Assembly (NCBI RefSeq): GCF_014838715.1
Contig: NZ_CP061947.1
Location: 1,922,001 to 1,986,000 of the forward strand
From: Algoriphagus sp. Y33
Lineage (GTDB): Bacteria > Bacteroidota > Bacteroidia > Cytophagales > Cyclobacteriaceae
DNA length: 64,000 nt
Reading direction: 5' to 3'
The translations under genes and the position numbers were made by a program. The notes under the pieces were generated by a model. The model saw only the letters and a list, made by a program, of their open reading frames with translations. It did not search any database and had not been told where the DNA came from. Every line of letters begins with the position of its first letter. Positions within the stretch are counted from its first letter, which is position 1. Positions 1 to 64,000 of the stretch are shown here, one piece after another.

Positions 1-2
1 AG

Positions 3-1238
3 GGACAGTATGACTTCAAAAATGAAATAAAGGCCGTAGATCTTTTGGTTGGAGCTGATTTCAGGGATTTCAATATTCATCCCGAAGGGAATAGTTTTTC
101 AAATCCCATTGGGGAAGATCCGTTTGCCACACTTCATTATAAAAAAATAGGTGGGTTTGTTCAGATCAGCAGAAGGTTTTGGCAAGAAAAACTAAAGGTC
201 CTTGTCTCTGGAAGGTTAGACAAAACTCAATATTTTGATGCGAAATTTAATCCACGACTGGCAGCAGTGCTCTCACCAAATGAGCGGCATCATATTAGAA
301 CCTCAGTTCAGAATGGTTTCCGATTCCCTACACTTTTCGAGGCATTCAGCACCGTCAATAACGGAGGGGTAATTCGGTATGGAGGATTGGAACTGATGTC
401 AAAAAACCAACAGCTTTTCGAAAATTCTTATTTAAGGAGTTCTGTGGATGCATTCCAACAAGCAAATACTGCTGACATCAACAACGGCATAGACAGCAGG
501 ACTGCCGTGATCAACAATTCCGGTATCCTTCGCAGGAATGAATACACCTACTTGGTCCCTGAGGAGATCAAAGCAATAGACATTGGATACAAAGCAAATT
601 TACTTGGAAACAGACTGTATTTTGATGTTGACTTTTATTTTAACCGGTACAAAAATTTCATAGACCAAATAGAAATAGCGGTTCCGAAGACAGGAATTAT
701 AGGGAAGGAAGCAGGAGGAATCGATCCTACTTGGTTTGAAATGGAAAGTAATTCCCTGCACACCCGCTACCGCATGTGGACAAATTCCAAGAGCATTTAT
801 GAGAACTTCGGTACTTCTGTAGGAATATCATATAATTTTTATAGAAAAATGGTTATCTCCGGAAACTACAGCCATGCGCAATTGAACAAAGTAGACAATA
901 GAGACAATGGGCTGGAAACTCCCTTCAATACTCCCAAGCATATTTTGAACATGAATCTCACCGATAGAGAATTGATGAGAAACTTGGGGTATAGCATAGC
1001 TTGGAGATTTCAGAGTGCTTTCGAATGGAAAGCCCCTTTGGCCAATGGGATTGTAAAATCCTACCAAACTATTGATGCGCAAGTCTCCTATAAATTTGCT
1101 TTCATTAAAACAGCCTTTAAACTGGGTGGAACCAATTTACTCAATAATCGCTATAGCCAATATACAGGTGGTCCTGAAATAGGCGGGTTTTACTATCTCT
1201 CGCTCACATTTGATGGGTTTTCTCCGATTAATAAATAA
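3..1238 (+). CDS. TonB-dependent outer-membrane receptor, C-terminal part (5' end outside window)
   Basis: The frame is open from the first bases of the window, so only the C-terminal ~410 residues of an outer-membrane beta-barrel are seen. Alternating aromatic/polar strands and the ending (LGGTNLLNNRYSQ, then a short Tyr/Phe-rich last strand) are typical of TonB-dependent receptors. The last ~110 residues closely resemble the end of the 960-residue receptor at 24516-27398 (shared NxxxNL, AWRxQ, DAQVSYK and NNRY positions), so the two are paralogues. The substrate cannot be told. A strong bidirectional hairpin follows about 100 bp downstream. An internal TTG at 45 is not a credible start because upstream codons are open and barrel-like. 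Confidence 0.88.
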   Translation, partial: GQYDFKNEIKAVDLLVGADFRDFNIHPEGNSFSNPIGEDPFATLHYKKIGGFVQISRRFWQEKLKVLVSGRLDKTQYFDAKFNPRLAAVLSPNERHHIRTSVQNGFRFPTLFEAFSTVNNGGVIRYGGLELMSKNQQLFENSYLRSSVDAFQQANTADINNGIDSRTAVINNSGILRRNEYTYLVPEEIKAIDIGYKANLLGNRLYFDVDFYFNRYKNFIDQIEIAVPKTGIIGKEAGGIDPTWFEMESNSLHTRYRMWTNSKSIYENFGTSVGISYNFYRKMVISGNYSHAQLNKVDNRDNGLETPFNTPKHILNMNLTDRELMRNLGYSIAWRFQSAFEWKAPLANGIVKSYQTIDAQVSYKFAFIKTAFKLGGTNLLNNRYSQYTGGPEIGGFYYLSLTFDGFSPINK

Positions 1239-1344
1239 GTTGCCATTAAGAACACTCTGCCTATTTTGATTAACTCCTGCAAAAAAAAATCTACGCTGAG
1301 AGTGCCCTAAAGATGCGGGGTCTAGCGTTTTCAATGAAAAATGG

Positions 1345-1384
1345 GCAAAATAAAACCGCAGTGAGAGCTGCGGTTTTATTTTGC
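1345..1384. terminator. Bidirectional intrinsic terminator
   Basis: A perfect 17-bp stem (gcaaaataaaaccgcag and its complement) with a 6-nt loop. The GC-rich core is flanked by A-rich and T-rich arms, so it can work in both directions. It sits between the receptor end and the convergent dps gene. Confidence 0.85.
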
Positions 1385-1396
1385 CTTTTCTTGAAA

Positions 1397-1885
1397 TTAC
1401 TTGGAGAACATGGTAAACATCCACATTCTTTTCTCAATATCTCCTACAAATTTGGTCAGCATATCAGCAGTGGCAATATCATCAGCCTCTTCCGCTGTCT
1501 TGGCTGCTTTTCGGTGGGATTGCGCCAGAATGCCCAAACCATCAATCACGTGCTTTACACATTCATCTCCGTCGGATACATCGGTGATTTCTTTATGTAT
1601 TGTGTTTTTCAAGTAATCGGAATACGCATGCAGGGGTTTGAAACCAATGGTTACAATTCTTTCCGCCATTTCATCGATGTTTTCATAGAGTTGAGAATAC
1701 AGTTCCTCAAATTTGACGTGCAGGTCAAAGAAGTTTTCTCCCTTCACATTCCAGTGAAATCCCCTTACATTCTGGTAGAAAATATGGTAATCGGAAAGCA
1801 GGTCATTTAGCTTGTCTGATACATTTTTCATGGCTTTGGTATCCAATTTCAAATGATTAGCTAGGGTTGCTTTTGTAGTAGTCAT
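1397..1885 (-). CDS. dps: Dps-family ferritin-like DNA-protection protein
   Basis: A 162-residue protein of normal Dps length. It should oxidise and store iron with hydrogen peroxide and protect DNA in a dodecameric shell. The family signature is visible at about residues 33-75: DYHxFYQNVRGFHWNVKG followed by FxxLHxxFEELY and DEMAERI, holding the His, Asp and Glu ligands of the inter-subunit ferroxidase site. The start ATG is preceded by a plausible promoter at 1900-1931. It is monocistronic, ending at the shared terminator. Stress induction is expected from the family but no known regulator box is certain. Confidence 0.93.
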   Translation of the reverse strand: MTTTKATLANHLKLDTKAMKNVSDKLNDLLSDYHIFYQNVRGFHWNVKGENFFDLHVKFEELYSQLYENIDEMAERIVTIGFKPLHAYSDYLKNTIHKEITDVSDGDECVKHVIDGLGILAQSHRKAAKTAEEADDIATADMLTKFVGDIEKRMWMFTMFSK

Positions 1886-1899
1886 ATGTTAAGTGTGTT

Positions 1900-1942
1900 A
1901 AAATTTAAGATTATGCTTCTATTAGATTCAAGTGGCATGCCA
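1900..1942 (-). promoter_or_regulatory. Candidate dps promoter and palindrome
   Basis: On the minus strand a TTG (-33 type) is followed after 21 nt by TAAATTTT, close to the Bacteroidota -7 consensus TAnnTTTG, 15-20 bp before the dps start. A perfect 10-bp palindrome, tggcatgcca (1933-1942), lies just upstream of the -33 element and could be an operator. This is by eye only. Confidence 0.4.
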
Positions 1943-2148
1943 TAATTGGCAAACCAAAAAAAATGTAGGGCTTTAGAGCACTGAATACACTATGCTATTG
2001 ATGGTTGGTACTCCAATAAAATAAAAGATGAAAAAAGTCTCCCAGTGTCTGCGTAAACCATGAAAAAAAATCCCCAAACCGTTGAAAATTGGCTCATTCA
2101 AGTCCTATTTCATGTTCTGACATCACCTCTGAAGTTCATAAAATTACT

Positions 2149-2856
2149 TTAGCAAGTCTCCCCATCGATCCCGCAGGCCTCGCCATCCCCTTCTGAGATT
2201 TCAAGTGTAGGATTTGCTTTCGCAAATTCGCTCCATGCTTTTGCCAGTGTCTCCTCGAAAACCCCGTCCGGTTGAGCTCCTGAAATTCCAAATTTCCTGT
2301 CCAATACAAAGAATGGTACCCCCTTTACTCCAAGCTGTCGGGATTCGTAGATATCCTGATCTACCTCATCACCAAACTTATCAGAATGCAGCACTCCCAT
2401 GACATTACTTTCTTCCAGTCCAATTTCCGTGGCCAAAGTCAGTAAAACTGCATCATCATCAATATTGAGTGTATCAGTAAAGTATGCCTTAAGCAAGTTT
2501 TCTTTCATCTCATCACCTTTCCCAGTACTTTTTGCCAAGTGCAAAATTCGGTGGGCTTTCTTGGTGTTTGCTACCACGGTTTTGTCCAGATGATATTCTA
2601 AACCTTCTTGGGCAGCCATGTTGGCTACATTTGCGGTGATCTCCCTCGTCTGTTCCAAAGTCCAGCCTTTTGCATCGGCCAGATATTCCTCAGAACTCCT
2701 GTTTGGCTGCGTGATCTGATCAGGATTAAGGAGGAAACTTTTCCACTCGATCTCTATTTGATCTTTGTGGGGGAATTTTGCAATTGCCTTTTCTATTTTT
2801 CTTTTTCCGATGTAGCAAAAAGGACAGGCTACATCAGACCATATTTCTATTTTCAT
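2149..2856 (-). CDS. DsbA-family oxidoreductase, FrnE-like
   Basis: A 235-residue thioredoxin-fold protein with CPFC at residues 11-14 right after the first strand (IEIWSDVACPFC), followed by the long helical insertion and the cis-Pro region GVKGVPFFV of the FrnE/2-hydroxychromene-isomerase-like branch of DsbA. No signal peptide, so a cytoplasmic dithiol-disulfide isomerase role is expected. The C-terminus carries two further cysteines (ACGIDGETC), which FrnE homologues often show. It is a single gene, with a dispersed repeat immediately upstream of its start. Confidence 0.88.
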   Translation of the reverse strand: MKIEIWSDVACPFCYIGKRKIEKAIAKFPHKDQIEIEWKSFLLNPDQITQPNRSSEEYLADAKGWTLEQTREITANVANMAAQEGLEYHLDKTVVANTKKAHRILHLAKSTGKGDEMKENLLKAYFTDTLNIDDDAVLLTLATEIGLEESNVMGVLHSDKFGDEVDQDIYESRQLGVKGVPFFVLDRKFGISGAQPDGVFEETLAKAWSEFAKANPTLEISEGDGEACGIDGETC

Positions 2857-2860
2857 GTGT

Positions 2861-2980
2861 CTATAATTTGGTTTTAAATGGTCATAACTTGTCCCGTGAC
2901 AAAGGAAACGGGACGGAATCCTTGCCAGCGGCAGGCAGGTCGTAGGGTGATAATCATCTTTCGTTGTGACGATTTTGCCA
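2861..2980 (-). repeat. Dispersed intergenic repeat, copy 1 (upstream of frnE-like gene)
   Basis: Read on the minus strand it has the family order: a gtcac end, a gat(g)attat core, a GC-rich palindromic middle (here built on gcctgcc/ggcaggc and gggac/gtccc), ggtcat or its variant, then a tttaaaaccaaattata stretch ending directly at a start codon. The core matches copies at 4886, 9474, 48025 and 48117. Confidence 0.6.
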
Positions 2981-3056
2981 TGCCCTGTTTCATCGCTAGA
3001 ATCTTTAATTAACTTTAGCTAAACTATAAATCAAGCTAAAAGAGTTCAACCAAACC

Positions 3057-3212
3057 GTGAAAACAAAAGAATGCCCATCCTGCGCAATGGAAGTAGATGT
3101 CAAAGCCAAAGTCTGCCCCATATGCCAATTCGAATTCCCACAACGCTCACCATGGATTGCCTGGGTCGCTATTGTACTTCTCTTGGTTTGGATTTTCAGC
3201 TACATTCTGTGA
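3057..3212 (+). CDS. Small zinc-ribbon membrane protein
   Basis: A 51-codon frame starting at GTG that is easily missed. It encodes two CxxC knuckles (ECPSCA and VCPICQF) about 15 residues apart, forming a rubredoxin-like zinc ribbon, then one hydrophobic helix (WIAWVAIVLLLVWIFSYIL) running to the stop. This ribbon-plus-anchor layout is common in tiny hypothetical proteins of Bacteroidota. No function is known. GTG is chosen because no in-frame ATG precedes it; the ATG at codon 11 would destroy the first knuckle. Confidence 0.7.
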   Translation: MKTKECPSCAMEVDVKAKVCPICQFEFPQRSPWIAWVAIVLLLVWIFSYIL

Positions 3213-4141
3213 GACGAATTTCTTTGTAGATGTACTTTGCGGCAAAAAACAAAAAACATTTAAGGGCTTGGACCTGTTGAAATACAGGTACCTCTATGTT
3301 GGCTATGCTATGTGGTAAAGCTATTCAAACCACACAGAATCATAGGACGGACTCATAGTTTTTGCCAGAAATATAGACTTGCTCTATCAGGTAGACCGGT
3401 CGCTTTATGGCTTTCCGGTTATCATTTTTCACCACAAAAGAAACAAAGTACATAAAGTGTAAGACCAAAGCCCCACAGTCTTTCAGACCTGATCATCGGC
3501 ATGGCTGCCGTTCGCATCATCATGAATGGCCTTCAATAACCATCTTTCAGTGAATGAGCTTATGCAGGCTGAAAAATTAATCTCACTTCTAGTCAGATCA
3601 TTTCTATGCTTTTCTATGTGGTTTAAAAAAATGATCAATTTCCAATTCCCAAATTCAATGGTCAAGGGAAAGCCAACTCTAACCTTTGCGCTCCTTGGTG
3701 GACTTTGGGGTTTAAAAAAAAACACAACCTGCAGTTGAACTTTTTCGTATTCGTCACCAAATCACCAAATAATATTCTGAGTTGTACGATATTGGCAAGC
3801 CAGACAGTTGATAATTGTAAATACTGTAAAAAAATCATGTTTGCACTAATATTTTTGCCAAAACACTTGGATTTTCATTGGTAAGGAATGAATTTTGCCA
3901 TCCTATTACGCATGATACAAGTAAATCACATAGCACCCATTTGCACTCGAACTACTTCTGTAGGGTCGAAAGTTGATGCTATTGCTTTTTTCACTCCTAT
4001 AAGGACGTGTAGATTTTTCTATAGGGTTTAACCCTTTGATAAATAATTGTATTCCTACGTGGAGTACTTACCCGCCCAACTATACTTTGATTTATTTACC
4101 AATCTTCCGATTCCGTCGGAATTAACACATGCAAATCCATC
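3213..4141. other. Long gene-poor interval
   Basis: No convincing coding frame here. A hairpin acctgt/acaggt lies at 3272-3289. Between about 3427 and 3722 two segments rich in the phrases accacaaa, caaagtac and (reverse strand) caccaaggagcgcaaagg face each other. They resemble degenerate non-coding repeats scattered in Bacteroidota chromosomes. The last ~110 bp are probably the promoter and leader of the arginine operon, with a small hairpin (ttccga/tcggaa, about 4108-4124) close to the first start codon. Confidence 0.4.
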
Positions 4142-4825
4142 ATGGATAACATTACCTTCCAGATTATTGTAGCAAATGCTTCTCATAAGAATTATTCTAT
4201 TCAGATCACTGAGGAGATGGAGAATTCTGCCAAAGCCCGTGGGACGGGTATAGCCAAGCGTAGCCCGGCTTATGTGGAGACCAAAATGGAAGAGGGAAAG
4301 GCTGTTATTGCATTGACTTCGGATGGGAAATGGGCTGGGTTCTGCTATATTGAAGCTTGGGGACACGGAAACTACGTTGCCAACTCCGGTTTGATAGTTT
4401 CTCCGGAATACAGAAAATACGGTCTTGCCCGTAAAATCAAGAATGAAGTATTCATACTCAGCAGAAAAAAATACCCGGATTCCAAGATCTTCGGATTGAC
4501 TACGGGCGCAGCTGTGATGAAGATCAACTCTGAACTAGGGTATATTCCTGTCTCCTATTCCGATCTTACAGATGACAACGAATTCTGGAAAGGTTGCCAA
4601 AGCTGTATCAACTACGAGATTCTAATGAGTAAAAACAGGCAAAACTGTCTTTGCACAGCCATGCTCTATGATCCCAACTCAAAGAGAAATCATACACAGG
4701 AATTGGCTCTGCGCGATGATTTCAAAAAAGAACTGAAATTATTTGATCGCTGGGTAAGATTAAAGAAATACGTGATGCTTAAATTGAATAAGTCGAAAGA
4801 CACCATTTCAGGCATCTTTTTATAA
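4142..4825 (+). CDS. GNAT acyltransferase, probable first enzyme of arginine synthesis
   Basis: A 227-residue GNAT-fold protein. The acyl-CoA-binding region is SGLIVSPEYRKYGLARKIKNE (about residues 82-102), with the usual V-x-x-x-x-R-x-x-G/A pattern, followed by the hydrophobic C-terminal strand region. As head gene of an operon that contains every other arginine step but no ArgA or ArgJ, it is inferred to acylate glutamate. Because the operon's carbamoyltransferase looks succinyl-specific, the acyl donor could be succinyl-CoA rather than acetyl-CoA; the sequence alone does not decide this. A repeat copy separates it from argG. Confidence 0.7.
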   Translation: MDNITFQIIVANASHKNYSIQITEEMENSAKARGTGIAKRSPAYVETKMEEGKAVIALTSDGKWAGFCYIEAWGHGNYVANSGLIVSPEYRKYGLARKIKNEVFILSRKKYPDSKIFGLTTGAAVMKINSELGYIPVSYSDLTDDNEFWKGCQSCINYEILMSKNRQNCLCTAMLYDPNSKRNHTQELALRDDFKKELKLFDRWVRLKKYVMLKLNKSKDTISGIFL

Positions 4826-4885
4826 ATAAACTCTTCCTTTTGGGAAGCTAAAAACCAGATTTCGATGAAGTCTAGCACGACGAAT

Positions 4886-4998
4886 AATGTCACACACCTT
4901 GTCCCGAACTTCCTTCGGGAGAGGGATAATTATCTATCACGCGGGATTTTCCCGGTCTGCTGCGGCGGACGGGACGGACTATCTAACCATTAAAAAAA
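4886..4998 (-). repeat. Dispersed intergenic repeat, copy 2 (upstream of argG)
   Basis: It begins gtcacacacctt, holds the ggataattat core and GC-rich palindromes (tcccgaacttccttcggga; gtctgctgcggcggac), and ends in an A-rich stretch 7 bp before the argG ATG. Strand is given relative to the 48-kb copies, which read ...ataatcatcccagtgtgtg on plus. It lies inside the arginine operon. Confidence 0.6.
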
Positions 4999-5005
4999 TA
5001 CACGG

Positions 5006-6199
5006 ATGAAAAAAATAGTTTTAGCATACAGTGGAGGCTTGGATACCACATTTTGCGCACTGCATCTTTCCAAAGAACTAGGCTATGAAGTGCACGCAGT
5101 TTTGGTAAATACAGGGGGATTTTCAGAGGAAGAATTGAAAGATATTGAAGAAAGGGCTAATGGCCTAGGTGTGGCATCTTTCAAAACGCTCCATGTGATG
5201 GATACCTATTACAATGAAGTGATCAAGTACCTCGTGTTTGGAAATGTATTGAAAAATCAGACCTATCCACTTTCTGTATCCGCTGAGCGGATTCTTCAGG
5301 CCAAATCACTTGCTGAGTACGCCAAGTCAATCGGGGCAAAAGCTGTGGCGCATGGTTCTACAGGAGCGGGAAATGACCAAGTCCGCTTTGATATGATTTT
5401 CCAGACTATCGTTCCTGATATCGAGATCATCACTCCTATCCGTGATTTGAAATTGAGTCGTGCCGAAGAGATCGAGTACCTGAAGAAGCACGGTGTATCG
5501 ATGAACTTCGAAAAAGCTGCATATTCTATCAATAAAGGCATTTGGGGAACTTCCGTGGGAGGAAAAGAGACCTTAACTTCTTCTGATTACCTTCCTGATG
5601 AAGCTTGGCCTACCCAAGCTACTGCTATTGAACCCTATGAATTGATCCTTTCATTTGAGAAAGGGGAATTAAAGGGAGTTGATGGTAAGAAATATGAGGA
5701 TTCAGTTGAGGCTATTCAGGCTCTTCAGGCATTAGCAGCGCCATATGGCATCGGCCGTGATGTCCACGTGGGAGATACGATCATAGGAATAAAAGGGCGT
5801 GTGGGATTTGAAGCAGCAGCCCCTCTGATTATCATCAAAGGGCATCAGTTGCTGGAGAAACATACACTTACCAAATGGCAACTCTTCTGGAAAAACCAAT
5901 TGGCTGAGTTCTACGGAAACCACCTTCATGAGGGGCACTACCTTGATCCGGTAATGAGAAACTTGGAAGAATTCATGGCCAGCACCCAGACTTACGTAAG
6001 TGGAGAAGTTCGTGTATTACTTCAACCCTATCGATTTACTTTATTGGGAATCAATTCAGAACATGATCTGATGTCCAATAAATTTGGTAGCTACGGCGAA
6101 ATGAACAAAGGCTACACTGCAGAAGATGTAAAAGGTTTTACCCGGATTTTGGGTAATCAAACTTCGATTTTCCACAAGGTAAACTCAGGCAATGACTAA
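5006..6199 (+). CDS. argG: Argininosuccinate synthase
   Basis: A 397-residue protein that joins citrulline and aspartate using ATP. The PP-loop AYSGGLDTT is at residues 8-16, followed by family blocks HGSTGAGNDQVRFD (citrulline/aspartate/ATP contacts) and SINKGIWGTS. Length is normal. The start ATG lies 7 bp after a dispersed-repeat copy. The 3' end overlaps argC by 8 bp, so the two are probably translationally coupled. Confidence 0.97.
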   Translation: MKKIVLAYSGGLDTTFCALHLSKELGYEVHAVLVNTGGFSEEELKDIEERANGLGVASFKTLHVMDTYYNEVIKYLVFGNVLKNQTYPLSVSAERILQAKSLAEYAKSIGAKAVAHGSTGAGNDQVRFDMIFQTIVPDIEIITPIRDLKLSRAEEIEYLKKHGVSMNFEKAAYSINKGIWGTSVGGKETLTSSDYLPDEAWPTQATAIEPYELILSFEKGELKGVDGKKYEDSVEAIQALQALAAPYGIGRDVHVGDTIIGIKGRVGFEAAAPLIIIKGHQLLEKHTLTKWQLFWKNQLAEFYGNHLHEGHYLDPVMRNLEEFMASTQTYVSGEVRVLLQPYRFTLLGINSEHDLMSNKFGSYGEMNKGYTAEDVKGFTRILGNQTSIFHKVNSGND

Positions 6200-7160
6200 A
6201 ATCAAAACAGCGATCATAGGCGCAGCGGGATACACTGGCGGCGAATTGCTTCGTCTGCTGGTTCACCATCCTGCCTGCGAACTGATCTACGTACACAGCA
6301 ATAGCCAGAAAGGCAGAAAAGTAAGTGAAGTCCATCCCGATCTGATCGGAGATTGTGATCTGATATTCACGGATGAAGTGCAGACAGAAGGAATTGAAGC
6401 TGTATTTCTTGGATTACCGCATGGTCAAACCAAAGGCTTCTTAGAACAACATTCCTTTTCTCCCGAGACAGTTTTGATTGATTTGTCTACGGATTTCCGT
6501 GACGAGTCGAATGGCTTTATTTATGGTCTTCCTGAGGTGAATGCGGAGAGAATCAAGTCAGCCAAAAAGATTGCAAACCCGGGTTGTTTTGCTACCGGGA
6601 TTCAATTGGCACTGCTTCCGGCTATCGCAAAAGGCTGGGTAAAAGATACGATACAGATCTCTGGAGTCACAGGAAGCACCGGAGCAGGAAAGAAACTTGC
6701 CGAAACCTCTCACTTCAGCTACAGATCTTCAAATATGTCTGTTTATAAGCTGTTTACACATCAGCACTTAAAAGAAATAAATCAGACTTTCACGCAGGTA
6801 AATCCGGCTTTTTCTTCTGATTTACTCTTCGTGCCTTACCGCGGTAATTTCCCCAGAGGAATCTGGATTACAGCCTATTTTCCTTTTGAAGGAACTCATG
6901 AGGAAGCGGTAACTGCTTACAGGGAATTTTATAAAAATGCAGCATTCACGCACGTTTCAGATCAGGACATTGACATGAAACAAGCGGTGAATACCAATAA
7001 ATGTATCGTTCATGTACAAAAAGAAGCGGGACAATTGGTTATTTATTCTGCTATTGACAATCTGCTGAAAGGAGCCTCGGGCCAGGCTGTACAGAATTAC
7101 AATTTAGCGTTTGGATTGGAGGAGAGGATGGGCTTGAAACTAAAGAGCATAGCGTTCTGA
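6192..7160 (+). CDS. argC: N-acyl-gamma-glutamyl-phosphate reductase
   Basis: A 322-residue NADPH-dependent reductase of the third arginine step. The Rossmann start is AIIGAAGYTGGELLRLL (residues 8-24) and the catalytic cysteine lies in NPGCFATGIQLALLPA. The SGVTGSTGAGK block and the end of the dimerisation domain are intact. It overlaps argG by 8 bp and is followed by a 157-bp spacer before argD. Confidence 0.97.
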   Translation: MTKIKTAIIGAAGYTGGELLRLLVHHPACELIYVHSNSQKGRKVSEVHPDLIGDCDLIFTDEVQTEGIEAVFLGLPHGQTKGFLEQHSFSPETVLIDLSTDFRDESNGFIYGLPEVNAERIKSAKKIANPGCFATGIQLALLPAIAKGWVKDTIQISGVTGSTGAGKKLAETSHFSYRSSNMSVYKLFTHQHLKEINQTFTQVNPAFSSDLLFVPYRGNFPRGIWITAYFPFEGTHEEAVTAYREFYKNAAFTHVSDQDIDMKQAVNTNKCIVHVQKEAGQLVIYSAIDNLLKGASGQAVQNYNLAFGLEERMGLKLKSIAF

Positions 7161-7317
7161 TTAGATATTAGACGTTAGACACAAGATTCAAGACAGATTA
7201 GTGGACGCTCAGAAATTTGCTGTTCACCTTCAGTATTCACTATTTCACAAATCTAGAAATCAATTTACGAAGTTCAGAATGACCCCGTAAATCATATTTC
7301 GTCAATCGTAATTCAAA
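7161..7317. other. Spacer with TTAGAC-type short repeats inside the arg operon
   Basis: Non-coding. Its first 35 bp are a run of near-repeats (ttagatattagacgttagac, then acaagattcaagac) of a simple kind seen between genes in this phylum. No terminator is evident, so the operon probably reads through. Confidence 0.45.
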
Positions 7318-8463
7318 ATGAAATTATTTGATGTATATCCGCTGATTCCCGTGACCATAGCTAAGGCAGATGGTGCTAAACTTTGGGACGAACAGGGACA
7401 GGAATATTTAGATCTATATGGCGGTCATGCCGTCATTTCAATCGGACACACACATCCCCATTATGTAAAGCGGATCAAGGATCAGTTGAATCAGGTCGCT
7501 TTCTATTCCAATTCGGTTCAAATACCCATTCAACAAGAATACGCCGAAAAACTTGGAAATCTTTCCGGCTATCCTGAGTATGAACTTTTTCTGTGCAATT
7601 CAGGTGCTGAAGCAAACGAGAATGCCATCAAGCTTGCCTCTTTTGCGACCGGAAGATCAGGGTTTATTGCTTTCTCCGGTAGCTTTCATGGAAGAACTTC
7701 AGGGGCAGTAGCTTTGACGGACAATCCAAAAATCGTTGCTCCCTGCAATGCACGGGAAGATTTTCATATTCTTCCATGGGCCGATTTGAACGCTGTGGAA
7801 GAGACATTGAAATCCAATGAAATAGCCGGTATAATCATCGAAGGTATCCAGGGAGTCAATGGTATTCAGGTTCCAAGTCCTGATTTCTTGAAAGGATTGG
7901 CTTCTTTAGCCCATCAGTATGGAACGAAATTGATTTTAGATGAGGTTCAGTCAGGCTTTGGACGTACCGGAAAATTCTTTGCCCATCAGTTAGTTGATGG
8001 GATAAAACCGGATATCATCAGCATGGCTAAAGGAATGGGTAATGGTTTTCCGATTGGAGGAATTCTGATTTCTCCTGAGTTTAAAGCCACCTATGGACTT
8101 TTGGGTACTACATTCGGGGGCAACCACTTAGCTTGTGCAGCGGCATTGGCGGTGGTGGAAGTAATTGAAGAAGAATGTCTTCTGTCAAATGCAGCAAAAC
8201 TTGGAGAACAGCTGTTGGAAGAACTAAACGAAATTCCGGAAATCACAGGTATTCGTGGTACGGGATTGATGATAGGCATTGATCTCGACCGGGAAGCCGG
8301 ACCGGTACGCTCAGAATTGGTTAAGAAATACCACATGTTCACCGGAAGTGCCGCAGGAAAGAATACGATAAGACTGCTGCCACCTTTAAATATCGGGTGG
8401 AATCAATTAAATTCGTTTTTATCCGCATTAAAAGAAATATTAAGTCAATCCCCTTCCAGTTAA
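7318..8463 (+). CDS. argD: N-acylornithine aminotransferase (class III, PLP)
   Basis: A 381-residue class-III aminotransferase. The substrate/PLP region GGHAVISIGHTHP, the phosphate contact NSGAEANENAIKLA, the Asp-containing LILDEVQSGFGRTGK and the Schiff-base lysine in ISMAKGMGNGFPIGG are all present. It converts the N-acylglutamate semialdehyde to N-acylornithine. It lies 3 bp before the carbamoyltransferase gene. Confidence 0.95.
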   Translation: MKLFDVYPLIPVTIAKADGAKLWDEQGQEYLDLYGGHAVISIGHTHPHYVKRIKDQLNQVAFYSNSVQIPIQQEYAEKLGNLSGYPEYELFLCNSGAEANENAIKLASFATGRSGFIAFSGSFHGRTSGAVALTDNPKIVAPCNAREDFHILPWADLNAVEETLKSNEIAGIIIEGIQGVNGIQVPSPDFLKGLASLAHQYGTKLILDEVQSGFGRTGKFFAHQLVDGIKPDIISMAKGMGNGFPIGGILISPEFKATYGLLGTTFGGNHLACAAALAVVEVIEEECLLSNAAKLGEQLLEELNEIPEITGIRGTGLMIGIDLDREAGPVRSELVKKYHMFTGSAAGKNTIRLLPPLNIGWNQLNSFLSALKEILSQSPSS

Positions 8464-8466
8464 CCA

Positions 8467-9438
8467 ATGGGCAATAGTAACCAGCCACTTCAGCACTTTA
8501 CCAAATTTGAATCCCTCGATTTGGGCAATCACTTGATCGAGCAAGCACTTATTTACAAGGAAAATCCGGCACTGGATCAAGCAAAAGGTGTAGGAAAACG
8601 TATAGGATGTATCTTCTTGAATCCATCACTAAGGACGCGGGTATCTACCCAGCTGGCAGCGTTGAACTTGGGAATGGAGCCTATCGTGCTGAATATGGAC
8701 AAAGAAGGATGGGCTCTGGAAATGCGGGATGGAGCAGTCATGAACCAAGGAACTGTGGAGCATATCAAGGATGCTGCTGCGGTTTTGGGGTCCTATTTTG
8801 ATATTCTTGCGATCCGTGCATTTCCTTCATTGACAAATAAGGAAGAAGACAGCAGTGATTTTGTGTTTTCGCAGTTTGCGAAATATGCCGGAATTCCTGT
8901 GATAAGCTTGGAATCTGCCACGCGTCACCCACTGCAAAGCCTGGCTGATCAGATCACCATCCGTGAAAATTGGGCTGGGAAAAAGAAACCAAAAGTAGTA
9001 TTGACTTGGGGGCCCCACATCAAAGCGATTCCACATGCTGTGGCAAATTCCTTTGCAGAGTGGACGCTTGGAATGGATCATGAGCTTACAATTACACATC
9101 CTGTAGGTTATGAATTGGATGAAGCATTTACAAAAGGTGCGACTATAGAATATAATCAAAGCGAGGCATTAAAAGATGCTGATTTTGTGTATGTTAAGAA
9201 CTGGTCTTCTTTTAATGATTATGGTAAAATAATCTCTACAGATTCCTCTTGGATGCTTACCGAAAATCATTTCGTCCATGCTCCTGATGCAAAAGTGATG
9301 CATTGTCTGCCCGTGCGTAGAAATTTGGAATTGTCTGACGAAATATTGGACGGAAAACGCTCCTTGGTTCAAGAGCAAGCAAAAAACAGAATTTTCGCTG
9401 CTCAAGCAGTTATTAGTCATCTGCTCGGGCAGTTTTAA
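8467..9438 (+). CDS. argF': N-acylornithine carbamoyltransferase, probably N-succinylornithine-specific
   Basis: A 323-residue transcarbamylase. The carbamoyl-phosphate motif SLRTR is at 54-58 and HPLQSLADQ and HCLPVRRN are present. The proline-rich/knotted region typical of AOTCase/SOTCase replaces the OTCase SMG loop, so it acts on an N-acylated ornithine. The residue just before the conserved EHI is Val97. From memory, this position is Glu92 in the Xanthomonas acetyl-specific enzyme and Pro90 in the Bacteroides fragilis succinyl-specific one, and replacing Glu92 by Pro, Ser, Ala or Val gave succinyl specificity. Val97 therefore suggests a succinylornithine pathway; this rests on an eye alignment. 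Confidence 0.9.
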   Translation: MGNSNQPLQHFTKFESLDLGNHLIEQALIYKENPALDQAKGVGKRIGCIFLNPSLRTRVSTQLAALNLGMEPIVLNMDKEGWALEMRDGAVMNQGTVEHIKDAAAVLGSYFDILAIRAFPSLTNKEEDSSDFVFSQFAKYAGIPVISLESATRHPLQSLADQITIRENWAGKKKPKVVLTWGPHIKAIPHAVANSFAEWTLGMDHELTITHPVGYELDEAFTKGATIEYNQSEALKDADFVYVKNWSSFNDYGKIISTDSSWMLTENHFVHAPDAKVMHCLPVRRNLELSDEILDGKRSLVQEQAKNRIFAAQAVISHLLGQF

Positions 9439-9473
9439 AGTAAACTCGATTTATGAAAATCGAGCACAACTCA

Positions 9474-9575
9474 AGGGTCACACACTGGAATGATTATAGT
9501 ACATGCGAGATTCCCGGCCCTCTTGGAGGCGGGCACCCCGGACAGGTAATGACCTTTAAAAAACAAATTATAATC
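9474..9575 (-). repeat. Dispersed intergenic repeat, copy 3 (upstream of argB)
   Basis: The reverse complement contains ggaatctcgcatg, then the core ataatcattccagtgtgtg, nearly identical to the copy at 48025-48100. The other end matches the ggtcat...aaattata...cag segment and stops 2 bp before the argB ATG. A GC-rich palindromic middle is present. Confidence 0.65.
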
Positions 9576-9577
9576 AG

Positions 9578-10378
9578 ATGAAAATCAGCATTATCAAAAT
9601 CGGCGGAAATGTCATCGATTTTCCTGAAAAGTTAAATGAATTTTTGGCCCTTTTTGCCAAGTTCCCCGGACACAAAATATTGGTTCATGGAGGAGGAGTT
9701 ATGGCTTCCCGGTTTGGAGAGTCTCTTGGGGTGATGCCCGAAATGGTCGATGGAAGAAGAATCACTGACCAGGAGACTCTTGATGTGGTGACTATGGTCT
9801 ATGCCGGCTTGATCAATAAAAATATCGTGGCGAAGCTTCAGGCGCTGAAAGTCAATGCTATAGGAATGACAGGTGCTGATGGAAATATTATCAGATCTAT
9901 CAAACGGCCTGTGAAAGGGATTGATTACGGTTTTGTAGGTGATATCCAGGAAGTCAATATTAAATTAATTGACCATTTACTCTCGGGTGATTTGCTTCCT
10001 GTGGTGAATGCAATCACCCATGATGCCAAAGGGCAACTTCTGAATACGAATGCGGACAGTATTGCCTCGGCTCTAGCCACAAGTCTAGCCAAGGAACATC
10101 AGGTGAATCTTTATTTTTGTTTCAACAAAAGCGGAGTATTGCTTGATGAAAAGAACGAAAATTCTATTATTCCGCTGATCAATGAGGATATCTATGAAGA
10201 ACTTCGCAAAGAAAATGTGATCCACTCGGGCATGATCCCCAAATTGGACAATGCATTCGAAGCATTGGAAAAAGGAGTAAATCATGTATGGATTGGCAAA
10301 GCGGAAAACCTTCATTTAGCCGCCAAAGGCAAGCTCTCCGGAACAACCATTGAGCGGAGCCGATATGACCTCTATTAA
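9578..10378 (+). CDS. argB: N-acylglutamate kinase
   Basis: A 266-residue amino-acid-kinase-fold enzyme that phosphorylates the gamma-carboxylate of N-acylglutamate. Visible blocks are the N-terminal IIKIGGNVID, the GGG of VHGGGVMASRFGESLG, NTNADSIASALA for the substrate pocket, and SGMIPKLDNAFEAL near the ATP lysine. No N-terminal extension of the arginine-inhibited hexameric type is obvious. The start follows the repeat copy directly. Confidence 0.95.
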   Translation: MKISIIKIGGNVIDFPEKLNEFLALFAKFPGHKILVHGGGVMASRFGESLGVMPEMVDGRRITDQETLDVVTMVYAGLINKNIVAKLQALKVNAIGMTGADGNIIRSIKRPVKGIDYGFVGDIQEVNIKLIDHLLSGDLLPVVNAITHDAKGQLLNTNADSIASALATSLAKEHQVNLYFCFNKSGVLLDEKNENSIIPLINEDIYEELRKENVIHSGMIPKLDNAFEALEKGVNHVWIGKAENLHLAAKGKLSGTTIERSRYDLY

Positions 10379-10399
10379 CCCTAAATTTTGACGACCACG

Positions 10400-11476
10400 A
10401 TGGATTTATACGAAGATGCGGTTCAACTTCTTACCCAGTTAATAGAAATCCCATCCTACTCCAAAGAAGAAAGTTCTACAGCGGAGGTCATAGAGGAGTT
10501 TTTTGACAGCAGAGCCATAGATGTCCATAAATCCGGAAACAACATCTGGGCTTTCGCAGCTACTTTTGATAAAAATAAGCCAACGATCTGGCTGAATTCC
10601 CATCACGATACGGTAAAACCCAATGCGGGTTATACCAAAGATCCATTTCTGGCAATTATCGAAGATGGCAAACTTTATGGTCTTGGGAGCAATGATGCAG
10701 GAGGGTCTTTGGTAAGCTTGATGGCTGCTTTTACTCATTTTTATGGAAAATCCCTTCCCTTCAATCTAATTATGATTGCTTCAGCCGAAGAGGAGATTTC
10801 CGGTAAGAATGGTATTGCTTCTGTAATCGATCAGCTTCCATCCTGTGAGCTGGCAATCGTGGGTGAACCTACGATGATGGATATGGCAGTAGCCGAAAAA
10901 GGCCTAATGGTGATCGACGCTATAGTTCATGGCAAAGCAGGTCATGCTGCCCGTGAAGAAGGTGTAAATGCAATTTACCTTGCTTTGGATGATTTGGGGA
11001 AAATCAGGGATTTTGAATTTCAAAAAAAATCACTATTTCTAGGTAAGACGAAGGTATCAGCTACCGTAATCCACTCAGGGCAGCAACATAATGTGGTTCC
11101 CGATCTCTGTGAGTTTGTATTGGATGTTCGAGTGACCGATGCATATACACTAGAGGAAGCACTAGAAGAACTAAGAGGGACTCTACGTGCTGAACTGGTT
11201 CCCCGCTCAATGAGGCTCCAATCTTCGCATGTACCGGAAGGCCATTTAATTCTTAAGGTAGGTGGGCAGCTGGGGCTGAATACTTATGGAAGCCCTACCC
11301 TATCTGATCAGGCTTTGATCCCTTATCCGTCTGTCAAAATTGGTCCCGGCGACTCTGCAAGATCACATTCTGCTGATGAATATATTTATTTGAACGAAAT
11401 TCAGAAAGGAATAGAAGGATACATAAAAATCCTTGAAGCCTATGCTGATATGCTTAATCAAACTAATTTGAAATGA
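10400..11476 (+). CDS. argE: M20-family deacylase, N-acylornithine/acylcitrulline deacylase
   Basis: A 358-residue di-zinc peptidase-fold enzyme. Metal ligands are readable in NSHHDTVKP, GSNDAGGSLV, ASAEEEISG (general base Glu) and VGEPT, and a dimerisation domain begins at about residue 170 (GKAGHAAREEG). In an argF' pathway the deacylase releases citrulline after carbamoylation, so acyl-citrulline is the expected substrate. The ATG at 10400 is preferred over a TTG four codons upstream. The 3' end overlaps argH by 4 bp (ATGA). Confidence 0.92.
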   Translation: MDLYEDAVQLLTQLIEIPSYSKEESSTAEVIEEFFDSRAIDVHKSGNNIWAFAATFDKNKPTIWLNSHHDTVKPNAGYTKDPFLAIIEDGKLYGLGSNDAGGSLVSLMAAFTHFYGKSLPFNLIMIASAEEEISGKNGIASVIDQLPSCELAIVGEPTMMDMAVAEKGLMVIDAIVHGKAGHAAREEGVNAIYLALDDLGKIRDFEFQKKSLFLGKTKVSATVIHSGQQHNVVPDLCEFVLDVRVTDAYTLEEALEELRGTLRAELVPRSMRLQSSHVPEGHLILKVGGQLGLNTYGSPTLSDQALIPYPSVKIGPGDSARSHSADEYIYLNEIQKGIEGYIKILEAYADMLNQTNLK

Positions 11477-12807
11477 AACTTTGGCAAAAAGAAACCGGAA
11501 GCAAAAAGGAAGTAGAATCGTTTACCATTGGTCGCGATCCAGAGTTTGATATACTTTTGGCTCCTTTTGATGTGCTGGGCTCTATGGCTCATGCGCAGAT
11601 GCTCTCTACCATTGGTCTTTTGACTGCTGAAGAAAACGAAATTCTGCAGCGCGGATTAAAGGATATTTATTCGGAAATAGAAAAGGGCGAATTTGAGATT
11701 GCTCCCGGTGTGGAAGACGTGCACTCTCAGGTAGAATTCTTACTCACGGAGCGTTTCGGTGATGTTGGCAAAAAACTGCATAGCGGTAGAAGTCGTAACG
11801 ACCAAGTGTTGGTTGATCTGAAGCTCTATTATAGAAATGCTGTCAAGGAAATCGTAGAGGAATGCTCTGAGCTGTTCGAATTGCTTATTTCTCTTGCGGA
11901 AAAGCATAAAAATGACTTGATGCCGGGATATACCCATACCCAGCTGGCAATGCCTTCTTCTTTCGGTCTTTGGTTTAGTTCCTTTGCCGAAGGCCTGTCA
12001 GAAGATATGGGACTGCTCAAAGCTGCCTTTGATCTGGCCAATAAAAATCCGCTGGGCTCGGCTGCCGGCTATGGATCAAGTTTTCCGCTGAACCGTACCC
12101 TTACCACCGAACTTCTTGGTTTTGGAGACTTGCATCACAATGTGATCAACGCCCAAAACAGCCGGGGAAAAACGGAAAGAACACTGGGGTTTGCGATGGC
12201 CGGACTGGCCGGTACGCTAAACAGACTCGCTTCAGATGTCTGTATTTTCATGAATCAGCATTTTGCATTTATCACTTTTCCGGATGATCTCACAACGGGA
12301 AGCAGTATTATGCCACACAAGAAGAATCCCGATGTATTTGAGCTAATCAGAGCAAAAACCAATCAAATCCAGGCAATCCCCAATGCTGTAGCGTTGCTGT
12401 TGACCAATACTACAACGGGTTATCACAGAGATTTGCAGCTGCTCAAAGAGGAGATTTTCCCCGGGATAGAAACCTTGAAAAGCTGTATCCGTATGACAAG
12501 TTTCATGCTGAACTCAATAAAGGTCAAAGAAAACATACTATCGGATCCATTTTATAAGCATCTTTTTTCTGTGGAAGTAGTTAATGACTTAGTTTTGAGG
12601 GGAGTACCTTTTAGAGACGCTTATAAGCAAGTGGGAATGGACATAGAATCAGATCGCTTCTCACCTGATCAAAGTAAGCTTAATCATACGCACGAGGGAA
12701 GTATAGGTAATTTAAATCTTGAGGCTATTGCACACAAGATGGATCTGGCTGTTAAGCAATTCAATTTTAAGTCAATTAATCAAGTCATTACGCATATGGT
12801 AAAATAA
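11473..12807 (+). CDS. argH: Argininosuccinate lyase
   Basis: A 444-residue member of the fumarase/aspartase superfamily that splits argininosuccinate to arginine and fumarate. The signature GSSIMPHKKNPD carries the catalytic Ser on the mobile loop. HSGRSRNDQV and PGYTHTQLAMP are the other two conserved regions. It starts within the last codons of argE (ATGA overlap) and ends the arginine operon. No clear intrinsic terminator follows in the 90 bp before the next gene. Confidence 0.97.
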   Translation: MKLWQKETGSKKEVESFTIGRDPEFDILLAPFDVLGSMAHAQMLSTIGLLTAEENEILQRGLKDIYSEIEKGEFEIAPGVEDVHSQVEFLLTERFGDVGKKLHSGRSRNDQVLVDLKLYYRNAVKEIVEECSELFELLISLAEKHKNDLMPGYTHTQLAMPSSFGLWFSSFAEGLSEDMGLLKAAFDLANKNPLGSAAGYGSSFPLNRTLTTELLGFGDLHHNVINAQNSRGKTERTLGFAMAGLAGTLNRLASDVCIFMNQHFAFITFPDDLTTGSSIMPHKKNPDVFELIRAKTNQIQAIPNAVALLLTNTTTGYHRDLQLLKEEIFPGIETLKSCIRMTSFMLNSIKVKENILSDPFYKHLFSVEVVNDLVLRGVPFRDAYKQVGMDIESDRFSPDQSKLNHTHEGSIGNLNLEAIAHKMDLAVKQFNFKSINQVITHMVK

Positions 12808-12900
12808 GAATAATTTGATTTTTTGAATATTTTAGCTAAATATTCTAATTAAAATCAATACAAACAGTATACCACCGGCCTTTAAACATATATTACGCAA

Positions 12901-14442
12901 ATGAATACCCTTCTAGGAAAAAATTTAAAATATGATTTAAAGTCCAGTTTGGTGGTTTTTTTGGTGGCGCTTCCCCTATGTCTGGGTATTGCTATAGCCA
13001 GTGGAGCGCCTCCAATGTCAGGTCTTATAGCAGGGATTGTCGGCGGAATAGTGGTCGGTGCACTGTCAGGGTCTCACGTAAGTGTGAGCGGACCTGCAGC
13101 CGGATTGACTGTGATAGTCCTAGATTCCATTAATAGCATGGGGACCTTCCCTCTTTTTCTCGCCACACTTGTAATTGCGGGTTTAATCCAGTTGGCTTTG
13201 GGAATAGCCAAAGCCGGAGTAATAGGTTATTACTTCCCCCATGCGGTGATCAAAGGTATGCTTACCGCCATTGGGCTAATTTTGATATTGAAGCAGATTC
13301 CACATGCATTGGGCTATGATGTAGATGCGATGGGAGACCAGGCATTTCTTCAGGCTGATAATCATAATACGATTACAGAAATTTGGTATGCTTTCAAATA
13401 CTTAAGCCCGGGAGCTATTCCTATTGTACTTATAGCACTAGCTATCCTTATTTTATTTGAACGGCCAAGAATTCAAAATCATAAACTTTTGGGGGCGGTA
13501 CCGGGTGCTTTATGGGCTGTTATTTCGGGGATAATTATTAATACCTTATATGGTATATGGAAACCTGAATGGCAGCTAGGTGGAGATCACCTCGTAAGTA
13601 TTCCTGTATTGCAGGATTTTGCGCAATTAGGCGATTTATTGACTTTCCCTGATTTCTCCATGATTGGTGAGGGTACTTTTTGGATCGTTGCGGCTACCAT
13701 TGCGATCATTGGCAGCTTAGAGACTTTATTGAGCATCGATGCGGCAGACAAACTTGATCCGCAAAAAAGAACTACCCCACCGAGCAAGGAACTCTTTGCT
13801 CAGGGTGTAGGAAACACCTTTTCAGGGCTGCTGGGCGGACTTCCGATCACGGCCGTAATTGTCAGAAGCTCGGCAAATATAGCTTCGGGTTCCAGAACAA
13901 AAATGTCTGCTATTTTCCATGGTATCTTATTGATGATATTGGTATTGAGTATTCCAAACATCCTAAATCTAATACCGCTAAGTTGTCTTGCGGCTGTCTT
14001 GTTTGTGGTGGGTTATAAATTGGCCAAGCCTTCACTTTTTGTCAATATGTACAAGAATGGCTGGGATCAGTTTATTCCATTCATTGTGACTGTAGTGGCG
14101 ATTTTATTTACAGATCTTTTGGTGGGAATAGGGATTGGGATGGTGTTCGGTCTGTTCTTTGTGATTAAAACAAATTTTGTACGGGCGATATCACTTACAG
14201 AAATGAACGGAAACTATCTCCTTCAGCTTCACAAAGATGTTTCCTTCCTCAATAAAGCACTACTAATGAAGAATCTATCCAAAATCCCCTCCGATAGTAA
14301 AGTGATTATCAATGCCCAAAAAGCGCAGTTTATAGATCATGACATTCAGGAAGTCTTAAATGACTTTATAGCTTCGAGTGCAGATAGGAATATCCGCGTT
14401 ACAGTAGAAGGATTTAAGCATAAAATTTACGAAAACATATGA
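12901..14442 (+). CDS. SulP-family anion transporter with STAS domain (bicarbonate/sulfate)
   Basis: A 513-residue inner-membrane protein with about 12 hydrophobic segments. It has the SulP N-terminus (LPLCLGIAIASGAPPMSGL), the SGPAAGLTVIV loop and a cytosolic STAS-like domain from about residue 440. Overlap by 4 bp with a beta-carbonic anhydrase argues for bicarbonate as substrate, as in BicA-type SulP proteins. This is inferred from context; sulfate cannot be excluded, as sulfur genes follow. Confidence 0.88.
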   Translation: MNTLLGKNLKYDLKSSLVVFLVALPLCLGIAIASGAPPMSGLIAGIVGGIVVGALSGSHVSVSGPAAGLTVIVLDSINSMGTFPLFLATLVIAGLIQLALGIAKAGVIGYYFPHAVIKGMLTAIGLILILKQIPHALGYDVDAMGDQAFLQADNHNTITEIWYAFKYLSPGAIPIVLIALAILILFERPRIQNHKLLGAVPGALWAVISGIIINTLYGIWKPEWQLGGDHLVSIPVLQDFAQLGDLLTFPDFSMIGEGTFWIVAATIAIIGSLETLLSIDAADKLDPQKRTTPPSKELFAQGVGNTFSGLLGGLPITAVIVRSSANIASGSRTKMSAIFHGILLMILVLSIPNILNLIPLSCLAAVLFVVGYKLAKPSLFVNMYKNGWDQFIPFIVTVVAILFTDLLVGIGIGMVFGLFFVIKTNFVRAISLTEMNGNYLLQLHKDVSFLNKALLMKNLSKIPSDSKVIINAQKAQFIDHDIQEVLNDFIASSADRNIRVTVEGFKHKIYENI

Positions 14443-15086
14443 GCCCTTACGAGAAACTATTAATTCAAAACAAAGCTTGGTCAGACGATCAAAAGCTGAT
14501 CGACGAGAACTTTTTTGGAAGATTGGCAAAACAGCAGAGCCCTAAATTTCTGTGGATTGGCTGCTCAGACAGTAGAGTTCCCGCTAATCAGATCACAGGT
14601 ACCGATCCGGGAGAAATATTCGTACATCGAAACATAGCCAACATGGTGGTGCATACCGATCTTAATTTACTCAGTGTATTGGAATATGCCGTAGCAGTGC
14701 TGAAGGTTGAGCATATCATCGTATGCGGTCACTATGGCTGTGGTGGAATAGAAGCTGCACTTGGTAATAAAAGTTTCGGTCTAATCAACAAATGGCTTCT
14801 CAATATCAAAGAAGTGTACAAAATTTATCAGAAAGATATTGATGCTCTAGAAAACCATGAAGATAAAGTAAATGCTTTAGTAGAATATAATGTGATAGAA
14901 CAGTGCCAGGATCTGATCAAGACTTCAATCATACAGAAGGCATGGAGAGATAGATCAGCTCCGAAAATTCATGGCTGGGTCTATGGATTAAAAGATGGTT
15001 TGGTCAAAGAATTGGTAAACATCGAATCAGATTTTGAGACGATCAATCCTATTTTCAGATTCGATCTGGAAGAATTGGATAAATAA
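14439..15086 (+). CDS. can: Beta-class carbonic anhydrase
   Basis: A 215-residue zinc enzyme that interconverts CO2 and bicarbonate. The ligands and partner are Cys42-Ser-Asp44-Ser-Arg46, His98 and Cys101 (CSDSRV and GHYGCGG). It starts inside the transporter stop region (ATGA), so the pair is co-translated and probably supplies bicarbonate to carboxylases. A hairpin with a T-rich tail follows. Confidence 0.95.
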   Translation: MSPYEKLLIQNKAWSDDQKLIDENFFGRLAKQQSPKFLWIGCSDSRVPANQITGTDPGEIFVHRNIANMVVHTDLNLLSVLEYAVAVLKVEHIIVCGHYGCGGIEAALGNKSFGLINKWLLNIKEVYKIYQKDIDALENHEDKVNALVEYNVIEQCQDLIKTSIIQKAWRDRSAPKIHGWVYGLKDGLVKELVNIESDFETINPIFRFDLEELDK

Positions 15087-15098
15087 TTCAAGTTTTTC

Positions 15099-15148
15099 GG
15101 TCAGCGGGTGAAAATTAATTTTGATTTTCCATTCGCTGACCTTTTATT
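15099..15148 (+). terminator. Terminator after the carbonic anhydrase gene
   Basis: The arms ggtcagcg and cgctgacc, extended by a weaker a/t-rich stem (gtgaaaa / ttttcca), enclose an AT loop and are followed by ttttattt. Confidence 0.7.
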
Positions 15149-15184
15149 TGCAGCATCCTTTCACTTTTTAAGTGCTCGGATTTA

Positions 15185-15275
15185 TAAAGAAGAGGCGAGA
15201 GACAGGCTCATAGACCCTCTGGCAACCTGGAAAGTCCAAGGTGCCAATTCCTGCCAAGAGAGATATTCTCTTTTG
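15185..15275 (+). ncRNA. SAM riboswitch (S-box/SAM-I type)
   Basis: The S-box core is readable: gaggcgagagacaggctcat, then agaccctctggcaacc, then aaggtgccaattcctgcc. These match the P2/P3 regions and the conserved ggcaacc and ggtgccaattcctgcc boxes. A hairpin aagaga/tctctt closes the 3' side and may be part of the expression platform. It lies about 185 nt before metY, as expected for methionine-regulated control. Ends are approximate. Confidence 0.88.
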
Positions 15276-15446
15276 GAACTATAAGTTCAATGTAAAATGC
15301 ACTCAGGACATCATACACTTTACACTACTACTTCATCATCATCCGTGCTCAAGCATTCCGCTTTATTCATGTGTTGATTTCATTTACGCCTATGTCGGAG
15401 TAATTCGTCATGCGCTTTCGTACGTTTATTATTTTTCAAACCATAA

Positions 15447-16763
<1,317 letters not shown>

Positions 16764-16772
16764 TCTTATCAA

Positions 16773-17828
16773 ATGAATCTTAAAAGTCAGTACGCTTCGA
16801 TTACCATGACCCAGGAAATATTTTATTCAAGTTTGCCTTTACATCTGGAATCAGGAGAAATTCTCCCTGAATTTGACCTTGGCTATACCACGTATGGCCA
16901 ACTCAATTCAGACAAATCCAATGTGATCTGGGTTATCCATGCGCTTACGGGAGATTCGAATGCTTCAGAGTGGTGGAGTGGTCTGATCGGGGAAGATAAA
17001 TTCTTCGACCCTGCCGATCATTTTATTATCTGCGCCAATCTTTTGGGATCCTGCTATGGTTCTACCCAGCCATTCAGCGAAAATCCCAAAACCGGTAAGC
17101 CGTACTATTACGATTTTCCTCAGATGACAACACGGGATCTCGCTGAGGGATTGGAACGCTTGAGGATTCATTTGAAAATAGAAACCATCCATACCCTTAT
17201 CGGCGGGTCTTTAGGGGGGCAGGTTGGTTTGGAGTGGGCATATCTATTGGGTAACAAGCTTAGGAATGCAATTATTCTGGCATCCACTGCCAAAACCAGA
17301 CCATGGGTAATTGGCTTCAATGAAACACAGCGGATGGCTATAGAATCTGATTGTACCTGGGGAGAATGCAATGAAACAGCGGGGCAGAAAGGACTGGAAA
17401 CCGCGCGTGCTATCGCTATGCTAACTTATAGACATCCACTTGACTTGGCTGCTAAGCAGTCTGACGCAGCCAATAAACTGGACGATTACCGTGCTTCTTC
17501 TTATCTGCGATACCAGGGCCAAAAGCTTGCAAAACGCTTCAATGCGCTTTCTTATTGGACACTGAGCAAAACCATGGATTCCCATGATTTAGGAAGAAAT
17601 CGTGGCGGATTAGACGAAGCGTTGGGCAAAATTGAAGCGAATGTTTTAGCAATTGGAGTGGATTCTGATTTGCTTTTTCTTCCGGAAGAATCCCAATATA
17701 TCAGTAAAAATGTGTTAAAAGGAACCTATAAGGAAATCACTAGCACAGCCGGACACGATGCATTTCTGATCGAGTTTGAGCAATTATCGTATATTCTGAA
17801 GTCATTTTATTTACAGCAAAAACATTGA
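16773..17828 (+). CDS. metX: Homoserine O-acetyltransferase
   Basis: A 351-residue alpha/beta-hydrolase-fold enzyme that supplies the metY substrate. The nucleophile Ser lies in LIGGSLGGQVGLEWA, the family block is NVIWVIHALTGDSNA, and the C-terminal His of the triad is in STAGHDAFLIE. The ATG at 16773 is used; an in-frame ATG 11 codons later (MTQEIFY) is also possible because the first residues are not conserved in the family. Confidence 0.93.
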   Translation: MNLKSQYASITMTQEIFYSSLPLHLESGEILPEFDLGYTTYGQLNSDKSNVIWVIHALTGDSNASEWWSGLIGEDKFFDPADHFIICANLLGSCYGSTQPFSENPKTGKPYYYDFPQMTTRDLAEGLERLRIHLKIETIHTLIGGSLGGQVGLEWAYLLGNKLRNAIILASTAKTRPWVIGFNETQRMAIESDCTWGECNETAGQKGLETARAIAMLTYRHPLDLAAKQSDAANKLDDYRASSYLRYQGQKLAKRFNALSYWTLSKTMDSHDLGRNRGGLDEALGKIEANVLAIGVDSDLLFLPEESQYISKNVLKGTYKEITSTAGHDAFLIEFEQLSYILKSFYLQQKH

Positions 17829-17849
17829 AAAAGTCTTGAAAACAAAAAT

Positions 17850-17928
17850 AAGAGGCTGTTTCATAATCAGCTCTTCTTGTCAGACTGGTTGCTCCATACG
17901 ACAATCATGAGTTTTGAGATAGCCTCTT
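17850..17928. repeat. Small MITE-like element or long-loop terminator
   Basis: A roughly 75-bp segment bounded by imperfect inverted repeats: gaggctgtttcataatc at the left and, on the other strand, gaggctatctcaaaact. GAGGCTGTYTCAAAA-like ends resemble terminal repeats of insertion sequences and their non-autonomous derivatives in Bacteroidota. It encodes nothing. The right arm followed by tttttt may also end the metYX transcript. No target duplication is certain. Confidence 0.45.
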
Positions 17929-18014
17929 TTTTCTTTGACCTTTCATTCAAAAATAATTGATTCACAGAACATTACTTATGATGTAATAAAGCGATTGTTA
18001 ATTATTGAAGTTTC

Positions 18015-18458
18015 TTATTTTTTTACTCTTTTCCATTCCATAGTCCGGCTGATCCAAGATTCTCCGAGATATCCTTTAATTTCAAGAATATCTTTCTTTT
18101 TAAGCTGTAAATCACAGGCATAGCTCAATCCCGATTCGGGATCATATATTTTCCCGTCTGACCATATTCCATTGTTATATTGAAAGCCTTCCAAAATCGT
18201 AAGCCCCATCAGTGGGCGATTCCGTAATGTGGTATCTGAATTTACCGCATCTGTAGAAGAGCCTGACTCCCTTCCCTCCTGCTTGATCCAGATTATTTTC
18301 CCGATTAGCTGAGCTTCTGTTTCCATAATCTCAATCCGTGCAGTATTTTCAGTATTTGACCACACACCTTCTACTTTAGATTTGGATTGGGCATGCAGTG
18401 AACCTAAGCCCAGAAGGACCATTACCACGGATAAAGAAGCATAATTACATGGTTTCAT
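18015..18458 (-). CDS. DUF2147 secreted protein
   Basis: A 147-residue protein with a signal peptide (MKPCNYASLSVVMVLLGLGSLHAQ). A DUF2147-type domain follows: VEGVWSN start, the paired strands IEIMETEAQLIGKIIWI, the central NRPLMGLTILEGFQ and YDPESGLSYACDLQL, and a C-terminal WKRVK. Members bind no known ligand and their role is unknown. The ATG at 18458 is chosen because the frame upstream begins at a TTG three codons earlier. It is convergent with metX. Confidence 0.8.
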   Translation of the reverse strand: MKPCNYASLSVVMVLLGLGSLHAQSKSKVEGVWSNTENTARIEIMETEAQLIGKIIWIKQEGRESGSSTDAVNSDTTLRNRPLMGLTILEGFQYNNGIWSDGKIYDPESGLSYACDLQLKKKDILEIKGYLGESWISRTMEWKRVKK

Positions 18459-18548
18459 AAAAATCAATTGAGTTAAACATTGGAAATGTAATCACATGAA
18501 TTATATCACACTTAACTATTTTTAACCTAAAACCATACCAAACACAAA

Positions 18549-18779
18549 TCAGTTCTTTTTGTTTTTGGCTATTTTCGTTATGCAAGTCAATGGTTTTCCA
18601 TTCTGGTAGAAATCAATTGGTTGTTGTACTAGTAGGTATGCAGCATGGTCTAGATACACCCCATTTCTTGGTGTAATTGAAACAGTACTTAAAATTTCTT
18701 CATAATCCTTTCTTGGGAATAGATTGGCAATATCCTTGGGGAAGGTTACTTTTGAGCAGAAATCATACTTTATGGCCAA
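18549..18779 (-). CDS. Possible small hypothetical protein
   Basis: A 76-codon frame with Bacteroidota-like codon use and a lysine-rich C-terminus. No domain is recognised. Its start overlaps the ftsX start region on the other strand and its first third overlaps the likely ftsX promoter, which argues against it. Listed only because it fills the interval between DUF2147 and ftsX. Confidence 0.25.
   Translation of the reverse strand: MAIKYDFCSKVTFPKDIANLFPRKDYEEILSTVSITPRNGVYLDHAAYLLVQQPIDFYQNGKPLTCITKIAKNKKN
18724..18754 (+). promoter_or_regulatory. Likely promoter of the ftsX operon
   Basis: TTG at 18724 and TACTTTTG at 18747 are separated by 20 nt. They fit the Bacteroidota -33/-7 pattern (TTG, TAnnTTTG), and the ftsX ATG lies 17 bp further on. 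Confidence 0.55.
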
Positions 18780-19662
18780 TTATCCGAGAAAGAAAAAAAG
18801 GTTAGGGCACTTCAAATTCGGAAGTGTTCTCTTCAGTACCACATTATCACTTTTTATTGTAGGTCTTTTCGGCGTAATCTTGATTCAGGCAAAAACGCTG
18901 ACAAGCATGATCCGGGAAAATATCGAAGTACAGGTTTTCTTGGAAAAAAACTTGGATCAAAAAGGAATTGATGCAATAAAGGGCAATCTGTCCAAGCGGT
19001 CTTTTATTCTTCAAAAAGGAGATACGCTGAATCTTAAATTTGTATCCGATGAAGAAGCCGCTGCCACGTTCATAGAAAGTACCGGGGAAGATTTCACCCA
19101 ATTTCTGGAAGATAATCCGCTGCGTGACAGTTTTGTGTTGACTATCGCGGAAGAATTCCAAACTTCAGAACAACTAGAAGCAATCGTAGCAGAAATCGAG
19201 GCTATTCCCGGAGTCTTTGAGGTATCCTATATGACAGATCTGGTGGATTCTATTAACAAGAATTTGCTCAAAGTCAGTATAGTTCTTGGTGGGTTCATCC
19301 TTATTCTGATCATCACAGTGGTCATGCTGATCAATAATACCATAAGACTTGCACTATTCTCTCAGCGTTTTCTGATTCGCTCTATGCAATTAGTCGGGGC
19401 TACAAGAGGGTTTATCAGAAAACCATTTCTTTCGAGGGCTTTTATGTTTGGCTTGATGGCAGGGGCATTTGCTTCCGTGATTCTCTTTGCTTTGGTGAAA
19501 TACACACAGGCAAATATCGAGGGGTTTGCCATGCTCCAAAACCAACAATTGCTATTGGTTCTCTTTGGTATTTTAATAACTGTAGGTGGAATTTTGTCTG
19601 TCCTAAGTACCTTGCGAGCTGTAAATAAGTATTTAAATATGTCCTTGGACGAACTATATTAA
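18772..19662 (+). CDS. ftsX: Cell-division ABC permease-like protein FtsX
   Basis: A 296-residue protein with a basic N-terminus (ANYPRKKKRLG), one N-terminal membrane helix, an extracytoplasmic domain of about 130 residues and three C-terminal helices, the FtsX layout. FtsX pairs with FtsE to control septal wall hydrolases. ftsE is not adjacent, which is common in this phylum. The ATG at 18772 is preferred to an upstream TTG (18724) because it gives the usual basic start and follows the promoter. It heads a run with DUF3098, uppP, truB and ribF. Confidence 0.92.
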   Translation: MANYPRKKKRLGHFKFGSVLFSTTLSLFIVGLFGVILIQAKTLTSMIRENIEVQVFLEKNLDQKGIDAIKGNLSKRSFILQKGDTLNLKFVSDEEAAATFIESTGEDFTQFLEDNPLRDSFVLTIAEEFQTSEQLEAIVAEIEAIPGVFEVSYMTDLVDSINKNLLKVSIVLGGFILILIITVVMLINNTIRLALFSQRFLIRSMQLVGATRGFIRKPFLSRAFMFGLMAGAFASVILFALVKYTQANIEGFAMLQNQQLLLVLFGILITVGGILSVLSTLRAVNKYLNMSLDELY

Positions 19663-19666
19663 CGTA

Positions 19667-19876
19667 ATGAGCAAATCTTCCTTTCCATTTTCCCGCAAAA
19701 ATTACAAGCTGATGTTTATAGGCATAGGTCTGATTATTCTTGGATTTATCATTATTGGTATGGACAGCGAACCGCACGGAAACGGTGTTTTGGGTTTGAC
19801 CATTGGTCCAATAGTGACATTGGCCGGATTTATTTTTGAGTTCTATGCGATTTTTGCCAAAACTGAAAGTAACTAA
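19667..19876 (+). CDS. DUF3098 small membrane protein
   Basis: A 69-residue protein with two hydrophobic helices (LMFIGIGLIILGFIIIGM and the segment around GLTIGPIVTLAGFIFEFYAIF) joined by a short polar loop. DUF3098 proteins are typically encoded between ftsX and uppP in Bacteroidota, exactly as here. The function is unknown; a role near division or the envelope is inferred only from position. It is spaced 4 and 2 bp from its neighbours. Confidence 0.88.
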   Translation: MSKSSFPFSRKNYKLMFIGIGLIILGFIIIGMDSEPHGNGVLGLTIGPIVTLAGFIFEFYAIFAKTESN

Positions 19877-19878
19877 GC

Positions 19879-20673
19879 GTGGAAATAATTGATGCGATTA
19901 TCCTTGGAATCATTCAGGGATTGACAGAATTTTTGCCGGTATCCTCCAGCGGCCATTTGGAACTCGGAAAAGCAATTTTGGGAGAAAGTAAAATGCCTGC
20001 TGAAGGCCTGATGTTTACAGTAGTGGTTCATTTTGCCACAGCCTTGAGTACAATAGTTGTTTTCCGTAAGGATATTGCAGAGATTCTCAGAGGTTTATTC
20101 AAATTCGAGTGGAACAGCGAGACACAATTTGTAGCTAAAATAGTACTCTCAATGATTCCCGCTGCTATAGTTGGAGTTGTCTTCCAAGAAGAGCTAGAGA
20201 CATTATTCGGCGGGCAAATTGTGTTTGTGGGTTGTATGTTAATTTTGACGGCTGTGCTTCTTTATCTGGCAGACAAAGCCAAATTTACAAACCAACCCGT
20301 GACTTTCGGACAGGCACTGATCATCGGTATAGCGCAGGCAATTGCTATTCTTCCCGGAATTTCCAGGTCAGGTGCTACGATTTCCACTTCTGTTCTTTTG
20401 GGAATTGACAAGGCGAAAGCTGCCAGGTTCTCTTTTTTAATGGTCGTTCCCTTGATCCTGGGGAAAATAGCCAAGGATATTTTAGACGGGGGACTTTCTA
20501 TGGAAACTGAGGGAATAGGCTACCTAACTGCCGGATTTGCCGCAGCTTTTATTGCCGGCATAGCAGCATGTACCTGGATGATCAAACTCGTGAAGAATAG
20601 TAAACTAAGATATTTCTCCATCTACTGTCTGATAGTTGGTATAATAGCTATTGTAGCAGGATTATATTTATAG
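19879..20673 (+). CDS. uppP: Undecaprenyl-diphosphate phosphatase
   Basis: A 264-residue BacA-type membrane enzyme that recycles the wall lipid carrier. Both conserved blocks are seen: TEFLPVSSSGHLELGKAI near the N-terminus and PGISRSGATIS in the second half, holding the active-site Glu, Ser, His and Arg. The start is GTG, 2 bp after the DUF3098 stop. The distance to truB is 1 bp, so they are tightly co-transcribed. Confidence 0.95.
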   Translation: MEIIDAIILGIIQGLTEFLPVSSSGHLELGKAILGESKMPAEGLMFTVVVHFATALSTIVVFRKDIAEILRGLFKFEWNSETQFVAKIVLSMIPAAIVGVVFQEELETLFGGQIVFVGCMLILTAVLLYLADKAKFTNQPVTFGQALIIGIAQAIAILPGISRSGATISTSVLLGIDKAKAARFSFLMVVPLILGKIAKDILDGGLSMETEGIGYLTAGFAAAFIAGIAACTWMIKLVKNSKLRYFSIYCLIVGIIAIVAGLYL

Positions 20674-20674
20674 A

Positions 20675-21355
20675 ATGCAAGAACCTTACGGAGAAGTATT
20701 TCTGATAGACAAACCACTGGAATGGACATCTTTTGATGTGGTAAAAAAAGTCAGAAACGCACTTCGAATCAAAAAAGTAGGCCATGCAGGTACACTGGAT
20801 CCGTTGGCTACAGGTCTTCTGATCGTATGTGCAGGAAAGATGACCAAGCAAATTGATTCTTTCATGGGGCAGGAGAAAGAATATACGGGAACCTTCGTGA
20901 TCGGAGCCACTACGGATTCTTTTGATCTGGAGCAGCCAATAATTCATGTAGCAGATCCTTCAGCAGTTACAATCGAGCAAGTAAAAGAAGCTGTAGCCGA
21001 ACTGACAGGCGATATTCTACAGATTCCTCCTATGCACTCCGCTATCAAGGTCGATGGAAAGCGCGTCTATGAATCTGCCAGAAAAGGAAAAGAGGTAAAA
21101 ATGGATCCTCGCCCCGTCACGGTCAGTGAATTTGAAATTACAAAGTTTGAAAACCCCGTAATAGCGTTTAGAATAGTATGCTCCAAAGGAACCTATATCC
21201 GTAGCTTGGCAAGGGATCTTGGCGAAAAACTAAATGTGGGAGCATATATGAGTTCGCTTTGTAGAACAAGAATTGGTAATTTTAAACTCTCGGAAGCACA
21301 TGAGCTTTTACCTTTGGTAGAAGAAATCAAAGCAAGAACGAATGAAAATCTATGA
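20675..21355 (+). CDS. truB: tRNA pseudouridine(55) synthase
   Basis: A 226-residue protein with the catalytic Asp42 in HAGTLDPLATGLL. It makes Psi55 in the T-loop of tRNAs. It ends without the C-terminal PUA domain of longer homologues, so it is the short TruB type. It overlaps ribF by 14 bp. Confidence 0.95.
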   Translation: MQEPYGEVFLIDKPLEWTSFDVVKKVRNALRIKKVGHAGTLDPLATGLLIVCAGKMTKQIDSFMGQEKEYTGTFVIGATTDSFDLEQPIIHVADPSAVTIEQVKEAVAELTGDILQIPPMHSAIKVDGKRVYESARKGKEVKMDPRPVTVSEFEITKFENPVIAFRIVCSKGTYIRSLARDLGEKLNVGAYMSSLCRTRIGNFKLSEAHELLPLVEEIKARTNENL

Positions 21356-22265
21356 AGGACTAAGTGATTTCCCGAAACCTTACAATGCGGTAGTCACCAG
21401 CGGTACATTTGATGGAGTGCATCTTGGACATCAGAAAATCCTTCATCGAATACGTGAAATAGCCCGATCTATCAATGGAGAGACCGTTTTAATTACTTTT
21501 TGGCCGCATCCTAGGCTAGTTCTCTATCCGGATGAGCATAATCTCCGGCTTTTGAGCACTTTTGAAGAAAAAGCTAAGCTACTAAGGGAATTTGGTATAG
21601 ACCATTTGATCACGATTCCCTTTACCAGGGAATTTTCCCAACTTACCTCCAAGCAATTTATAGAATCAGTTCTGGTAGACACGATCCAAACTAAAAAGCT
21701 GGTCATCGGTTACGATCACCGTTTTGGGAAAAACCGTGAGGGAAGTTTCGAATACCTAAAAACTCACCACAGGGAATACGGATTTGAACTGGAAGAAATT
21801 CCCCGACAGGACGTGGACGACATAGGCGTTTCCAGCACAAAAATCCGTCGTGCATTAGAAACCAGCGACATTGAAACTGCAATCAATTGCCTTGGTAGGC
21901 CGTATGAATTGAACGGCTTGGTAATCAAAGGACAGCAGATTGGCAGATCAATTGGTTTTCCGACTGCTAATATTCATATTCCAAACGATTACAAACTTAT
22001 CCCCAAAGATGGCGTTTATGCAGTAGAAGCTTTGGTAAATGGTTCGCTTTACAAAGCTATGCTGAACATCGGGAATAGGCCTACTGTAAATGGAACTCAA
22101 AAAACCGTAGAGGCTAATTTATTTGATTTTCAGGGTGATTTGTACGACAAGCAAATTACAATTTACATCAAGGCATTCCTTCGGGAAGAAAGGAAATTTG
22201 ACGGATTGAAGTCCCTAAAGGCACAGCTTTTTTTAGATCAGAAGAATGCCAAGAACTTGCTATAA
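21342..22265 (+). CDS. ribF: Bifunctional riboflavin kinase/FMN adenylyltransferase
   Basis: A 307-residue two-domain enzyme that makes FMN and FAD. The N-terminal nucleotidyltransferase shows [14 protein letters not shown] and [10 protein letters not shown]. The C-terminal riboflavin kinase begins at about residue 183 with [15 protein letters not shown] and continues to the NIGNRPT block. Its start lies inside the truB 3' end. Confidence 0.96.
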
Positions 22266-22276
22266 ACCCAAACGAT

Positions 22277-22972
22277 ATGATCAACAAAACTGTAAAAAAT
22301 GCCCGTGAAGCAGTAGCGGATATTCCCAGCGACTGCATGCTGATGATGGGAGGCTTTGGCTTGACCGGGATTCCCGAAAATTGTATCTCTGCACTGTTGG
22401 AAAGAGATATTTCCGGATTGACTATCGTGTCAAACAATGCGGGCGTGGATGATTTTGGCATTGGCCTCTTACTCAAAAAGCGGATGGTCAAGAAAATGAT
22501 CTCCAGCTATGTGGGAGAAAATGCCGAGTTTGAACGCCAATTACTAAGTGGAGAGCTTGAAGTGGACTTGATTCCACAGGGAACCCTTGCAGAGCGGGTG
22601 CGGGCGGGTGGAGCAGGAATTCCTGCCTTCTTTACTCCCGCTGGAGTCGGTACTGAAGTCGCTGAAGGAAAAGAAACCCGGGAATTTGACGGGAAAATGT
22701 ATCTCTTGGAAAACTGGCTAAAAGCTGATTTTTCGATCGTCAAGGCATGGAAAGGCGATACAGCCGGAAATCTGATTTTTAAGGGAACCGCCCGGAACTT
22801 TAATCCCATGATGGCTTCGGCAGGCAAGATTTGCATTGCTGAAGTGGAAGAATTGGTGGAAGCAGGTGAACTTGATCCAAATCAAATTCATACCCCCGGA
22901 ATCTATGTGCAGCGTATTTTCCAGGGAGTAAACTACGAGAAGAGAATTGAACAACGAACAGTTTCCAAATAG
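22277..22972 (+). CDS. scoA: 3-oxoacid CoA-transferase subunit A
   Basis: A 231-residue alpha subunit of the two-gene succinyl-CoA:acetoacetate CoA-transferase type. It has the N-terminal [15 protein letters not shown] coenzyme-A binding loop and the [20 protein letters not shown] signature. With scoB it moves CoA between succinate and acetoacetate or related acids, feeding ketone or branched-chain carbon into central metabolism. A 120-bp spacer with two small palindromes separates it from scoB. Confidence 0.93.
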
Positions 22973-22983
22973 TACGCATAAAC

Positions 22984-23029
22984 AAACCTGCCGGGTTTTT
23001 CATCACAGTGGTATAAACCTGATAGGTTT
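22984..23029. repeat. Two AAACCTG..AGGTTT palindromes
   Basis: The short hairpins aaacc/ggttt and aaacct/aggttt lie 31 bp apart between scoA and scoB. The motif is a common intergenic palindrome of this phylum and may act on mRNA stability between the two subunit genes. Confidence 0.5.
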
Positions 23030-23092
23030 TGGCTACCACAACTCAAGAAACTTGATCTCGTCTTTTTCCTTTGACCTCAAAAACAACCCAAA

Positions 23093-23752
23093 ATGCTAAC
23101 CAAAGATCAAATAGCCCAACGAATCGCCAAAGAGGTGAAAAATGGGCAATACATAAATTTAGGTATTGGAATTCCCACATTGGTAGCCAATTACATTCCG
23201 GATGGTTTGGAGATTGTACTCCAATCTGAAAATGGACTTCTGGGAATCGGTCCCTTCCCCACCGAAGATCAAATCGATCCCGATCTCATCAATGCAGGAA
23301 AACAAACTGTTACAATGACAAAGGGTTCCGCACTTTTCAATTCCGCAGAGTCTTTTGGAATGATCAGAGGTGGTCATGTACATTTGACCATATTAGGAGC
23401 AATGGAAGTTTCGGAGAATGGGGATATCTCCAACTGGAAAATCCCGGGTAAAATGGTGAAAGGCATGGGAGGTGCCATGGACTTAGTGGCATCGGCAGTC
23501 AATATCATTGTTGCCATGCAGCATTGCTCCCGCTCCGGGGAGTCAAAACTTCTCCGGGAATGCTCCCTGCCTATCACGGGACTTCGCTGCGTGAAAAAGA
23601 TAGTAACAGATCTTGCTGTACTGGAAATCTCACCCGATGGAGGTTTTATACTTCAGGAAAGAGCCCCCGGTATCTCTGTAGAAGAAATCAAATCCAAAAC
23701 TGCCGGTAAACTTATTATAGAAGGAGAAGTGCCTGAGATGATTTTAGAATAA
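23093..23752 (+). CDS. scoB: 3-oxoacid CoA-transferase subunit B
   Basis: A 219-residue beta subunit. The catalytic glutamate that forms the enzyme-CoA thioester is Glu46 in LQSENGLLGIGPFP, after the GIGIPTLVANY loop. The G-rich GGHVHLTILGAMEVS and KGMGGAMDL blocks are intact. It works as a heteromer with the product of the gene just upstream. Confidence 0.94.
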   Translation: MLTKDQIAQRIAKEVKNGQYINLGIGIPTLVANYIPDGLEIVLQSENGLLGIGPFPTEDQIDPDLINAGKQTVTMTKGSALFNSAESFGMIRGGHVHLTILGAMEVSENGDISNWKIPGKMVKGMGGAMDLVASAVNIIVAMQHCSRSGESKLLRECSLPITGLRCVKKIVTDLAVLEISPDGGFILQERAPGISVEEIKSKTAGKLIIEGEVPEMILE

Positions 23753-23848
23753 AACAACCAAAAATGAACTCAGGCAACACTCCTATAGTTAACCTGATTA
23801 ATTTTGCAAAATCAACATAGGATTCTATAAGAATCAAATTATAATTAC

Positions 23849-24187
23849 ATGAAAAACTCAGAGATTAAATTCCAAGTGGATTTAGATGAAAACAGCTTCC
23901 CCAAAACTATCAAGTGGGATGCTTCAGATAAAGAAGGTGCCGGTCTGGAAGACACCAAAAGCATCAGTCTAAATGTTTGGGACAATCAAAATCACAGCAC
24001 ACTTCGGATTGACCTTTGGACAGAAAAAATGTCTGTGGTCGAAATGAAGCGATTTTATATAGATATTTTGGGAGGAATGGCCCAAACCATCCTCAACAGT
24101 ACAGCTGACGAGTACATGTCTGAGGAAATTAAAGTCCTATGTGACCGCTTGGTAAAACATGTAAATGAAGAAAATAAAAATGGTTGA
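23849..24187 (+). CDS. gldC: Gliding-motility protein GldC
   Basis: A 112-residue soluble protein that matches the GldC pattern: an N-terminal SEIKFQVDLDENxFPKTIKWDASD, a central alpha/beta segment and a C-terminal acidic helix. GldC is an accessory protein of gliding/type IX secretion in Bacteroidota and is also conserved in non-gliding species. It is a single gene ending at a strong terminator. Confidence 0.88.
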   Translation: MKNSEIKFQVDLDENSFPKTIKWDASDKEGAGLEDTKSISLNVWDNQNHSTLRIDLWTEKMSVVEMKRFYIDILGGMAQTILNSTADEYMSEEIKVLCDRLVKHVNEENKNG

Positions 24188-24212
24188 GAAGTAATTATTC
24201 TATTTCCATGCA

Positions 24213-24242
24213 ATAAAAGCCCGGCATCTATCGGGCTTTTAT
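24213..24242. terminator. Intrinsic terminator after gldC
   Basis: The stem ataaaagcccg/cgggcttttat with an 8-nt loop has T-rich flanks on both sides. Confidence 0.8.
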
Positions 24243-24245
24243 ATT

Positions 24246-24515
24246 TTTATGCCTTTTCATAAAAATATATAGTTTTTTGAATTGTCAATGAAACAGATCA
24301 CTGGATTCGGGATTGACAATAAAGCGATCAAATATTTTTAGATTTTTAAGTGAATACTCAAGTTTCCAATTAAACCAATATTTAGGACTTCCTTGGATAG
24401 CTTTATATTTTATTTGAAATATGCCAAATATTCGTTTTTTAGGCTAATTTTCGATAATTACAATATGAATTTTCAGTTGTAATTCAATAAACCCTAATAT
24501 TAACTAAAATAGCCT
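24246..24515 (+). promoter_or_regulatory. AT-rich upstream region of the TonB receptor, with inverted repeat
   Basis: A 270-bp non-coding stretch. It holds a perfect 9-bp inverted repeat (attgtcaat at 24281-24289, attgacaat at 24312-24320; 22-bp spacer), a candidate operator or hairpin about 200 bp before the start codon. No exact TAnnTTTG was pinned down. Confidence 0.35.
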
Positions 24516-27398
24516 ATGAGCAATTTTACACTAAAAATCAGGATTTCAGTGTTCTTATTGACACTCCTGGTTTCCCTCACAGCAGGTAAGGTTGTTGGCC
24601 AGACGAGAATTTCTGGGACAGTAACCGATGCAGATACCAAAGAGACCCTAGTAGGCGTCAATATTTTGGTGAAAGGCAAGGTAATCGGAACAATCACCGA
24701 TCTATCCGGAAAGTACGCTCTTAATGTAAATCAGGAACCGCCATTGACACTGGTTTTCTCAATGGTAGGCTATACTTCCCAGGAGGTGGAGATCACAGGA
24801 GGCCAATCCACGGTAGATATCCAACTTGCAGAAACTACCATTCTAGGACAAGAGGTGGTCGTCTCTGCATCCAGAGTTGAGGAAAGCATTTTACAATCTC
24901 CTGTCTCAATAGAAAAGATGGATATCCTTGCAATACGTGACACTCCTGCGGACACCTATTATAAAGCAATTGCAAATTTGAAGGGAGTGGACGTCACTTC
25001 CTCTTCTATCAATTTTCAGATTGTCAATGCACGGGGATTTAATTCTACAGGTAACACACGATTTGTCCAGCTTACTGACGGTATGGATACGCAGGCACCT
25101 GCTTTGAATTTTCCTATAGGAAACCTTAACGGACCATCTGAATTGGATGTGGAGAGTGTAGAATTTATACCCGGAGCAGCTTCCGCTCTCTATGGTCCAA
25201 ATGCATTCAACGGTATTTTACTTGTCAACAGTAAAAGCCCATTTGAATATCAGGGACTAAGTGCGTTTTACAAGCAGGGGTTCAATCATTTTGGAGGGAC
25301 TGCCGGTGAACCCACCAGCCCGCAACCTATGTATGAAGGGTCTATACGTTATGCAAAAGCCTTCAACAATAAGTTTGCATTCAAAATAAACGTATCTTTC
25401 ATGCAGGCTGAGGATTGGTATGGTACAGACCAAACGGATCTTTCAAGTTCTGCTCAAGGAGACTTGTCATTTAATCCAGGGGCTAACAGAGTCCATGTAT
25501 TTGGCGATGAAGTAGCCAATAACATTGGTCTACTCCGAAATGTGGGAGCTATTCAGCAACAAGCCCAAGCTTTGGGATTGCAAGGATATCTAAGTAGTAT
25601 TCCGGATCAAATTGTATCCCGGACAGGATATGATGAGCGTGACTTAGTGGATTATGGTGCTAAAAACTATAAAGTAAACGGAGCACTTCACTACAGATTA
25701 AGTGACAAATCAGAGCTTTCTTACACCTTAAACTATGGAGCAGGAACATCAGTTTACACCGGAGCTCAGCGTTATTCACTGAGAAATTTTGAGATCACAC
25801 AGCACAAGCTTGAACTAAAGGGATCTAATTATTTTGTACGGGCATATACCACACTCGAAAACTCAGGGGAATCCTATATCGCTGATCTCACAGGGGTAAA
25901 CATTAATTCAATGTGGAAGGACAATTCCAGCTGGTTTGGGCAGTACACTTTAGCTTACATGGGTGCATTAGCCCAGCAGCAAGTTGCACCGGGTACTTTG
26001 GGTACATCAGACCAGCAAGCCATTGCCCACGGTGCTGCCAGAGGATTTGCTGATCAAGGTCGATATGAACCGGGTTCGGCGGAATTTGAAAATGCGTCTA
26101 GAAATGTTCGTGGACAATTTATTCCGGAGGGTTCCTTATTTAATGATAAATCGAGGATGTACATGGCAGAAGGTCAATATGACTTCCGTGAAGAAATTGA
26201 TTTTATAGACCTCCAAGTGGGAGCTCAATATCGGGTATATGATCTCCGTTCCAACGGTACAATCTTCGCCGATGTAGAGGGAAATGATATCACCATTTCC
26301 GAATACGGCGCATTTGCGCAAGCAGGTAAAAAGGTCTTGAATGAAAAATTAAAAATCACGGGAAGTTTGAGATATGATAAAAACGAAAATTTCGATGGTC
26401 AATTCAGCCCGAGAATTTCCGGGGTCTTGACTGAGAAAAACCATAATTTCAGAGTTTCCTATCAGACGGGCTTTAGAATGCCTACTACACAAGCACAACA
26501 TATCGATTTAAACGTTGTGTCGGCAAGGTTAATTGGAGGACTGCCTTTTTACCGTGAGAAATACGACATTTTAACCAATGCGTTTACGCTCGCTTCTGTT
26601 GAGGAATATGTTGCTAAAGTTGGTTCCGGTTCAAGTCCGGTTTCACCTGAAGCTACAAGCTTGCTAAAACCGGCTACTGAGGAAGATTTTCCTGAGTTGC
26701 GACCTGAACAGGTTAGATCAATTGAAATCGGATACAAGAGCTTATTGAACAGCAATAAGATTTTGGTCGATTTTGCTTATTACTATAATGTTTACAATGA
26801 TTTCATTACTCAAAACGCAGTAAGAAAGGCTCCTGGTCCCATCTTTCCTGTCCCTGCGAACGGAGAGGAATTGGCTATCAATGCTGTAAACGCCCCTACC
26901 CTGCTTACTCCCATTACCACTCCGGGTAGTGAAAATACTTTTCAGACCTACACGAACTTTACCGGTGGAAATGTAAAGGCACATGGGGCTGCACTTGGAT
27001 TGACATTTAATCTACCAAAGAACTACAGTCTTTCAGGAAACTATAACTTCAATAAGCTTATTTCTTCACCTACAGAAGGATTTTTGAATGACTTCAACAC
27101 TCCCGAACATAAAGGAAACCTTGTCTTCGGCAATAGGAAATTGACTAAAAATCTTGGTTTCAATGTAGCTTGGAGATACCAGACTTCATTTCGCTGGGAA
27201 TCTTCATTTGCTAGAGGTGATGTTCCCGCGGTTTCTAATTTCGATGCTCAGGTTAGCTACAAGGTAAGTTCTATCAAATCAATCATCAAAGTGGGAGGCT
27301 CAAACGTCTTTAACAATAGGTACTTCATGAATTTTGGAGGACCTACTATTGGATCCATTTATTACATCTCCATCACATTTGATGAATTGCTAAACTAA
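24516..27398 (+). CDS. TonB-dependent receptor with carboxypeptidase-like N-terminal domain
   Basis: A 960-residue outer-membrane receptor. A signal peptide (FLLTLLVSLTAGKVVGQ) is followed by a CarboxypepD_reg-like domain at about 30-115 (TRISGTVTDADTKETLVGVNILVKG). The plug is at about 120-240 (VVVSASRVEESILQSPVSIEKM, VNARGFNS, YGPNAFNGIL) and a 22-strand barrel runs to the C-terminus. It is a paralogue of the receptor at the window start. A secreted SGNH-hydrolase-like lipoprotein follows 7 bp after the stop, so the pair may take up a lipid or esterified nutrient. That is inferred from context. Confidence 0.93.
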   Translation: MSNFTLKIRISVFLLTLLVSLTAGKVVGQTRISGTVTDADTKETLVGVNILVKGKVIGTITDLSGKYALNVNQEPPLTLVFSMVGYTSQEVEITGGQSTVDIQLAETTILGQEVVVSASRVEESILQSPVSIEKMDILAIRDTPADTYYKAIANLKGVDVTSSSINFQIVNARGFNSTGNTRFVQLTDGMDTQAPALNFPIGNLNGPSELDVESVEFIPGAASALYGPNAFNGILLVNSKSPFEYQGLSAFYKQGFNHFGGTAGEPTSPQPMYEGSIRYAKAFNNKFAFKINVSFMQAEDWYGTDQTDLSSSAQGDLSFNPGANRVHVFGDEVANNIGLLRNVGAIQQQAQALGLQGYLSSIPDQIVSRTGYDERDLVDYGAKNYKVNGALHYRLSDKSELSYTLNYGAGTSVYTGAQRYSLRNFEITQHKLELKGSNYFVRAYTTLENSGESYIADLTGVNINSMWKDNSSWFGQYTLAYMGALAQQQVAPGTLGTSDQQAIAHGAARGFADQGRYEPGSAEFENASRNVRGQFIPEGSLFNDKSRMYMAEGQYDFREEIDFIDLQVGAQYRVYDLRSNGTIFADVEGNDITISEYGAFAQAGKKVLNEKLKITGSLRYDKNENFDGQFSPRISGVLTEKNHNFRVSYQTGFRMPTTQAQHIDLNVVSARLIGGLPFYREKYDILTNAFTLASVEEYVAKVGSGSSPVSPEATSLLKPATEEDFPELRPEQVRSIEIGYKSLLNSNKILVDFAYYYNVYNDFITQNAVRKAPGPIFPVPANGEELAINAVNAPTLLTPITTPGSENTFQTYTNFTGGNVKAHGAALGLTFNLPKNYSLSGNYNFNKLISSPTEGFLNDFNTPEHKGNLVFGNRKLTKNLGFNVAWRYQTSFRWESSFARGDVPAVSNFDAQVSYKVSSIKSIIKVGGSNVFNNRYFMNFGGPTIGSIYYISITFDELLN

Positions 27399-27405
27399 AT
27401 TGTTT

Positions 27406-28869
27406 ATGAAAAATATTCTAAAATATATAGTTATACCGGTTGTAGGAGTTCTAGCTTCATGTAACTATGATTTTCCTGTGGAAGATATTCAGGAACCTAC
27501 AGCAGGTACCGCAGATTTTACTAAGATGATCGTCATCGGTGATGGAATTGCTGCAGGTTTTATGGATGGAGCTCTCTATGACCGGGGGCAAGGTAATTCC
27601 TTTGCTGTTCATTTAGCAGAACAGATGAAGCTAATCAATGGAAGCGATTTTAATCTGCCTTCCATTGATTCACCTAATGGTTTTTATGCCTTGGGACCGG
27701 GAAATACGGTGTTGGGAAGGTTGATACTAAAAACCACTAACGGAACTACAGCTCCTGCTCCGATTGGGATAGGTGACATCCCTACTCCTTTCGATGGAAA
27801 TAAAGCTGAATTGAACAATTTCTCGGCTCCGAATATGACCTTAGGTGTGTCACTAGTGCCACAGGCCGGTGGGCCAAATGTCCCTGAGAATCCGGCTTAC
27901 AATCCACTTTATGCTAGATTTGCTTCTAACCCGGGGACTTCTACACCAATTGGGGATGCTGCTGCAGCTCTGGGATCAAGCGGAACTTTCTTTACTTTCT
28001 GGCTTGGTAATAGCGATGTATTGGGTTATGCTATTGGAGGTGCCTCCAATCCTGATATTTTGACATCTGATGATGCCTTCGCTCAAAGATTCTCTTTGGC
28101 GCTAGGCGCTATGCTTCAAGCCAATCCGGAGGCTAAAGGAGCTGTAGCAAACATTCCGAACCTAAATGTTCTTCCTTATTTCAATCTTGTCCCTTGGAAT
28201 GCTTTGCCACTGGATGGCCCGACTGCCGGGGCGGTTAACCAAGGGTTTGCCGCTTACAATGGTGCCCTACTCCAGTTGGAGTCAATGGAGGCTATCACGG
28301 AAGAGGAGAGGATTTTACGTACAATAAATTTTACAGCAGGACAAAACGGGTTTCTGATGTCTGATGAAAGTTTAACCGATTTGACACAATTCGGACTTCC
28401 GTCCATCAGACAAAGTAAATCAACCGATAAACCGACATTAACACTTTCTCAGGCTTTGGGTCAACCTATAAATGGTAACCCACAAGCAGTAAGGGGCGTA
28501 AGTTTTCCGGTAGAAGATCCCTACGTCCTCACTCCGACTGAGCAAAATGAAATCCAAGATAAGATCAACGCCTTCAATGCAGTGATTTCATCAGCAGTTG
28601 AGAGCAATGCGGAGCGATTGGTCTTAGTGGATATAAACGGAATGTTGAATCGTGTTCTCCAAGGACAGGTAAACTACGGCGGAGCGGCACTTACGGCAAG
28701 TATTATTCCTCCAAACGGAGGTTTCTCAGTCGATGGAGTACATCCCAATGGAAGAGCTCATGGATTTATTGCCAATGAATTTATACATAAGATAAATGCA
28801 AAATGGGGATCAAATATACCATTGCTTAATCCAAACGCAATCCCTGGGAATGACTTACCTGTGCAATAG
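27406..28869 (+). CDS. SGNH/GDSL-hydrolase-like lipoprotein
   Basis: A 487-residue protein with a lipobox (VVGVLASC), so it is probably outer-membrane anchored. SGNH blocks are readable: VIGDGIAAGFMDGAL (a GDSL-like nucleophile block in which the usual Ser reads as Gly-Ile, so catalysis is uncertain), FWLGNSDVLGY for the Gly/Asn block, and DGVHPNG for the Asp-His pair. It forms a two-gene unit with the receptor. The ATG at 27406 is preferred over a TTG two codons earlier. Confidence 0.8.
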   Translation: MKNILKYIVIPVVGVLASCNYDFPVEDIQEPTAGTADFTKMIVIGDGIAAGFMDGALYDRGQGNSFAVHLAEQMKLINGSDFNLPSIDSPNGFYALGPGNTVLGRLILKTTNGTTAPAPIGIGDIPTPFDGNKAELNNFSAPNMTLGVSLVPQAGGPNVPENPAYNPLYARFASNPGTSTPIGDAAAALGSSGTFFTFWLGNSDVLGYAIGGASNPDILTSDDAFAQRFSLALGAMLQANPEAKGAVANIPNLNVLPYFNLVPWNALPLDGPTAGAVNQGFAAYNGALLQLESMEAITEEERILRTINFTAGQNGFLMSDESLTDLTQFGLPSIRQSKSTDKPTLTLSQALGQPINGNPQAVRGVSFPVEDPYVLTPTEQNEIQDKINAFNAVISSAVESNAERLVLVDINGMLNRVLQGQVNYGGAALTASIIPPNGGFSVDGVHPNGRAHGFIANEFIHKINAKWGSNIPLLNPNAIPGNDLPVQ

Positions 28870-28899
28870 CACTTGTTTGAATACTACCTTATATCCAGG

Positions 28900-28928
28900 C
28901 CGCTTGAATGAATCAGGCGGTTATTTTC
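28900..28928 (+). terminator. Terminator after the receptor/lipoprotein pair
   Basis: ccgcttga and tcaggcgg form an 8-bp stem with one G-U pair and a 5-nt loop, followed by ttatttt. Confidence 0.65.
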
Positions 28929-29040
28929 TGAGGTTTAGGACTTCTTAATTCTTGGTATTCCTACAACAAGTTGACAAAAATGAGTGGCTCATCTCGCTGA
29001 TTTTGTCATTGATGCAAAAACTGATAAACATTAGCCCAAT

Positions 29041-29940
29041 TTACCTGAGAGCCATCCGCAAATTTCCGGGTGGCTTTTTTGGTTTTACCTCATAGAAATA
29101 TTCCCGGTCAAAAATTCTAGAGTAGATGATTGAAGGAACTTGATCATGGTACGGCAGCAAGTCCTTCAAGGTCTCTGCCTGACTTTCATGACCATAAATT
29201 ACCTGCAATACCCGATTAAAATACTCGGTAGTATTGATGGAAAAGTCAGGTTCAGGAAGTCCTTGGGTCAAGTCTTTTGGATAATGCTTTTGAAATCCCT
29301 CCGAAAGCTTCAGCTCCACCCGGATTTGTTTGGGTGATAGCGTAACCTGAAACAACCTTTGTGGAGTAAAGTTTGCTCTCCTAAATTCCTCCATGAATAA
29401 CTCTTCAATTGCCAGTCCAGTCAGCCGGTGATCCGGATGTCCATAGAGTCCTACTTTTGAATCATAACTCACTAAAACATCCGGCTTAAATTGTCCTATT
29501 AATTTTACCGCAATGGATTTGAGCGAATCCAAGCCCAACTTTTCCATTCCGCCATCAGAATAGTCTAAAAGTTCCAAATGGTCTGCTCCGATTGTCTGCG
29601 CCGCATGTTGCATTTCTGATGTTCGAATCCGGGCTAGCTCTTCTCTGGAATATTTTCCTTCCGTTTCGGCTGCTTCTCCTTTGGTCAAGCAAACTAAAAT
29701 GATTCGGTGTCCCTCATCTTTCATTTTCATCAAGGTGCCGGAGACGGTCACTTCATCGTCAGGGTGAGGAAAAAATGCCATAATAGTCTTCGGCCCATCG
29801 GATTGGAATAGTAGCTCATGTTGTGGAATTTCGGAATCATGTAGCTGCGATTTGCCAACCTGAATCAAAATCAAAGGGACCACCACCAAAGTGATGATCC
29901 CAATAATTATCAAGCCGATAATTAGACTTCTCACTCCCAT
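29041..29940 (-). CDS. PIG-L family deacetylase
   Basis: A 299-residue protein with an N-terminal membrane anchor (SLIIGLIIIGIITLVVVPLIL) and the zinc-binding start FFPHPDDEVTVSG; the second metal region is YGHPDHRLTG. PIG-L/LmbE enzymes remove N-acetyl groups from GlcNAc-containing molecules. Its start overlaps the end of the upstream 1139-residue lipoprotein by 10 bp, so the two work together, probably on an extracytoplasmic sugar substrate. Confidence 0.88.
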   Translation of the reverse strand: MGVRSLIIGLIIIGIITLVVVPLILIQVGKSQLHDSEIPQHELLFQSDGPKTIMAFFPHPDDEVTVSGTLMKMKDEGHRIILVCLTKGEAAETEGKYSREELARIRTSEMQHAAQTIGADHLELLDYSDGGMEKLGLDSLKSIAVKLIGQFKPDVLVSYDSKVGLYGHPDHRLTGLAIEELFMEEFRRANFTPQRLFQVTLSPKQIRVELKLSEGFQKHYPKDLTQGLPEPDFSINTTEYFNRVLQVIYGHESQAETLKDLLPYHDQVPSIIYSRIFDREYFYEVKPKKPPGNLRMALR

Positions 29941-32900
29941 TCCTTGTCTAACGTATTTAGGAAACTTACCAAATCCCTGATTTCTCTTTTGGTAAGCAAT
30001 ACTTTCATGTCAGGCATACTGGAAGGAGAATTTTTCCGCTCAGCAATACTGCTATTCATAATCAAGGTATCCGGCTTAGCCCCCTCCTTAATGACTAACC
30101 CATCCGCCTTCTCTTCCATCAGGGTTCCGTTCAAAGAAGTTCCGTCATTCAATTCCAGTTGCACAAATCCATAGCCCGGCGCCAAACGCTTGCTTGGATC
30201 GATCAGTGCTTCCAGAAGTTCTGTCTTAGAGACTCTATTGGCTATACCATTCAGGTGCGGCCCGGCGACACCTCCCATATCATCATATCCATGGCAGCGA
30301 ATACACTGTGCGGTTTGATTTTGGAAGAATATTGCCCTTCCCGCTCTCGCACTACCCCCTTCGAGGGCACCACTATAAAGAGCCACCAAGTTCCCCTTGG
30401 TACGAGTCTCTTGGATTTTGTCATATTTAGCCTTTAGGTCAGTAGACTTGGTAGCGTCTATAGCTTCCTCCAACTCTATCATCACTTCATTCGGCAACTT
30501 GTCTTTTGACAAATCATCCAGAAGCGTATTCCAAAGAGGAAGTTCACCTGAATTATCCAGGTTCCCCAGACTTAGCAATGCGGCTTGCTTTTCTGTAGTG
30601 GTCCTGTTTTGAATCACATCCTGAAGCAAACTCACCATTAATTCCTGAGAAATATCCGTTTTAGTCAACAAGTCCAACCCCACCACCCGTACAGCTCTGG
30701 AATTATCTTTCATTGCCAGTTCTATTGGAGCTGAGATGGATTCAGGATTTGTCGTCGATAATGCCAAAATTGCAGCTACTCGTACATTTTCTGATTTATC
30801 ATTTTTCAACAAGGAAACTAGTTTCGATTCGGCGCTGGCGATCTTCAATTTCCCGATTGCTTTAACTCCTGCCTCCCGTACAGCCTCATCCTTATCATCC
30901 AAAACTCCTATCAAAGTTGATTCAGCTGACTTTTGAATAGGGACAAGATCTCTTTCTATAGCTCCTCTGTTTCTGCCGTCCACACGATCCAGAACTGATG
31001 GCTTTGCCCAAGTTCCCAACGCTGCAATTGCTTCTGCTTTCAGAATGGAATTTACTCCCTGCTTTGCAATGTAAGTTTTCAGGTTATCCATTGACTTTTG
31101 GTTCCCTACTCTCAGGTTTGCACCGATAGCTCTTCTAATCAGCGGCTCGTTCTCGAAATTTGTATTTACCAATAGGTCACCCAAAGCCGGTAAAGCATCT
31201 TCTATAGAGAAATCATCATTAATCGCTCTGGCGGCTTCTGTGACAATATATTCGTCCGAGTCTGCCAAGAAAGCTGTGATACCCGGGTCTACCATTCTAC
31301 GCAGTGCCAAAACAGCTCCAAGGCGAACTGCATTTGAGGGATGAGAAGCCAGCGCAATAATTGGTTCTTTCTTATTGATTCTTGCCAACGCTAAACTCGC
31401 AGCGTGCCGTAAAAATGCATCTTGGTCATTATTGGCTTCCAGTACTCCGATCAAGCCTTCAATCGCAGGCTCATGGGCGATTCTGCCCAATGCTTCTGAA
31501 GCAAAGAATCTTACCCTTATTTCACTGTCCGATAACAAGGGCATCAAGGCCGCCCCCGCTTTCGCATACTTAATGTCTCCAAGCCATTTGGCAGCCTGCG
31601 CCCGGATTTCAAAATCCCGGTCTTTCAGCAGGGGAATCAATGCATCTGCATAGTCCATTTTATCCATTCTCGCCAGCTGGCTCATCCCAACGATAGCGTG
31701 GATTCTAGCCAATTGATTGGTTTTTTGATTAAGGGCAGCTTGAAAAATCTTCGCTCCGTCCTCTCCTCTCTTTGCCAATTCAAACTGGGCTTTTCTTCTG
31801 ATCCTCATGTCCTCATCACTCAAATAGCCACTCAGAGCTTCATCGGTAAGTGTTTTGAAATCGGTCTTCATCACCTGGGCAGTGATCTTTCTGGCTTCCC
31901 AGTTTGTTCCTCCTTCATCCTCGATTTTCCAGATTCTACCATAGTTTTTGGTGTTCCAGCCATCTATCCAGTCAGCAAAATAAAGAGAGCCATCCGGACC
32001 GAAATCCAATCCGGTAGCCAACACCCCTGACATGATGTTCTCTGTTTGGGACATCTTAAACGAAGCCCCGTCAGGCTCCAGCTTGAAGGCATGAATTCCT
32101 GATCGCGTAGGATTGCCTACAAAAGAAGCCACGAAGAAGGTGTTTTTCCATTTTTCTGCCAAGGCTGTTCCCGGATTATAAACCATTCCTGTAGGCCCAT
32201 TGATGTAATTCTGAATCGGTGGAGTGATGTAGGCCGCCTGTCCCTCATGTCTTGGCAGGTACAACTTTTCGTCCATCCAGACTTTATAAGTATTATTGTC
32301 CGGATCACGGTATTTTCCAAACTGCCAGTTGATTCTCCACCCGGTATCCGATCCGTTGACTAGGTAAACCAGCCTTTCACTTTCCCCTGCATGATCCCCG
32401 TCATTATCTACAGAGATAAGGTTGTTGTACTCGTCAAAAGTGAACTCATGCGTATTTCTCACGCCCATGGCGAACACCTCAAAATCACTTCCATCAGGAT
32501 TTGCACGGGCCACTACACCTCTGTTTGGATATTTCCATTCAGTCCCGTCAGGTCCTACTCCATTGAAACCAATATCTCCAATTCCCCAATAGATCCTGCC
32601 ATCGGGACCCAATTTAAGCCCGGACATCCCATGCCCGCCAAAACCAATGTGAACGCCATAGCCATGTGAGATTGATTCTTTCTTATCCATGATGCCATCG
32701 CCGTTTTTGTCAGTAAGTCTCCATACATCCGGCCCCACACCTACAAAGAGATTGTCTTCGAGTTTCAACAAAGCACCCGCCACATCGGTGGTTACATCAT
32801 TGAAATCCTGAACCATAATCTGGGAATACTCCGCAAGTCCATCCCCGTCTCTGTCCTCAAGTCTATAAAGTTCCTCTCTTTCCACTGTCATATCCCGCCA

Positions 32901-33350
32901 GTCGTGTGATCCGTCACCGTTCACATCACCGAGCCAAGTATTTTTATCAGACATCTCAGGAGATAACGTCTTTTGAAGAAAAGCTCTTTTTTCTTCGACG
33001 GTTTGCAAACTAACTGATTCAATTTCCCACTCCTGATGACCTCTGATGTCAAATTCAGAATTTTTCTGGCGATTGGTCCGGGTGTAATATAAACTACCAT
33101 CATCAGTCACCTGGATCGAAATGGGATCATACACCAATGAGTCAACCGCCCATAAGGACAGTTTAAGTCCGGGGCTGAGCGTGGGATTTATTCCTGCTTC
33201 GGCTGCTTGAACCATAGGGGCGATTTCTTCCTTGGTCAATGTCCGTTCACGGAGATCTACCGGTTCATTCTCACTACAAGAAATTAATAGAGGGATTGCG
33301 GCGGCCAAAATGATTTTGACGTAGCATTGTTTAATTTTGGGTTGAGGCAT
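29931..33350 (-). CDS. Propeller-HEAT-cytochrome c lipoprotein (membrane-bound dehydrogenase type)
   Basis: A 1139-residue secreted lipoprotein (AAAIPLLISCSEN). Residues about 60-480 form a sugar-dehydrogenase-like beta-propeller with calcium-type DxDGDG loops (DVNGDGSHDW, DRDGDGLAEY, DKNGDGIMDK). About 500-960 are HEAT repeats built on R-x-x-A-A-x-x-L units. The last ~140 residues are a cytochrome c domain with the single haem motif CIRCH and a downstream Met region. This order is typical of the Planctomycetes/Bacteroidota putative membrane-bound dehydrogenases. The substrate is unknown; it should oxidise a sugar-like compound and pass electrons to haem. Confidence 0.88.
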   Translation of the reverse strand: MPQPKIKQCYVKIILAAAIPLLISCSENEPVDLRERTLTKEEIAPMVQAAEAGINPTLSPGLKLSLWAVDSLVYDPISIQVTDDGSLYYTRTNRQKNSEFDIRGHQEWEIESVSLQTVEEKRAFLQKTLSPEMSDKNTWLGDVNGDGSHDWRDMTVEREELYRLEDRDGDGLAEYSQIMVQDFNDVTTDVAGALLKLEDNLFVGVGPDVWRLTDKNGDGIMDKKESISHGYGVHIGFGGHGMSGLKLGPDGRIYWGIGDIGFNGVGPDGTEWKYPNRGVVARANPDGSDFEVFAMGVRNTHEFTFDEYNNLISVDNDGDHAGESERLVYLVNGSDTGWRINWQFGKYRDPDNNTYKVWMDEKLYLPRHEGQAAYITPPIQNYINGPTGMVYNPGTALAEKWKNTFFVASFVGNPTRSGIHAFKLEPDGASFKMSQTENIMSGVLATGLDFGPDGSLYFADWIDGWNTKNYGRIWKIEDEGGTNWEARKITAQVMKTDFKTLTDEALSGYLSDEDMRIRRKAQFELAKRGEDGAKIFQAALNQKTNQLARIHAIVGMSQLARMDKMDYADALIPLLKDRDFEIRAQAAKWLGDIKYAKAGAALMPLLSDSEIRVRFFASEALGRIAHEPAIEGLIGVLEANNDQDAFLRHAASLALARINKKEPIIALASHPSNAVRLGAVLALRRMVDPGITAFLADSDEYIVTEAARAINDDFSIEDALPALGDLLVNTNFENEPLIRRAIGANLRVGNQKSMDNLKTYIAKQGVNSILKAEAIAALGTWAKPSVLDRVDGRNRGAIERDLVPIQKSAESTLIGVLDDKDEAVREAGVKAIGKLKIASAESKLVSLLKNDKSENVRVAAILALSTTNPESISAPIELAMKDNSRAVRVVGLDLLTKTDISQELMVSLLQDVIQNRTTTEKQAALLSLGNLDNSGELPLWNTLLDDLSKDKLPNEVMIELEEAIDATKSTDLKAKYDKIQETRTKGNLVALYSGALEGGSARAGRAIFFQNQTAQCIRCHGYDDMGGVAGPHLNGIANRVSKTELLEALIDPSKRLAPGYGFVQLELNDGTSLNGTLMEEKADGLVIKEGAKPDTLIMNSSIAERKNSPSSMPDMKVLLTKREIRDLVSFLNTLDKEWE

Positions 33351-33431
33351 AGGTTAATTTTATTATTCCAAATTTGAAATTAACAAAATTAAAAATGCCT
33401 TTTAAGCCATTAATCAAAAAGAGAGTAAAAC

Positions 33432-33460
33432 AAAAATCCCGACCAAGGATCGGGATTTTG
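33432..33460 (-). terminator. Terminator of the tRNA-Glu pair
   Basis: The stem aaaatcccga/tcgggatttt with a 7-nt loop lies downstream of the minus-strand tRNA genes and has T-rich flanks in that direction. Confidence 0.8.
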
Positions 33461-33534
33461 TTCACTTTAACCACTAACAACCATAAAACAAAAATTTCTG
33501 AAGACAAAGCGGGGATTGAGCTTAAACGTCTTGG

Positions 33535-33606
33535 TAGTCGGTACGGGAATCGAACCCGTGTTTTATCCGTGAAAGGGATACGTCCTAACCCCTAGACGAA
33601 CCGACC
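33535..33606 (-). tRNA. tRNA-Glu (anticodon TTC), copy A
   Basis: A full cloverleaf can be drawn: acceptor GGTCGGT/ACCGACT, D-arm GTCTAGGGGTTAGGAC, anticodon loop CTTTCAC and T-arm ACGGGTTCGATTCCCGT. The acceptor end has a G-T pair at position 1-72. The bases following the discriminator A are CCA, so the 3' end is encoded in this copy. Confidence 0.96.
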
Positions 33607-33654
33607 ATACTAAATCAAAAATATTCACAACTTCCTGTAAAACAGGAGACAATG

Positions 33655-33726
33655 TAGTCGGTACGGGAATCGAACCCGTGTTTTATCCGTGAAAGGGATA
33701 CGTCCTAACCCCTAGACGAACCGACC
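33655..33726 (-). tRNA. tRNA-Glu (anticodon TTC), copy B
   Basis: Identical over all 72 positions to copy A and exactly 120 bp away, in the same orientation. After the discriminator A the sequence is CA followed by TT, so CCA is not encoded and must be added by the nucleotidyltransferase. It is transcribed first, with copy A and the terminator following. Confidence 0.96.
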
Positions 33727-33886
33727 ATTAATGACCTTGAAAAACTTGCTTTTTCAAATGGTTGTGCAAATATAGAGGGTTATGTTTTTAAAACCAATTT
33801 GGCTTCGAAAATTTCTTCTGATTTGAGTTAAAAAGCTGAGTCCAAAGGAATAAAATTTTCTTGGAATGGTTTGTTCTTGATTTTCC

Positions 33887-33894
33887 TACTTTTG
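33887..33894 (+). promoter_or_regulatory. gapA -7 promoter element
   Basis: TACTTTTG matches TAnnTTTG and lies 22 bp before the gapA ATG. A good -33 TTG at the usual spacing is not seen. Confidence 0.5.
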
Positions 33895-33916
33895 ATTTCA
33901 AATTAGAAAACTACCC

Positions 33917-34936
33917 ATGAAACCAACAAAAGACATCAGAGTAGCCATAAACGGCTTCGGAAGGATAGGAAGGTATACAGCCAAATTGATCTTGGAGAAA
34001 AAAGGATTTAATCTGGTAGCTATTAATGATTTGGCAGATCAAGTTGCCATCTCACACTTGCTCAAGTACGATTCCATTCATGGGAAATCCGGAAGTAAAA
34101 TCGAGCTTAAGGATTCCATCCTTAAAGTAAATGAGCATGAAATCCTGCTGTTTGGACAATCTGATCCCGAAAAACTTCCCTGGGAAAGTTTAGCTATTGA
34201 CATTGTCATTGAATGTACGGGGAGATTTACAGATAGGTCAGGAGCCGAAAAACACCTGACGGCCGGTGCTAAAAAAGTCATTATTTCCGCACCTTCACTT
34301 GATCCGACTATCAAAATGGTGGTTTTGGGGGTCAACGATTCTATTTTGACAGGGGATGAAAAAATCGTTTCCAATGCTTCCTGTACCACAAATTGCCTGG
34401 CTCCCATGGTAAAAGTACTGGATGACAATTTCGGAGTGGTTAAAGGTTTCGCATCCACGGTCCATTCTTATACCAATGATCAAAACCTTCATGATGCACC
34501 CCACCGAGACTTGAGACGTGCAAGAGCGGCTGCCTATTCTATTATTCCCACTACTACCAATGCAGGAAAAGCACTGGACGGGATATTGCCTGATTTGTCA
34601 GGCAGAATTGAAGCTTCGGCCATGCGGGTTCCTGTACCGGACGGTTCATTGACGGACATGATCGTGGAGCTAGAAGAGGAGGCCTCCGAAGAGCAAATAA
34701 ATACCGCATTCAGAGATGCCGCTAATGGCTATTTGAAGGGCTATCTGGAAGTGGAAGACTCCCCTATTGTATCTATAGATATCATAGGAAATCCACATTC
34801 CTGTATTATAGATTCTGCGCTTACTTCTGCTAAAGGAAAAATGATCAAACTCGTAGGCTGGTACGACAACGAAGCGGGCTATGCCAACCGTTTGGTCGAC
34901 CTAGCCCGCTTGATATCAGAGAATAATAATAAGTAA
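33917..34936 (+). CDS. gapA: Type I glyceraldehyde-3-phosphate dehydrogenase
   Basis: A 339-residue glycolytic enzyme. The NAD fold begins AINGFGRIGRYTAKLIL, with Asp at the end of the second strand (AINDLA), favouring NAD. The catalytic Cys is in SNASCTTNCLAP, the phosphate-binding region is HSYTNDQNLHDAPHRDLRRARAA, and WYDNEAGYANR closes the protein. It is convergent with the VOC gene, with 3 bp between stops. Confidence 0.96.
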   Translation: MKPTKDIRVAINGFGRIGRYTAKLILEKKGFNLVAINDLADQVAISHLLKYDSIHGKSGSKIELKDSILKVNEHEILLFGQSDPEKLPWESLAIDIVIECTGRFTDRSGAEKHLTAGAKKVIISAPSLDPTIKMVVLGVNDSILTGDEKIVSNASCTTNCLAPMVKVLDDNFGVVKGFASTVHSYTNDQNLHDAPHRDLRRARAAAYSIIPTTTNAGKALDGILPDLSGRIEASAMRVPVPDGSLTDMIVELEEEASEEQINTAFRDAANGYLKGYLEVEDSPIVSIDIIGNPHSCIIDSALTSAKGKMIKLVGWYDNEAGYANRLVDLARLISENNNK

Positions 34937-34939
34937 GGA

Positions 34940-36001
34940 TTAAGCTTTTACACGGTTAAGAGAAAGGAGCTTTACTACAAAGTTTGGTAGATTTCCTTTC
35001 TTTTTTCGTTCCCCCAGATTGAGATACCAGCCAAACTTCTCCATAATAGGGACTTTGAAAGTCTCTACCATCTCGATCAAGGTACCATCCGGATCTTCCA
35101 AATAAGAGAATCGTCCGGCCGCTTTGCCCATGTCAAATTCATTTTGGCTATCCACGGTAAGTTCTATACCATCTTTTGACAGTTTTTCTTTGATATCACT
35201 CATACCGTTGACATCGAAACAAACGTGGATAAATCCCAAATCCCCCCAGTTTCTGTTTTCAAATACTTTATTCCTAGGTTGGGCACTTGTCTCGATCAAC
35301 TCAATTTGCGTTTGACAAAACAACCTGCCAAATGCACCTGTCATTACCGAAGATCCCTGTAGGATAGCTCTTCGGTATTCTGTAGCCCCTTCTCCTACTT
35401 GTGCGAAATCTGCCCAAACACCGGTTTTATCACAAAGTATTTCAGTTTGCTCCAAATGCTTTTGATACACAGGCAATGCATTGTCCACAGATGACACCCC
35501 AATCACTACACCCAAAACGCCGCCTGTAAGGTCTTTGTTTTTGCTAAACCAGGAACCGTTTTCAATCAATTCAAACGTATTGCCATAAGGGTCTTTTACA
35601 TAAAAATGCCATACGCCCAATGGGTTTTTTACAGGCTCCCCAAGCATGGTTGCCCCTATCTTTCTAAGGTGAGCATAGGTTTTCTGAATATCGTGGCAGC
35701 GCATTTTCACAGCCAAAATCCCCAGGTCTTTCCAACTAAGCGCTTTCTCCGATGCCATGGGCTCCTTTGAAGTGTATTGCCAGATTTCAAATCCACCGCC
35801 ACCTTGCATATTCAAAGCTAGAATAGCATGTCTGCTTTCTACCTTACCAGAAGTGTAACGAGTCATCAATTTAGCTTCAGCACTATCCTGGAAGATCGGC
35901 ACATCCATTCTAAATGCTTTTCTGTACCAAGCCCAAGCCTGATCTGCATCTTTTACTCCTATCCCTACTTGCTGGATTCCATTAATTGTCGCTTGATTCA
36001 T
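34940..36001 (-). CDS. VOC-superfamily (glyoxalase-like) protein, two tandem domains
   Basis: A 353-residue protein with repeated betaalphabetabetabeta modules: IQQVGIGVKDADQAWAWYRKAF at residue 10 and GVVIGVSSVDNALPVYQKHL at about 170, each followed by a metal-site-like strand ending in DPYGNTFELIE and DPDGTLIEMVE. The closing E-containing strands resemble glyoxalase and dioxygenase sites, but the enzyme activity is unknown. It may be the last gene of the arsenosugar-type operon (18 bp after the glycosyltransferase), although a direct role there is not established. Confidence 0.8.
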   Translation of the reverse strand: MNQATINGIQQVGIGVKDADQAWAWYRKAFRMDVPIFQDSAEAKLMTRYTSGKVESRHAILALNMQGGGGFEIWQYTSKEPMASEKALSWKDLGILAVKMRCHDIQKTYAHLRKIGATMLGEPVKNPLGVWHFYVKDPYGNTFELIENGSWFSKNKDLTGGVLGVVIGVSSVDNALPVYQKHLEQTEILCDKTGVWADFAQVGEGATEYRRAILQGSSVMTGAFGRLFCQTQIELIETSAQPRNKVFENRNWGDLGFIHVCFDVNGMSDIKEKLSKDGIELTVDSQNEFDMGKAAGRFSYLEDPDGTLIEMVETFKVPIMEKFGWYLNLGERKKKGNLPNFVVKLLSLNRVKA

Positions 36002-36019
36002 TCAACTACTGTTATGCTT

Positions 36020-36727
36020 TTACTTCTTTTGGTTTAAAAGATTTAAATATAAACTTTTGATTGAAGCCGGCTTAACTTTTAACAAAAAAAGAGAAAAAGC
36101 CATAAGATTAGCCAGCTGTACTTTTACCCAATTAGTTGAGCTGTATTTGCGTGCGGAAACTGTAATTTCCTGCGGAAGGACATGGAAATCAGATTTTTGA
36201 CGGATTCTCCTTACCAATTCAAAATCCTCCATGATGCAATAGGACTCATTAAAACCTTCCAAAGAGTCAAAAAATGATTTTTTTATAAATAGCGTTTGAT
36301 CCCCCCCTCCGGCAAAAGGCCCATTAAATCGGGTAAACCATGAATTAACTTTCAATAAGCTACTGTCAGAATCAAATTTGTATCGAAAGCATCCAACTTG
36401 CTTTCCTTTTTCAATACTTTCGAGGATCACTTTCGCAAATTTCTTATTCGGCCTAGTGTCTGCGTGCACAAAGTAAAGAATGGAGCCTCTGGCATATTTT
36501 GACCCTAGATTTAATTGATTAGCTCTATTGCAAACAGTAGAAAGAATAGTCTGCGCTCCTAATGACCCCGCTATTGCAAGAGAATTGTCTTCAGATCCTC
36601 CGTCTGCTACAATAATTTCGGAAATCAACCCCTCTCCATATTCCATAAGGTAAGGAATCAATTCTTTGAGATTTGATTCCTCATTTAAGCATGGGATTAT
36701 CACCGAAATCTTATTCGCCTCAGTCAA
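36020..36727 (-). CDS. GT-A glycosyltransferase, TIGR04283 (arsenosugar-associated) type
   Basis: A 235-residue family-2-like glycosyltransferase starting ISVIIPCLNEESNLKELI, with ADGGSEDNS and FVHADTRP supplying the nucleotide-sugar and metal (DxD-like HAD) sites. The type is typically found with ArsS. The start appears to be TTG inside the stop region of the preceding gene (8-bp overlap), as no ATG is available nearby. It is a candidate to build the glycoside part of an arsenosugar. Confidence 0.85.
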   Translation of the reverse strand: MTEANKISVIIPCLNEESNLKELIPYLMEYGEGLISEIIVADGGSEDNSLAIAGSLGAQTILSTVCNRANQLNLGSKYARGSILYFVHADTRPNKKFAKVILESIEKGKQVGCFRYKFDSDSSLLKVNSWFTRFNGPFAGGGDQTLFIKKSFFDSLEGFNESYCIMEDFELVRRIRQKSDFHVLPQEITVSARKYSSTNWVKVQLANLMAFSLFLLKVKPASIKSLYLNLLNQKK

Positions 36728-37343
36728 CTCTGCGTTTGATAGAGTAATTTTTGATGTTGTTTTCCAGCACTACCTTTTGCAAAAGCCCACCTTCATAATA
36801 AAAACGATTCATATTACCATTTACATCAATCTCATACACACCCTTTTCTACTTCCTTTACGGTAGTCAACATTCCGAAATTCTCAGAGATTAATACATCC
36901 CCGGCTTTCGGCTCATGAAAATATAATGTGGCCGTACTTGAAGTAATGACCTGATCGATGGGATCCCCATTGTGGAATTTATAGGAATTCGCATCCACCT
37001 CGTAATGGTCTTTGTTCCACGTGACTGAAGTCAAAAAATTCCCCCTATTAGAGTCTGAATTCGTAGTTGCCTTCATCAGTTGACCGTTTTCATACTGTGC
37101 TTTTTGCAAAAACTCCACATGAATTTTACCAAAAAACCAGAATTCCACTTTACTGTGAATCTGATAATCTTCCCCTTTCGGAGTAGTAGTTTTATCAGCC
37201 TTCATGCTACCGATTGTAAATCCGGCAAGCACAATATCATAGGTATTTGTTTTGGTTTGACTAAAGCCTTTGGGACTTACTCCTAACGAAAGGGCAAGAA
37301 CTGTTAAAACAAAACTAACTGATTTAAAGCTATTTAAAAACAT
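36720..37343 (-). CDS. Secreted DUF6134-like protein
   Basis: A 207-residue protein with a signal peptide (FVLTVLALSLGVSPKGFSQ). A beta-rich domain follows, starting with NTYDIVLAGFTIGSMKA and ending NRFYYEGGLLQKVVLENN. The pattern resembles DUF6134/DUF3108 outer-envelope proteins of Bacteroidota. No active site is visible. Co-transcribed with the glycosyltransferase it overlaps. Its link to arsenosugar synthesis is by neighbourhood only. Confidence 0.6.
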   Translation of the reverse strand: MFLNSFKSVSFVLTVLALSLGVSPKGFSQTKTNTYDIVLAGFTIGSMKADKTTTPKGEDYQIHSKVEFWFFGKIHVEFLQKAQYENGQLMKATTNSDSNRGNFLTSVTWNKDHYEVDANSYKFHNGDPIDQVITSSTATLYFHEPKAGDVLISENFGMLTTVKEVEKGVYEIDVNGNMNRFYYEGGLLQKVVLENNIKNYSIKRRVD

Positions 37344-37448
37344 ATATATCTATCAAGAAGTAAAGGGACTGACTTTATAATTTTCAATGGGTCAAATCTA
37401 CAATAAGATGGAGGTTTACCTTAATTCCTCCCAAAGATTGAAGAAACA

Positions 37449-38048
37449 TTAAGATTTAAACTTATCCTTAGCTCTGTTCCAATCCTCTTCAAAATCTACA
37501 TCTGAAAGCATTGGAAGCAAGGCAAAGGAAATCTCATTTCGGGTCAAATATTCCTTAGTCAGAGAGGCTACTTGATCCGTACTCCATGGAATCCCGGTAA
37601 ATAATCCCGGTATAAATTTACGCATGCCAAGCAGGTAATATCCTCCATCCTCGGCAGGACCTATGACCACCTCCCTTGTATTCAACTTTTCAAATGCTGC
37701 GGAAATGTGTTCTGATGTAATCTCTACACAATCCGTTCCTATTATTACCAAGCGATCAAATTTCTCCCCGAAGAGTAGCTGAAACGCATTACTCATTTTT
37801 TCACCCAATCCGCCTCCTGACTGTAGTTCAAATCTATAATTTGTGGGATATACCGAAAGGTCTCCTTCTAGGCAATTTGAGAAAAAGAGAATCTTTTGGG
37901 CAGGACATTGGGCAGCTACACTATGAGTATATTCCACCAATTGCCCATATACTTCAAAAGCAGCCTGATCTCCCATGGTAGCGGCAAGCCTTGTTTTTAC
38001 TTTTCCCGGTTCTGCATTTTTCTGGAAAATCAATAATCCATCTTTCAT
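37449..38048 (-). CDS. TIGR04282 arsenosugar-type glycosyltransferase
   Basis: A 199-residue nucleotidyl/glycosyl-transferase-like protein: LLIFQKNAEPGKVKTRLAATMG near the N-terminus, IIGTDCVEIT for the metal site and GPAEDGGYYLLGM, all typical of TIGR04282 proteins linked to ArsS. The ATG at 38048 follows the arsS stop by 1 bp and removes a non-conserved N-terminal extension that would run into arsS. Confidence 0.87.
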   Translation of the reverse strand: MKDGLLIFQKNAEPGKVKTRLAATMGDQAAFEVYGQLVEYTHSVAAQCPAQKILFFSNCLEGDLSVYPTNYRFELQSGGGLGEKMSNAFQLLFGEKFDRLVIIGTDCVEITSEHISAAFEKLNTREVVIGPAEDGGYYLLGMRKFIPGLFTGIPWSTDQVASLTKEYLTRNEISFALLPMLSDVDFEEDWNRAKDKFKS

Positions 38049-38049
38049 C

Positions 38050-39102
38050 TTAAGCGGTGGTTCCCCCACAACTTGATCCTGCGCCTGCAGTACAGCCAAA
38101 GCAGTGGTTTTTGACTATGATATCTCTTTCTGTAAGCGATTTTTCATTCCAGTCTTTGATATGTTGGGAATTTTCGGACGTCACCTTTAGCTCTAGCATT
38201 TGGTTGAAATCGCAATCGTATAAATATCCGTCCCAACCTACTGAGATCGTATTTCTACACATCACTCCCGCTGCCGCTACCGGATTAAAGCTGTCGATTA
38301 GCTTTTCCATATATCCCTCATAATTGTCACTTTTTATCAAATAATCCAGAAATCTGCTAATCGGCAAATTTGTAATAGTAAAGAGAGAATTAAAGAAAAT
38401 CCCAAATTTATCTGCAAGCCGCTTTTTGAATTCGACTTCCAAGCCACTTTGAGCTGCAGGCATAAAAGCTCCCGATGGATTATACACCAGATTTAATACC
38501 AATCCTGTTTCCTTCATTCCGTACCCTTGCTCATTTAGCAGTTTGAGAGCCTTTATGGATTTGTCAAAAACACCATCTCCGCGCTGTGAATCCGTTTTCA
38601 TAGCGGTGAAATAAGGCAAAGAAGAGGCAATTTCAACCCTATGCTTTTTGAAAAATCCGGGTAAATCGAGGTATTTGGGATTTGCCAGAATGATGGTGAG
38701 ATTGCATCGCACAATTATTGTTGTCTCAGTGTCAATGGATCGGATGGATTCTACAAACCATCGGAAATCAGGATTCATTTCGGGAGCGCCTCCCGTTAAA
38801 TCAATTGTTTTGATTTTATGATTTTCAATGACTTCAAGACAGTCCATCATAGTCTCTCTGGTCATTATTTCCTTTCGGTCTGGACCTGCGTCTACATGAC
38901 AATGTTTGCAAACCTGGTTACACATTTTCCCCAGATTGATTTGTAATATTTCGATCTGGGTCGGTTTCAACGGAAAGAGATTTGATTTTTTCAGCTCAGA
39001 AGCAAAGCGATCCCCCGAAAAGCCGGGCATCTTGCTTTCTAAGAATTGAATCTCAGCTTCAGAGCTGGATAATGGATGATCTTGTGCTTTAAGGGACTTC
39101 AT
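38050..39102 (-). CDS. arsS: ArsS radical-SAM (arsenosugar synthesis) enzyme
   Basis: A 350-residue radical SAM enzyme. The [4Fe-4S] cluster motif is CNQVCKHC (CxxxCxxC), with LTGGAPEMN as the SAM-binding GGE-like strand. A cysteine-rich C-terminus follows: CRNTISVGWDGYLYDCDFNQ and CFGCTAGAGSSCGG (DUF3641/SPASM-like). ArsS transfers the adenosyl group to dimethylarsinous acid on the way to arsenosugars. The gene order with the peroxidase-like gene and TIGR04282/04283 genes agrees. No arsM methyltransferase lies in this operon. Confidence 0.92.
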   Translation of the reverse strand: MKSLKAQDHPLSSSEAEIQFLESKMPGFSGDRFASELKKSNLFPLKPTQIEILQINLGKMCNQVCKHCHVDAGPDRKEIMTRETMMDCLEVIENHKIKTIDLTGGAPEMNPDFRWFVESIRSIDTETTIIVRCNLTIILANPKYLDLPGFFKKHRVEIASSLPYFTAMKTDSQRGDGVFDKSIKALKLLNEQGYGMKETGLVLNLVYNPSGAFMPAAQSGLEVEFKKRLADKFGIFFNSLFTITNLPISRFLDYLIKSDNYEGYMEKLIDSFNPVAAAGVMCRNTISVGWDGYLYDCDFNQMLELKVTSENSQHIKDWNEKSLTERDIIVKNHCFGCTAGAGSSCGGTTA

Positions 39103-39105
39103 TGA

Positions 39106-39438
39106 TTACATAGATATTTCCTTCACTTTATTCATCATCTGAGTGGCATGTACGAGTGAAGCCCCTCCTCTGATGGCAGCTGCCACATGGACGGCCTCCA
39201 TCATTTGTTCTTCGTCGCAGCCCTTTTCCATTGTGTCTGTAGTGTAAGCATCGATGCAATAGGGACATTGGATCGCATGGGCAACAGCCAGTGCTATCAG
39301 TGATTTTTCTCTGGCAGTAAGTGCGCCTTCGGCAAAGACTTCTCCGTAATAATCGAAAAACTTGTCTGCAAGGGGCTTTTGAAATTCGCCTATTTTGCCA
39401 AAATTCTTAAGATCATCGGGATTGTAGTAAGTTTTCAT
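39106..39438 (-). CDS. Carboxymuconolactone decarboxylase-like peroxidase, arsenosugar-associated
   Basis: A 110-residue AhpD-like all-helical protein with the redox pair CPYC and trailing His in IQCPYCIDAYTTD. The family includes a subgroup recorded as arsenosugar biosynthesis-associated peroxidase-like protein. It heads the operon, 3 bp before arsS. It may protect the oxygen-sensitive enzyme or handle thiols; the exact role is unknown. Confidence 0.87.
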   Translation of the reverse strand: MKTYYNPDDLKNFGKIGEFQKPLADKFFDYYGEVFAEGALTAREKSLIALAVAHAIQCPYCIDAYTTDTMEKGCDEEQMMEAVHVAAAIRGGASLVHATQMMNKVKEISM

Positions 39439-39621
39439 GAGTGCTTTGATTGGATTATATTTACGAAGTAAAAGTATTAGCTAGACTTACAACTCACATT
39501 TTTGGAAATGGGTTTAGGTTTGACCGCTTTTTATAAAGATTGTAAAAAAACAGGAACTGAAAAGCACCATGTATGTTATATTGAACGTATTGAATTCAGA
39601 ACTTTTAAACAATAAACGAAC

Positions 39622-40257
39622 ATGGCATTACGACTAGGCGACTTGGCCCCAAATTTCACGGCCGACACCACAGAAGGAAAAATTGATTTTTACGAGTATC
39701 TAGGTGATGGATGGGGAATCCTGTTTTCCCACCCTGCAGATTATACTCCGGTATGTACCACCGAACTGGGTACAGTAGCTAAGCTCAAGGATGAGTTTGC
39801 TAAGCGCAATACAAAAGTAATGGCGCTAAGTGTAGACGGCGTAGAAAGCCACAGAGGCTGGATCTCTGACATCAATGAGACGCAAAGCACCAATGTTAAT
39901 TTCCCCATCATCGGAGATGAGGACAGAAAAGTATCGGAATTGTATGATATGATTCATCCCAATTCCAATGAAAACTTTACCGTCCGCTCTGTTTTTGTAA
40001 TTGGAAATGACAAGAAGATCAAGCTGATTATCACTTATCCTGCAAGTACAGGAAGAAATTTTGAAGAACTACTCAGAGTAATCGATTCTCTTCAATTAAC
40101 CGCTAACTATTCAGTAGCTACTCCGGCAAACTGGAAGCAGGGAGAAGATGTGGTGATTGCTCCCGCTATTAAAGACGAGGATATCCCTGCCAAATTTCCT
40201 AAAGGTCACAAAGTGATCAAACCTTACTTGAGAACTACTCCTCAACCTGATTTATAA
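39622..40257 (+). CDS. 1-Cys peroxiredoxin (Prx6 type)
   Basis: A 211-residue peroxidase with peroxidatic Cys45 in HPADYTPVCTTELG. The Prx6-type C-terminal extension starts around ATPANWKQGEDVVIAPAI. No resolving Cys is visible, so reduction by an external thiol is expected. Divergent from the arsenosugar operon, which may share oxidative regulation. Confidence 0.94.
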   Translation: MALRLGDLAPNFTADTTEGKIDFYEYLGDGWGILFSHPADYTPVCTTELGTVAKLKDEFAKRNTKVMALSVDGVESHRGWISDINETQSTNVNFPIIGDEDRKVSELYDMIHPNSNENFTVRSVFVIGNDKKIKLIITYPASTGRNFEELLRVIDSLQLTANYSVATPANWKQGEDVVIAPAIKDEDIPAKFPKGHKVIKPYLRTTPQPDL

Positions 40258-40274
40258 CAAGCTGTAAATCAATT

Positions 40275-40304
40275 AAAAAAGGCTTCCCATGGAAAGCCTT
40301 TTTT
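40275..40304. terminator. Terminator after the peroxiredoxin gene
   Basis: aaaaaaggctt/aagcctttttt stem with an 8-nt loop; it can also act on the opposite strand. Confidence 0.85.
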
Positions 40305-40519
40305 ATATAAGGTTTTTAACCTGGATTTTGCATTAGGTTTCGTTAAGAGACCATTAATTGCACTAAAATCAGGCTGTTTGGAGGCTGAGTCCGGCGCGGC
40401 GGATACGGTGAAGTCGAAAATTGCAACGCAGTGACTGATTTAGAAGCAATTATTGGTCGCAATAACTTGTACGCCGTGGCGTAGAAATGCTAATGCATAA
40501 TGCAGGTTTAACACTATAG
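40305..40519. other. Intergenic interval with GC-rich palindromes
   Basis: No gene. It holds a perfect tacgcc/ggcgta hairpin at about 40470-40484, unusual in GC content for an intergenic region here; possibly a degenerate repeat. Confidence 0.35.
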
Positions 40520-40804
40520 TTACGATTCTATCAATAAAAATTTTGCATTGGCAGCTCCGGACCTTACCGATTTGGCGTGTTGATAGTCATCTGAATTGTA
40601 CCAAGCTTCCGCTTTTTCTTTGGTAGGGAATTGTAACATAACCAAGCGCTCGTGATTCCAATCTCCCTCTAATACGGTAACGGGATTGCCACGTAGCACA
40701 AACTTTCCTCCAAATGGAGAGATAGTCGCAGGAGTCAGTTCCTTGTATTCGTTGTACTTCTCCGGATCAGTGATATCTACTTCTACTATTACAAAGGCAG
40801 GCAT
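40520..40804 (-). CDS. DUF1330 protein
   Basis: A 94-residue dimeric alpha-beta-barrel (ferredoxin-like) protein: PAFVIVEVDITDPEKYNEYKELTPATISPFGGKFVLRG and FPTKEKAEAWYNSDDY are the family pattern. The biochemical role is unknown. It is a single gene downstream of the export operon with a 45-bp gap. Confidence 0.9.
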   Translation of the reverse strand: MPAFVIVEVDITDPEKYNEYKELTPATISPFGGKFVLRGNPVTVLEGDWNHERLVMLQFPTKEKAEAWYNSDDYQHAKSVRSGAANAKFLLIES

Positions 40805-40849
40805 AAAATCTGATTTTGGTTATTGGTAAACTTACTTTAAATACTAGGA

Positions 40850-42238
40850 TCATTCAAATCCTACACCGGCAGCATACCTGGTTTTGGCAAAGGAAATTTT
40901 TCGCTTAGTTAGCAATTCGTTTAAAGTGATTCTTGAACTAAAAACAGATACTTCTCTGGTATTCACTAAAAAAAGACTACTTTCACCTATTTGAAACTTC
41001 CTTAATTCTCCCTGAAGCAACATTTCCAATGCCTCAACATTGCGGGTATAAGTACTTATCTGTGAATTTATCACAGTCCACCCATTGAGTTCATTTTCGA
41101 GTTTAGTCCGGAGCTGAAGTTCCTTCAACTGCCTTGAGTTTTGCTTAAAATTAATTTTGGCTTCCGCTAGGCGCATCCCCCCTCTGGCCTTTCTCCACAT
41201 AAGGGGAGTATAAACTGTAAGTCCCCATTTGTAGTCATTCTCGAAGAAATTTGCCTGATCAAATTGATTGAGACTTTCGGTGAGGAAATTGTACTTCAAT
41301 TTCACCACAGGCAGGATCTGCTGTGCCTTGAGTCGTCTATCCACATCCAAACTAGCCAATTCAAAATCTGCCAGCATCAGTTCGGGATGATCTGAAATCA
41401 TCACGCGCAGCTCTTCTTCGTTTAAAATCAGCAACTGATCGGAATACAGGTCCTCAGGGAGAATCCCCTGATCCAGCGCAATTGGATTTCCTGTTTCATC
41501 CCACAAGAAATTGTTGAGTTCCTGAGTTCTTACGAAAAGCTCATTTTCTGCTTCTTGCAAATAGTATTCTCTGTTCAAAAGTTGAGAAGACGCTTCAACA
41601 GTATCTATCGCAGGAAAATCGCCCTGTTCGTAGCTTATTTTCACAGCCTCAAATCTGGTTCTGGCCAATGCCACTCCTTCTGCTTGTAAGGCCTTATTTG
41701 CATGAGCCAGAGACCAGTTCCAATATGCGCTTGATGCCTGTAGGTATAACTCATTCAATAAGTTTTTTCGCTCTGATTCTGTAGATTGCTGATAAATCTG
41801 AGCTTTACGCAAGCCAGCTCTTCGATCATCCAATATTAAACCCTGACCAAGATTTACAGAGGCACCTGCCGAAAACAGACCTCCTGAGGGTACCGAATTT
41901 TCAGGATTAAGATATTGTCCTGAATTCTGCTCAAATGCTCCATTCAATTCGATTCCCGCCCAAGTAGGAATCGAAATACCGGCTTCACGCTTTTCGTAGT
42001 ACGTCTTTTCATCGTAGCTTTTCTTATCCAGGTTTCCAAATAGCAGGGGATCAAAATTGCCCCTTGCGGTACGGACTTCCATATCTCCCATGGTAAGGAC
42101 AATATCTGCTTGAGCTGAAATAGGATGATAAGCCTTTACCCATTCCAAATAAGTCTCAAACGACAATGTATCGGCAGTCTGCCCATGTAGGCTCATGCTG
42201 CCTGAAATTAGTAAGAAAGTGAAGAGTAATCTTTTCAT
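40850..42238 (-). CDS. TolC-family outer-membrane channel
   Basis: A 462-residue protein with a signal peptide (LLFTFLLISGSMSLHGQ) and two copies of the long helical hairpin with strand pairs (ASSAYWNWSLAHANKALQAEG and later the KLENELNGWTVINSQISTYTRN region). It should form the exit duct of the operon's tripartite exporter. Starts overlapping the HlyD stop by 4 bp. Confidence 0.9.
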   Translation of the reverse strand: MKRLLFTFLLISGSMSLHGQTADTLSFETYLEWVKAYHPISAQADIVLTMGDMEVRTARGNFDPLLFGNLDKKSYDEKTYYEKREAGISIPTWAGIELNGAFEQNSGQYLNPENSVPSGGLFSAGASVNLGQGLILDDRRAGLRKAQIYQQSTESERKNLLNELYLQASSAYWNWSLAHANKALQAEGVALARTRFEAVKISYEQGDFPAIDTVEASSQLLNREYYLQEAENELFVRTQELNNFLWDETGNPIALDQGILPEDLYSDQLLILNEEELRVMISDHPELMLADFELASLDVDRRLKAQQILPVVKLKYNFLTESLNQFDQANFFENDYKWGLTVYTPLMWRKARGGMRLAEAKINFKQNSRQLKELQLRTKLENELNGWTVINSQISTYTRNVEALEMLLQGELRKFQIGESSLFLVNTREVSVFSSRITLNELLTKRKISFAKTRYAAGVGFE

Positions 42239-43590
42239 TTCTTTCCTTTTGCTATTTCCTCCTTCTGAGTTCGGGTATAGAAATCAGCAGGGAACCCATT
42301 AAGCTGTCGCCAGATTTCATACCAAACAGGAACGTCGTTTAGAAGGGCTATTCCATCTGCACCTGATCCCACCCGCAGCATCTCAGGCCATGGAATCTCT
42401 TCCGGATCCTCTGCCACCAAGACCCGGTATTGATTTGTTCTTCCTGCAAACTGATCTATTGCCACAATTACTCCACCAAAAGTGCCGTTAGAAAGTCTCG
42501 GCCATCCTGAGAAAACAATAGCAGGCCAGCCATCAAAGATGAACCGTACTTTTTTGCCTACCTCCATCAAAGGCAAATCCACGGGAGATATGTACATTTC
42601 AACAGCCAGTTTACCATTTGATGGCACAATATTGACTATCTGATCCCCTTCTTTTATCGTCTCGCCAAGCCCGACCTGTATAGCTTCAGCTATAAATCCA
42701 TCCTGAGGAGCCAGTATGTGTCGAAAGCCGGTTCGCGCTTCATAGTTTGAATATTGGTTTTCCAGTTTGGTGGCAGATCCTTCAGCATCGTATTGGCTAG
42801 ATTGTGCTGTGTACATATCCGATTCTGCCTTGGACAGCTTGTCCTTGAAGTCATTGTCTATTGCATCCAGTTCCAGTTTAGCGGAAATCAACGCATTCCT
42901 ACTGCTCAAAAGGCTGTTTTCTACACCGATCACACTTGCCTGCACTTCCTGAAATTTAAGTCTACGGGTTTCTAGATCTGTAAGGGACCGTAAGCCTTCC
43001 TCGTAAAGTTTTTCCGCTCTTCCGAGTTGCTTAAGGCCAATTTCATAGTTGACTTTGGCTTGCTCGAAGCGGATACTGTCTGATTCTACCTGCAGTTCTG
43101 CCATTTCAAGTTTGTTTCTAGCCTGTTCCTTCCTTAATATATTGTTTCGCTTCAAGGCAGCTATCTGGCTTTCCAATGCCTTTACCTTTTCTTTATAAGA
43201 AAGGGCAGAAAGGTTCTTTGCATCCACTTGTCTTTGCGTTCTAGGCAAAAGCAACGAATCGAAGTATTCGTCTTTTACTTCCGTAATACTGACTATGGTA
43301 TCTCCCTTACTTACAAACGCACCTTCATTTACATACCACTTCTCTATTCTACCCGCTATCACCGAATGAATAGTCTGTGCACGATGCTCAGGCTGCAGCA
43401 TGGTGACATAACCCTTAGAGCGGATATATTGAGTCCAAGGAAGAAACAGCATAAGAAACACTATACAACAGGTCACAAACAAGATCCTTACACGCCTCCT
43501 CTTCTGTTCACTTGCCACCGTCAGCTTAAGGCTTTCTGCTTGCTCAAATGGCCTTCGATCTTTGATTTTATTTTCAGAGATGTTTAACAT
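42235..43590 (-). CDS. HlyD-family membrane-fusion protein
   Basis: A 451-residue adaptor. One N-terminal helix (ILFVTCCIVFLMLFLPWTQ), a biotinyl-lipoyl half (GRIEKWYVNEGAFVSKGDTIVSI), a coiled coil of about 150 residues and the second lipoyl half (ILAPQDGFIAEAIQVGLGETIKEGDQIVNI) followed by a beta-barrel. It links the inner-membrane ABC protein to the TolC duct; the genes overlap or sit 4 bp apart. Confidence 0.92.
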   Translation of the reverse strand: MLNISENKIKDRRPFEQAESLKLTVASEQKRRRVRILFVTCCIVFLMLFLPWTQYIRSKGYVTMLQPEHRAQTIHSVIAGRIEKWYVNEGAFVSKGDTIVSITEVKDEYFDSLLLPRTQRQVDAKNLSALSYKEKVKALESQIAALKRNNILRKEQARNKLEMAELQVESDSIRFEQAKVNYEIGLKQLGRAEKLYEEGLRSLTDLETRRLKFQEVQASVIGVENSLLSSRNALISAKLELDAIDNDFKDKLSKAESDMYTAQSSQYDAEGSATKLENQYSNYEARTGFRHILAPQDGFIAEAIQVGLGETIKEGDQIVNIVPSNGKLAVEMYISPVDLPLMEVGKKVRFIFDGWPAIVFSGWPRLSNGTFGGVIVAIDQFAGRTNQYRVLVAEDPEEIPWPEMLRVGSGADGIALLNDVPVWYEIWRQLNGFPADFYTRTQKEEIAKGKK

Positions 43591-43594
43591 AGCG

Positions 43595-45304
43595 TTATGA
43601 GTTGAGGGTTAAAAAGTCTTGGTATCCCGCCTGATTTCCTTGGTAGATGATTTGACCTTCCTCCATTACGATTACTTGATTGGCCTGCCTGATCACTTCC
43701 TCGTCTTGTGTGACCATCAATAGAGTCCATTTGCCGCCAAACAGGTGAGCCATTACTCTGGCTTTAATGTCGCTGTCCACATGCTGCAAGGCATTTTCCA
43801 GAATCATTGCCTGTGGCTCTCCTACCATTGAGCGCGCCAAAATTATAGCCTGTGCCAATTTTCTTGATAAACCTCTGCCTTCAGGAAGTAACATGGTTTG
43901 TAGATCCTCCGGTAATTGATATATAAAATCCTTCAATCCCACCAATTCTATAAGAAACTCCAGCTGCTTCGGGTCAACTTTACGCCCTACCAAAATATTC
44001 TCTTCAATAGTCCCATGGAAAATCTGTTGCAGTTCCATGCAATCCCCTACTACACTTCTGTATTTATCCAAATGAATCATCTCAAGAGAAAGGTCATTGA
44101 TCTTGATGCTTCCCAGATAACTTTCATAAAGCCCTGAAAAGAGTGCTAACATCGCACTTTTTCCACTACCGCTTTTGCCGGTAATCACTGCTTTTGAACC
44201 TGATTCAACCGTAAGTGTCACACCGTTCAAAATGGGCTTTCTTACGTCTCTAGGCTGAAAGACTACATTCTCCATTGTAAGTTTGATCCCTTTTGATTGC
44301 GATGTGATATCCTTTTCGGATTCATTGTGATCTTCAAGTTCCATGTCCATGATTTGACCAAGTTTCTCTGAAGCCACTAGCGTATCATACACAGTCTCCA
44401 GCGAGATAATCAATTTCTCCACAGCATTCACTACCATCAAAATAATCACCTCCGCTGCCACAAACTGACCAATACTGATTTGCTCATTGATCAACAGCAA
44501 GCTGCCCGCTACCAAAAGGCTGGTCACGATCAACACCTTAAAACCGATAAGTATTTTGTATTGAAAAACCAACACAGAAAAGTGATGTGTTCTGAACTCT
44601 ACATATCTTTTCAATAGGTTGTCAGCACGTAAAATCGGCAATTTCGAATTGCCGCCCACTAGCTTAAACGTGTTGAGTGTCCTTCCGATCTCTTCCAGCC
44701 AATATGCAGTTTCGTACTTGTGCGTGGATTCTTTCATAGCCGTGGACATGCCTTTGGGACTAGTGAAATAGAAGATAGTCAATAGGAGGATGATAAGTAT
44801 AACTCCGAATAAGATGAAGGTAGCATGATAAAAGGACAATAGGATCAATCCGAACACCACCTGAATCAATGCGGTAGAATATTCAACTAGAATCTTGGAA
44901 ACTCCCTTTTGAAGATTAACGGTATCAAAAAACCTATTTACAACCTCAGGCGCATACTTACCATGAAAGAGTTCTGACTTGATCTTGGGAAGTCTATAGG
45001 CTAGGGAAAGACCGGATTTGGCAAATATCCTTTGTTGTAGTTTCTCGGTAATCTGTAGCTGGGAAATCTGCAGAAAGCCCCCGAAAGCAATACCGGCTGC
45101 CACTATTATAACCAAGATGATCCAAGAAGTAGTAATTCTTCCCCCAAGGACATAATTCAGAATTGCCTGAATCCCCAACGGCAGAGAAAGTGCTACCAGA
45201 CCGTTCAAAATAGCATAAAAGTAGATTGAATACACCTGATCCTTTTCCTCCTTCAGCAGATTGAAAAATCGCTTCATCGGACTGATTTTCTTTGCATTAT
45301 TCAT
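43595..45304 (-). CDS. ABC half-transporter with degenerate catalytic motifs
   Basis: A 569-residue fused membrane/ATP-binding protein with six predicted helices (about 25-300) and a nucleotide domain. Walker A is intact (GKSGSGKS, 376-383). The signature is LSRKL (479-483) instead of LSGGQ. Walker B reads AMILEN (499-504), with Asp to Glu and catalytic Glu to Asn. The H-loop is VTQ (531-533) with Gln for His, and the Q-loop Gln is also not recognisable. It should bind but scarcely hydrolyse ATP. No second half is encoded nearby. Cargo unknown; no peptidase domain. Confidence 0.9.
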   Translation of the reverse strand: MNNAKKISPMKRFFNLLKEEKDQVYSIYFYAILNGLVALSLPLGIQAILNYVLGGRITTSWIILVIIVAAGIAFGGFLQISQLQITEKLQQRIFAKSGLSLAYRLPKIKSELFHGKYAPEVVNRFFDTVNLQKGVSKILVEYSTALIQVVFGLILLSFYHATFILFGVILIILLLTIFYFTSPKGMSTAMKESTHKYETAYWLEEIGRTLNTFKLVGGNSKLPILRADNLLKRYVEFRTHHFSVLVFQYKILIGFKVLIVTSLLVAGSLLLINEQISIGQFVAAEVIILMVVNAVEKLIISLETVYDTLVASEKLGQIMDMELEDHNESEKDITSQSKGIKLTMENVVFQPRDVRKPILNGVTLTVESGSKAVITGKSGSGKSAMLALFSGLYESYLGSIKINDLSLEMIHLDKYRSVVGDCMELQQIFHGTIEENILVGRKVDPKQLEFLIELVGLKDFIYQLPEDLQTMLLPEGRGLSRKLAQAIILARSMVGEPQAMILENALQHVDSDIKARVMAHLFGGKWTLLMVTQDEEVIRQANQVIVMEEGQIIYQGNQAGYQDFLTLNS

Positions 45305-45974
45305 TTGAAATTGCCTTTACTATTAAATCTTCAAAAAAGACCAACCTGTTTTCTGAGTCTAATGATTGCTCTGTCATATTAGGCAGATGCTTCGAATTAA
45401 ATGCATGAAGCAAACTGGACTCCATGACTGTGTATGCCAAGGTTTTTGGGTAGGGATAAGATGGGTTTATTTCAGCAATCAATTCGGAAATTCGCTCACC
45501 GAAGCTATAGACTTGGGCAAAAATACCGTTTTCATGCTCTGTATCAACTGTTTTAGTCAAATACCCTTTCAGAGATTCATTGACCACTATGCTCCGCAAA
45601 TCCTGAGGATCTATATGTGCATTTTTTATAAAAACCGGCCCATTGACCAAAAGTTTCATGGCTATGGACAAACGGGACTTACTGCTTTCCAGATTAGCTG
45701 TAGCATACACATAATTTACTTCCATCCATGCCCAATACCAAGCAGTGAGATATAGAAGCAACATATGCTTGTTCTCAAAGTAGCGATAAACTGCCGCTTC
45801 AGTCACTCCTATATGCACCGCTAGCTTCTTAAATGTAAAGTGCTCCATACCCAGATCCCGTATAAGCATGGCTCCTTCCTGCACTATGGAACTACCCAAT
45901 TCTGAACTAAATGGTTCCTTTAGGTAGAGATTGTCATGCACCTCCATCTTCAAATTATTGAGTAAATTCTCCAT
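45297..45974 (-). CDS. TetR-family regulator
   Basis: A 225-residue protein with the TetR helix-turn-helix at about residues 33-75 (IRDLGMEHFTFKKLAVHIGVTEAAVYRYFENKHMLL) and a variable ligand/dimer domain. It overlaps the ABC gene by 8 bp and heads the operon, so it is likely an autoregulator. A 15-bp palindrome upstream is the probable operator. Confidence 0.92.
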   Translation of the reverse strand: MENLLNNLKMEVHDNLYLKEPFSSELGSSIVQEGAMLIRDLGMEHFTFKKLAVHIGVTEAAVYRYFENKHMLLLYLTAWYWAWMEVNYVYATANLESSKSRLSIAMKLLVNGPVFIKNAHIDPQDLRSIVVNESLKGYLTKTVDTEHENGIFAQVYSFGERISELIAEINPSYPYPKTLAYTVMESSLLHAFNSKHLPNMTEQSLDSENRLVFFEDLIVKAISNE

Positions 45975-46041
45975 AATAAAAGCAGTATTAACGATTTATG
46001 AAACGGGTATGTCCCAAAAAAGTTAACAAATCTTTCAAAAA

Positions 46042-46056
46042 GTTAGTATTACTAAC
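46042..46056 (-). promoter_or_regulatory. Candidate TetR operator
   Basis: The palindrome gttagta-t-tactaac is perfect apart from its central base and lies about 70 bp upstream of the TetR start, next to TTTG and TAACTTTTTG promoter-like words. Size and symmetry fit TetR operators. Confidence 0.5.
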
Positions 46057-46433
46057 AAAACCAAACTCTATGTAAAATTCCATCCATTAAACATTGACTA
46101 GTATTAAATTTCGTAGATAGACCAAAAAGCAATACCAATAACTAGTTTCAGGATCTTATACAACGATATGATCCTTATTAAAGTAAAGACCAAATAGTAT
46201 TCTCCCGTAAAGTGGATATGTCCAAAAATTGATAAATCCAAGGAGATAACCATCATCTCTATCACAGCATCTGTCAGCGTATTTCTTTCACCTCATTTGG
46301 CTGTCCGCCCAACTATAGGATAGCCTGAAATAAGCTAATTGGAACCCTGTAGATGACAAGAGATGCTAACCGCTCAGCAAACTTATATGATATTATTTTT
46401 TGACTTTTACAAAATCAGGTATCTTAATTTCCG
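46057..46433. other. Divergent intergenic region (TetR operon / BCCT)
   Basis: No gene seen. It should carry both promoters. No riboswitch or clear terminator was recognised. Confidence 0.4.
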
Positions 46434-47984
46434 ATGAACGACAAATCAAGTTTTTTTCAATTCAATATCCGCCCTTGGGTCTTCTGGCCTCCATTTATCC
46501 TTTTGATACTAGCGGTATTGCTTAGTATTCTCTTGCCTGAGTCCTTTATTGAGACAATCAGAAATACACAGCAGAACATACTTACCAACTTCTCGCTAGG
46601 ATTTAGCTGGGTTTCATTACTGATGACCTTACTGGTATTAGCTGTTCTTTTTTCTCCATTGGGCAAATATAGAATTGGCGGTGATTCAGCCATTCCGCGA
46701 TTAAATAGAATCGGTTGGTTTGCTATTGTTCTCTGCACAACCATAGCGGTAGGGATCTTGTTTTGGGGGGCTGCTGAGCCACTCTCCCACTTTCTATACC
46801 CACCGGATTTCAAAGCATTCCCCCCGCACTCAGAAGAAGCTAAGGCTTTTGCATTGGGAGCTTTATATTTTCATTGGGGCTTTACCCCTTATGCGATTTA
46901 CGCTGTCCCCGCATTAGTTTTTGCATTGATGTATTATTCTGGCAGAAGCCGGTTTAGTCTTGGAATCATGCTGAGACCGCTGATCGGCAATACTCCTCAT
47001 AGATTATGGGAAACAGGATTGGACTTGTTCAGTCTATTTGCTTTAGTCACAGGAATGGCAGCTGCCCTTGGAGCGGGAATATTGAGTCTTTCAGGTGGAT
47101 TTTTAGCTTTCTTTCCTGGTTTGGACCCAACTATACTTACGGGATTTATTACACTCGCCATTTTGATCACCTTCATTATTTCTGCTTCCACAGGAATTGA
47201 GAAAGGAATCAGAAACCTTTCACTTTTCAATTTGGGATTCTTTTTCCTAATCGCTGTTTTATTTGTGTTTTTAGGAGAAAAAAGTAAAATAGTAGGCTCA
47301 ATTCTGACAGGCTTCAGCCACTACTTCGCAAATTTCACGGACCTAAGCTTACAGCTGAGTGGAGCCGGAAACAAATGGACTTATGATTGGTCCACGTTCA
47401 ATTTCGCCATGTGGATGGCTTGGGCTCCCATGACGGCTTTATTTCTGGGGAAAATAGCAGTCGGTAGAACCGTCAGGGAGTTTCTGTTAGTCAACTGGTT
47501 TTTACCGGCTCTTTTTTGTCTAATCTGGATGGGGATTTTTGGAGGGACTACGCTTGACTTCGCATCGTTGAATGTCGGCGATTACATAATCCTTTTTGAG
47601 AATTCAGGGCCTGAATCTATCATTTACAGGGTTTTTGAGGATATGGGTTATTTCAAACTATTCGCACAGCTATTCATTCTCGGTATTTTCATTTCCTACG
47701 TAACTGCTGCTGATTCAAGCACCGATGCGTTGGCCAGTATTAGCATGAAAAAGCAAGAAGGGGATCCATTTCGCTCTGACACCAACCTAAAAGTCATTTG
47801 GGGAGTACTGATTGGTTTTCTTTCCTGGATAATGATAAGCTACTCAGGAATAGACGGTGTGCGGATTTTGTCAGTGATAGGCGGACTACCTGCCTTATTC
47901 TTCTTGCTTTTAGTTTCTGTATGCCTGCTGATGCTTCTTATTTCTCCAAAAAAATATTTAGGACATGCTGAAAAACGCCGGTAA
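46434..47984 (+). CDS. BCCT-family betaine/choline/carnitine transporter
   Basis: A 516-residue protein with 12 predicted helices. The family Trp-rich segment is WTYDWSTFNFAMWMAWAPMTALFLGKIAVGRTVREF, with the earlier GAAEPLSHF and HWGFTPYAIYA blocks. It is expected to import a compatible solute using a sodium or proton gradient. No betaine-synthesis or degradation genes flank it. The C-terminus is short, so osmosensing by a long tail is unlikely. Confidence 0.93.
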   Translation: MNDKSSFFQFNIRPWVFWPPFILLILAVLLSILLPESFIETIRNTQQNILTNFSLGFSWVSLLMTLLVLAVLFSPLGKYRIGGDSAIPRLNRIGWFAIVLCTTIAVGILFWGAAEPLSHFLYPPDFKAFPPHSEEAKAFALGALYFHWGFTPYAIYAVPALVFALMYYSGRSRFSLGIMLRPLIGNTPHRLWETGLDLFSLFALVTGMAAALGAGILSLSGGFLAFFPGLDPTILTGFITLAILITFIISASTGIEKGIRNLSLFNLGFFFLIAVLFVFLGEKSKIVGSILTGFSHYFANFTDLSLQLSGAGNKWTYDWSTFNFAMWMAWAPMTALFLGKIAVGRTVREFLLVNWFLPALFCLIWMGIFGGTTLDFASLNVGDYIILFENSGPESIIYRVFEDMGYFKLFAQLFILGIFISYVTAADSSTDALASISMKKQEGDPFRSDTNLKVIWGVLIGFLSWIMISYSGIDGVRILSVIGGLPALFFLLLVSVCLLMLLISPKKYLGHAEKRR

Positions 47985-48024
47985 AAGATCAAAGGCTATC
48001 GTTTTGAATGATTAACCCTTTTTT

Positions 48025-48100
48025 AATCTGTTTATAATTTGATTTCCAATGGTCATATGGAATCTCGCATGGCTTATAATCATCCCAGTGTGTGTCGCTC
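48025..48100 (+). repeat. Dispersed intergenic repeat, copy 4
   Basis: ctgtttataatttgattt, then ggtcat, then ggaatctcgcatgg and ataatcatcccagtgtgtg. The most complete form of the core; closely matches the copy before argB. Confidence 0.65.
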
Positions 48101-48116
48101 TCGACATGCTCGATTC

Positions 48117-48222
48117 ATCTGTTTATAATTGATTTTTTAAGCCATGTGCCAGCCTGTCGTAGGACAGGGAATCCCCGCCTGCCACAGGCAGGTCGCATAA
48201 CAGATAATCATCCCAGTGTGCG
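48117..48222 (+). repeat. Dispersed intergenic repeat, copy 5 (tandem with copy 4)
   Basis: It restarts with ctgtttataattgattt, has a GC-rich palindromic middle (gcctgccacaggcaggtc) like the copy near 2.9 kb, and ends ataatcatcccagtgtgcg. A small open frame here is part of the repeat and not a gene. Confidence 0.6.
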
Positions 48223-48281
48223 ACTTTTGAGTCATGCTCTATTTCATGCGAACGGTTTTTCAGCAAGCCCTGCTTGAACGG

Positions 48282-48656
48282 TCAATAGCCTCTATATTTC
48301 AGTTTCCCGACATTATAGAGGTATAGCACTTTGGAATAGCGGAGCATCATTGGCATTAAAATGATGTTTGACACCGCAACTGTCGTAAGGTACATCCAGA
48401 GTGCAGGTCTCTCCATCAATACATTCAAAACCACCATGACAGTGATTACCAACGCAACCGAGAAGGCATAACTTACATACATCGCACCGTAAAAAAAATC
48501 AGGTTCTGCATGAAAATTAGCTCCGCAAACTGAACAGGATTTATTGACATCAGACAATTTCCGAAAACTGCTGACAGGCACAGGAAATAGCTTTCCTTCG
48601 TGGCATTGAGGGCATTTGGCCCCTATGACTGCCTTAATCGTACTTTTATTACTCAT
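48282..48656 (-). CDS. DUF983 protein with zinc ribbon
   Basis: A 124-residue protein: two CxxC pairs (KCPQCHEGKLF and SCSVCGANFH), then two membrane helices (AFSVALVITVMVVLNVL and LWMYLTTVAVSNIILMPMMLRY), the DUF983 layout. Function unknown. It lies in a minus-strand group with two small conserved genes. Confidence 0.88.
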   Translation of the reverse strand: MSNKSTIKAVIGAKCPQCHEGKLFPVPVSSFRKLSDVNKSCSVCGANFHAEPDFFYGAMYVSYAFSVALVITVMVVLNVLMERPALWMYLTTVAVSNIILMPMMLRYSKVLYLYNVGKLKYRGY

Positions 48657-48746
48657 TATTAGTTCTTGGGATTGTAAAGGAATTACAGAAAGAAACGGGC
48701 TGGTATAAAGGGCTTTACTATAGGTGAAGAAATCGCCTGACTAATA

Positions 48747-48953
48747 TCACCGAAAGATCTCGTCTATATCGTAATCCTTGCCTATCCCCCATTGAAGAAG
48801 TTCTTCAATGGTATAATATTCAAGTGTATCAAGATCCTTGACTTTGAAATTCGTCCCTCTCAGACGGGAGATAATCTCCACCTGTCTGATTTCTCCCATA
48901 TTGACCAACTGATATTTTCTTCCTACACGTAGGTTATCAAGTGCTATGGGCAT
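48747..48953 (-). CDS. Small conserved hypothetical protein
   Basis: A 68-residue protein with a regular beta-rich composition (LRVGRKYQLVNMGEIRQVEIISRLRGTNFKVKD) and acidic end. No family is recalled with confidence. It is tightly next to the DUF4920 gene (1-bp gap), which supports it as real. Confidence 0.65.
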   Translation of the reverse strand: MPIALDNLRVGRKYQLVNMGEIRQVEIISRLRGTNFKVKDLDTLEYYTIEELLQWGIGKDYDIDEIFR

Positions 48954-48954
48954 A

Positions 48955-49473
48955 TTAGGCTTTATTCTTTATGATTACTCCCACAGCCTCAAAAGTAATT
49001 TCACGCTTAGGCTCAGTGATCGCATCCACTTTCTCCTTGCTCATTCCTTCATCTTCAGCATAGTGTCTCAGCGTTTCCACATCCGTTTCAGTCACCACAG
49101 CTACGCCTTCCAAAATTACGGGATATCCCTGAGAAGTAGTAGGAACAAAAAATTCATAATCCTTGAAAGTCACACGCATGTTTTCTCCATTGGGAAGCTC
49201 CATGGTAAGCCAGCAGCCTTTCTTGGTGCATACTTCCTTTATCTGTCCGGAAATTTTCCCCTCGAAATCCCCCTCCTTCTCCACCACAGAAAGCATCTCG
49301 GCAGAAGAAACTACGCCTGAGGCATCCACTTTAGCACCATAGACTCCAGGAATGGTATCAGTAGCATTCACTTCAGTACCTACTTCAGGTAGAGCCGTTT
49401 CAGAATTTTTATTTTGACAAGCTGCGCTGAGCATAAGACCGAAGACGAGTATAATCAAATGAGAGTTTTTCAT
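48955..49473 (-). CDS. DUF4920 lipoprotein
   Basis: A 172-residue protein with lipobox (LMLSAAC) and the DUF4920 core, including GKISGQIKEVCTKKGCWLTMELPNGENMRVTFKDYEFFVP with a conserved Cys pair. Secreted and membrane anchored; role unknown. Likely co-transcribed with the 68-residue gene. Confidence 0.85.
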   Translation of the reverse strand: MKNSHLIILVFGLMLSAACQNKNSETALPEVGTEVNATDTIPGVYGAKVDASGVVSSAEMLSVVEKEGDFEGKISGQIKEVCTKKGCWLTMELPNGENMRVTFKDYEFFVPTTSQGYPVILEGVAVVTETDVETLRHYAEDEGMSKEKVDAITEPKREITFEAVGVIIKNKA

Positions 49474-49661
49474 AGCCTGCTGATATTTATGCTCAAAAAT
49501 ACGGGTTAAAATTATAGCGTAAAAGAAATACTGAAATGTTTGGAAAACTTATAGTAATTCGAAATTACCGTCTATCTGCTCTATTTATTACGAAAAGATC
49601 GATTGCGAAAAAGATTTTAAACAATTCTTTCAATAAAACTTCGATTTTTTTAACAATCCTG

Positions 49662-49669
49662 TAATTTTG
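49662..49669 (+). promoter_or_regulatory. serA -7 promoter element
   Basis: TAATTTTG (TAnnTTTG) lies 28 bp before the chosen ATG of the SerB-SerA gene. Confidence 0.5.
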
Positions 49670-49697
49670 CAGACTAATTAACCTATTGACCCTGCAC

Positions 49698-51590
49698 ATG
49701 CCTCATCCAACAAAGTTCATCATTGATTTTGACAGTACGTTCACGCAAGTAGAAGCGCTGGATATACTGGGAGAAATCAGTCTTCTCAATGATCCTGAAC
49801 GGGAAGTAAAACTACAGGCAATTAAGGATATTACCGATAGAGGAATGGAAGGCAATGTGACCTTTCGGGACAGCTTGATCCAACGGATAGATATTCTTAA
49901 AGCCAGCAAGTCCCAAATAACGGATCTTATTGCGGCATTAAAGCTGAAAGTTTCCAAATCCTTTGAACGAAACAAAGAATTTCTTCAGGATAATTCGGAG
50001 AATATTTACATTGTTTCCAATGGTTTTAAGGATTTCATCATCCCTATTGTGGCCGATTATGGTATTCATCACGACAACGTTTTTGCCAATGAATTTGTCT
50101 ACGACGAATCGGATAATATCGTGGATTTCAACCGCGACAACCCGCTTTCCCAAAATAACGGCAAAGCGGAAACGATCAAAAAAATCAATCTTGAAGGAGA
50201 AATCTATGTAATCGGTGATGGTTACACAGATTACGAAATCAAGAAATCCGGTTTGGCCAATAAGTTTTATGCTTTTACCGAAAATGTAAACCGTCCCAAA
50301 GTAACCAAAGAGGCAGACCATATTGCGCCTAGTTTGGATGAAATCCTATACGTCAATAATTTGAACACGAAATTTTCTTATCCAAAAAGCAGAATCAAGG
50401 TATTGCTCCTTGAAAATGTACACCCAATCGGTATCGATTTACTCAAAGAAGAAGGCTACGAAGTAGAAGTAGTGAGCTCTGCCATGTCAGAGGAAGAACT
50501 TTGCGAGAAAATAAAAACCGTCTCCATTCTTGGAATTCGTTCTAAGACCAATGTCACCAAAAAGGTATTGGAGCATGCTAATAGACTGATCGCTGTAGGT
50601 GCATTCTGCATAGGAACAAATCAGATTGATCTAGAAACTTGCCAGGAAAAGGGAATCGCAGTATTCAATGCCCCTTTCAGCAACACCAGATCTGTGGTGG
50701 AAATGGCAATCGCTGAGATCATCTTCCTAATGAGAAATTTCGTGGATAAAACCGCTTCCATGCATGAAAGTAAGTGGGACAAATCTGCTTCAGGGAGTTT
50801 CGAGATCAGAGGTAAAAAGCTAGGAATCATTGGATACGGAAATATCGGAGCTCAACTTTCAGTTCTTGCAGAAAATATGGGATTGAATGTGTTCTATTAT
50901 GATGTCATAGAAAAGCTAGCCCTTGGTAATGCAACGAAAGTCAATTCTCTGGACGAATTGCTTGAAACATGCGATATTATTTCTCTTCATGTAGATGGCA
51001 GAAAAGAAAATCATAATATCTTGAGCAGAGAGAAAATAGAGAAAATGAAGGCTGGCTCCTACTTAGTAAATCTAAGTCGTGGCCATGTGGTAGAAATCCC
51101 TGCTGTTCGTGACGCCATCCTTTCCGGAAGATTAGCAGGTTGTGCTTTCGATGTATTTCCGGAAGAACCTAAAAATAATAAAGAGCCATTCGTTTCTGAA
51201 TTGATTGGTTTGCCTAATACAATTTTGACTCCGCATATCGGGGGCAGTACACTGGAAGCACAGGAGAACATAGCGCGGTTCGTTCCCGGCAAGATCATGG
51301 AATACATCAACACGGGGAATACCTACAATTCCGTAAACTTCCCTAATATCCAGTTGCCTTTCTTGCAAAATGCTCATAGACTTATCCATATTCACTTAAA
51401 TGAGCCCGGTGTATTGGCAAAGATCAACCAGATCTTGGCAGATTTTGAAATCAATATCGTAGGTCAATACCTAAAGACCAACGAGAAAATCGGATATGTG
51501 ATTACAGATATCGACAAGGCATATTCCAATGAAGCCATCAATGCCTTGAAACTTATTCCGGGAACTATACGATTTAGAGTTCTTTATTAA
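49698..51590 (+). CDS. serA: SerB-SerA fusion: phosphoserine phosphatase-like HAD + phosphoglycerate dehydrogenase + ACT
   Basis: A 630-residue fusion. Residues 1-215 form a HAD domain (FIIDFDSTFT as DxDxT, IVSNGF, VIGDGYTDYE). About 225-540 is a D-2-hydroxyacid dehydrogenase with IGYGNIGAQLSVLA for NAD, SRGHVV (Arg), PEEP and TPHIGGST (His). The last ~75 residues are an ACT domain (IHIHLNEPGVLAKINQILADF). It covers steps one and three of serine synthesis; serC is not adjacent. The ATG at 49698 is chosen over an upstream TTG (49686). Confidence 0.9.
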   Translation: MPHPTKFIIDFDSTFTQVEALDILGEISLLNDPEREVKLQAIKDITDRGMEGNVTFRDSLIQRIDILKASKSQITDLIAALKLKVSKSFERNKEFLQDNSENIYIVSNGFKDFIIPIVADYGIHHDNVFANEFVYDESDNIVDFNRDNPLSQNNGKAETIKKINLEGEIYVIGDGYTDYEIKKSGLANKFYAFTENVNRPKVTKEADHIAPSLDEILYVNNLNTKFSYPKSRIKVLLLENVHPIGIDLLKEEGYEVEVVSSAMSEEELCEKIKTVSILGIRSKTNVTKKVLEHANRLIAVGAFCIGTNQIDLETCQEKGIAVFNAPFSNTRSVVEMAIAEIIFLMRNFVDKTASMHESKWDKSASGSFEIRGKKLGIIGYGNIGAQLSVLAENMGLNVFYYDVIEKLALGNATKVNSLDELLETCDIISLHVDGRKENHNILSREKIEKMKAGSYLVNLSRGHVVEIPAVRDAILSGRLAGCAFDVFPEEPKNNKEPFVSELIGLPNTILTPHIGGSTLEAQENIARFVPGKIMEYINTGNTYNSVNFPNIQLPFLQNAHRLIHIHLNEPGVLAKINQILADFEINIVGQYLKTNEKIGYVITDIDKAYSNEAINALKLIPGTIRFRVLY

Positions 51591-51606
51591 GAAATAAGAT
51601 TCTTTT

Positions 51607-51646
51607 CCAACAAAAAAGTCCCGCTAAGGTGGGACTTTTTTGTTGG
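51607..51646. terminator. Strong bidirectional terminator
   Basis: A 16-bp perfect stem (ccaacaaaaaagtccc and complement) with an 8-nt loop between the convergent serA and the peptide locus. Confidence 0.9.
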
Positions 51647-51791
51647 TTTAAGGTCGTGATCGAATTTTACACCGCACCTGAATCTAGGCATCTACACTAC
51701 TTACTTTTTCTGAATTTCGGTAAAGTATTACTACTGAAAAAGCCTGAATAGTCTATCTGGAAAGAATGTCCAAAATATACCTCTCACAAAA

Positions 51792-52568
51792 TCATTCCCA
51801 TTTTTTGATCTCTTCCAGCAGTTCATCTTTGGACATAGCTATAGATCTGTGAATTTCAGTCATTTTCCTACTGTCTTGATTGGGACTATGAAAAGTGCTG
51901 TTCACTCCCCGCTCATGGGTCAAGTGATAAAGAATTCCTTCAACATGTTGGTGCTTGTATTCTAAAATATTCCAACGGTTCACGCGATCGCCATCTTCCC
52001 GTCCCCATCCATAAAATTTTTCGTTTTCCATACCTGAAGCTATGTACGTTTGCCTATGAGCTAAAAATGCTCCGCCTACAGGATCAGGAGTATACAAGGC
52101 CTTCATTTTACCCTGGTGAATTTTAAGAACTTCTATGTCACGCGTTTGAATATAGAGATCCCTTAATGCTTCAGAAGTATCCAAAAACTTACCCTTATAC
52201 GGAGTAACAAAATCAGCTTCTTTTTTCCTCAACACATCAACAGACTGGTTTAGCTGGTTTACAGGAATAATTATGTCAGTATCCCAAACAATTATATAAT
52301 CATTGTCAACCAATTTGACCATTTGGTTTATATACCTAGTCCTGTGAAAAACAGTATCCATATCTTCTATAAATACATAGTTTACCTCCTGAGGCAATAA
52401 TTTACTTAGCAAACCAGTATTTCTTCCCGAAGCCTCCAACACACTTACCTGTGTATCAAAATTAGACAAAATATACTCAATGGTCACCAACGTATTCTCC
52501 AAGCGATTGACCGTATCAATCCGCAAGGGAATCAAAAAAGTAAAATCATTTAAATTTATCTTTCCCAT
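51792..52568 (-). CDS. Galactosyltransferase-like glycosyltransferase of the peptide locus
   Basis: A 258-residue GT-A enzyme: FTFLIPLRIDTVNRLENTL start, WDTDIIIP with the DTD metal motif and GGAFLAHRQTY followed by GWGREDGD, a form of the GWGxEDxD acceptor/catalytic motif of beta-1,4-galactosyltransferase-like (GT7-type) enzymes. It lies 4 bp after the LanC-like gene, so it belongs to the operon. It may glycosylate a precursor peptide or an envelope component. The target is inferred only from context. Confidence 0.83.
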   Translation of the reverse strand: MGKINLNDFTFLIPLRIDTVNRLENTLVTIEYILSNFDTQVSVLEASGRNTGLLSKLLPQEVNYVFIEDMDTVFHRTRYINQMVKLVDNDYIIVWDTDIIIPVNQLNQSVDVLRKKEADFVTPYKGKFLDTSEALRDLYIQTRDIEVLKIHQGKMKALYTPDPVGGAFLAHRQTYIASGMENEKFYGWGREDGDRVNRWNILEYKHQHVEGILYHLTHERGVNSTFHSPNQDSRKMTEIHRSIAMSKDELLEEIKKWE

Positions 52569-52572
52569 AGTA

Positions 52573-53664
52573 TCAAACTTTTACTACATCCGATTTTTTA
52601 CCCATTTCCATATCTGCCACAGTCATACTTTCCAATAAAGTCCAAGCAACCCCTGACAAACCTGCCGCTAAACCAATGCTTTTTTTAAATGAATTGTAAA
52701 AATCATTATCACCCCAACATGCTGCATTAATGATCTTATTGAGAAACTGCTCATCTGATAGTAAAAGCCGTATATTCCCAGAATTATCTTCAAGTTTATG
52801 CAGTATTTGCCATAGACCACTAGTGCCATCCATGAAGGAGATATTAAGGTTTTTACACTCGATGTTGAGGACCGTTTCCATGTCAATTGTACTTTGTAAA
52901 AACAATGCATGTTTTCTTAAATCAGAATGATCAATCTCCTTCAGCACCGTTTCGATTCCCAGCAACAGATACAATCTATTGCTATGGAGACAAGGAAAAA
53001 GAGAAAGCAAGTTTGGAAGCAGGTATTCAAGAATCCGATTCACCTTATATGCGTTCACTTCTAAGCTTTTTGCCTTTGCCATCACGATCAATGCAAGAGG
53101 CAGATCCCAAAATATGTTAAACAATTGCGGTTCCCTATCCTGTATTTTTTCCTCCTCTATCAATTGTCCGAGTTGGTTAAGCAGGCCAGCACCAAGTCTC
53201 CTAAAAACATAGATATTTGACTGATGGCCTGATTTCAAGGAACTTTCCAAGCGGTCAAGGCAATAAAAGAGGTACCCGATGATCCCATTCCTTAAATTCG
53301 CCGGCAGCTTGTTTTTTTGATCTTCCAAAAACTTAAAAATCCTATCGTCCAGCTCACCCAGAGTATCGTCAAGATCCGCTTCGACAAAATCTGAATTAAC
53401 CAAATAACTAATACCATAAGCAATACCGGCCAGACCACTTTCAAAATCCAAAGAAAGTTTGGCTTCGCTTAGCTTCTCTAAAATCTCTACTACCAGATTT
53501 TCCGCTGCCTCCAAAAATTCCTGGGTTTCGGTCTTCTTTGCCAAGTGATATAAGTAAATACTCAATCCCAGCTTTCCGTGCAGCAAGCCCAACCCATTTT
53601 CTTCCTTGGCATTTTCCAATAGAAGTTCGTTGATTTTATGAAGTTGTTTCAATGCTTGTTTCAT
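52573..53664 (-). CDS. LanC-like cyclase-fold protein without obvious zinc ligands
   Basis: A 363-residue protein with the repeated G-rich turns of the LanC alpha/alpha toroid: GLGLLHGKLGL (24-34), FESGLAGIAYG (75-85), SFMDGTSGLW (276-285) and GLAAGLSGVAW (331-341). In catalytic LanC proteins a CHG motif occupies the last site; here it is LAAG. The C(Y)G site may correspond to ACWGDN (315-320). No lanthipeptide dehydratase is present in the window. A leader-binding or scaffold role is possible. The ATG at 53664 is preferred over a 12-residue upstream extension. Confidence 0.8.
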   Translation of the reverse strand: MKQALKQLHKINELLLENAKEENGLGLLHGKLGLSIYLYHLAKKTETQEFLEAAENLVVEILEKLSEAKLSLDFESGLAGIAYGISYLVNSDFVEADLDDTLGELDDRIFKFLEDQKNKLPANLRNGIIGYLFYCLDRLESSLKSGHQSNIYVFRRLGAGLLNQLGQLIEEEKIQDREPQLFNIFWDLPLALIVMAKAKSLEVNAYKVNRILEYLLPNLLSLFPCLHSNRLYLLLGIETVLKEIDHSDLRKHALFLQSTIDMETVLNIECKNLNISFMDGTSGLWQILHKLEDNSGNIRLLLSDEQFLNKIINAACWGDNDFYNSFKKSIGLAAGLSGVAWTLLESMTVADMEMGKKSDVVKV

Positions 53665-53733
53665 ATTACTAAATTTTATAGTGTATCCACATGAATGCAT
53701 GTGACAGAATTAATGTCGTTTATAACCAGTGAA

Positions 53734-53775
53734 AATCCCCCTACCCCCTTTGAAAAAGGGGGAGTTGCCAAATAG
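53734..53775. repeat. C-rich/G-rich hairpin repeat between the HlyD and LanC-like genes
   Basis: aatccccctaccccc followed by tttgaaaaaggggga forms a tight 8-bp stem. This kind of ccccctttgaaaaaggggg word is scattered between genes in Bacteroidota. It may dampen read-through to the LanC-like and glycosyltransferase genes. Confidence 0.6.
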
Positions 53776-53835
53776 GAACTTCTATAGTTTCTGCAAAACC
53801 CATACATGTAGTTACACGGTTATGCATATGATTTA

Positions 53836-55140
53836 TTAATACTCTGTCACCGATTTCAACTTAAAAAACAGCCTTTCAGCCACACTCAGGTCTTCTGTAA
53901 TGATCTCCGCCGTACCCAGCAGTTCTTGCTTCAGCTGTATCTCCTTTCCGTAGGAGGTTTCCATACCAGCTGGAAGAGAACAATACACCAGATAATTCCC
54001 TTCCTCATCAGGAGAAACTGAAATACTCCCTACTTCTCCTCGAAGGGTTCCAAATTGTTGAAAAGGGAAATTATCCAACTTGATCAACACCCGCTGTCCT
54101 ATGGTGATTTTGCCTGTATTTTGCGAAGAGACAATCATTTTACCCAGAAGTTCTGACCGCTGCTCAGGCAGTATGGAAAAGACTTGTTCACCTGCCTGGA
54201 CAAATTGATGCTCTCCCCATACTCCCTGGAAGCTAACCTCTCCATCGGTAGAGGAAACCAGCACATAATTATTCTCCCATTCTTTTACTACCCGTTTCAA
54301 ACCATGATAGGACTGGATAAGATTAATTAAGGCTCTGGACTCATCCTGTTCTTTGGACACTTGTGTACTTTTAAGCGTTTGCCCCGCATTGACTAAAGCT
54401 TCCTGAAGCTGGGAAATGCTTATGGTCATTCCATTTACCTGTTCCTGCATCTGAAGGTATTCCATCTCCCGGCTCTCAAAGTCTTTGGATGCAATTACCC
54501 CGTCTTCATAGAGTATCTTGTTTCGTTTAAAATCGGTCTCTACCAGACTAACCTTTCTCTCCAAAATTTCCTTTTGAGCCATTTGGCTTGTGAGCCGTTC
54601 ATGGATTTCCTGAATAGACTGCCGGTTCCCTTCCAGCTGGACCAGGGATGGCTGAAGCCTTTCGAGCAGTCTGAATTCCATATAGCTTCGCTCAAACTCC
54701 ACAAATGCCAGTTCTATTTCTCCCAAGACCGCATTTGAAAGAGAATCCAACGGGAAGAAAAACCCATTGTTCTTCCCAAAGGGAATGTCTTTCAGCATCT
54801 TTTTCAATAACAATACGCTTTGCACATCAGAGGTGCTTTTTATACTGGCCAATGACTGACCGGCCTGTACTTTTTCGCCATTGTCCACCCATAGCTTATC
54901 AATCTGCCCTGAACTTCTCGCTATAATCTTTTCAGTTGGTTCCACTGTGGTAACCATTACCCTAGACATAATAAAATCGGGGTATTTGATGAAAAAGGAC
55001 AAAAAAATCAATCCACAGGTAATCAAAAACACCAGCGTGATTCCCCACCGGATCAGCCAGGCAGGAGGAGTTGTAATAATCTCCTGAACCTCTTCGGATC
55101 TGAGCTGTAGATTGTCAATGCTTGGGGGGCTTTCTGGCAT
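53836..55140 (-). CDS. HlyD-family adaptor of the peptide exporter
   Basis: A 434-residue protein. One N-terminal helix (GITLVFLITCGLIFLSFFIKYP), lipoyl half (GQIDKLWVDNGEKVQAGQSLASI), a long coiled coil and C-terminal barrel region. Immediately downstream (2 bp) of the peptidase ABC gene, as in peptide exporters. It bridges the periplasm to an outer-membrane duct, which is not encoded in this locus. Confidence 0.92.
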   Translation of the reverse strand: MPESPPSIDNLQLRSEEVQEIITTPPAWLIRWGITLVFLITCGLIFLSFFIKYPDFIMSRVMVTTVEPTEKIIARSSGQIDKLWVDNGEKVQAGQSLASIKSTSDVQSVLLLKKMLKDIPFGKNNGFFFPLDSLSNAVLGEIELAFVEFERSYMEFRLLERLQPSLVQLEGNRQSIQEIHERLTSQMAQKEILERKVSLVETDFKRNKILYEDGVIASKDFESREMEYLQMQEQVNGMTISISQLQEALVNAGQTLKSTQVSKEQDESRALINLIQSYHGLKRVVKEWENNYVLVSSTDGEVSFQGVWGEHQFVQAGEQVFSILPEQRSELLGKMIVSSQNTGKITIGQRVLIKLDNFPFQQFGTLRGEVGSISVSPDEEGNYLVYCSLPAGMETSYGKEIQLKQELLGTAEIITEDLSVAERLFFKLKSVTEY

Positions 55141-55142
55141 AA

Positions 55143-57344
55143 CTAGTTTTCTCTAATTTTTTCCAGTTCCAATTGATTTTTCACCAGATTATAATACACA
55201 CCAGCTTGTAAAACCAATTCTTCATGGGTTCCTGTCTCCTTAATTCTCCCTTCATCCATCACGATGATCTGGTCTGCATTTCTTACCGTACTGAGCCGAT
55301 GGGCGATAATGAAAACCGTCTTCCCTTTCAAAAATCTATTTAAATTTTCCATTACAATACGTTCATTTTTGGCATCTAAGGCAGAGGTTGCTTCGTCAAA
55401 AAAAAGAATCTCCGGATTTTTATACACTGCACGGGCAATAAACAGACGTTGCTTTTGCCCGGTACTGATCCCTACTCCCTCATTCCCAATTTTAGTATTG
55501 AATCTAAGGGGTAGGGATTGGATAAAGTCATAGATATTGGCAGTCTGGGAAGCCACGACCAGTCGATCGAGGTCGATCACTTCTTCTCCCACCGCTATAT
55601 TTGAGGCAATGGTATCATTGAATATGTAGCCTTCCTGCATTACGACTCCACAATGGTCTCTCCAGCTCCGGGGTGAGATGGAATCAAAACCATGTCTCCC
55701 ATAGCGGATTTCCCCCTTAGTCGGTTCGTAAAATTTAAGGAGGAGTTTCATCAGAGTGGTTTTCCCGCATCCGCTGGCCCCCACTACTGCTGTGATCTTT
55801 TGCGAAGGAACACACAGGCTGAGTTCTTGGAGGACATTTTCATCAGCTCCCAAATACCGAAAACTGAGCTTTTCAACACTTAAATCCTCCCCGGGTATGA
55901 TCTCATGGACTAGTTGCCTGTTGCGGCTTTCCTCATCTTCTTTGTCGTGGATCTCGTTGAGCCGTTCCAAGCTGATCTTTGCATCCTGATAAGTACGCAC
56001 AAAGCTCACGATACCCATAATCGGACCGTTCAACTGGCCGATGATATACTGGAGAGATAACATCATACCCAAAGTAAGCTGTCCCTCTATCACCAAAAGT
56101 GCAGAGGCAAAGGTCACAAAAATATTTTTCAGCTCATTGATTACAGAAGATCCGACACCTTGGGTCTGCTCCAAAGCGAGTGTCTTGATAGAAACATTGA
56201 AGAGACTGGCCTGCACAAACTCCCATTTCCAGCGCTTTTGGGTTTCGGCATTGTGTAGCTTGATCTCCTGCATGCCATTGATCAACTCGATTACGGTACT
56301 TTGCTCCTGGCTAAGCTGGGCAAAGCGCATGTAATCCAGCTCTTTTCTCCGCTTTAGGAAATAGAGAATCCATAGGATATAGACTACGCTTCCTCCCATA
56401 AATATCAGGAAGATCATAGGGCTGTAATACATCAGCACCCCACCGAACACAAAAAGGTTAAAAAAAGAAAAGAAGGTGTTCAATGCCGTGCCTGTCAGCA
56501 GGTTTTCTATCCGGCTATGATCTCCGATTCGCTGCATAATATCCCCGGTCATCCGCGTATCAAAGAAGGAAATTGGCAGGTTCATCAACTTGATAAAAAA
56601 ATCGGATACCAGAGAGATATTGACTCGGGTACTGAGGTGTAGCAGAATCCAACTCCTAAAAACTTCAACACTTGTCCGGCCAAAAAACAACATCACCTGT
56701 GCTATCAATATTAGGTAGATAAATCCTACGTCCTGGTTTTGAATCCCAATATCAACTATACTCTGGGTCAAAAATGGAAAAATCAACTGGAGAAGGCTAC
56801 CCACTAACAAACCAATACCCAGTTGAACGATCAAGCTCTTATACTTGAACAGGTACTTGAAAAGAAAACCCAATGAGCGCTTATCCGCACTCTCCCATTT
56901 CATTTTTTTGAATCTGGGGGTGGGTTCAAGAAGCAAGGTAATTCCTTCCTTACTCTCTTCCGTGGCATTGTTACCTATCCACCGGGAGATAAACTCTTCT
57001 TTCGTAAGGTGAATTAACCCATACGCCGGATCTGAAAGATAAACCTTCCCCTTATTGATTTTATATACTACCACAAAGTGGTTCTTGTCCCAGTGTACAA
57101 TTAAGGGCAACTGAGCCTGCTCCAACCTTTTAAAATCCAGTTTAGCACCTATGGTCTTAAAACCAATTGCTTCTGCTGCATCACTAAGCTTAAGCAAGTT
57201 GCTTCCGGATCGGGTAGTCTCGGATAGGGTTCGGATTTCCTGGAGAGAGATCAGCTTGCCGTAGTGCTTTGCAATGATTCTCAGACAGGTCGGCCCGCAG
57301 TCCTTTGAGTCGGGTTGTTTATAAAATGGAAATGAGACTTTCAA
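55143..57344 (-). CDS. Peptidase-containing ABC exporter (C39 domain)
   Basis: A 733-residue transporter that cleaves double-glycine leaders and exports the core. C39 residues: Gln10, Cys16 in KDCGPTCL, His89 and Asp105. A six-helix membrane domain follows, then an ATPase with GASGCGKTT (Walker A), STGQKQR (signature variant), FFDEATSALD (Walker B) and IIAHR (H-loop). Unlike the 43.6-kb ABC protein, every catalytic motif is intact. The start seems to be TTG, 2 bp after the lipoprotein stop; no nearby ATG in frame. Confidence 0.94.
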   Translation of the reverse strand: MKVSFPFYKQPDSKDCGPTCLRIIAKHYGKLISLQEIRTLSETTRSGSNLLKLSDAAEAIGFKTIGAKLDFKRLEQAQLPLIVHWDKNHFVVVYKINKGKVYLSDPAYGLIHLTKEEFISRWIGNNATEESKEGITLLLEPTPRFKKMKWESADKRSLGFLFKYLFKYKSLIVQLGIGLLVGSLLQLIFPFLTQSIVDIGIQNQDVGFIYLILIAQVMLFFGRTSVEVFRSWILLHLSTRVNISLVSDFFIKLMNLPISFFDTRMTGDIMQRIGDHSRIENLLTGTALNTFFSFFNLFVFGGVLMYYSPMIFLIFMGGSVVYILWILYFLKRRKELDYMRFAQLSQEQSTVIELINGMQEIKLHNAETQKRWKWEFVQASLFNVSIKTLALEQTQGVGSSVINELKNIFVTFASALLVIEGQLTLGMMLSLQYIIGQLNGPIMGIVSFVRTYQDAKISLERLNEIHDKEDEESRNRQLVHEIIPGEDLSVEKLSFRYLGADENVLQELSLCVPSQKITAVVGASGCGKTTLMKLLLKFYEPTKGEIRYGRHGFDSISPRSWRDHCGVVMQEGYIFNDTIASNIAVGEEVIDLDRLVVASQTANIYDFIQSLPLRFNTKIGNEGVGISTGQKQRLFIARAVYKNPEILFFDEATSALDAKNERIVMENLNRFLKGKTVFIIAHRLSTVRNADQIIVMDEGRIKETGTHEELVLQAGVYYNLVKNQLELEKIREN

Positions 57345-57346
57345 AT

Positions 57347-58444
57347 TTACTTTAATTCAACTATTCCAATTGAAGGATTTAATTCTTCTGAAGAACTATC
57401 AAAAAAAACTCCTTCTTGAATAAAATAAAAAATGTCATTAGCTAAGTCTAAAGGCTTTAACTGAAGGCGATTTCCCTGTTCATTCAAGATCCCCCTTTTA
57501 AAATTGTAACCAATTCCGTTATCTATATTATATATAAATAACATAGGAATTTTATTTCTAGAATATTGACACAGCAGGTATGAAGTGGAGTACATTACAT
57601 TATAAAGATCAATTGTCTTAACATCATCACTAGACATAGTAGGGTCTTCAAAATTAAATTTCATTATAGGCACTACCGAATCTGCATCAATCTTATATAA
57701 CGTATCTCTAATAAATTTTTCACTAATTAACACTGGGGTATACAGAAACAATCCGTTATTATTTTTAGAAATATAATTCTTAGTTGTAAAGCCTGAATAC
57801 GTATTTTTCTTATGAATTTCAGTCCTAAAAAGGACACTATCTATAAGATCAAGAGATGTATTCAAACTATATACAAAAGTCTGACTAGAGTACCCTGTTC
57901 CTACCTGAATTCCACTTTTTTTAGATATTACTAACGGCTCACTCCCTTCAACACTTAAATATTGAATAAAAAATGGGAATTTTTTTTCTTTAATAAACTC
58001 ATGTTCATTTGAATAAACTTGCAATTTTCTCTGGGAGCCCAAATATATCAATCCAGAATTATCAATTGCTACTGAATAAGCTCTAGAATATTCTTCTGGG
58101 CCATCACCTAATTTACCTAAAATATTCAAGAATTTCCCCTCTGAGTCAAAAATCAAGACCTTTCCACTCACATCTCTCACATATAAGTTCCCATTTGAAT
58201 ACTTAACTTCCATAATTGATGTCAAATAGGAACCATCGGTTGTTTCAAGCTGAATATATTTTATTGACTTTGCTAAATCCTCTATCAACAATTCTGAATC
58301 AGTATCAGGAATATCAATCGAATGCAAATCATTCGAAATAGAGTTCGAACACGCTGCACTTAAATAAAGAAAAACAATACAAACAATTAATAGTTTAAAA
58401 CTAGAAGGAAACAAAATTAAATTCTTAAACCTATATTTCAGCAT
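57347..58444 (-). CDS. 6-bladed beta-propeller lipoprotein
   Basis: A 365-residue lipoprotein (FLYLSAACSNS) of the Bacteroidota six-bladed propeller type (DUF4934/BF3164-like). It starts with the SIKYIQLETTDGSYL strand pattern, then repeated blades such as NLYVRDVSGKVLIFDSEGKFLNILG. AT-rich compared with neighbours. It lies between the precursor gene and the exporter; a surface-retention, receptor or immunity role is possible but not shown. Confidence 0.8.
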   Translation of the reverse strand: MLKYRFKNLILFPSSFKLLIVCIVFLYLSAACSNSISNDLHSIDIPDTDSELLIEDLAKSIKYIQLETTDGSYLTSIMEVKYSNGNLYVRDVSGKVLIFDSEGKFLNILGKLGDGPEEYSRAYSVAIDNSGLIYLGSQRKLQVYSNEHEFIKEKKFPFFIQYLSVEGSEPLVISKKSGIQVGTGYSSQTFVYSLNTSLDLIDSVLFRTEIHKKNTYSGFTTKNYISKNNNGLFLYTPVLISEKFIRDTLYKIDADSVVPIMKFNFEDPTMSSDDVKTIDLYNVMYSTSYLLCQYSRNKIPMLFIYNIDNGIGYNFKRGILNEQGNRLQLKPLDLANDIFYFIQEGVFFDSSSEELNPSIGIVELK

Positions 58445-58494
58445 ACCAAAATATTAATATTTTAAAATAAATTCGATATTATTAACCCAGTAGT

Positions 58495-58531
58495 TAAATG
58501 GTAAGCCATCGAACTGATGGCTTACCATTTA
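58495..58531 (-). terminator. Stable hairpin after precursor gene 1
   Basis: A perfect 16-bp stem (taaatggtaagccatc and complement) with a 5-nt loop, between the precursor stop and the lipoprotein start. No T-run follows in the minus direction, so it is more likely an mRNA-stabilising or attenuating stem than a full terminator. Confidence 0.7.
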
Positions 58532-58553
58532 ATTATGAAAATTAATCAAAATT

Positions 58554-58754
58554 TTACGCCTCGACGCAACTAACATCCTGATCAATAGGACATCCAGAAT
58601 CGTCTACGGGGTCTCCATCAGTCATTACAGTAAAAGGTTCACCTCCATTGCAGGTACAATTATAAAAAGTACCTCCAATAATAGTAGCTAATTGAGTACG
58701 ATCAAGTAACTCCTCAGGAAACAGATTCATTTTTTTAAAATTAGAATTTTTCAT
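58554..58754 (-). CDS. Double-glycine-leader precursor peptide 1 (4-Cys core)
   Basis: A 66-residue precursor. A 28-residue leader ends ...LLDRTQLATIIGG, the GG site cleaved by the C39 exporter. The 38-residue core is acidic, starting TFYNCTCNGG and ending DVSCVEA, with four Cys (5, 7, 27, 35), enough for two disulfides. The upstream TTG would put a structured RNA arm inside the coding region, so the ATG at 58754 is chosen. It lies downstream of VKOR fusion 1 with the 51-nt element between. Confidence 0.85.
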   Translation of the reverse strand: MKNSNFKKMNLFPEELLDRTQLATIIGGTFYNCTCNGGEPFTVMTDGDPVDDSGCPIDQDVSCVEA

Positions 58755-58780
58755 GCTAATAAAATTATTATTATAAAATT

Positions 58781-58831
58781 TCCCAGACAAATTAGGGCAC
58801 CTGGGAGTATGCCCATCCGTCGCGACCGAAT
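58781..58831 (-). ncRNA. Candidate structured RNA element, copy 1
   Basis: Read on the minus strand: hairpin attcg-gtcgcga-cggat, then stem gggca (S1), loop tac, tcccag (S2), g, tgccc (S1'), an 8-nt loop, and ctggga (S2'). This is an H-type pseudoknot. All lengths equal those of copy 2; see findings. It ends 26 nt before the precursor ATG. Confidence 0.6.
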
Positions 58832-58869
58832 ATTTTTAGGACAAATACAAGCACACTTGTATTTGTAAC

Positions 58870-60432
58870 TTAGACAAGTATAAATTTCAAATCCATCACT
58901 TTAAATTCACTAGGAAGCTCATAACCATTAATAAACAGGGTCGGCGTATAGGAAATCTGTTCTTTATTGCACCAGTCCTCCATTTCTTTCACCCTTTCTT
59001 CTTGAAGCCTAAGCTCTCCATTCATCGGATAGTTAGCGGCAAATCTTCCATAATCTTTTTTCTCTGATCCGTACCAGTCGTCCAACGCCTGGCGGGTAAG
59101 GTTTGAATCACCATTACTTTCTATAGCAAGTAAATGCCGAACTGTTTTTTCTTTTTGCTCATCTCCACTCGCAGGTGTAAAAATGATCTGAAGGTCTATA
59201 TTTCCTCTATCAACGAGACTTTCCAATACAGGATGAACCCAGGCACATGGGGCACAGTATGGATTGCACACTTTAATAACTTGGTATTTAGGTTTTTCAC
59301 CCTTCAGTAATATCCCAAGCCCCCGAGGCTCACTCTTGATCTTTTTCGATCGCGAAAGAGACAATTCAAACAATTCCTTATTGCTTTTGAGTTTGGCAAG
59401 TTCTCTTTGGGTTTTATAGACTTTATCCCGTAGTCCAAGCATTGGTTTAATCAAAATGCCTCCCAAGATCACCCCTGTTAAAAGTAAAAGAAACGAAGAG
59501 ACAACAAACACATCAACTCCTCCTGACCGAAACGCTCCACCCAGTACTGTCAGAACCTCCATTACCAGCACTCCCTGAATCATCAGGCAGAACCTGCACC
59601 ATTTTTTAATAACTAGAGCCTGATAATAAAAGGAAGAGATCACCACCGGAATGGTCGCTATACTCAAGTAAGCAAGGAATGTCACAGAGGATAAGCCTGA
59701 ACTTGCTAGCAAACCTGTCCCGGCAAAGAAGTAGGCAAAGGCCAGCAGACTTGGGTTAATCCGGCCGTCCAAAATATGAAAGGCCTTTGAATCCAGCACG
59801 GAATTGCAATCCACGCTTTTTCCCCCAGAGCAGAACTTTTGAAGGATAGAGTTTTCCTTATCAAGTGAATACCACAGTAGTATACCCGAAATAGACAATC
59901 CCAATAACTTAAGCACAAAATAAAATAGGGATAATCCCGAAATTCCATTTTCCACTATACCAAACCCTAACCAAAGCAGGAGGCTAGCCGCACATAGCAT
60001 TGCCACGCCTTTGATGATTCGCTGATTCCGGATCTTTTGATTGATTTCCGGTTCTGCTGCATCTTCCCCAGCTTCTACCAATAGACTCACACCCGTCCAA
60101 CTCTTCAGAAATTCCAGTCTGGATACATCCTTTTGTTTCCCTTGTTCATCAAATACGGAAACCATTTTTTCAGAAACAGCCGTGACCACATTAAAGTAGG
60201 TACCATTAGCCTGTGAAACCTGTACAATTCCCGGAAGAGGAAACTCATCCAACCAGTTCGATCCCAGCTTGGCAGCCATAGACTCCACTCCATACTCCTC
60301 TAGCGTATCCGATATAGCAAGCAAGCTGGGATATTGGGGATGGGTGAGAATCTTTTCCTTCAGGAATTGCTGGGTAAAAGGCGCCCTAAGCGACTCCAAT
60401 ACTCTCTTACAAATGACCAAACAGTTATCCAT
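58870..60432 (-). CDS. Membrane VKOR-thioredoxin fusion with C39-like N-terminal domain, copy 1
   Basis: A 520-residue membrane protein. Residues 1-120 resemble a C39 peptidase fold (HPQYPSLLAI, LPGIVQV, F..SWTGVSLLVE) but lack the catalytic Cys/His. Five or so helices follow, with VKOR cysteines Cys201, Cys209 and the CxxC Cys279-Arg-Phe-Cys282, then a thioredoxin/DsbA domain with Cys393-Ala-Pro-Cys396. It should make disulfides in exported peptides and return electrons to quinone. It is directly upstream of precursor 1 and closely related to copy 2. Confidence 0.9.
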   Translation of the reverse strand: MDNCLVICKRVLESLRAPFTQQFLKEKILTHPQYPSLLAISDTLEEYGVESMAAKLGSNWLDEFPLPGIVQVSQANGTYFNVVTAVSEKMVSVFDEQGKQKDVSRLEFLKSWTGVSLLVEAGEDAAEPEINQKIRNQRIIKGVAMLCAASLLLWLGFGIVENGISGLSLFYFVLKLLGLSISGILLWYSLDKENSILQKFCSGGKSVDCNSVLDSKAFHILDGRINPSLLAFAYFFAGTGLLASSGLSSVTFLAYLSIATIPVVISSFYYQALVIKKWCRFCLMIQGVLVMEVLTVLGGAFRSGGVDVFVVSSFLLLLTGVILGGILIKPMLGLRDKVYKTQRELAKLKSNKELFELSLSRSKKIKSEPRGLGILLKGEKPKYQVIKVCNPYCAPCAWVHPVLESLVDRGNIDLQIIFTPASGDEQKEKTVRHLLAIESNGDSNLTRQALDDWYGSEKKDYGRFAANYPMNGELRLQEERVKEMEDWCNKEQISYTPTLFINGYELPSEFKVMDLKFILV

Positions 60433-60520
60433 AGACTGGTAAATAAAAATTCAACTAAAACTCTGTTGTTTAAATAGATTGGATGAATTTGGGAATTACG
60501 TTTTTAAAACACTATACCGT

Positions 60521-60548
60521 ATTTACTAAATTTCAGTAAATTTTTACT
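60521..60548. promoter_or_regulatory. Candidate operator/promoter of the XRE regulator and VKOR copy 1
   Basis: Half-sites TTTACT, AGTAAA and TTTACT (60522, 60535, 60543) form two overlapping inverted repeats, with the outer two in direct phase 21 bp apart. A TAAATTTC -7-like word (60527-60534) lies inside the first pair. The site is in the divergent gap, 23-50 bp before the XRE start. Confidence 0.5.
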
Positions 60549-60570
60549 ATCCCAATTAACCTTTTACCCC

Positions 60571-60798
60571 ATGAAAATTGGACATAAATTGAAAAAAGCC
60601 AGAGAATCCAAAAGACTAAGCAAGCAGGAAGTATCGGATCGCTTAGGAATTTCCCAAAAAATACTATTCAATATGGAAAGTGGCAAAACACAACCTTCTG
60701 TCCTCCAATTGGCCGCTTTGGGGGACATTTATAAGATAGATATACTGAAATTATTATCCGAGAGCGGAATACATTTATCCCCCCCGCAATCTCTCTGA
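60571..60798 (+). CDS. XRE-family helix-turn-helix regulator
   Basis: A 75-residue protein that is a single HTH domain: KIGHKLKKARESKRLSKQEVSDRLGISQKILFNMESGKTQPSV. It is the only plus-strand gene of the peptide locus, divergent from VKOR copy 1, and it probably controls the locus and itself through the inverted repeats in the shared intergenic region. No C-terminal ligand domain. Confidence 0.9.
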   Translation: MKIGHKLKKARESKRLSKQEVSDRLGISQKILFNMESGKTQPSVLQLAALGDIYKIDILKLLSESGIHLSPPQSL

Positions 60799-60840
60799 GG
60801 CCGATAAAGAAATATAAAATTGTTCTTATCATATTTTAGG

Positions 60841-62379
60841 TTATTGTTTTGGAGGTGGTGGGGGTATTGAAGATCCGGATTTCTTGTTGTTTTCCCTTGG
60901 CGGCAAATTAGACACATCGTTTTCCTCAAACATGGATAGTGGTTTCGCTCTCTTATTTATTATTCCCCCGTCTTTGGCAAAAAGAAAATAGTGAGGAAAT
61001 TCCCCTTCCCATCCAAACAACAAAGCGAACTCTTTCTGCAATATGGGGCCTGGCTCACCCACAACCACAAAGCAGTTTTCCTTTTTTAAATTGTATTTCT
61101 CTACAATATTGAGCCATTTTGTTTTATCATTTTCGAAAAATAGCCAAATAGGTCGTACTTTTTTGGAGTTGTCCAAATGTCCTGTTTTTGCATATACAGA
61201 CATCTCTTCCAGACAGGGCTTACACCATGATCCTGAAAAATCAAGTAATAGATAGGGCTGGTCTGTTGTCTTAAACAGCTCTTCAAAAACAAGTTCTTTG
61301 TCATTCACATCAAACAATCGGGCACTTCTAATTGCATTGTTTATATATCCCGATTTTTCAATCCCCTTATTGGGGTTTTGATTTGCCTTAATTGCATATT
61401 CCTTAAAAGCCGGGTACGTCAGTCTGTCAATAATGCCTGATTTTTCTTCTACGCTTAACATTCCGTCATTAAAAAGACTTAGGATTGCATACTGCTTAAC
61501 GGTATCATTACAGCCATTGAACTTTTCAATAATAGATTGTGCATCTAGATCCATTTCCTTGAAAAAGTGATAGATGGCTTCATATTTCCCCCAGGTCATG
61601 GGGTCATCATAAGCATTTTCTTGCACACAAGAGTATTCAAGGATGTTTAGTACACTTTTTTCAATAGCATTTTTTAAAGATTCGTCTTTTGTATTAATAT
61701 AAAGATGCTTAATCCTGTAAATCAATTCTCGTGAAAACCGGTCAGCACCACTTTTTTTTACAGTTCCAAAAGTAGAACTGTCATGTTTCAGGTTGGGGTG
61801 ATCTTTGTAAATCAGCACGGTACAACTATCAGTCATGTTCATTAGGCTTTCTGTAGACAGGAATTCAGCCATTCGGTCAGCCGTTTCTATATTTTTGAGA
61901 GAACCGTAAATATTGTCCAAATATTTATCGAACAAGGACCGGTGACCTCCATTTCTATGTGTAAAGAATACATTTCCATGATTAATGTGTAGGGTGTCCT
62001 TGTAGACTGTCTTTGTGTGTAGCAAGGTTTCAAAGTCCATGTTTAAGCTGTCTCCCGGCTCAATATAAAAAAAACTAAAATCTAAGGACAAATAAACCGG
62101 CTTATCTATGGCAACTTTTATTTCTGTTTTTAGATTGGTTGTAGTATCAATAGTGTTTAGTGGGGGAGGAACATACCTAGGATTAAAAAACAGTGGATTA
62201 TGTTGGCCAAGAGACAAATATTTCCTGTCAGCATTTTTTTTGAGGTTTATTACAATTGTTGTGTTATAGATTTCCGGCTTTTCATCAGAGAGCACTTCGG
62301 CATTCTGCGAATAACATGAAACACACCAAATAAACAGGTATGAAAGAATGGAAAGCGTCTTATAAAAATCAGGTAGCAT
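60841..62379 (-). CDS. TlpA-like thioredoxin protein
   Basis: A 512-residue secreted protein: N-terminal hydrophobic segment (LSILSYLFIWCVSC), a long domain without recognised family, then a thioredoxin fold at about 350-490 with WCKPC in DFSGSWCKPCLEEM. The tail is proline-rich (SSIPPPPPKQ). It sits between precursor 2 and VKOR copy 1 and could reduce or proofread disulfides in the secreted peptides. The ATG at 62379 gives a signal-like start; 13 upstream residues are judged non-coding. Confidence 0.82.
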   Translation of the reverse strand: MLPDFYKTLSILSYLFIWCVSCYSQNAEVLSDEKPEIYNTTIVINLKKNADRKYLSLGQHNPLFFNPRYVPPPLNTIDTTTNLKTEIKVAIDKPVYLSLDFSFFYIEPGDSLNMDFETLLHTKTVYKDTLHINHGNVFFTHRNGGHRSLFDKYLDNIYGSLKNIETADRMAEFLSTESLMNMTDSCTVLIYKDHPNLKHDSSTFGTVKKSGADRFSRELIYRIKHLYINTKDESLKNAIEKSVLNILEYSCVQENAYDDPMTWGKYEAIYHFFKEMDLDAQSIIEKFNGCNDTVKQYAILSLFNDGMLSVEEKSGIIDRLTYPAFKEYAIKANQNPNKGIEKSGYINNAIRSARLFDVNDKELVFEELFKTTDQPYLLLDFSGSWCKPCLEEMSVYAKTGHLDNSKKVRPIWLFFENDKTKWLNIVEKYNLKKENCFVVVGEPGPILQKEFALLFGWEGEFPHYFLFAKDGGIINKRAKPLSMFEENDVSNLPPRENNKKSGSSIPPPPPKQ

Positions 62380-62487
62380 ATTTATTAGAGTAAAGTGCTT
62401 GTCTAAAGAACTGAACATCTAGCAAGCCGATGTTAGTGCAATAGAATCTATATAAGCGAAGATCCTAACTTGTACTAAAGCCAACAA

Positions 62488-62510
62488 AAGAGACTGCTCC
62501 GGGTTCTCTT
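62488..62510 (-). terminator. Weak hairpin after precursor gene 2
   Basis: aagaga/tctctt stem with an 11-nt loop followed by tttt in the minus direction, 30-55 bp past the precursor stop; could set the precursor-to-TlpA transcript ratio. Confidence 0.4.
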
Positions 62511-62541
62511 GGTCAATTTCTTTTGCTGGCAGTAATTACAA

Positions 62542-62820
62542 CTAGCACCAATAGGTAGAACCGTTGTTATATGAGCCGCCGTCACAGCAGTAGTTATGGC
62601 AACTTGTACCACCGACACTAGAGCCACATGTGCCATAGCCATAGCTACCACTATTATTTGCGTGACAATATTGGGTGCAATTATTCGGACAAGGGTTGCC
62701 GTTGTTGCCTCCTGGTGTACCTGAACCGGAACCACTTCCACCCATCACTCTTTTTAACTGCTCTCTGCTTAGCACCTCTGCTCCTGCAAAGTTGATTTTA
62801 CCTAATCTTAACTTTTTCAT
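62542..62820 (-). CDS. Double-glycine-leader precursor peptide 2 (8-Cys core)
   Basis: A 92-residue precursor. The 28-residue leader ends ...LSREQLKRVMGG, typical of Bacteroidota GG-leader natural-product precursors. The 64-residue core is Gly/Asn/Ser-rich and very low in charge, with eight Cys in the pattern NPCPNNCTQYC, GTC, TSC, NYCC, YWC; enough for four disulfides. It starts downstream of VKOR copy 2 with the conserved 51-nt element between. Both precursors have a leader of the same length. Confidence 0.88.
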   Translation of the reverse strand: MKKLRLGKINFAGAEVLSREQLKRVMGGSGSGSGTPGGNNGNPCPNNCTQYCHANNSGSYGYGTCGSSVGGTSCHNYCCDGGSYNNGSTYWC

Positions 62821-62859
62821 AATTTGGTTTTTTTAAATGTTTAAAAACTGTATTTAACC

Positions 62860-62910
62860 TCCCAGACCTGGCGGAGCACCTAGGAATATGCCCATTCATC
62901 GCGACTGAAT
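62860..62910 (-). ncRNA. Candidate structured RNA element, copy 2
   Basis: Hairpin attca-gtcgcga-tgaat; pseudoknot arms gggca/tgctc and tcctag/ctggga with 3-, 1- and 8-nt loops. Same geometry as copy 1, with paired substitutions. It ends 39 nt before the precursor ATG. Confidence 0.6.
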
Positions 62911-62948
62911 ATTATTTACTTCCCAACTGGAAAAATTGAAAAGTTGAT

Positions 62949-64000
62949 TTAATCAAGTAAGTACTTTAGATAGTCTACGTTATAATCTTGAGGCAACTCA
63001 TACCCGTTAATAAACAAGGTTGGTGTATAAGAAATGTTTTCCTTAACACACCATTCCTCCATAGCCATCACTTTTTCCTCCTGTTGTATCAGTTCACCGT
63101 TCATTGGATATTTGGCAGCAAATGCACTATATTCTTTCTTTTCTGCTCCATACCAGTCATCCAAAGCTTGGTGCGTAAGTTTTGAATCACCTTTACCTTT
63201 TATTGCCAATAAATGCCGAACAGTCTTTTCCTTTTTCTCATCCCCGTTACCCGGTGTAAAAAGAATCTGAAGATCTATATTCCCCTTTGTAAAAAGGTTT
63301 TCCAATACTGGATGTACTTGGGCACATGGGGCGCAATAAGGATTGCATACTTTTATGACTTGGTGTTTCGCATTTTCTCCTTTCATCAATATTCCAAGCC
63401 CATGAGGATCATTCTTGATCTTTCTGGACCGCAAAAGAGACAATTCAAATAACTCCTTGTTGCTTTTAAGTTTAGCCATTTCTCTATTGGTGCTATAGAT
63501 CTTATCCTGTAGACCAAGTAGGGGTTTGATCAGAATCCCTACTAAGATTATTCCAGAGAATAAAAACAGAAAGAAACCGACTACAGACACATCAATTCCG
63601 CCTGACCAAAATAGTCCTCCAGATACAGCCAGAACTTCTAATATTAACACTCCCTGAATCAGCAAACAGAAACTACACCATTTCTTGATTACAAGTGACT
63701 GATAATAAAAAGAGTAGATCACCAACGGGAGGGTCGCTACACTTATCCAGGCAAGAAATGTAATGGATGAGAATGCTGATCCTACAAGCAAAACCGTCCC
63801 TGTAAAAAAGTATGCGAATGCCAGCAGACTTGGGTTGATTCTTCCTTCCAGCCATTGGAAAGCTTTTGAATTCAGAACCTTATTACAATCTACCTGCTTA
63901 CCTCCCAAGCAGAACTTTTGAAGGGTAGGATTATCATTGTCCTGCTGGTACCATAGTAGGACAGCCGAAATGGACAATCCCAATAGTTTAAGAACAAAAT
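62949..64000 (-). CDS. VKOR-thioredoxin fusion, copy 2 (N-terminal part outside window)
   Basis: The frame runs open off the right edge; FVLKLLGLSIS at the edge matches copy 1, so it is a truncated view and not a broken gene. Visible are the VKOR cysteines (FCLGGKQVDC), the CxxC KKWCSFC, and a thioredoxin domain VCNPYCAPCAQVHP, with the same C-terminal FINGYELP block. Strongly similar to copy 1 throughout. It is followed by the RNA element and precursor 2. Confidence 0.9.
   Translation of the reverse strand, partial: FVLKLLGLSISAVLLWYQQDNDNPTLQKFCLGGKQVDCNKVLNSKAFQWLEGRINPSLLAFAYFFTGTVLLVGSAFSSITFLAWISVATLPLVIYSFYYQSLVIKKWCSFCLLIQGVLILEVLAVSGGLFWSGGIDVSVVGFFLFLFSGIILVGILIKPLLGLQDKIYSTNREMAKLKSNKELFELSLLRSRKIKNDPHGLGILMKGENAKHQVIKVCNPYCAPCAQVHPVLENLFTKGNIDLQILFTPGNGDEKKEKTVRHLLAIKGKGDSKLTHQALDDWYGAEKKEYSAFAAKYPMNGELIQQEEKVMAMEEWCVKENISYTPTLFINGYELPQDYNVDYLKYLLD

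Follow-up and report, generated by a model that had tools for sequence, protein, structure and literature searches.

The locus lies at one end of the window, by which is meant the whole 64,000-nucleotide stretch of Algoriphagus DNA that was analysed, in a genome consisting of a single contig of 6.38 Mb. In an ORF check all of the named genes were open, and their order on the minus strand was VKOR2, precursor 2, TlpA-like gene, VKOR1, precursor 1, DUF5128 propeller, C39-ABC exporter, HlyD-type adaptor, LanC-like gene and glycosyltransferase (GT) (Table 1). Two HTH_3 genes are located on the plus strand, each divergent from a VKOR gene: HTH1 between the TlpA-like gene and VKOR1, and HTH2 ahead of VKOR2, past the end of the window. 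The layout is that of two copies of a cassette (HTH, VKOR, precursor, partner) with one common export and tailoring unit. A first-pass annotation of this DNA had proposed a secretion locus for disulfide-rich peptides with a glycocin-like gene set; the gene set was confirmed, including the adaptor, and the analysis supported the linkage of the genes, a dedicated disulfide chemistry and a glycosyltransferase of the GT-A type. The ORFs flanking the locus seemed unrelated to it when judged by eye.

Table 1. Genes of the peptide locus, with positions in the window
Feature	Positions	Strand	Basis
GT7-like glycosyltransferase, 258 aa	51792..52568	-	Glyco_transf_7C (Pfam)
LanC-like protein, 363 aa, lacking zinc ligands; putative pseudoenzyme that binds the substrate	52573..53664	-	PF05147, 43.8 bits
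HlyD-type adaptor, 434 aa	53836..55140	-	PF13437 (HlyD_3), 63.2 bits
C39 peptidase-containing ABC exporter, 733 aa	55143..57344	-	PF03412, PF00664, PF00005
DUF5128 six-bladed propeller, lipoprotein-like, precursor 1 partner	57347..58444	-	PF17170, 85.8 bits
Precursor 1, GG leader and 38-aa core, 4 Cys	58554..58754	-	Sequence; weak TIGR04149
VKOR1, dead C39-like domain, 6-TM VKOR and thioredoxin-like domain, 520 aa	58870..60432	-	PF03412, 47.5 bits; PF07884, 46.9 bits
HTH_3 regulator 1, divergent from VKOR1	60571..60798	+	PF01381, 40.2 bits
TlpA-like protein, 525 aa, precursor 2 partner slot	60841..62418	-	PF13905, 21.2 bits (below cut-off); WCKPC
Precursor 2, GG leader and 64-aa core, 8 Cys	62542..62820	-	Sequence; Cys conservation
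VKOR2, continuing to about 64511	62949..64000	-	74% identical to VKOR1

For comparison with relatives, 295 genomes of the same family were searched with VKOR2, which gave matches in 94, many of them to the C39 part of exporters only. The set of VKOR fusions used below (125, of which 104 were distinct) was compiled from this search, a named scan of 77 loci and the LanC-anchored loci. A literature search found no experiment on any member of the system.

Precursor peptides and export

The two Cys-rich GG precursors of the first-pass annotation were upheld, with four and eight Cys after the GG motif. Precursor 1 had a weak NCBIfam match (TIGR04149, 20.0 bits against a cut-off of 25), and all eight Cys of precursor 2 were invariant across seven sequences, one of which was labelled as uncultured Pedobacter. 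Linkage was assessed for those 102 of the distinct VKOR fusions that had sufficient downstream sequence. A GG-leader ORF with at least 3 Cys followed within 400 bp in 60, and under this rule none was found within that distance for 42; a consistent lack of precursors in homologous loci, which had been named in advance as evidence against the proposal, was not seen. Among controls from the same loci, the counts were 12/501 for unlabelled ORFs of at least 300 aa, 0/79 for ABC exporters, 3/67 for HlyD and 0/32 for LanC; they were higher at cassette neighbours (propellers, 5/27 and 2/12; TlpA-like, 4/21; DUF6734, 6/12). The precursors are members of a hypervariable family, in which 160 distinct cores follow one kind of leader and the number of Cys is even in 145; over 112 precursor-partner pairs, leaders had a mean normalised similarity of 0.48, and cores one of 0.12. 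For the cores of relatives, an inhibitor cystine knot, with its C-C-CC-C-C framework and knotted three-stranded fold, was considered as a possible structure.

The exporter matched Peptidase_C39 (122 bits), ABC_membrane and ABC_tran in Pfam, and its C39 domain keeps the catalytic Cys, His and Asp, in agreement with the intact motifs reported earlier. With C39, ABC membrane and ATPase domains and a catalytic triad, it is a peptidase-containing ABC transporter (PCAT). Partial exporter copies were also present in Cyclobacteriaceae loci, where 23 of 24 were N-terminal pieces that began within residues 1-4 and broke off between residues 30 and 277. Of 22 distinct stubs, 21 were directly behind an ORF of at least 250 aa, and 14 of those ORFs were behind a precursor. 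The stubs are read as marking the ends of displaced cassettes, as in toxin-immunity arrays. Orphan arrays of polymorphic toxin and T6SS effector-immunity systems consist of displaced cognate pairs by an active module, with truncated machinery; the Algoriphagus system differs from them in its conserved leader, small Cys-rich core and C39 exporter.

VKOR fusions and their orientation

The VKOR and the thioredoxin-like CxxC of the two proteins first described as VKOR-thioredoxin fusions were borne out, but an N-terminal C39-like domain had been overlooked. In VKOR1, Pfam placed Peptidase_C39 at residues 4-121 (47.5 bits) and VKOR at 171-291, and the thioredoxin-like part matched thioredoxin families below cut-off only. 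The profile of the C39-like domain matched C39 exporter structures in their C39 part (e.g., 4ry2, E 1.4e-4). In the alignment column of the catalytic Cys, all 65/65 exporters had Cys but 0/104 fusions did; in that of the His, 65/65 exporters had His, and the fusions mostly Gly, Asn or Asp. The C39-like domain of the fusions is catalytically dead, its catalytic residues having been lost. The hallmarks of a VKOR disulfide oxidase were retained, namely the loop Cys (104/104), the CxxC (103/104) and the thioredoxin-like CxxC (103/104); the Cys at VKOR1 positions 201, 209, 279, 282, 393 and 396 were conserved in 103-104 of the 104 distinct fusions. Elsewhere in the genome, neither a DsbB match nor another VKOR was found.

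Topology was predicted from hydropathy and the positive-inside rule. Six hydrophobic segments (hydropathy reaching 1.2) were conserved in 100-104 of 104 fusions, and this even number places both the C39-like and the thioredoxin-like domain on the same side as the CxxC and the loop with Cys 201/209. Loops on this redox side contained on average 4.1, 4.2, 1.8 and 4.4 K+R, and those on the opposite side 0.11, 0.17 and 0.45. The redox side was the richer in 104/104 fusions, likewise at matched loop length (30 vs 28 columns), and in 103/103 of those measured by a Cys-anchored count. Among other VKORs of the phylum the positive charges lay on the redox side in 2/25, and the pattern of a periplasm-facing VKOR, with the more positive loop opposite the redox centre, was found in 23/25, compared with 0/103 fusions. 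Under the positive-inside rule, such charges would put the redox side in the cytoplasm, and the simplest reading is an inverted VKOR that would oxidise leader-bearing precursors in the cytoplasm. The topology of the VKOR of Aeropyrum pernix reportedly promotes disulfides in two compartments; to our knowledge, this archaeal protein has neither a C39 domain nor a peptide cassette.

Core-partner pairing

Among cross-genome pairs of similar cores (at least 0.35), 61/66 also had similar partners, against a background of 3.7% of 6129. With the core cut-off lowered to 0.30, partners were similar in 71/89 and unlike in 18/89, while shuffling within 27 genomes gave a mean of 20.7 and a maximum of 41, and 71 was reached in 0/1000. 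In the most similar of the discordant core pairs, a DDE transposase occupied the place of the partner. The reverse direction was weaker, similar partners having similar cores (at least 0.25) in 86/227, and the rank correlation over all pairs was weak (rho 0.08) because most pairs were unlike on both sides. The pair formed by precursor 1 and the propeller recurs in A. antarcticus (locus L077; similarity 0.68 for the core and 0.43 for the partner), and the same core class with the same partner class was also found in A. pacificus (L081).

The partner classes were DUF5128, DUF4221, CarboxypepD_reg and Redoxin/TlpA, along with several that belong to no family; none is a known immunity family. When a rough pattern for lipoproteins was applied, 50/109 partners resembled them, compared with 65/364 in the control. 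The core and its neighbouring gene are co-inherited, as in the cognate pairing that is a hallmark of toxin-immunity systems; co-inheritance fits receptor or chaperone partners equally well. The TlpA-like assignment held in its WCKPC motif and was less secure in its family match (Thioredoxin_8, 21.2 bits, under the cut-off of 27). This gene occupies the place of a partner next to precursor 2, so its product is more likely to be the cognate partner of that peptide than a general disulfide catalyst.

Tailoring genes

The GT barely passed for Glyco_transf_7C in Pfam (23.3 bits, cut-off 23.0), which agrees with its earlier description as GT7-like, and its computed fold is GT-A. The LanC-like protein was likewise substantiated, with a LANC_like score well clear of the cut-off of 23.2, and is the sole LANC_like match in the genome. 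In an alignment, the zinc-ligand motifs WCxG and CHG were missing from this protein and present in a control from locus L201; both were missing from 34/35 distinct LanC-like proteins examined, the L201 protein having them. Lanthionine formation by a LanC-like protein without zinc ligands is considered unlikely, and the locus was set apart from lanthipeptide loci with a catalytic, zinc-binding LanC.

That the GT and LanC-like genes belong to the rest of the locus was supported in part: a GT7-like gene lay within 1.5 kb of 21/31 LanC-like proteins scoring at least 80 bits and a VKOR in the same stretch as 22/31, but the VKOR was missing in 9/31, so the GT-LanC pair occurs apart too. The enzymes encoded in the slot behind HlyD are exchangeable and include LanC with GT7, DUF6734 (for which no glycosyltransferase assignment was obtained), other glycosyltransferases and a sulfotransferase. 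Ten unlabelled genes in this position included, by Pfam, seven glycosyltransferases, one sulfotransferase and one UDP-galactopyranose mutase; an enzyme was lacking in 18/52 readable slots. This exchangeable slot, the dead C39 domain of the oxidase, its reversed charge pattern and the pairing of cores with partners had all been missed in the first-pass annotation.

Proposed mechanism and alternatives

From the computed gene content, linkage, loss of C39 and LanC residues, charge pattern, co-inheritance and GT-A fold, we infer a system that matures and exports hypervariable disulfide-rich peptides, with cognate partners, cytoplasmic oxidation and glycosylation (probability about 0.55). In the VKOR fusion, the dead C39 domain would hold the precursor leader at the inner membrane, the inward-facing VKOR centre would hand electrons to quinone, and the thioredoxin domain would make the disulfides of the core while it is still in the cytoplasm. 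Next, the peptide may be presented by the LanC-like pseudoenzyme to the GT for attachment of a sugar, after which the C39 exporter and HlyD would cleave after GG and export the folded peptide. The adjacent partner (the propeller for peptide 1, the TlpA-like protein for peptide 2) would be a cognate envelope protein, its most likely role being self-protection against an antagonistic peptide. The likely products are glycosylated disulfide peptides. A bolder formulation, to which we would give slightly less than an even chance, is that of a leader-guided, cytoplasm-facing disulfide synthase, built from a degenerate C39 domain and an inverted VKOR-thioredoxin, with folding on the leader preceding decoration and export; it would serve Bacteroidota-wide, conotoxin-like, interchangeable Cys-rich cores, each travelling with a cognate envelope partner. 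Disulfide-rich peptides would in that case be made in the reducing cytoplasm through an oxidase tethered to the leader, and such cytoplasm-side disulfide formation by an inward oxidase would be an unusual route. The dead-C39 VKOR fusion with reversed charges and the cognate core-partner cassettes are new here.

The same machinery could operate with the VKOR fusion in the usual orientation, the C39-like domain, redox centre and thioredoxin being periplasmic and oxidation following export. Well-known bacterial VKORs act outside the cytoplasm, and mature Cys-rich peptides end outside; this arrangement is nevertheless quite unlikely given the redox-side charges described above, the six segments that keep the C39-like domain with the redox centre, and the expectation that an external C39-like domain would find no leader once the exporter had cleaved it. 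It is also unlikely, if somewhat less so, that the peptides act as signals or as ligands at the surface, with the partner as a cognate receptor or carrier and not an immunity protein. Pairing of cores with partners is equally expected for such peptides, and DUF5128, DUF4221, TlpA-like and CarboxypepD_reg partners fall outside known immunity families, but strong core turnover and displaced pairs before truncated exporter genes would be more typical of antagonism, and the HTHs excepted, no signal-transduction gene was present among the locus ORFs read. Self-protection stays the preferred role, and the system would offer candidates for the partner genes of Bacteroidota peptides.

A strict lanthipeptide or glycocin locus is very improbable, even though a LanC-like protein, a GT, a C39 exporter and thiol enzymes are co-located. 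Elsewhere in the genome, about 0.6 and 1.6 Mb away, lie genes for two dehydratases of the LanB-like kind, of 872 and 876 aa, and as no LanC-like gene of their own was detected, help from afar is conceivable; against this, the LanC zinc ligands are missing and no dehydratase match was found among the 10 locus proteins scanned with Pfam and NCBIfam. Nor did the GT7-like GT give a SunS-type match in NCBIfam, which presumably includes a model of that type; the scan gave only TIGR04440 at 16.8 bits (cut-off 70).

Comparison with known systems

Glycocin clusters (sublancin, glycocin F and thermoglycocin) combine a leader peptide and a C39 exporter with thiol-disulfide oxidoreductases and a glycosyltransferase that acts on the peptide (PMC12457901). 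The Algoriphagus locus clusters the same kinds of genes, including a leader-bearing Cys peptide, with an oxidoreductase of another kind: a membrane VKOR fusion with a dead C39 domain in place of two thioredoxin-like proteins. Its GT is GT7-like with a LanC-like companion, whereas those of glycocins are of the SunS/GccA kind, and its hypervariable cores with partners and Bacteroidota host are features of its own. Glycocin membership was set aside on the Pfam GT7C and NCBIfam scans, and the earlier label 'glycocin-like' could not be kept as a family assignment, given the lack of a SunS-type match in the NCBIfam scan, the different oxidase and a LanC-like protein that is not a cyclase by motif. 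The system resembles a glycocin or disulfide-rich bacteriocin in its working, and its GT sets it apart from glycocins.

Bacteroidetocins, as described in PMC6671954, share with the locus a Bacteroidota host, GG leader, Cys-containing peptide, C39 exporter and thiol oxidoreductase. Their four-gene region includes a 5-TM protein required for full activity, and producers inhibit themselves, seemingly without an immunity gene (PMC6671954). A GT, LanC and partner gene are present in the Algoriphagus locus, none being described there for bacteroidetocins.

A survey of Bacteroidales RiPP clusters (PMC10352776) reports none with a homologue of an immunity protein already described. It also describes LanC-like proteins that lack the Zn triad and lie close to carbohydrate-active enzymes; its authors place these proteins probably outside lanthipeptide synthesis (PMC10352776). 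Radical SAM enzymes are particular to those clusters, and zinc-less LanC-like proteins near carbohydrate-active enzymes are common to them and the Algoriphagus locus; if the proposed mechanism is correct, such proteins may serve as partners of glycosyl- and sulfotransferases.

LanC-like proteins and neighbouring gene sets

The LANC_like domain had a single match in the host genome, the protein of the window; the two LanB-like dehydratases encoded elsewhere in that genome (see table) are adjoined by histidine-kinase and LytTR-like genes. In the fetched stretch L201, the LanC carries both WCxG and CHG motifs, its two accompanying ORFs may be a split dehydratase, and the whole is perhaps a true lanthipeptide locus. 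The sulfotransferase fusion gene of L040 was also observed in L084 (Cyclobacterium sp.). No exporter gene was found in the fetched stretches of L193-L195 and L197; L193 additionally contains a FkbM methyltransferase and a group-1 glycosyltransferase.

The partner position directly behind the precursor is occupied by a DDE transposase in L049; in L054, from a relative, a different gene stands there. No outer-membrane factor gene was seen in the peptide locus; a further export gene set, read by eye from the ORFs, lies 6-11 kb from it. All three L137 cores share the cysteine spacing C-x6-C-x5/7-CC-x4-C-x4/5-C, which resembles, as a likeness in spacing, that of animal and plant cystine-knot peptides.

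Features in the window, the host contig (G000:C1) and stretches fetched from host or relative genomes (L)
Feature	Location	Remarks
Sulfotransfer_4 with zinc-less LanC-like domain	L040 13953-15704	one fused gene
ABC, HlyD, GT7-like, LanC-like, two Sulfotransfer_3	L200 1-7294	gene row
LanC, ORFs, GG precursor	L201 9513-14644	ORFs of 745 and 302 aa; precursor with 10 Cys
DUF3405-like, LanC-like, GT7-like	L193-L195, L197	adjoining genes
LanB-like dehydratase	G000:C1 1394896-1397514 (= L243 6897-9515)	872 aa
LanB-like dehydratase	G000:C1 3570321-3572951 (= L244 7322-9952)	876 aa
DDE transposase	L049 2462-3664	immediately 3' of precursor
ABC without C39, HlyD-like, TolC-like, TetR-like	window 40850-45974	second export set
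Three GG precursors	L137 7685-8357	in tandem; Chitinophagaceae MAG
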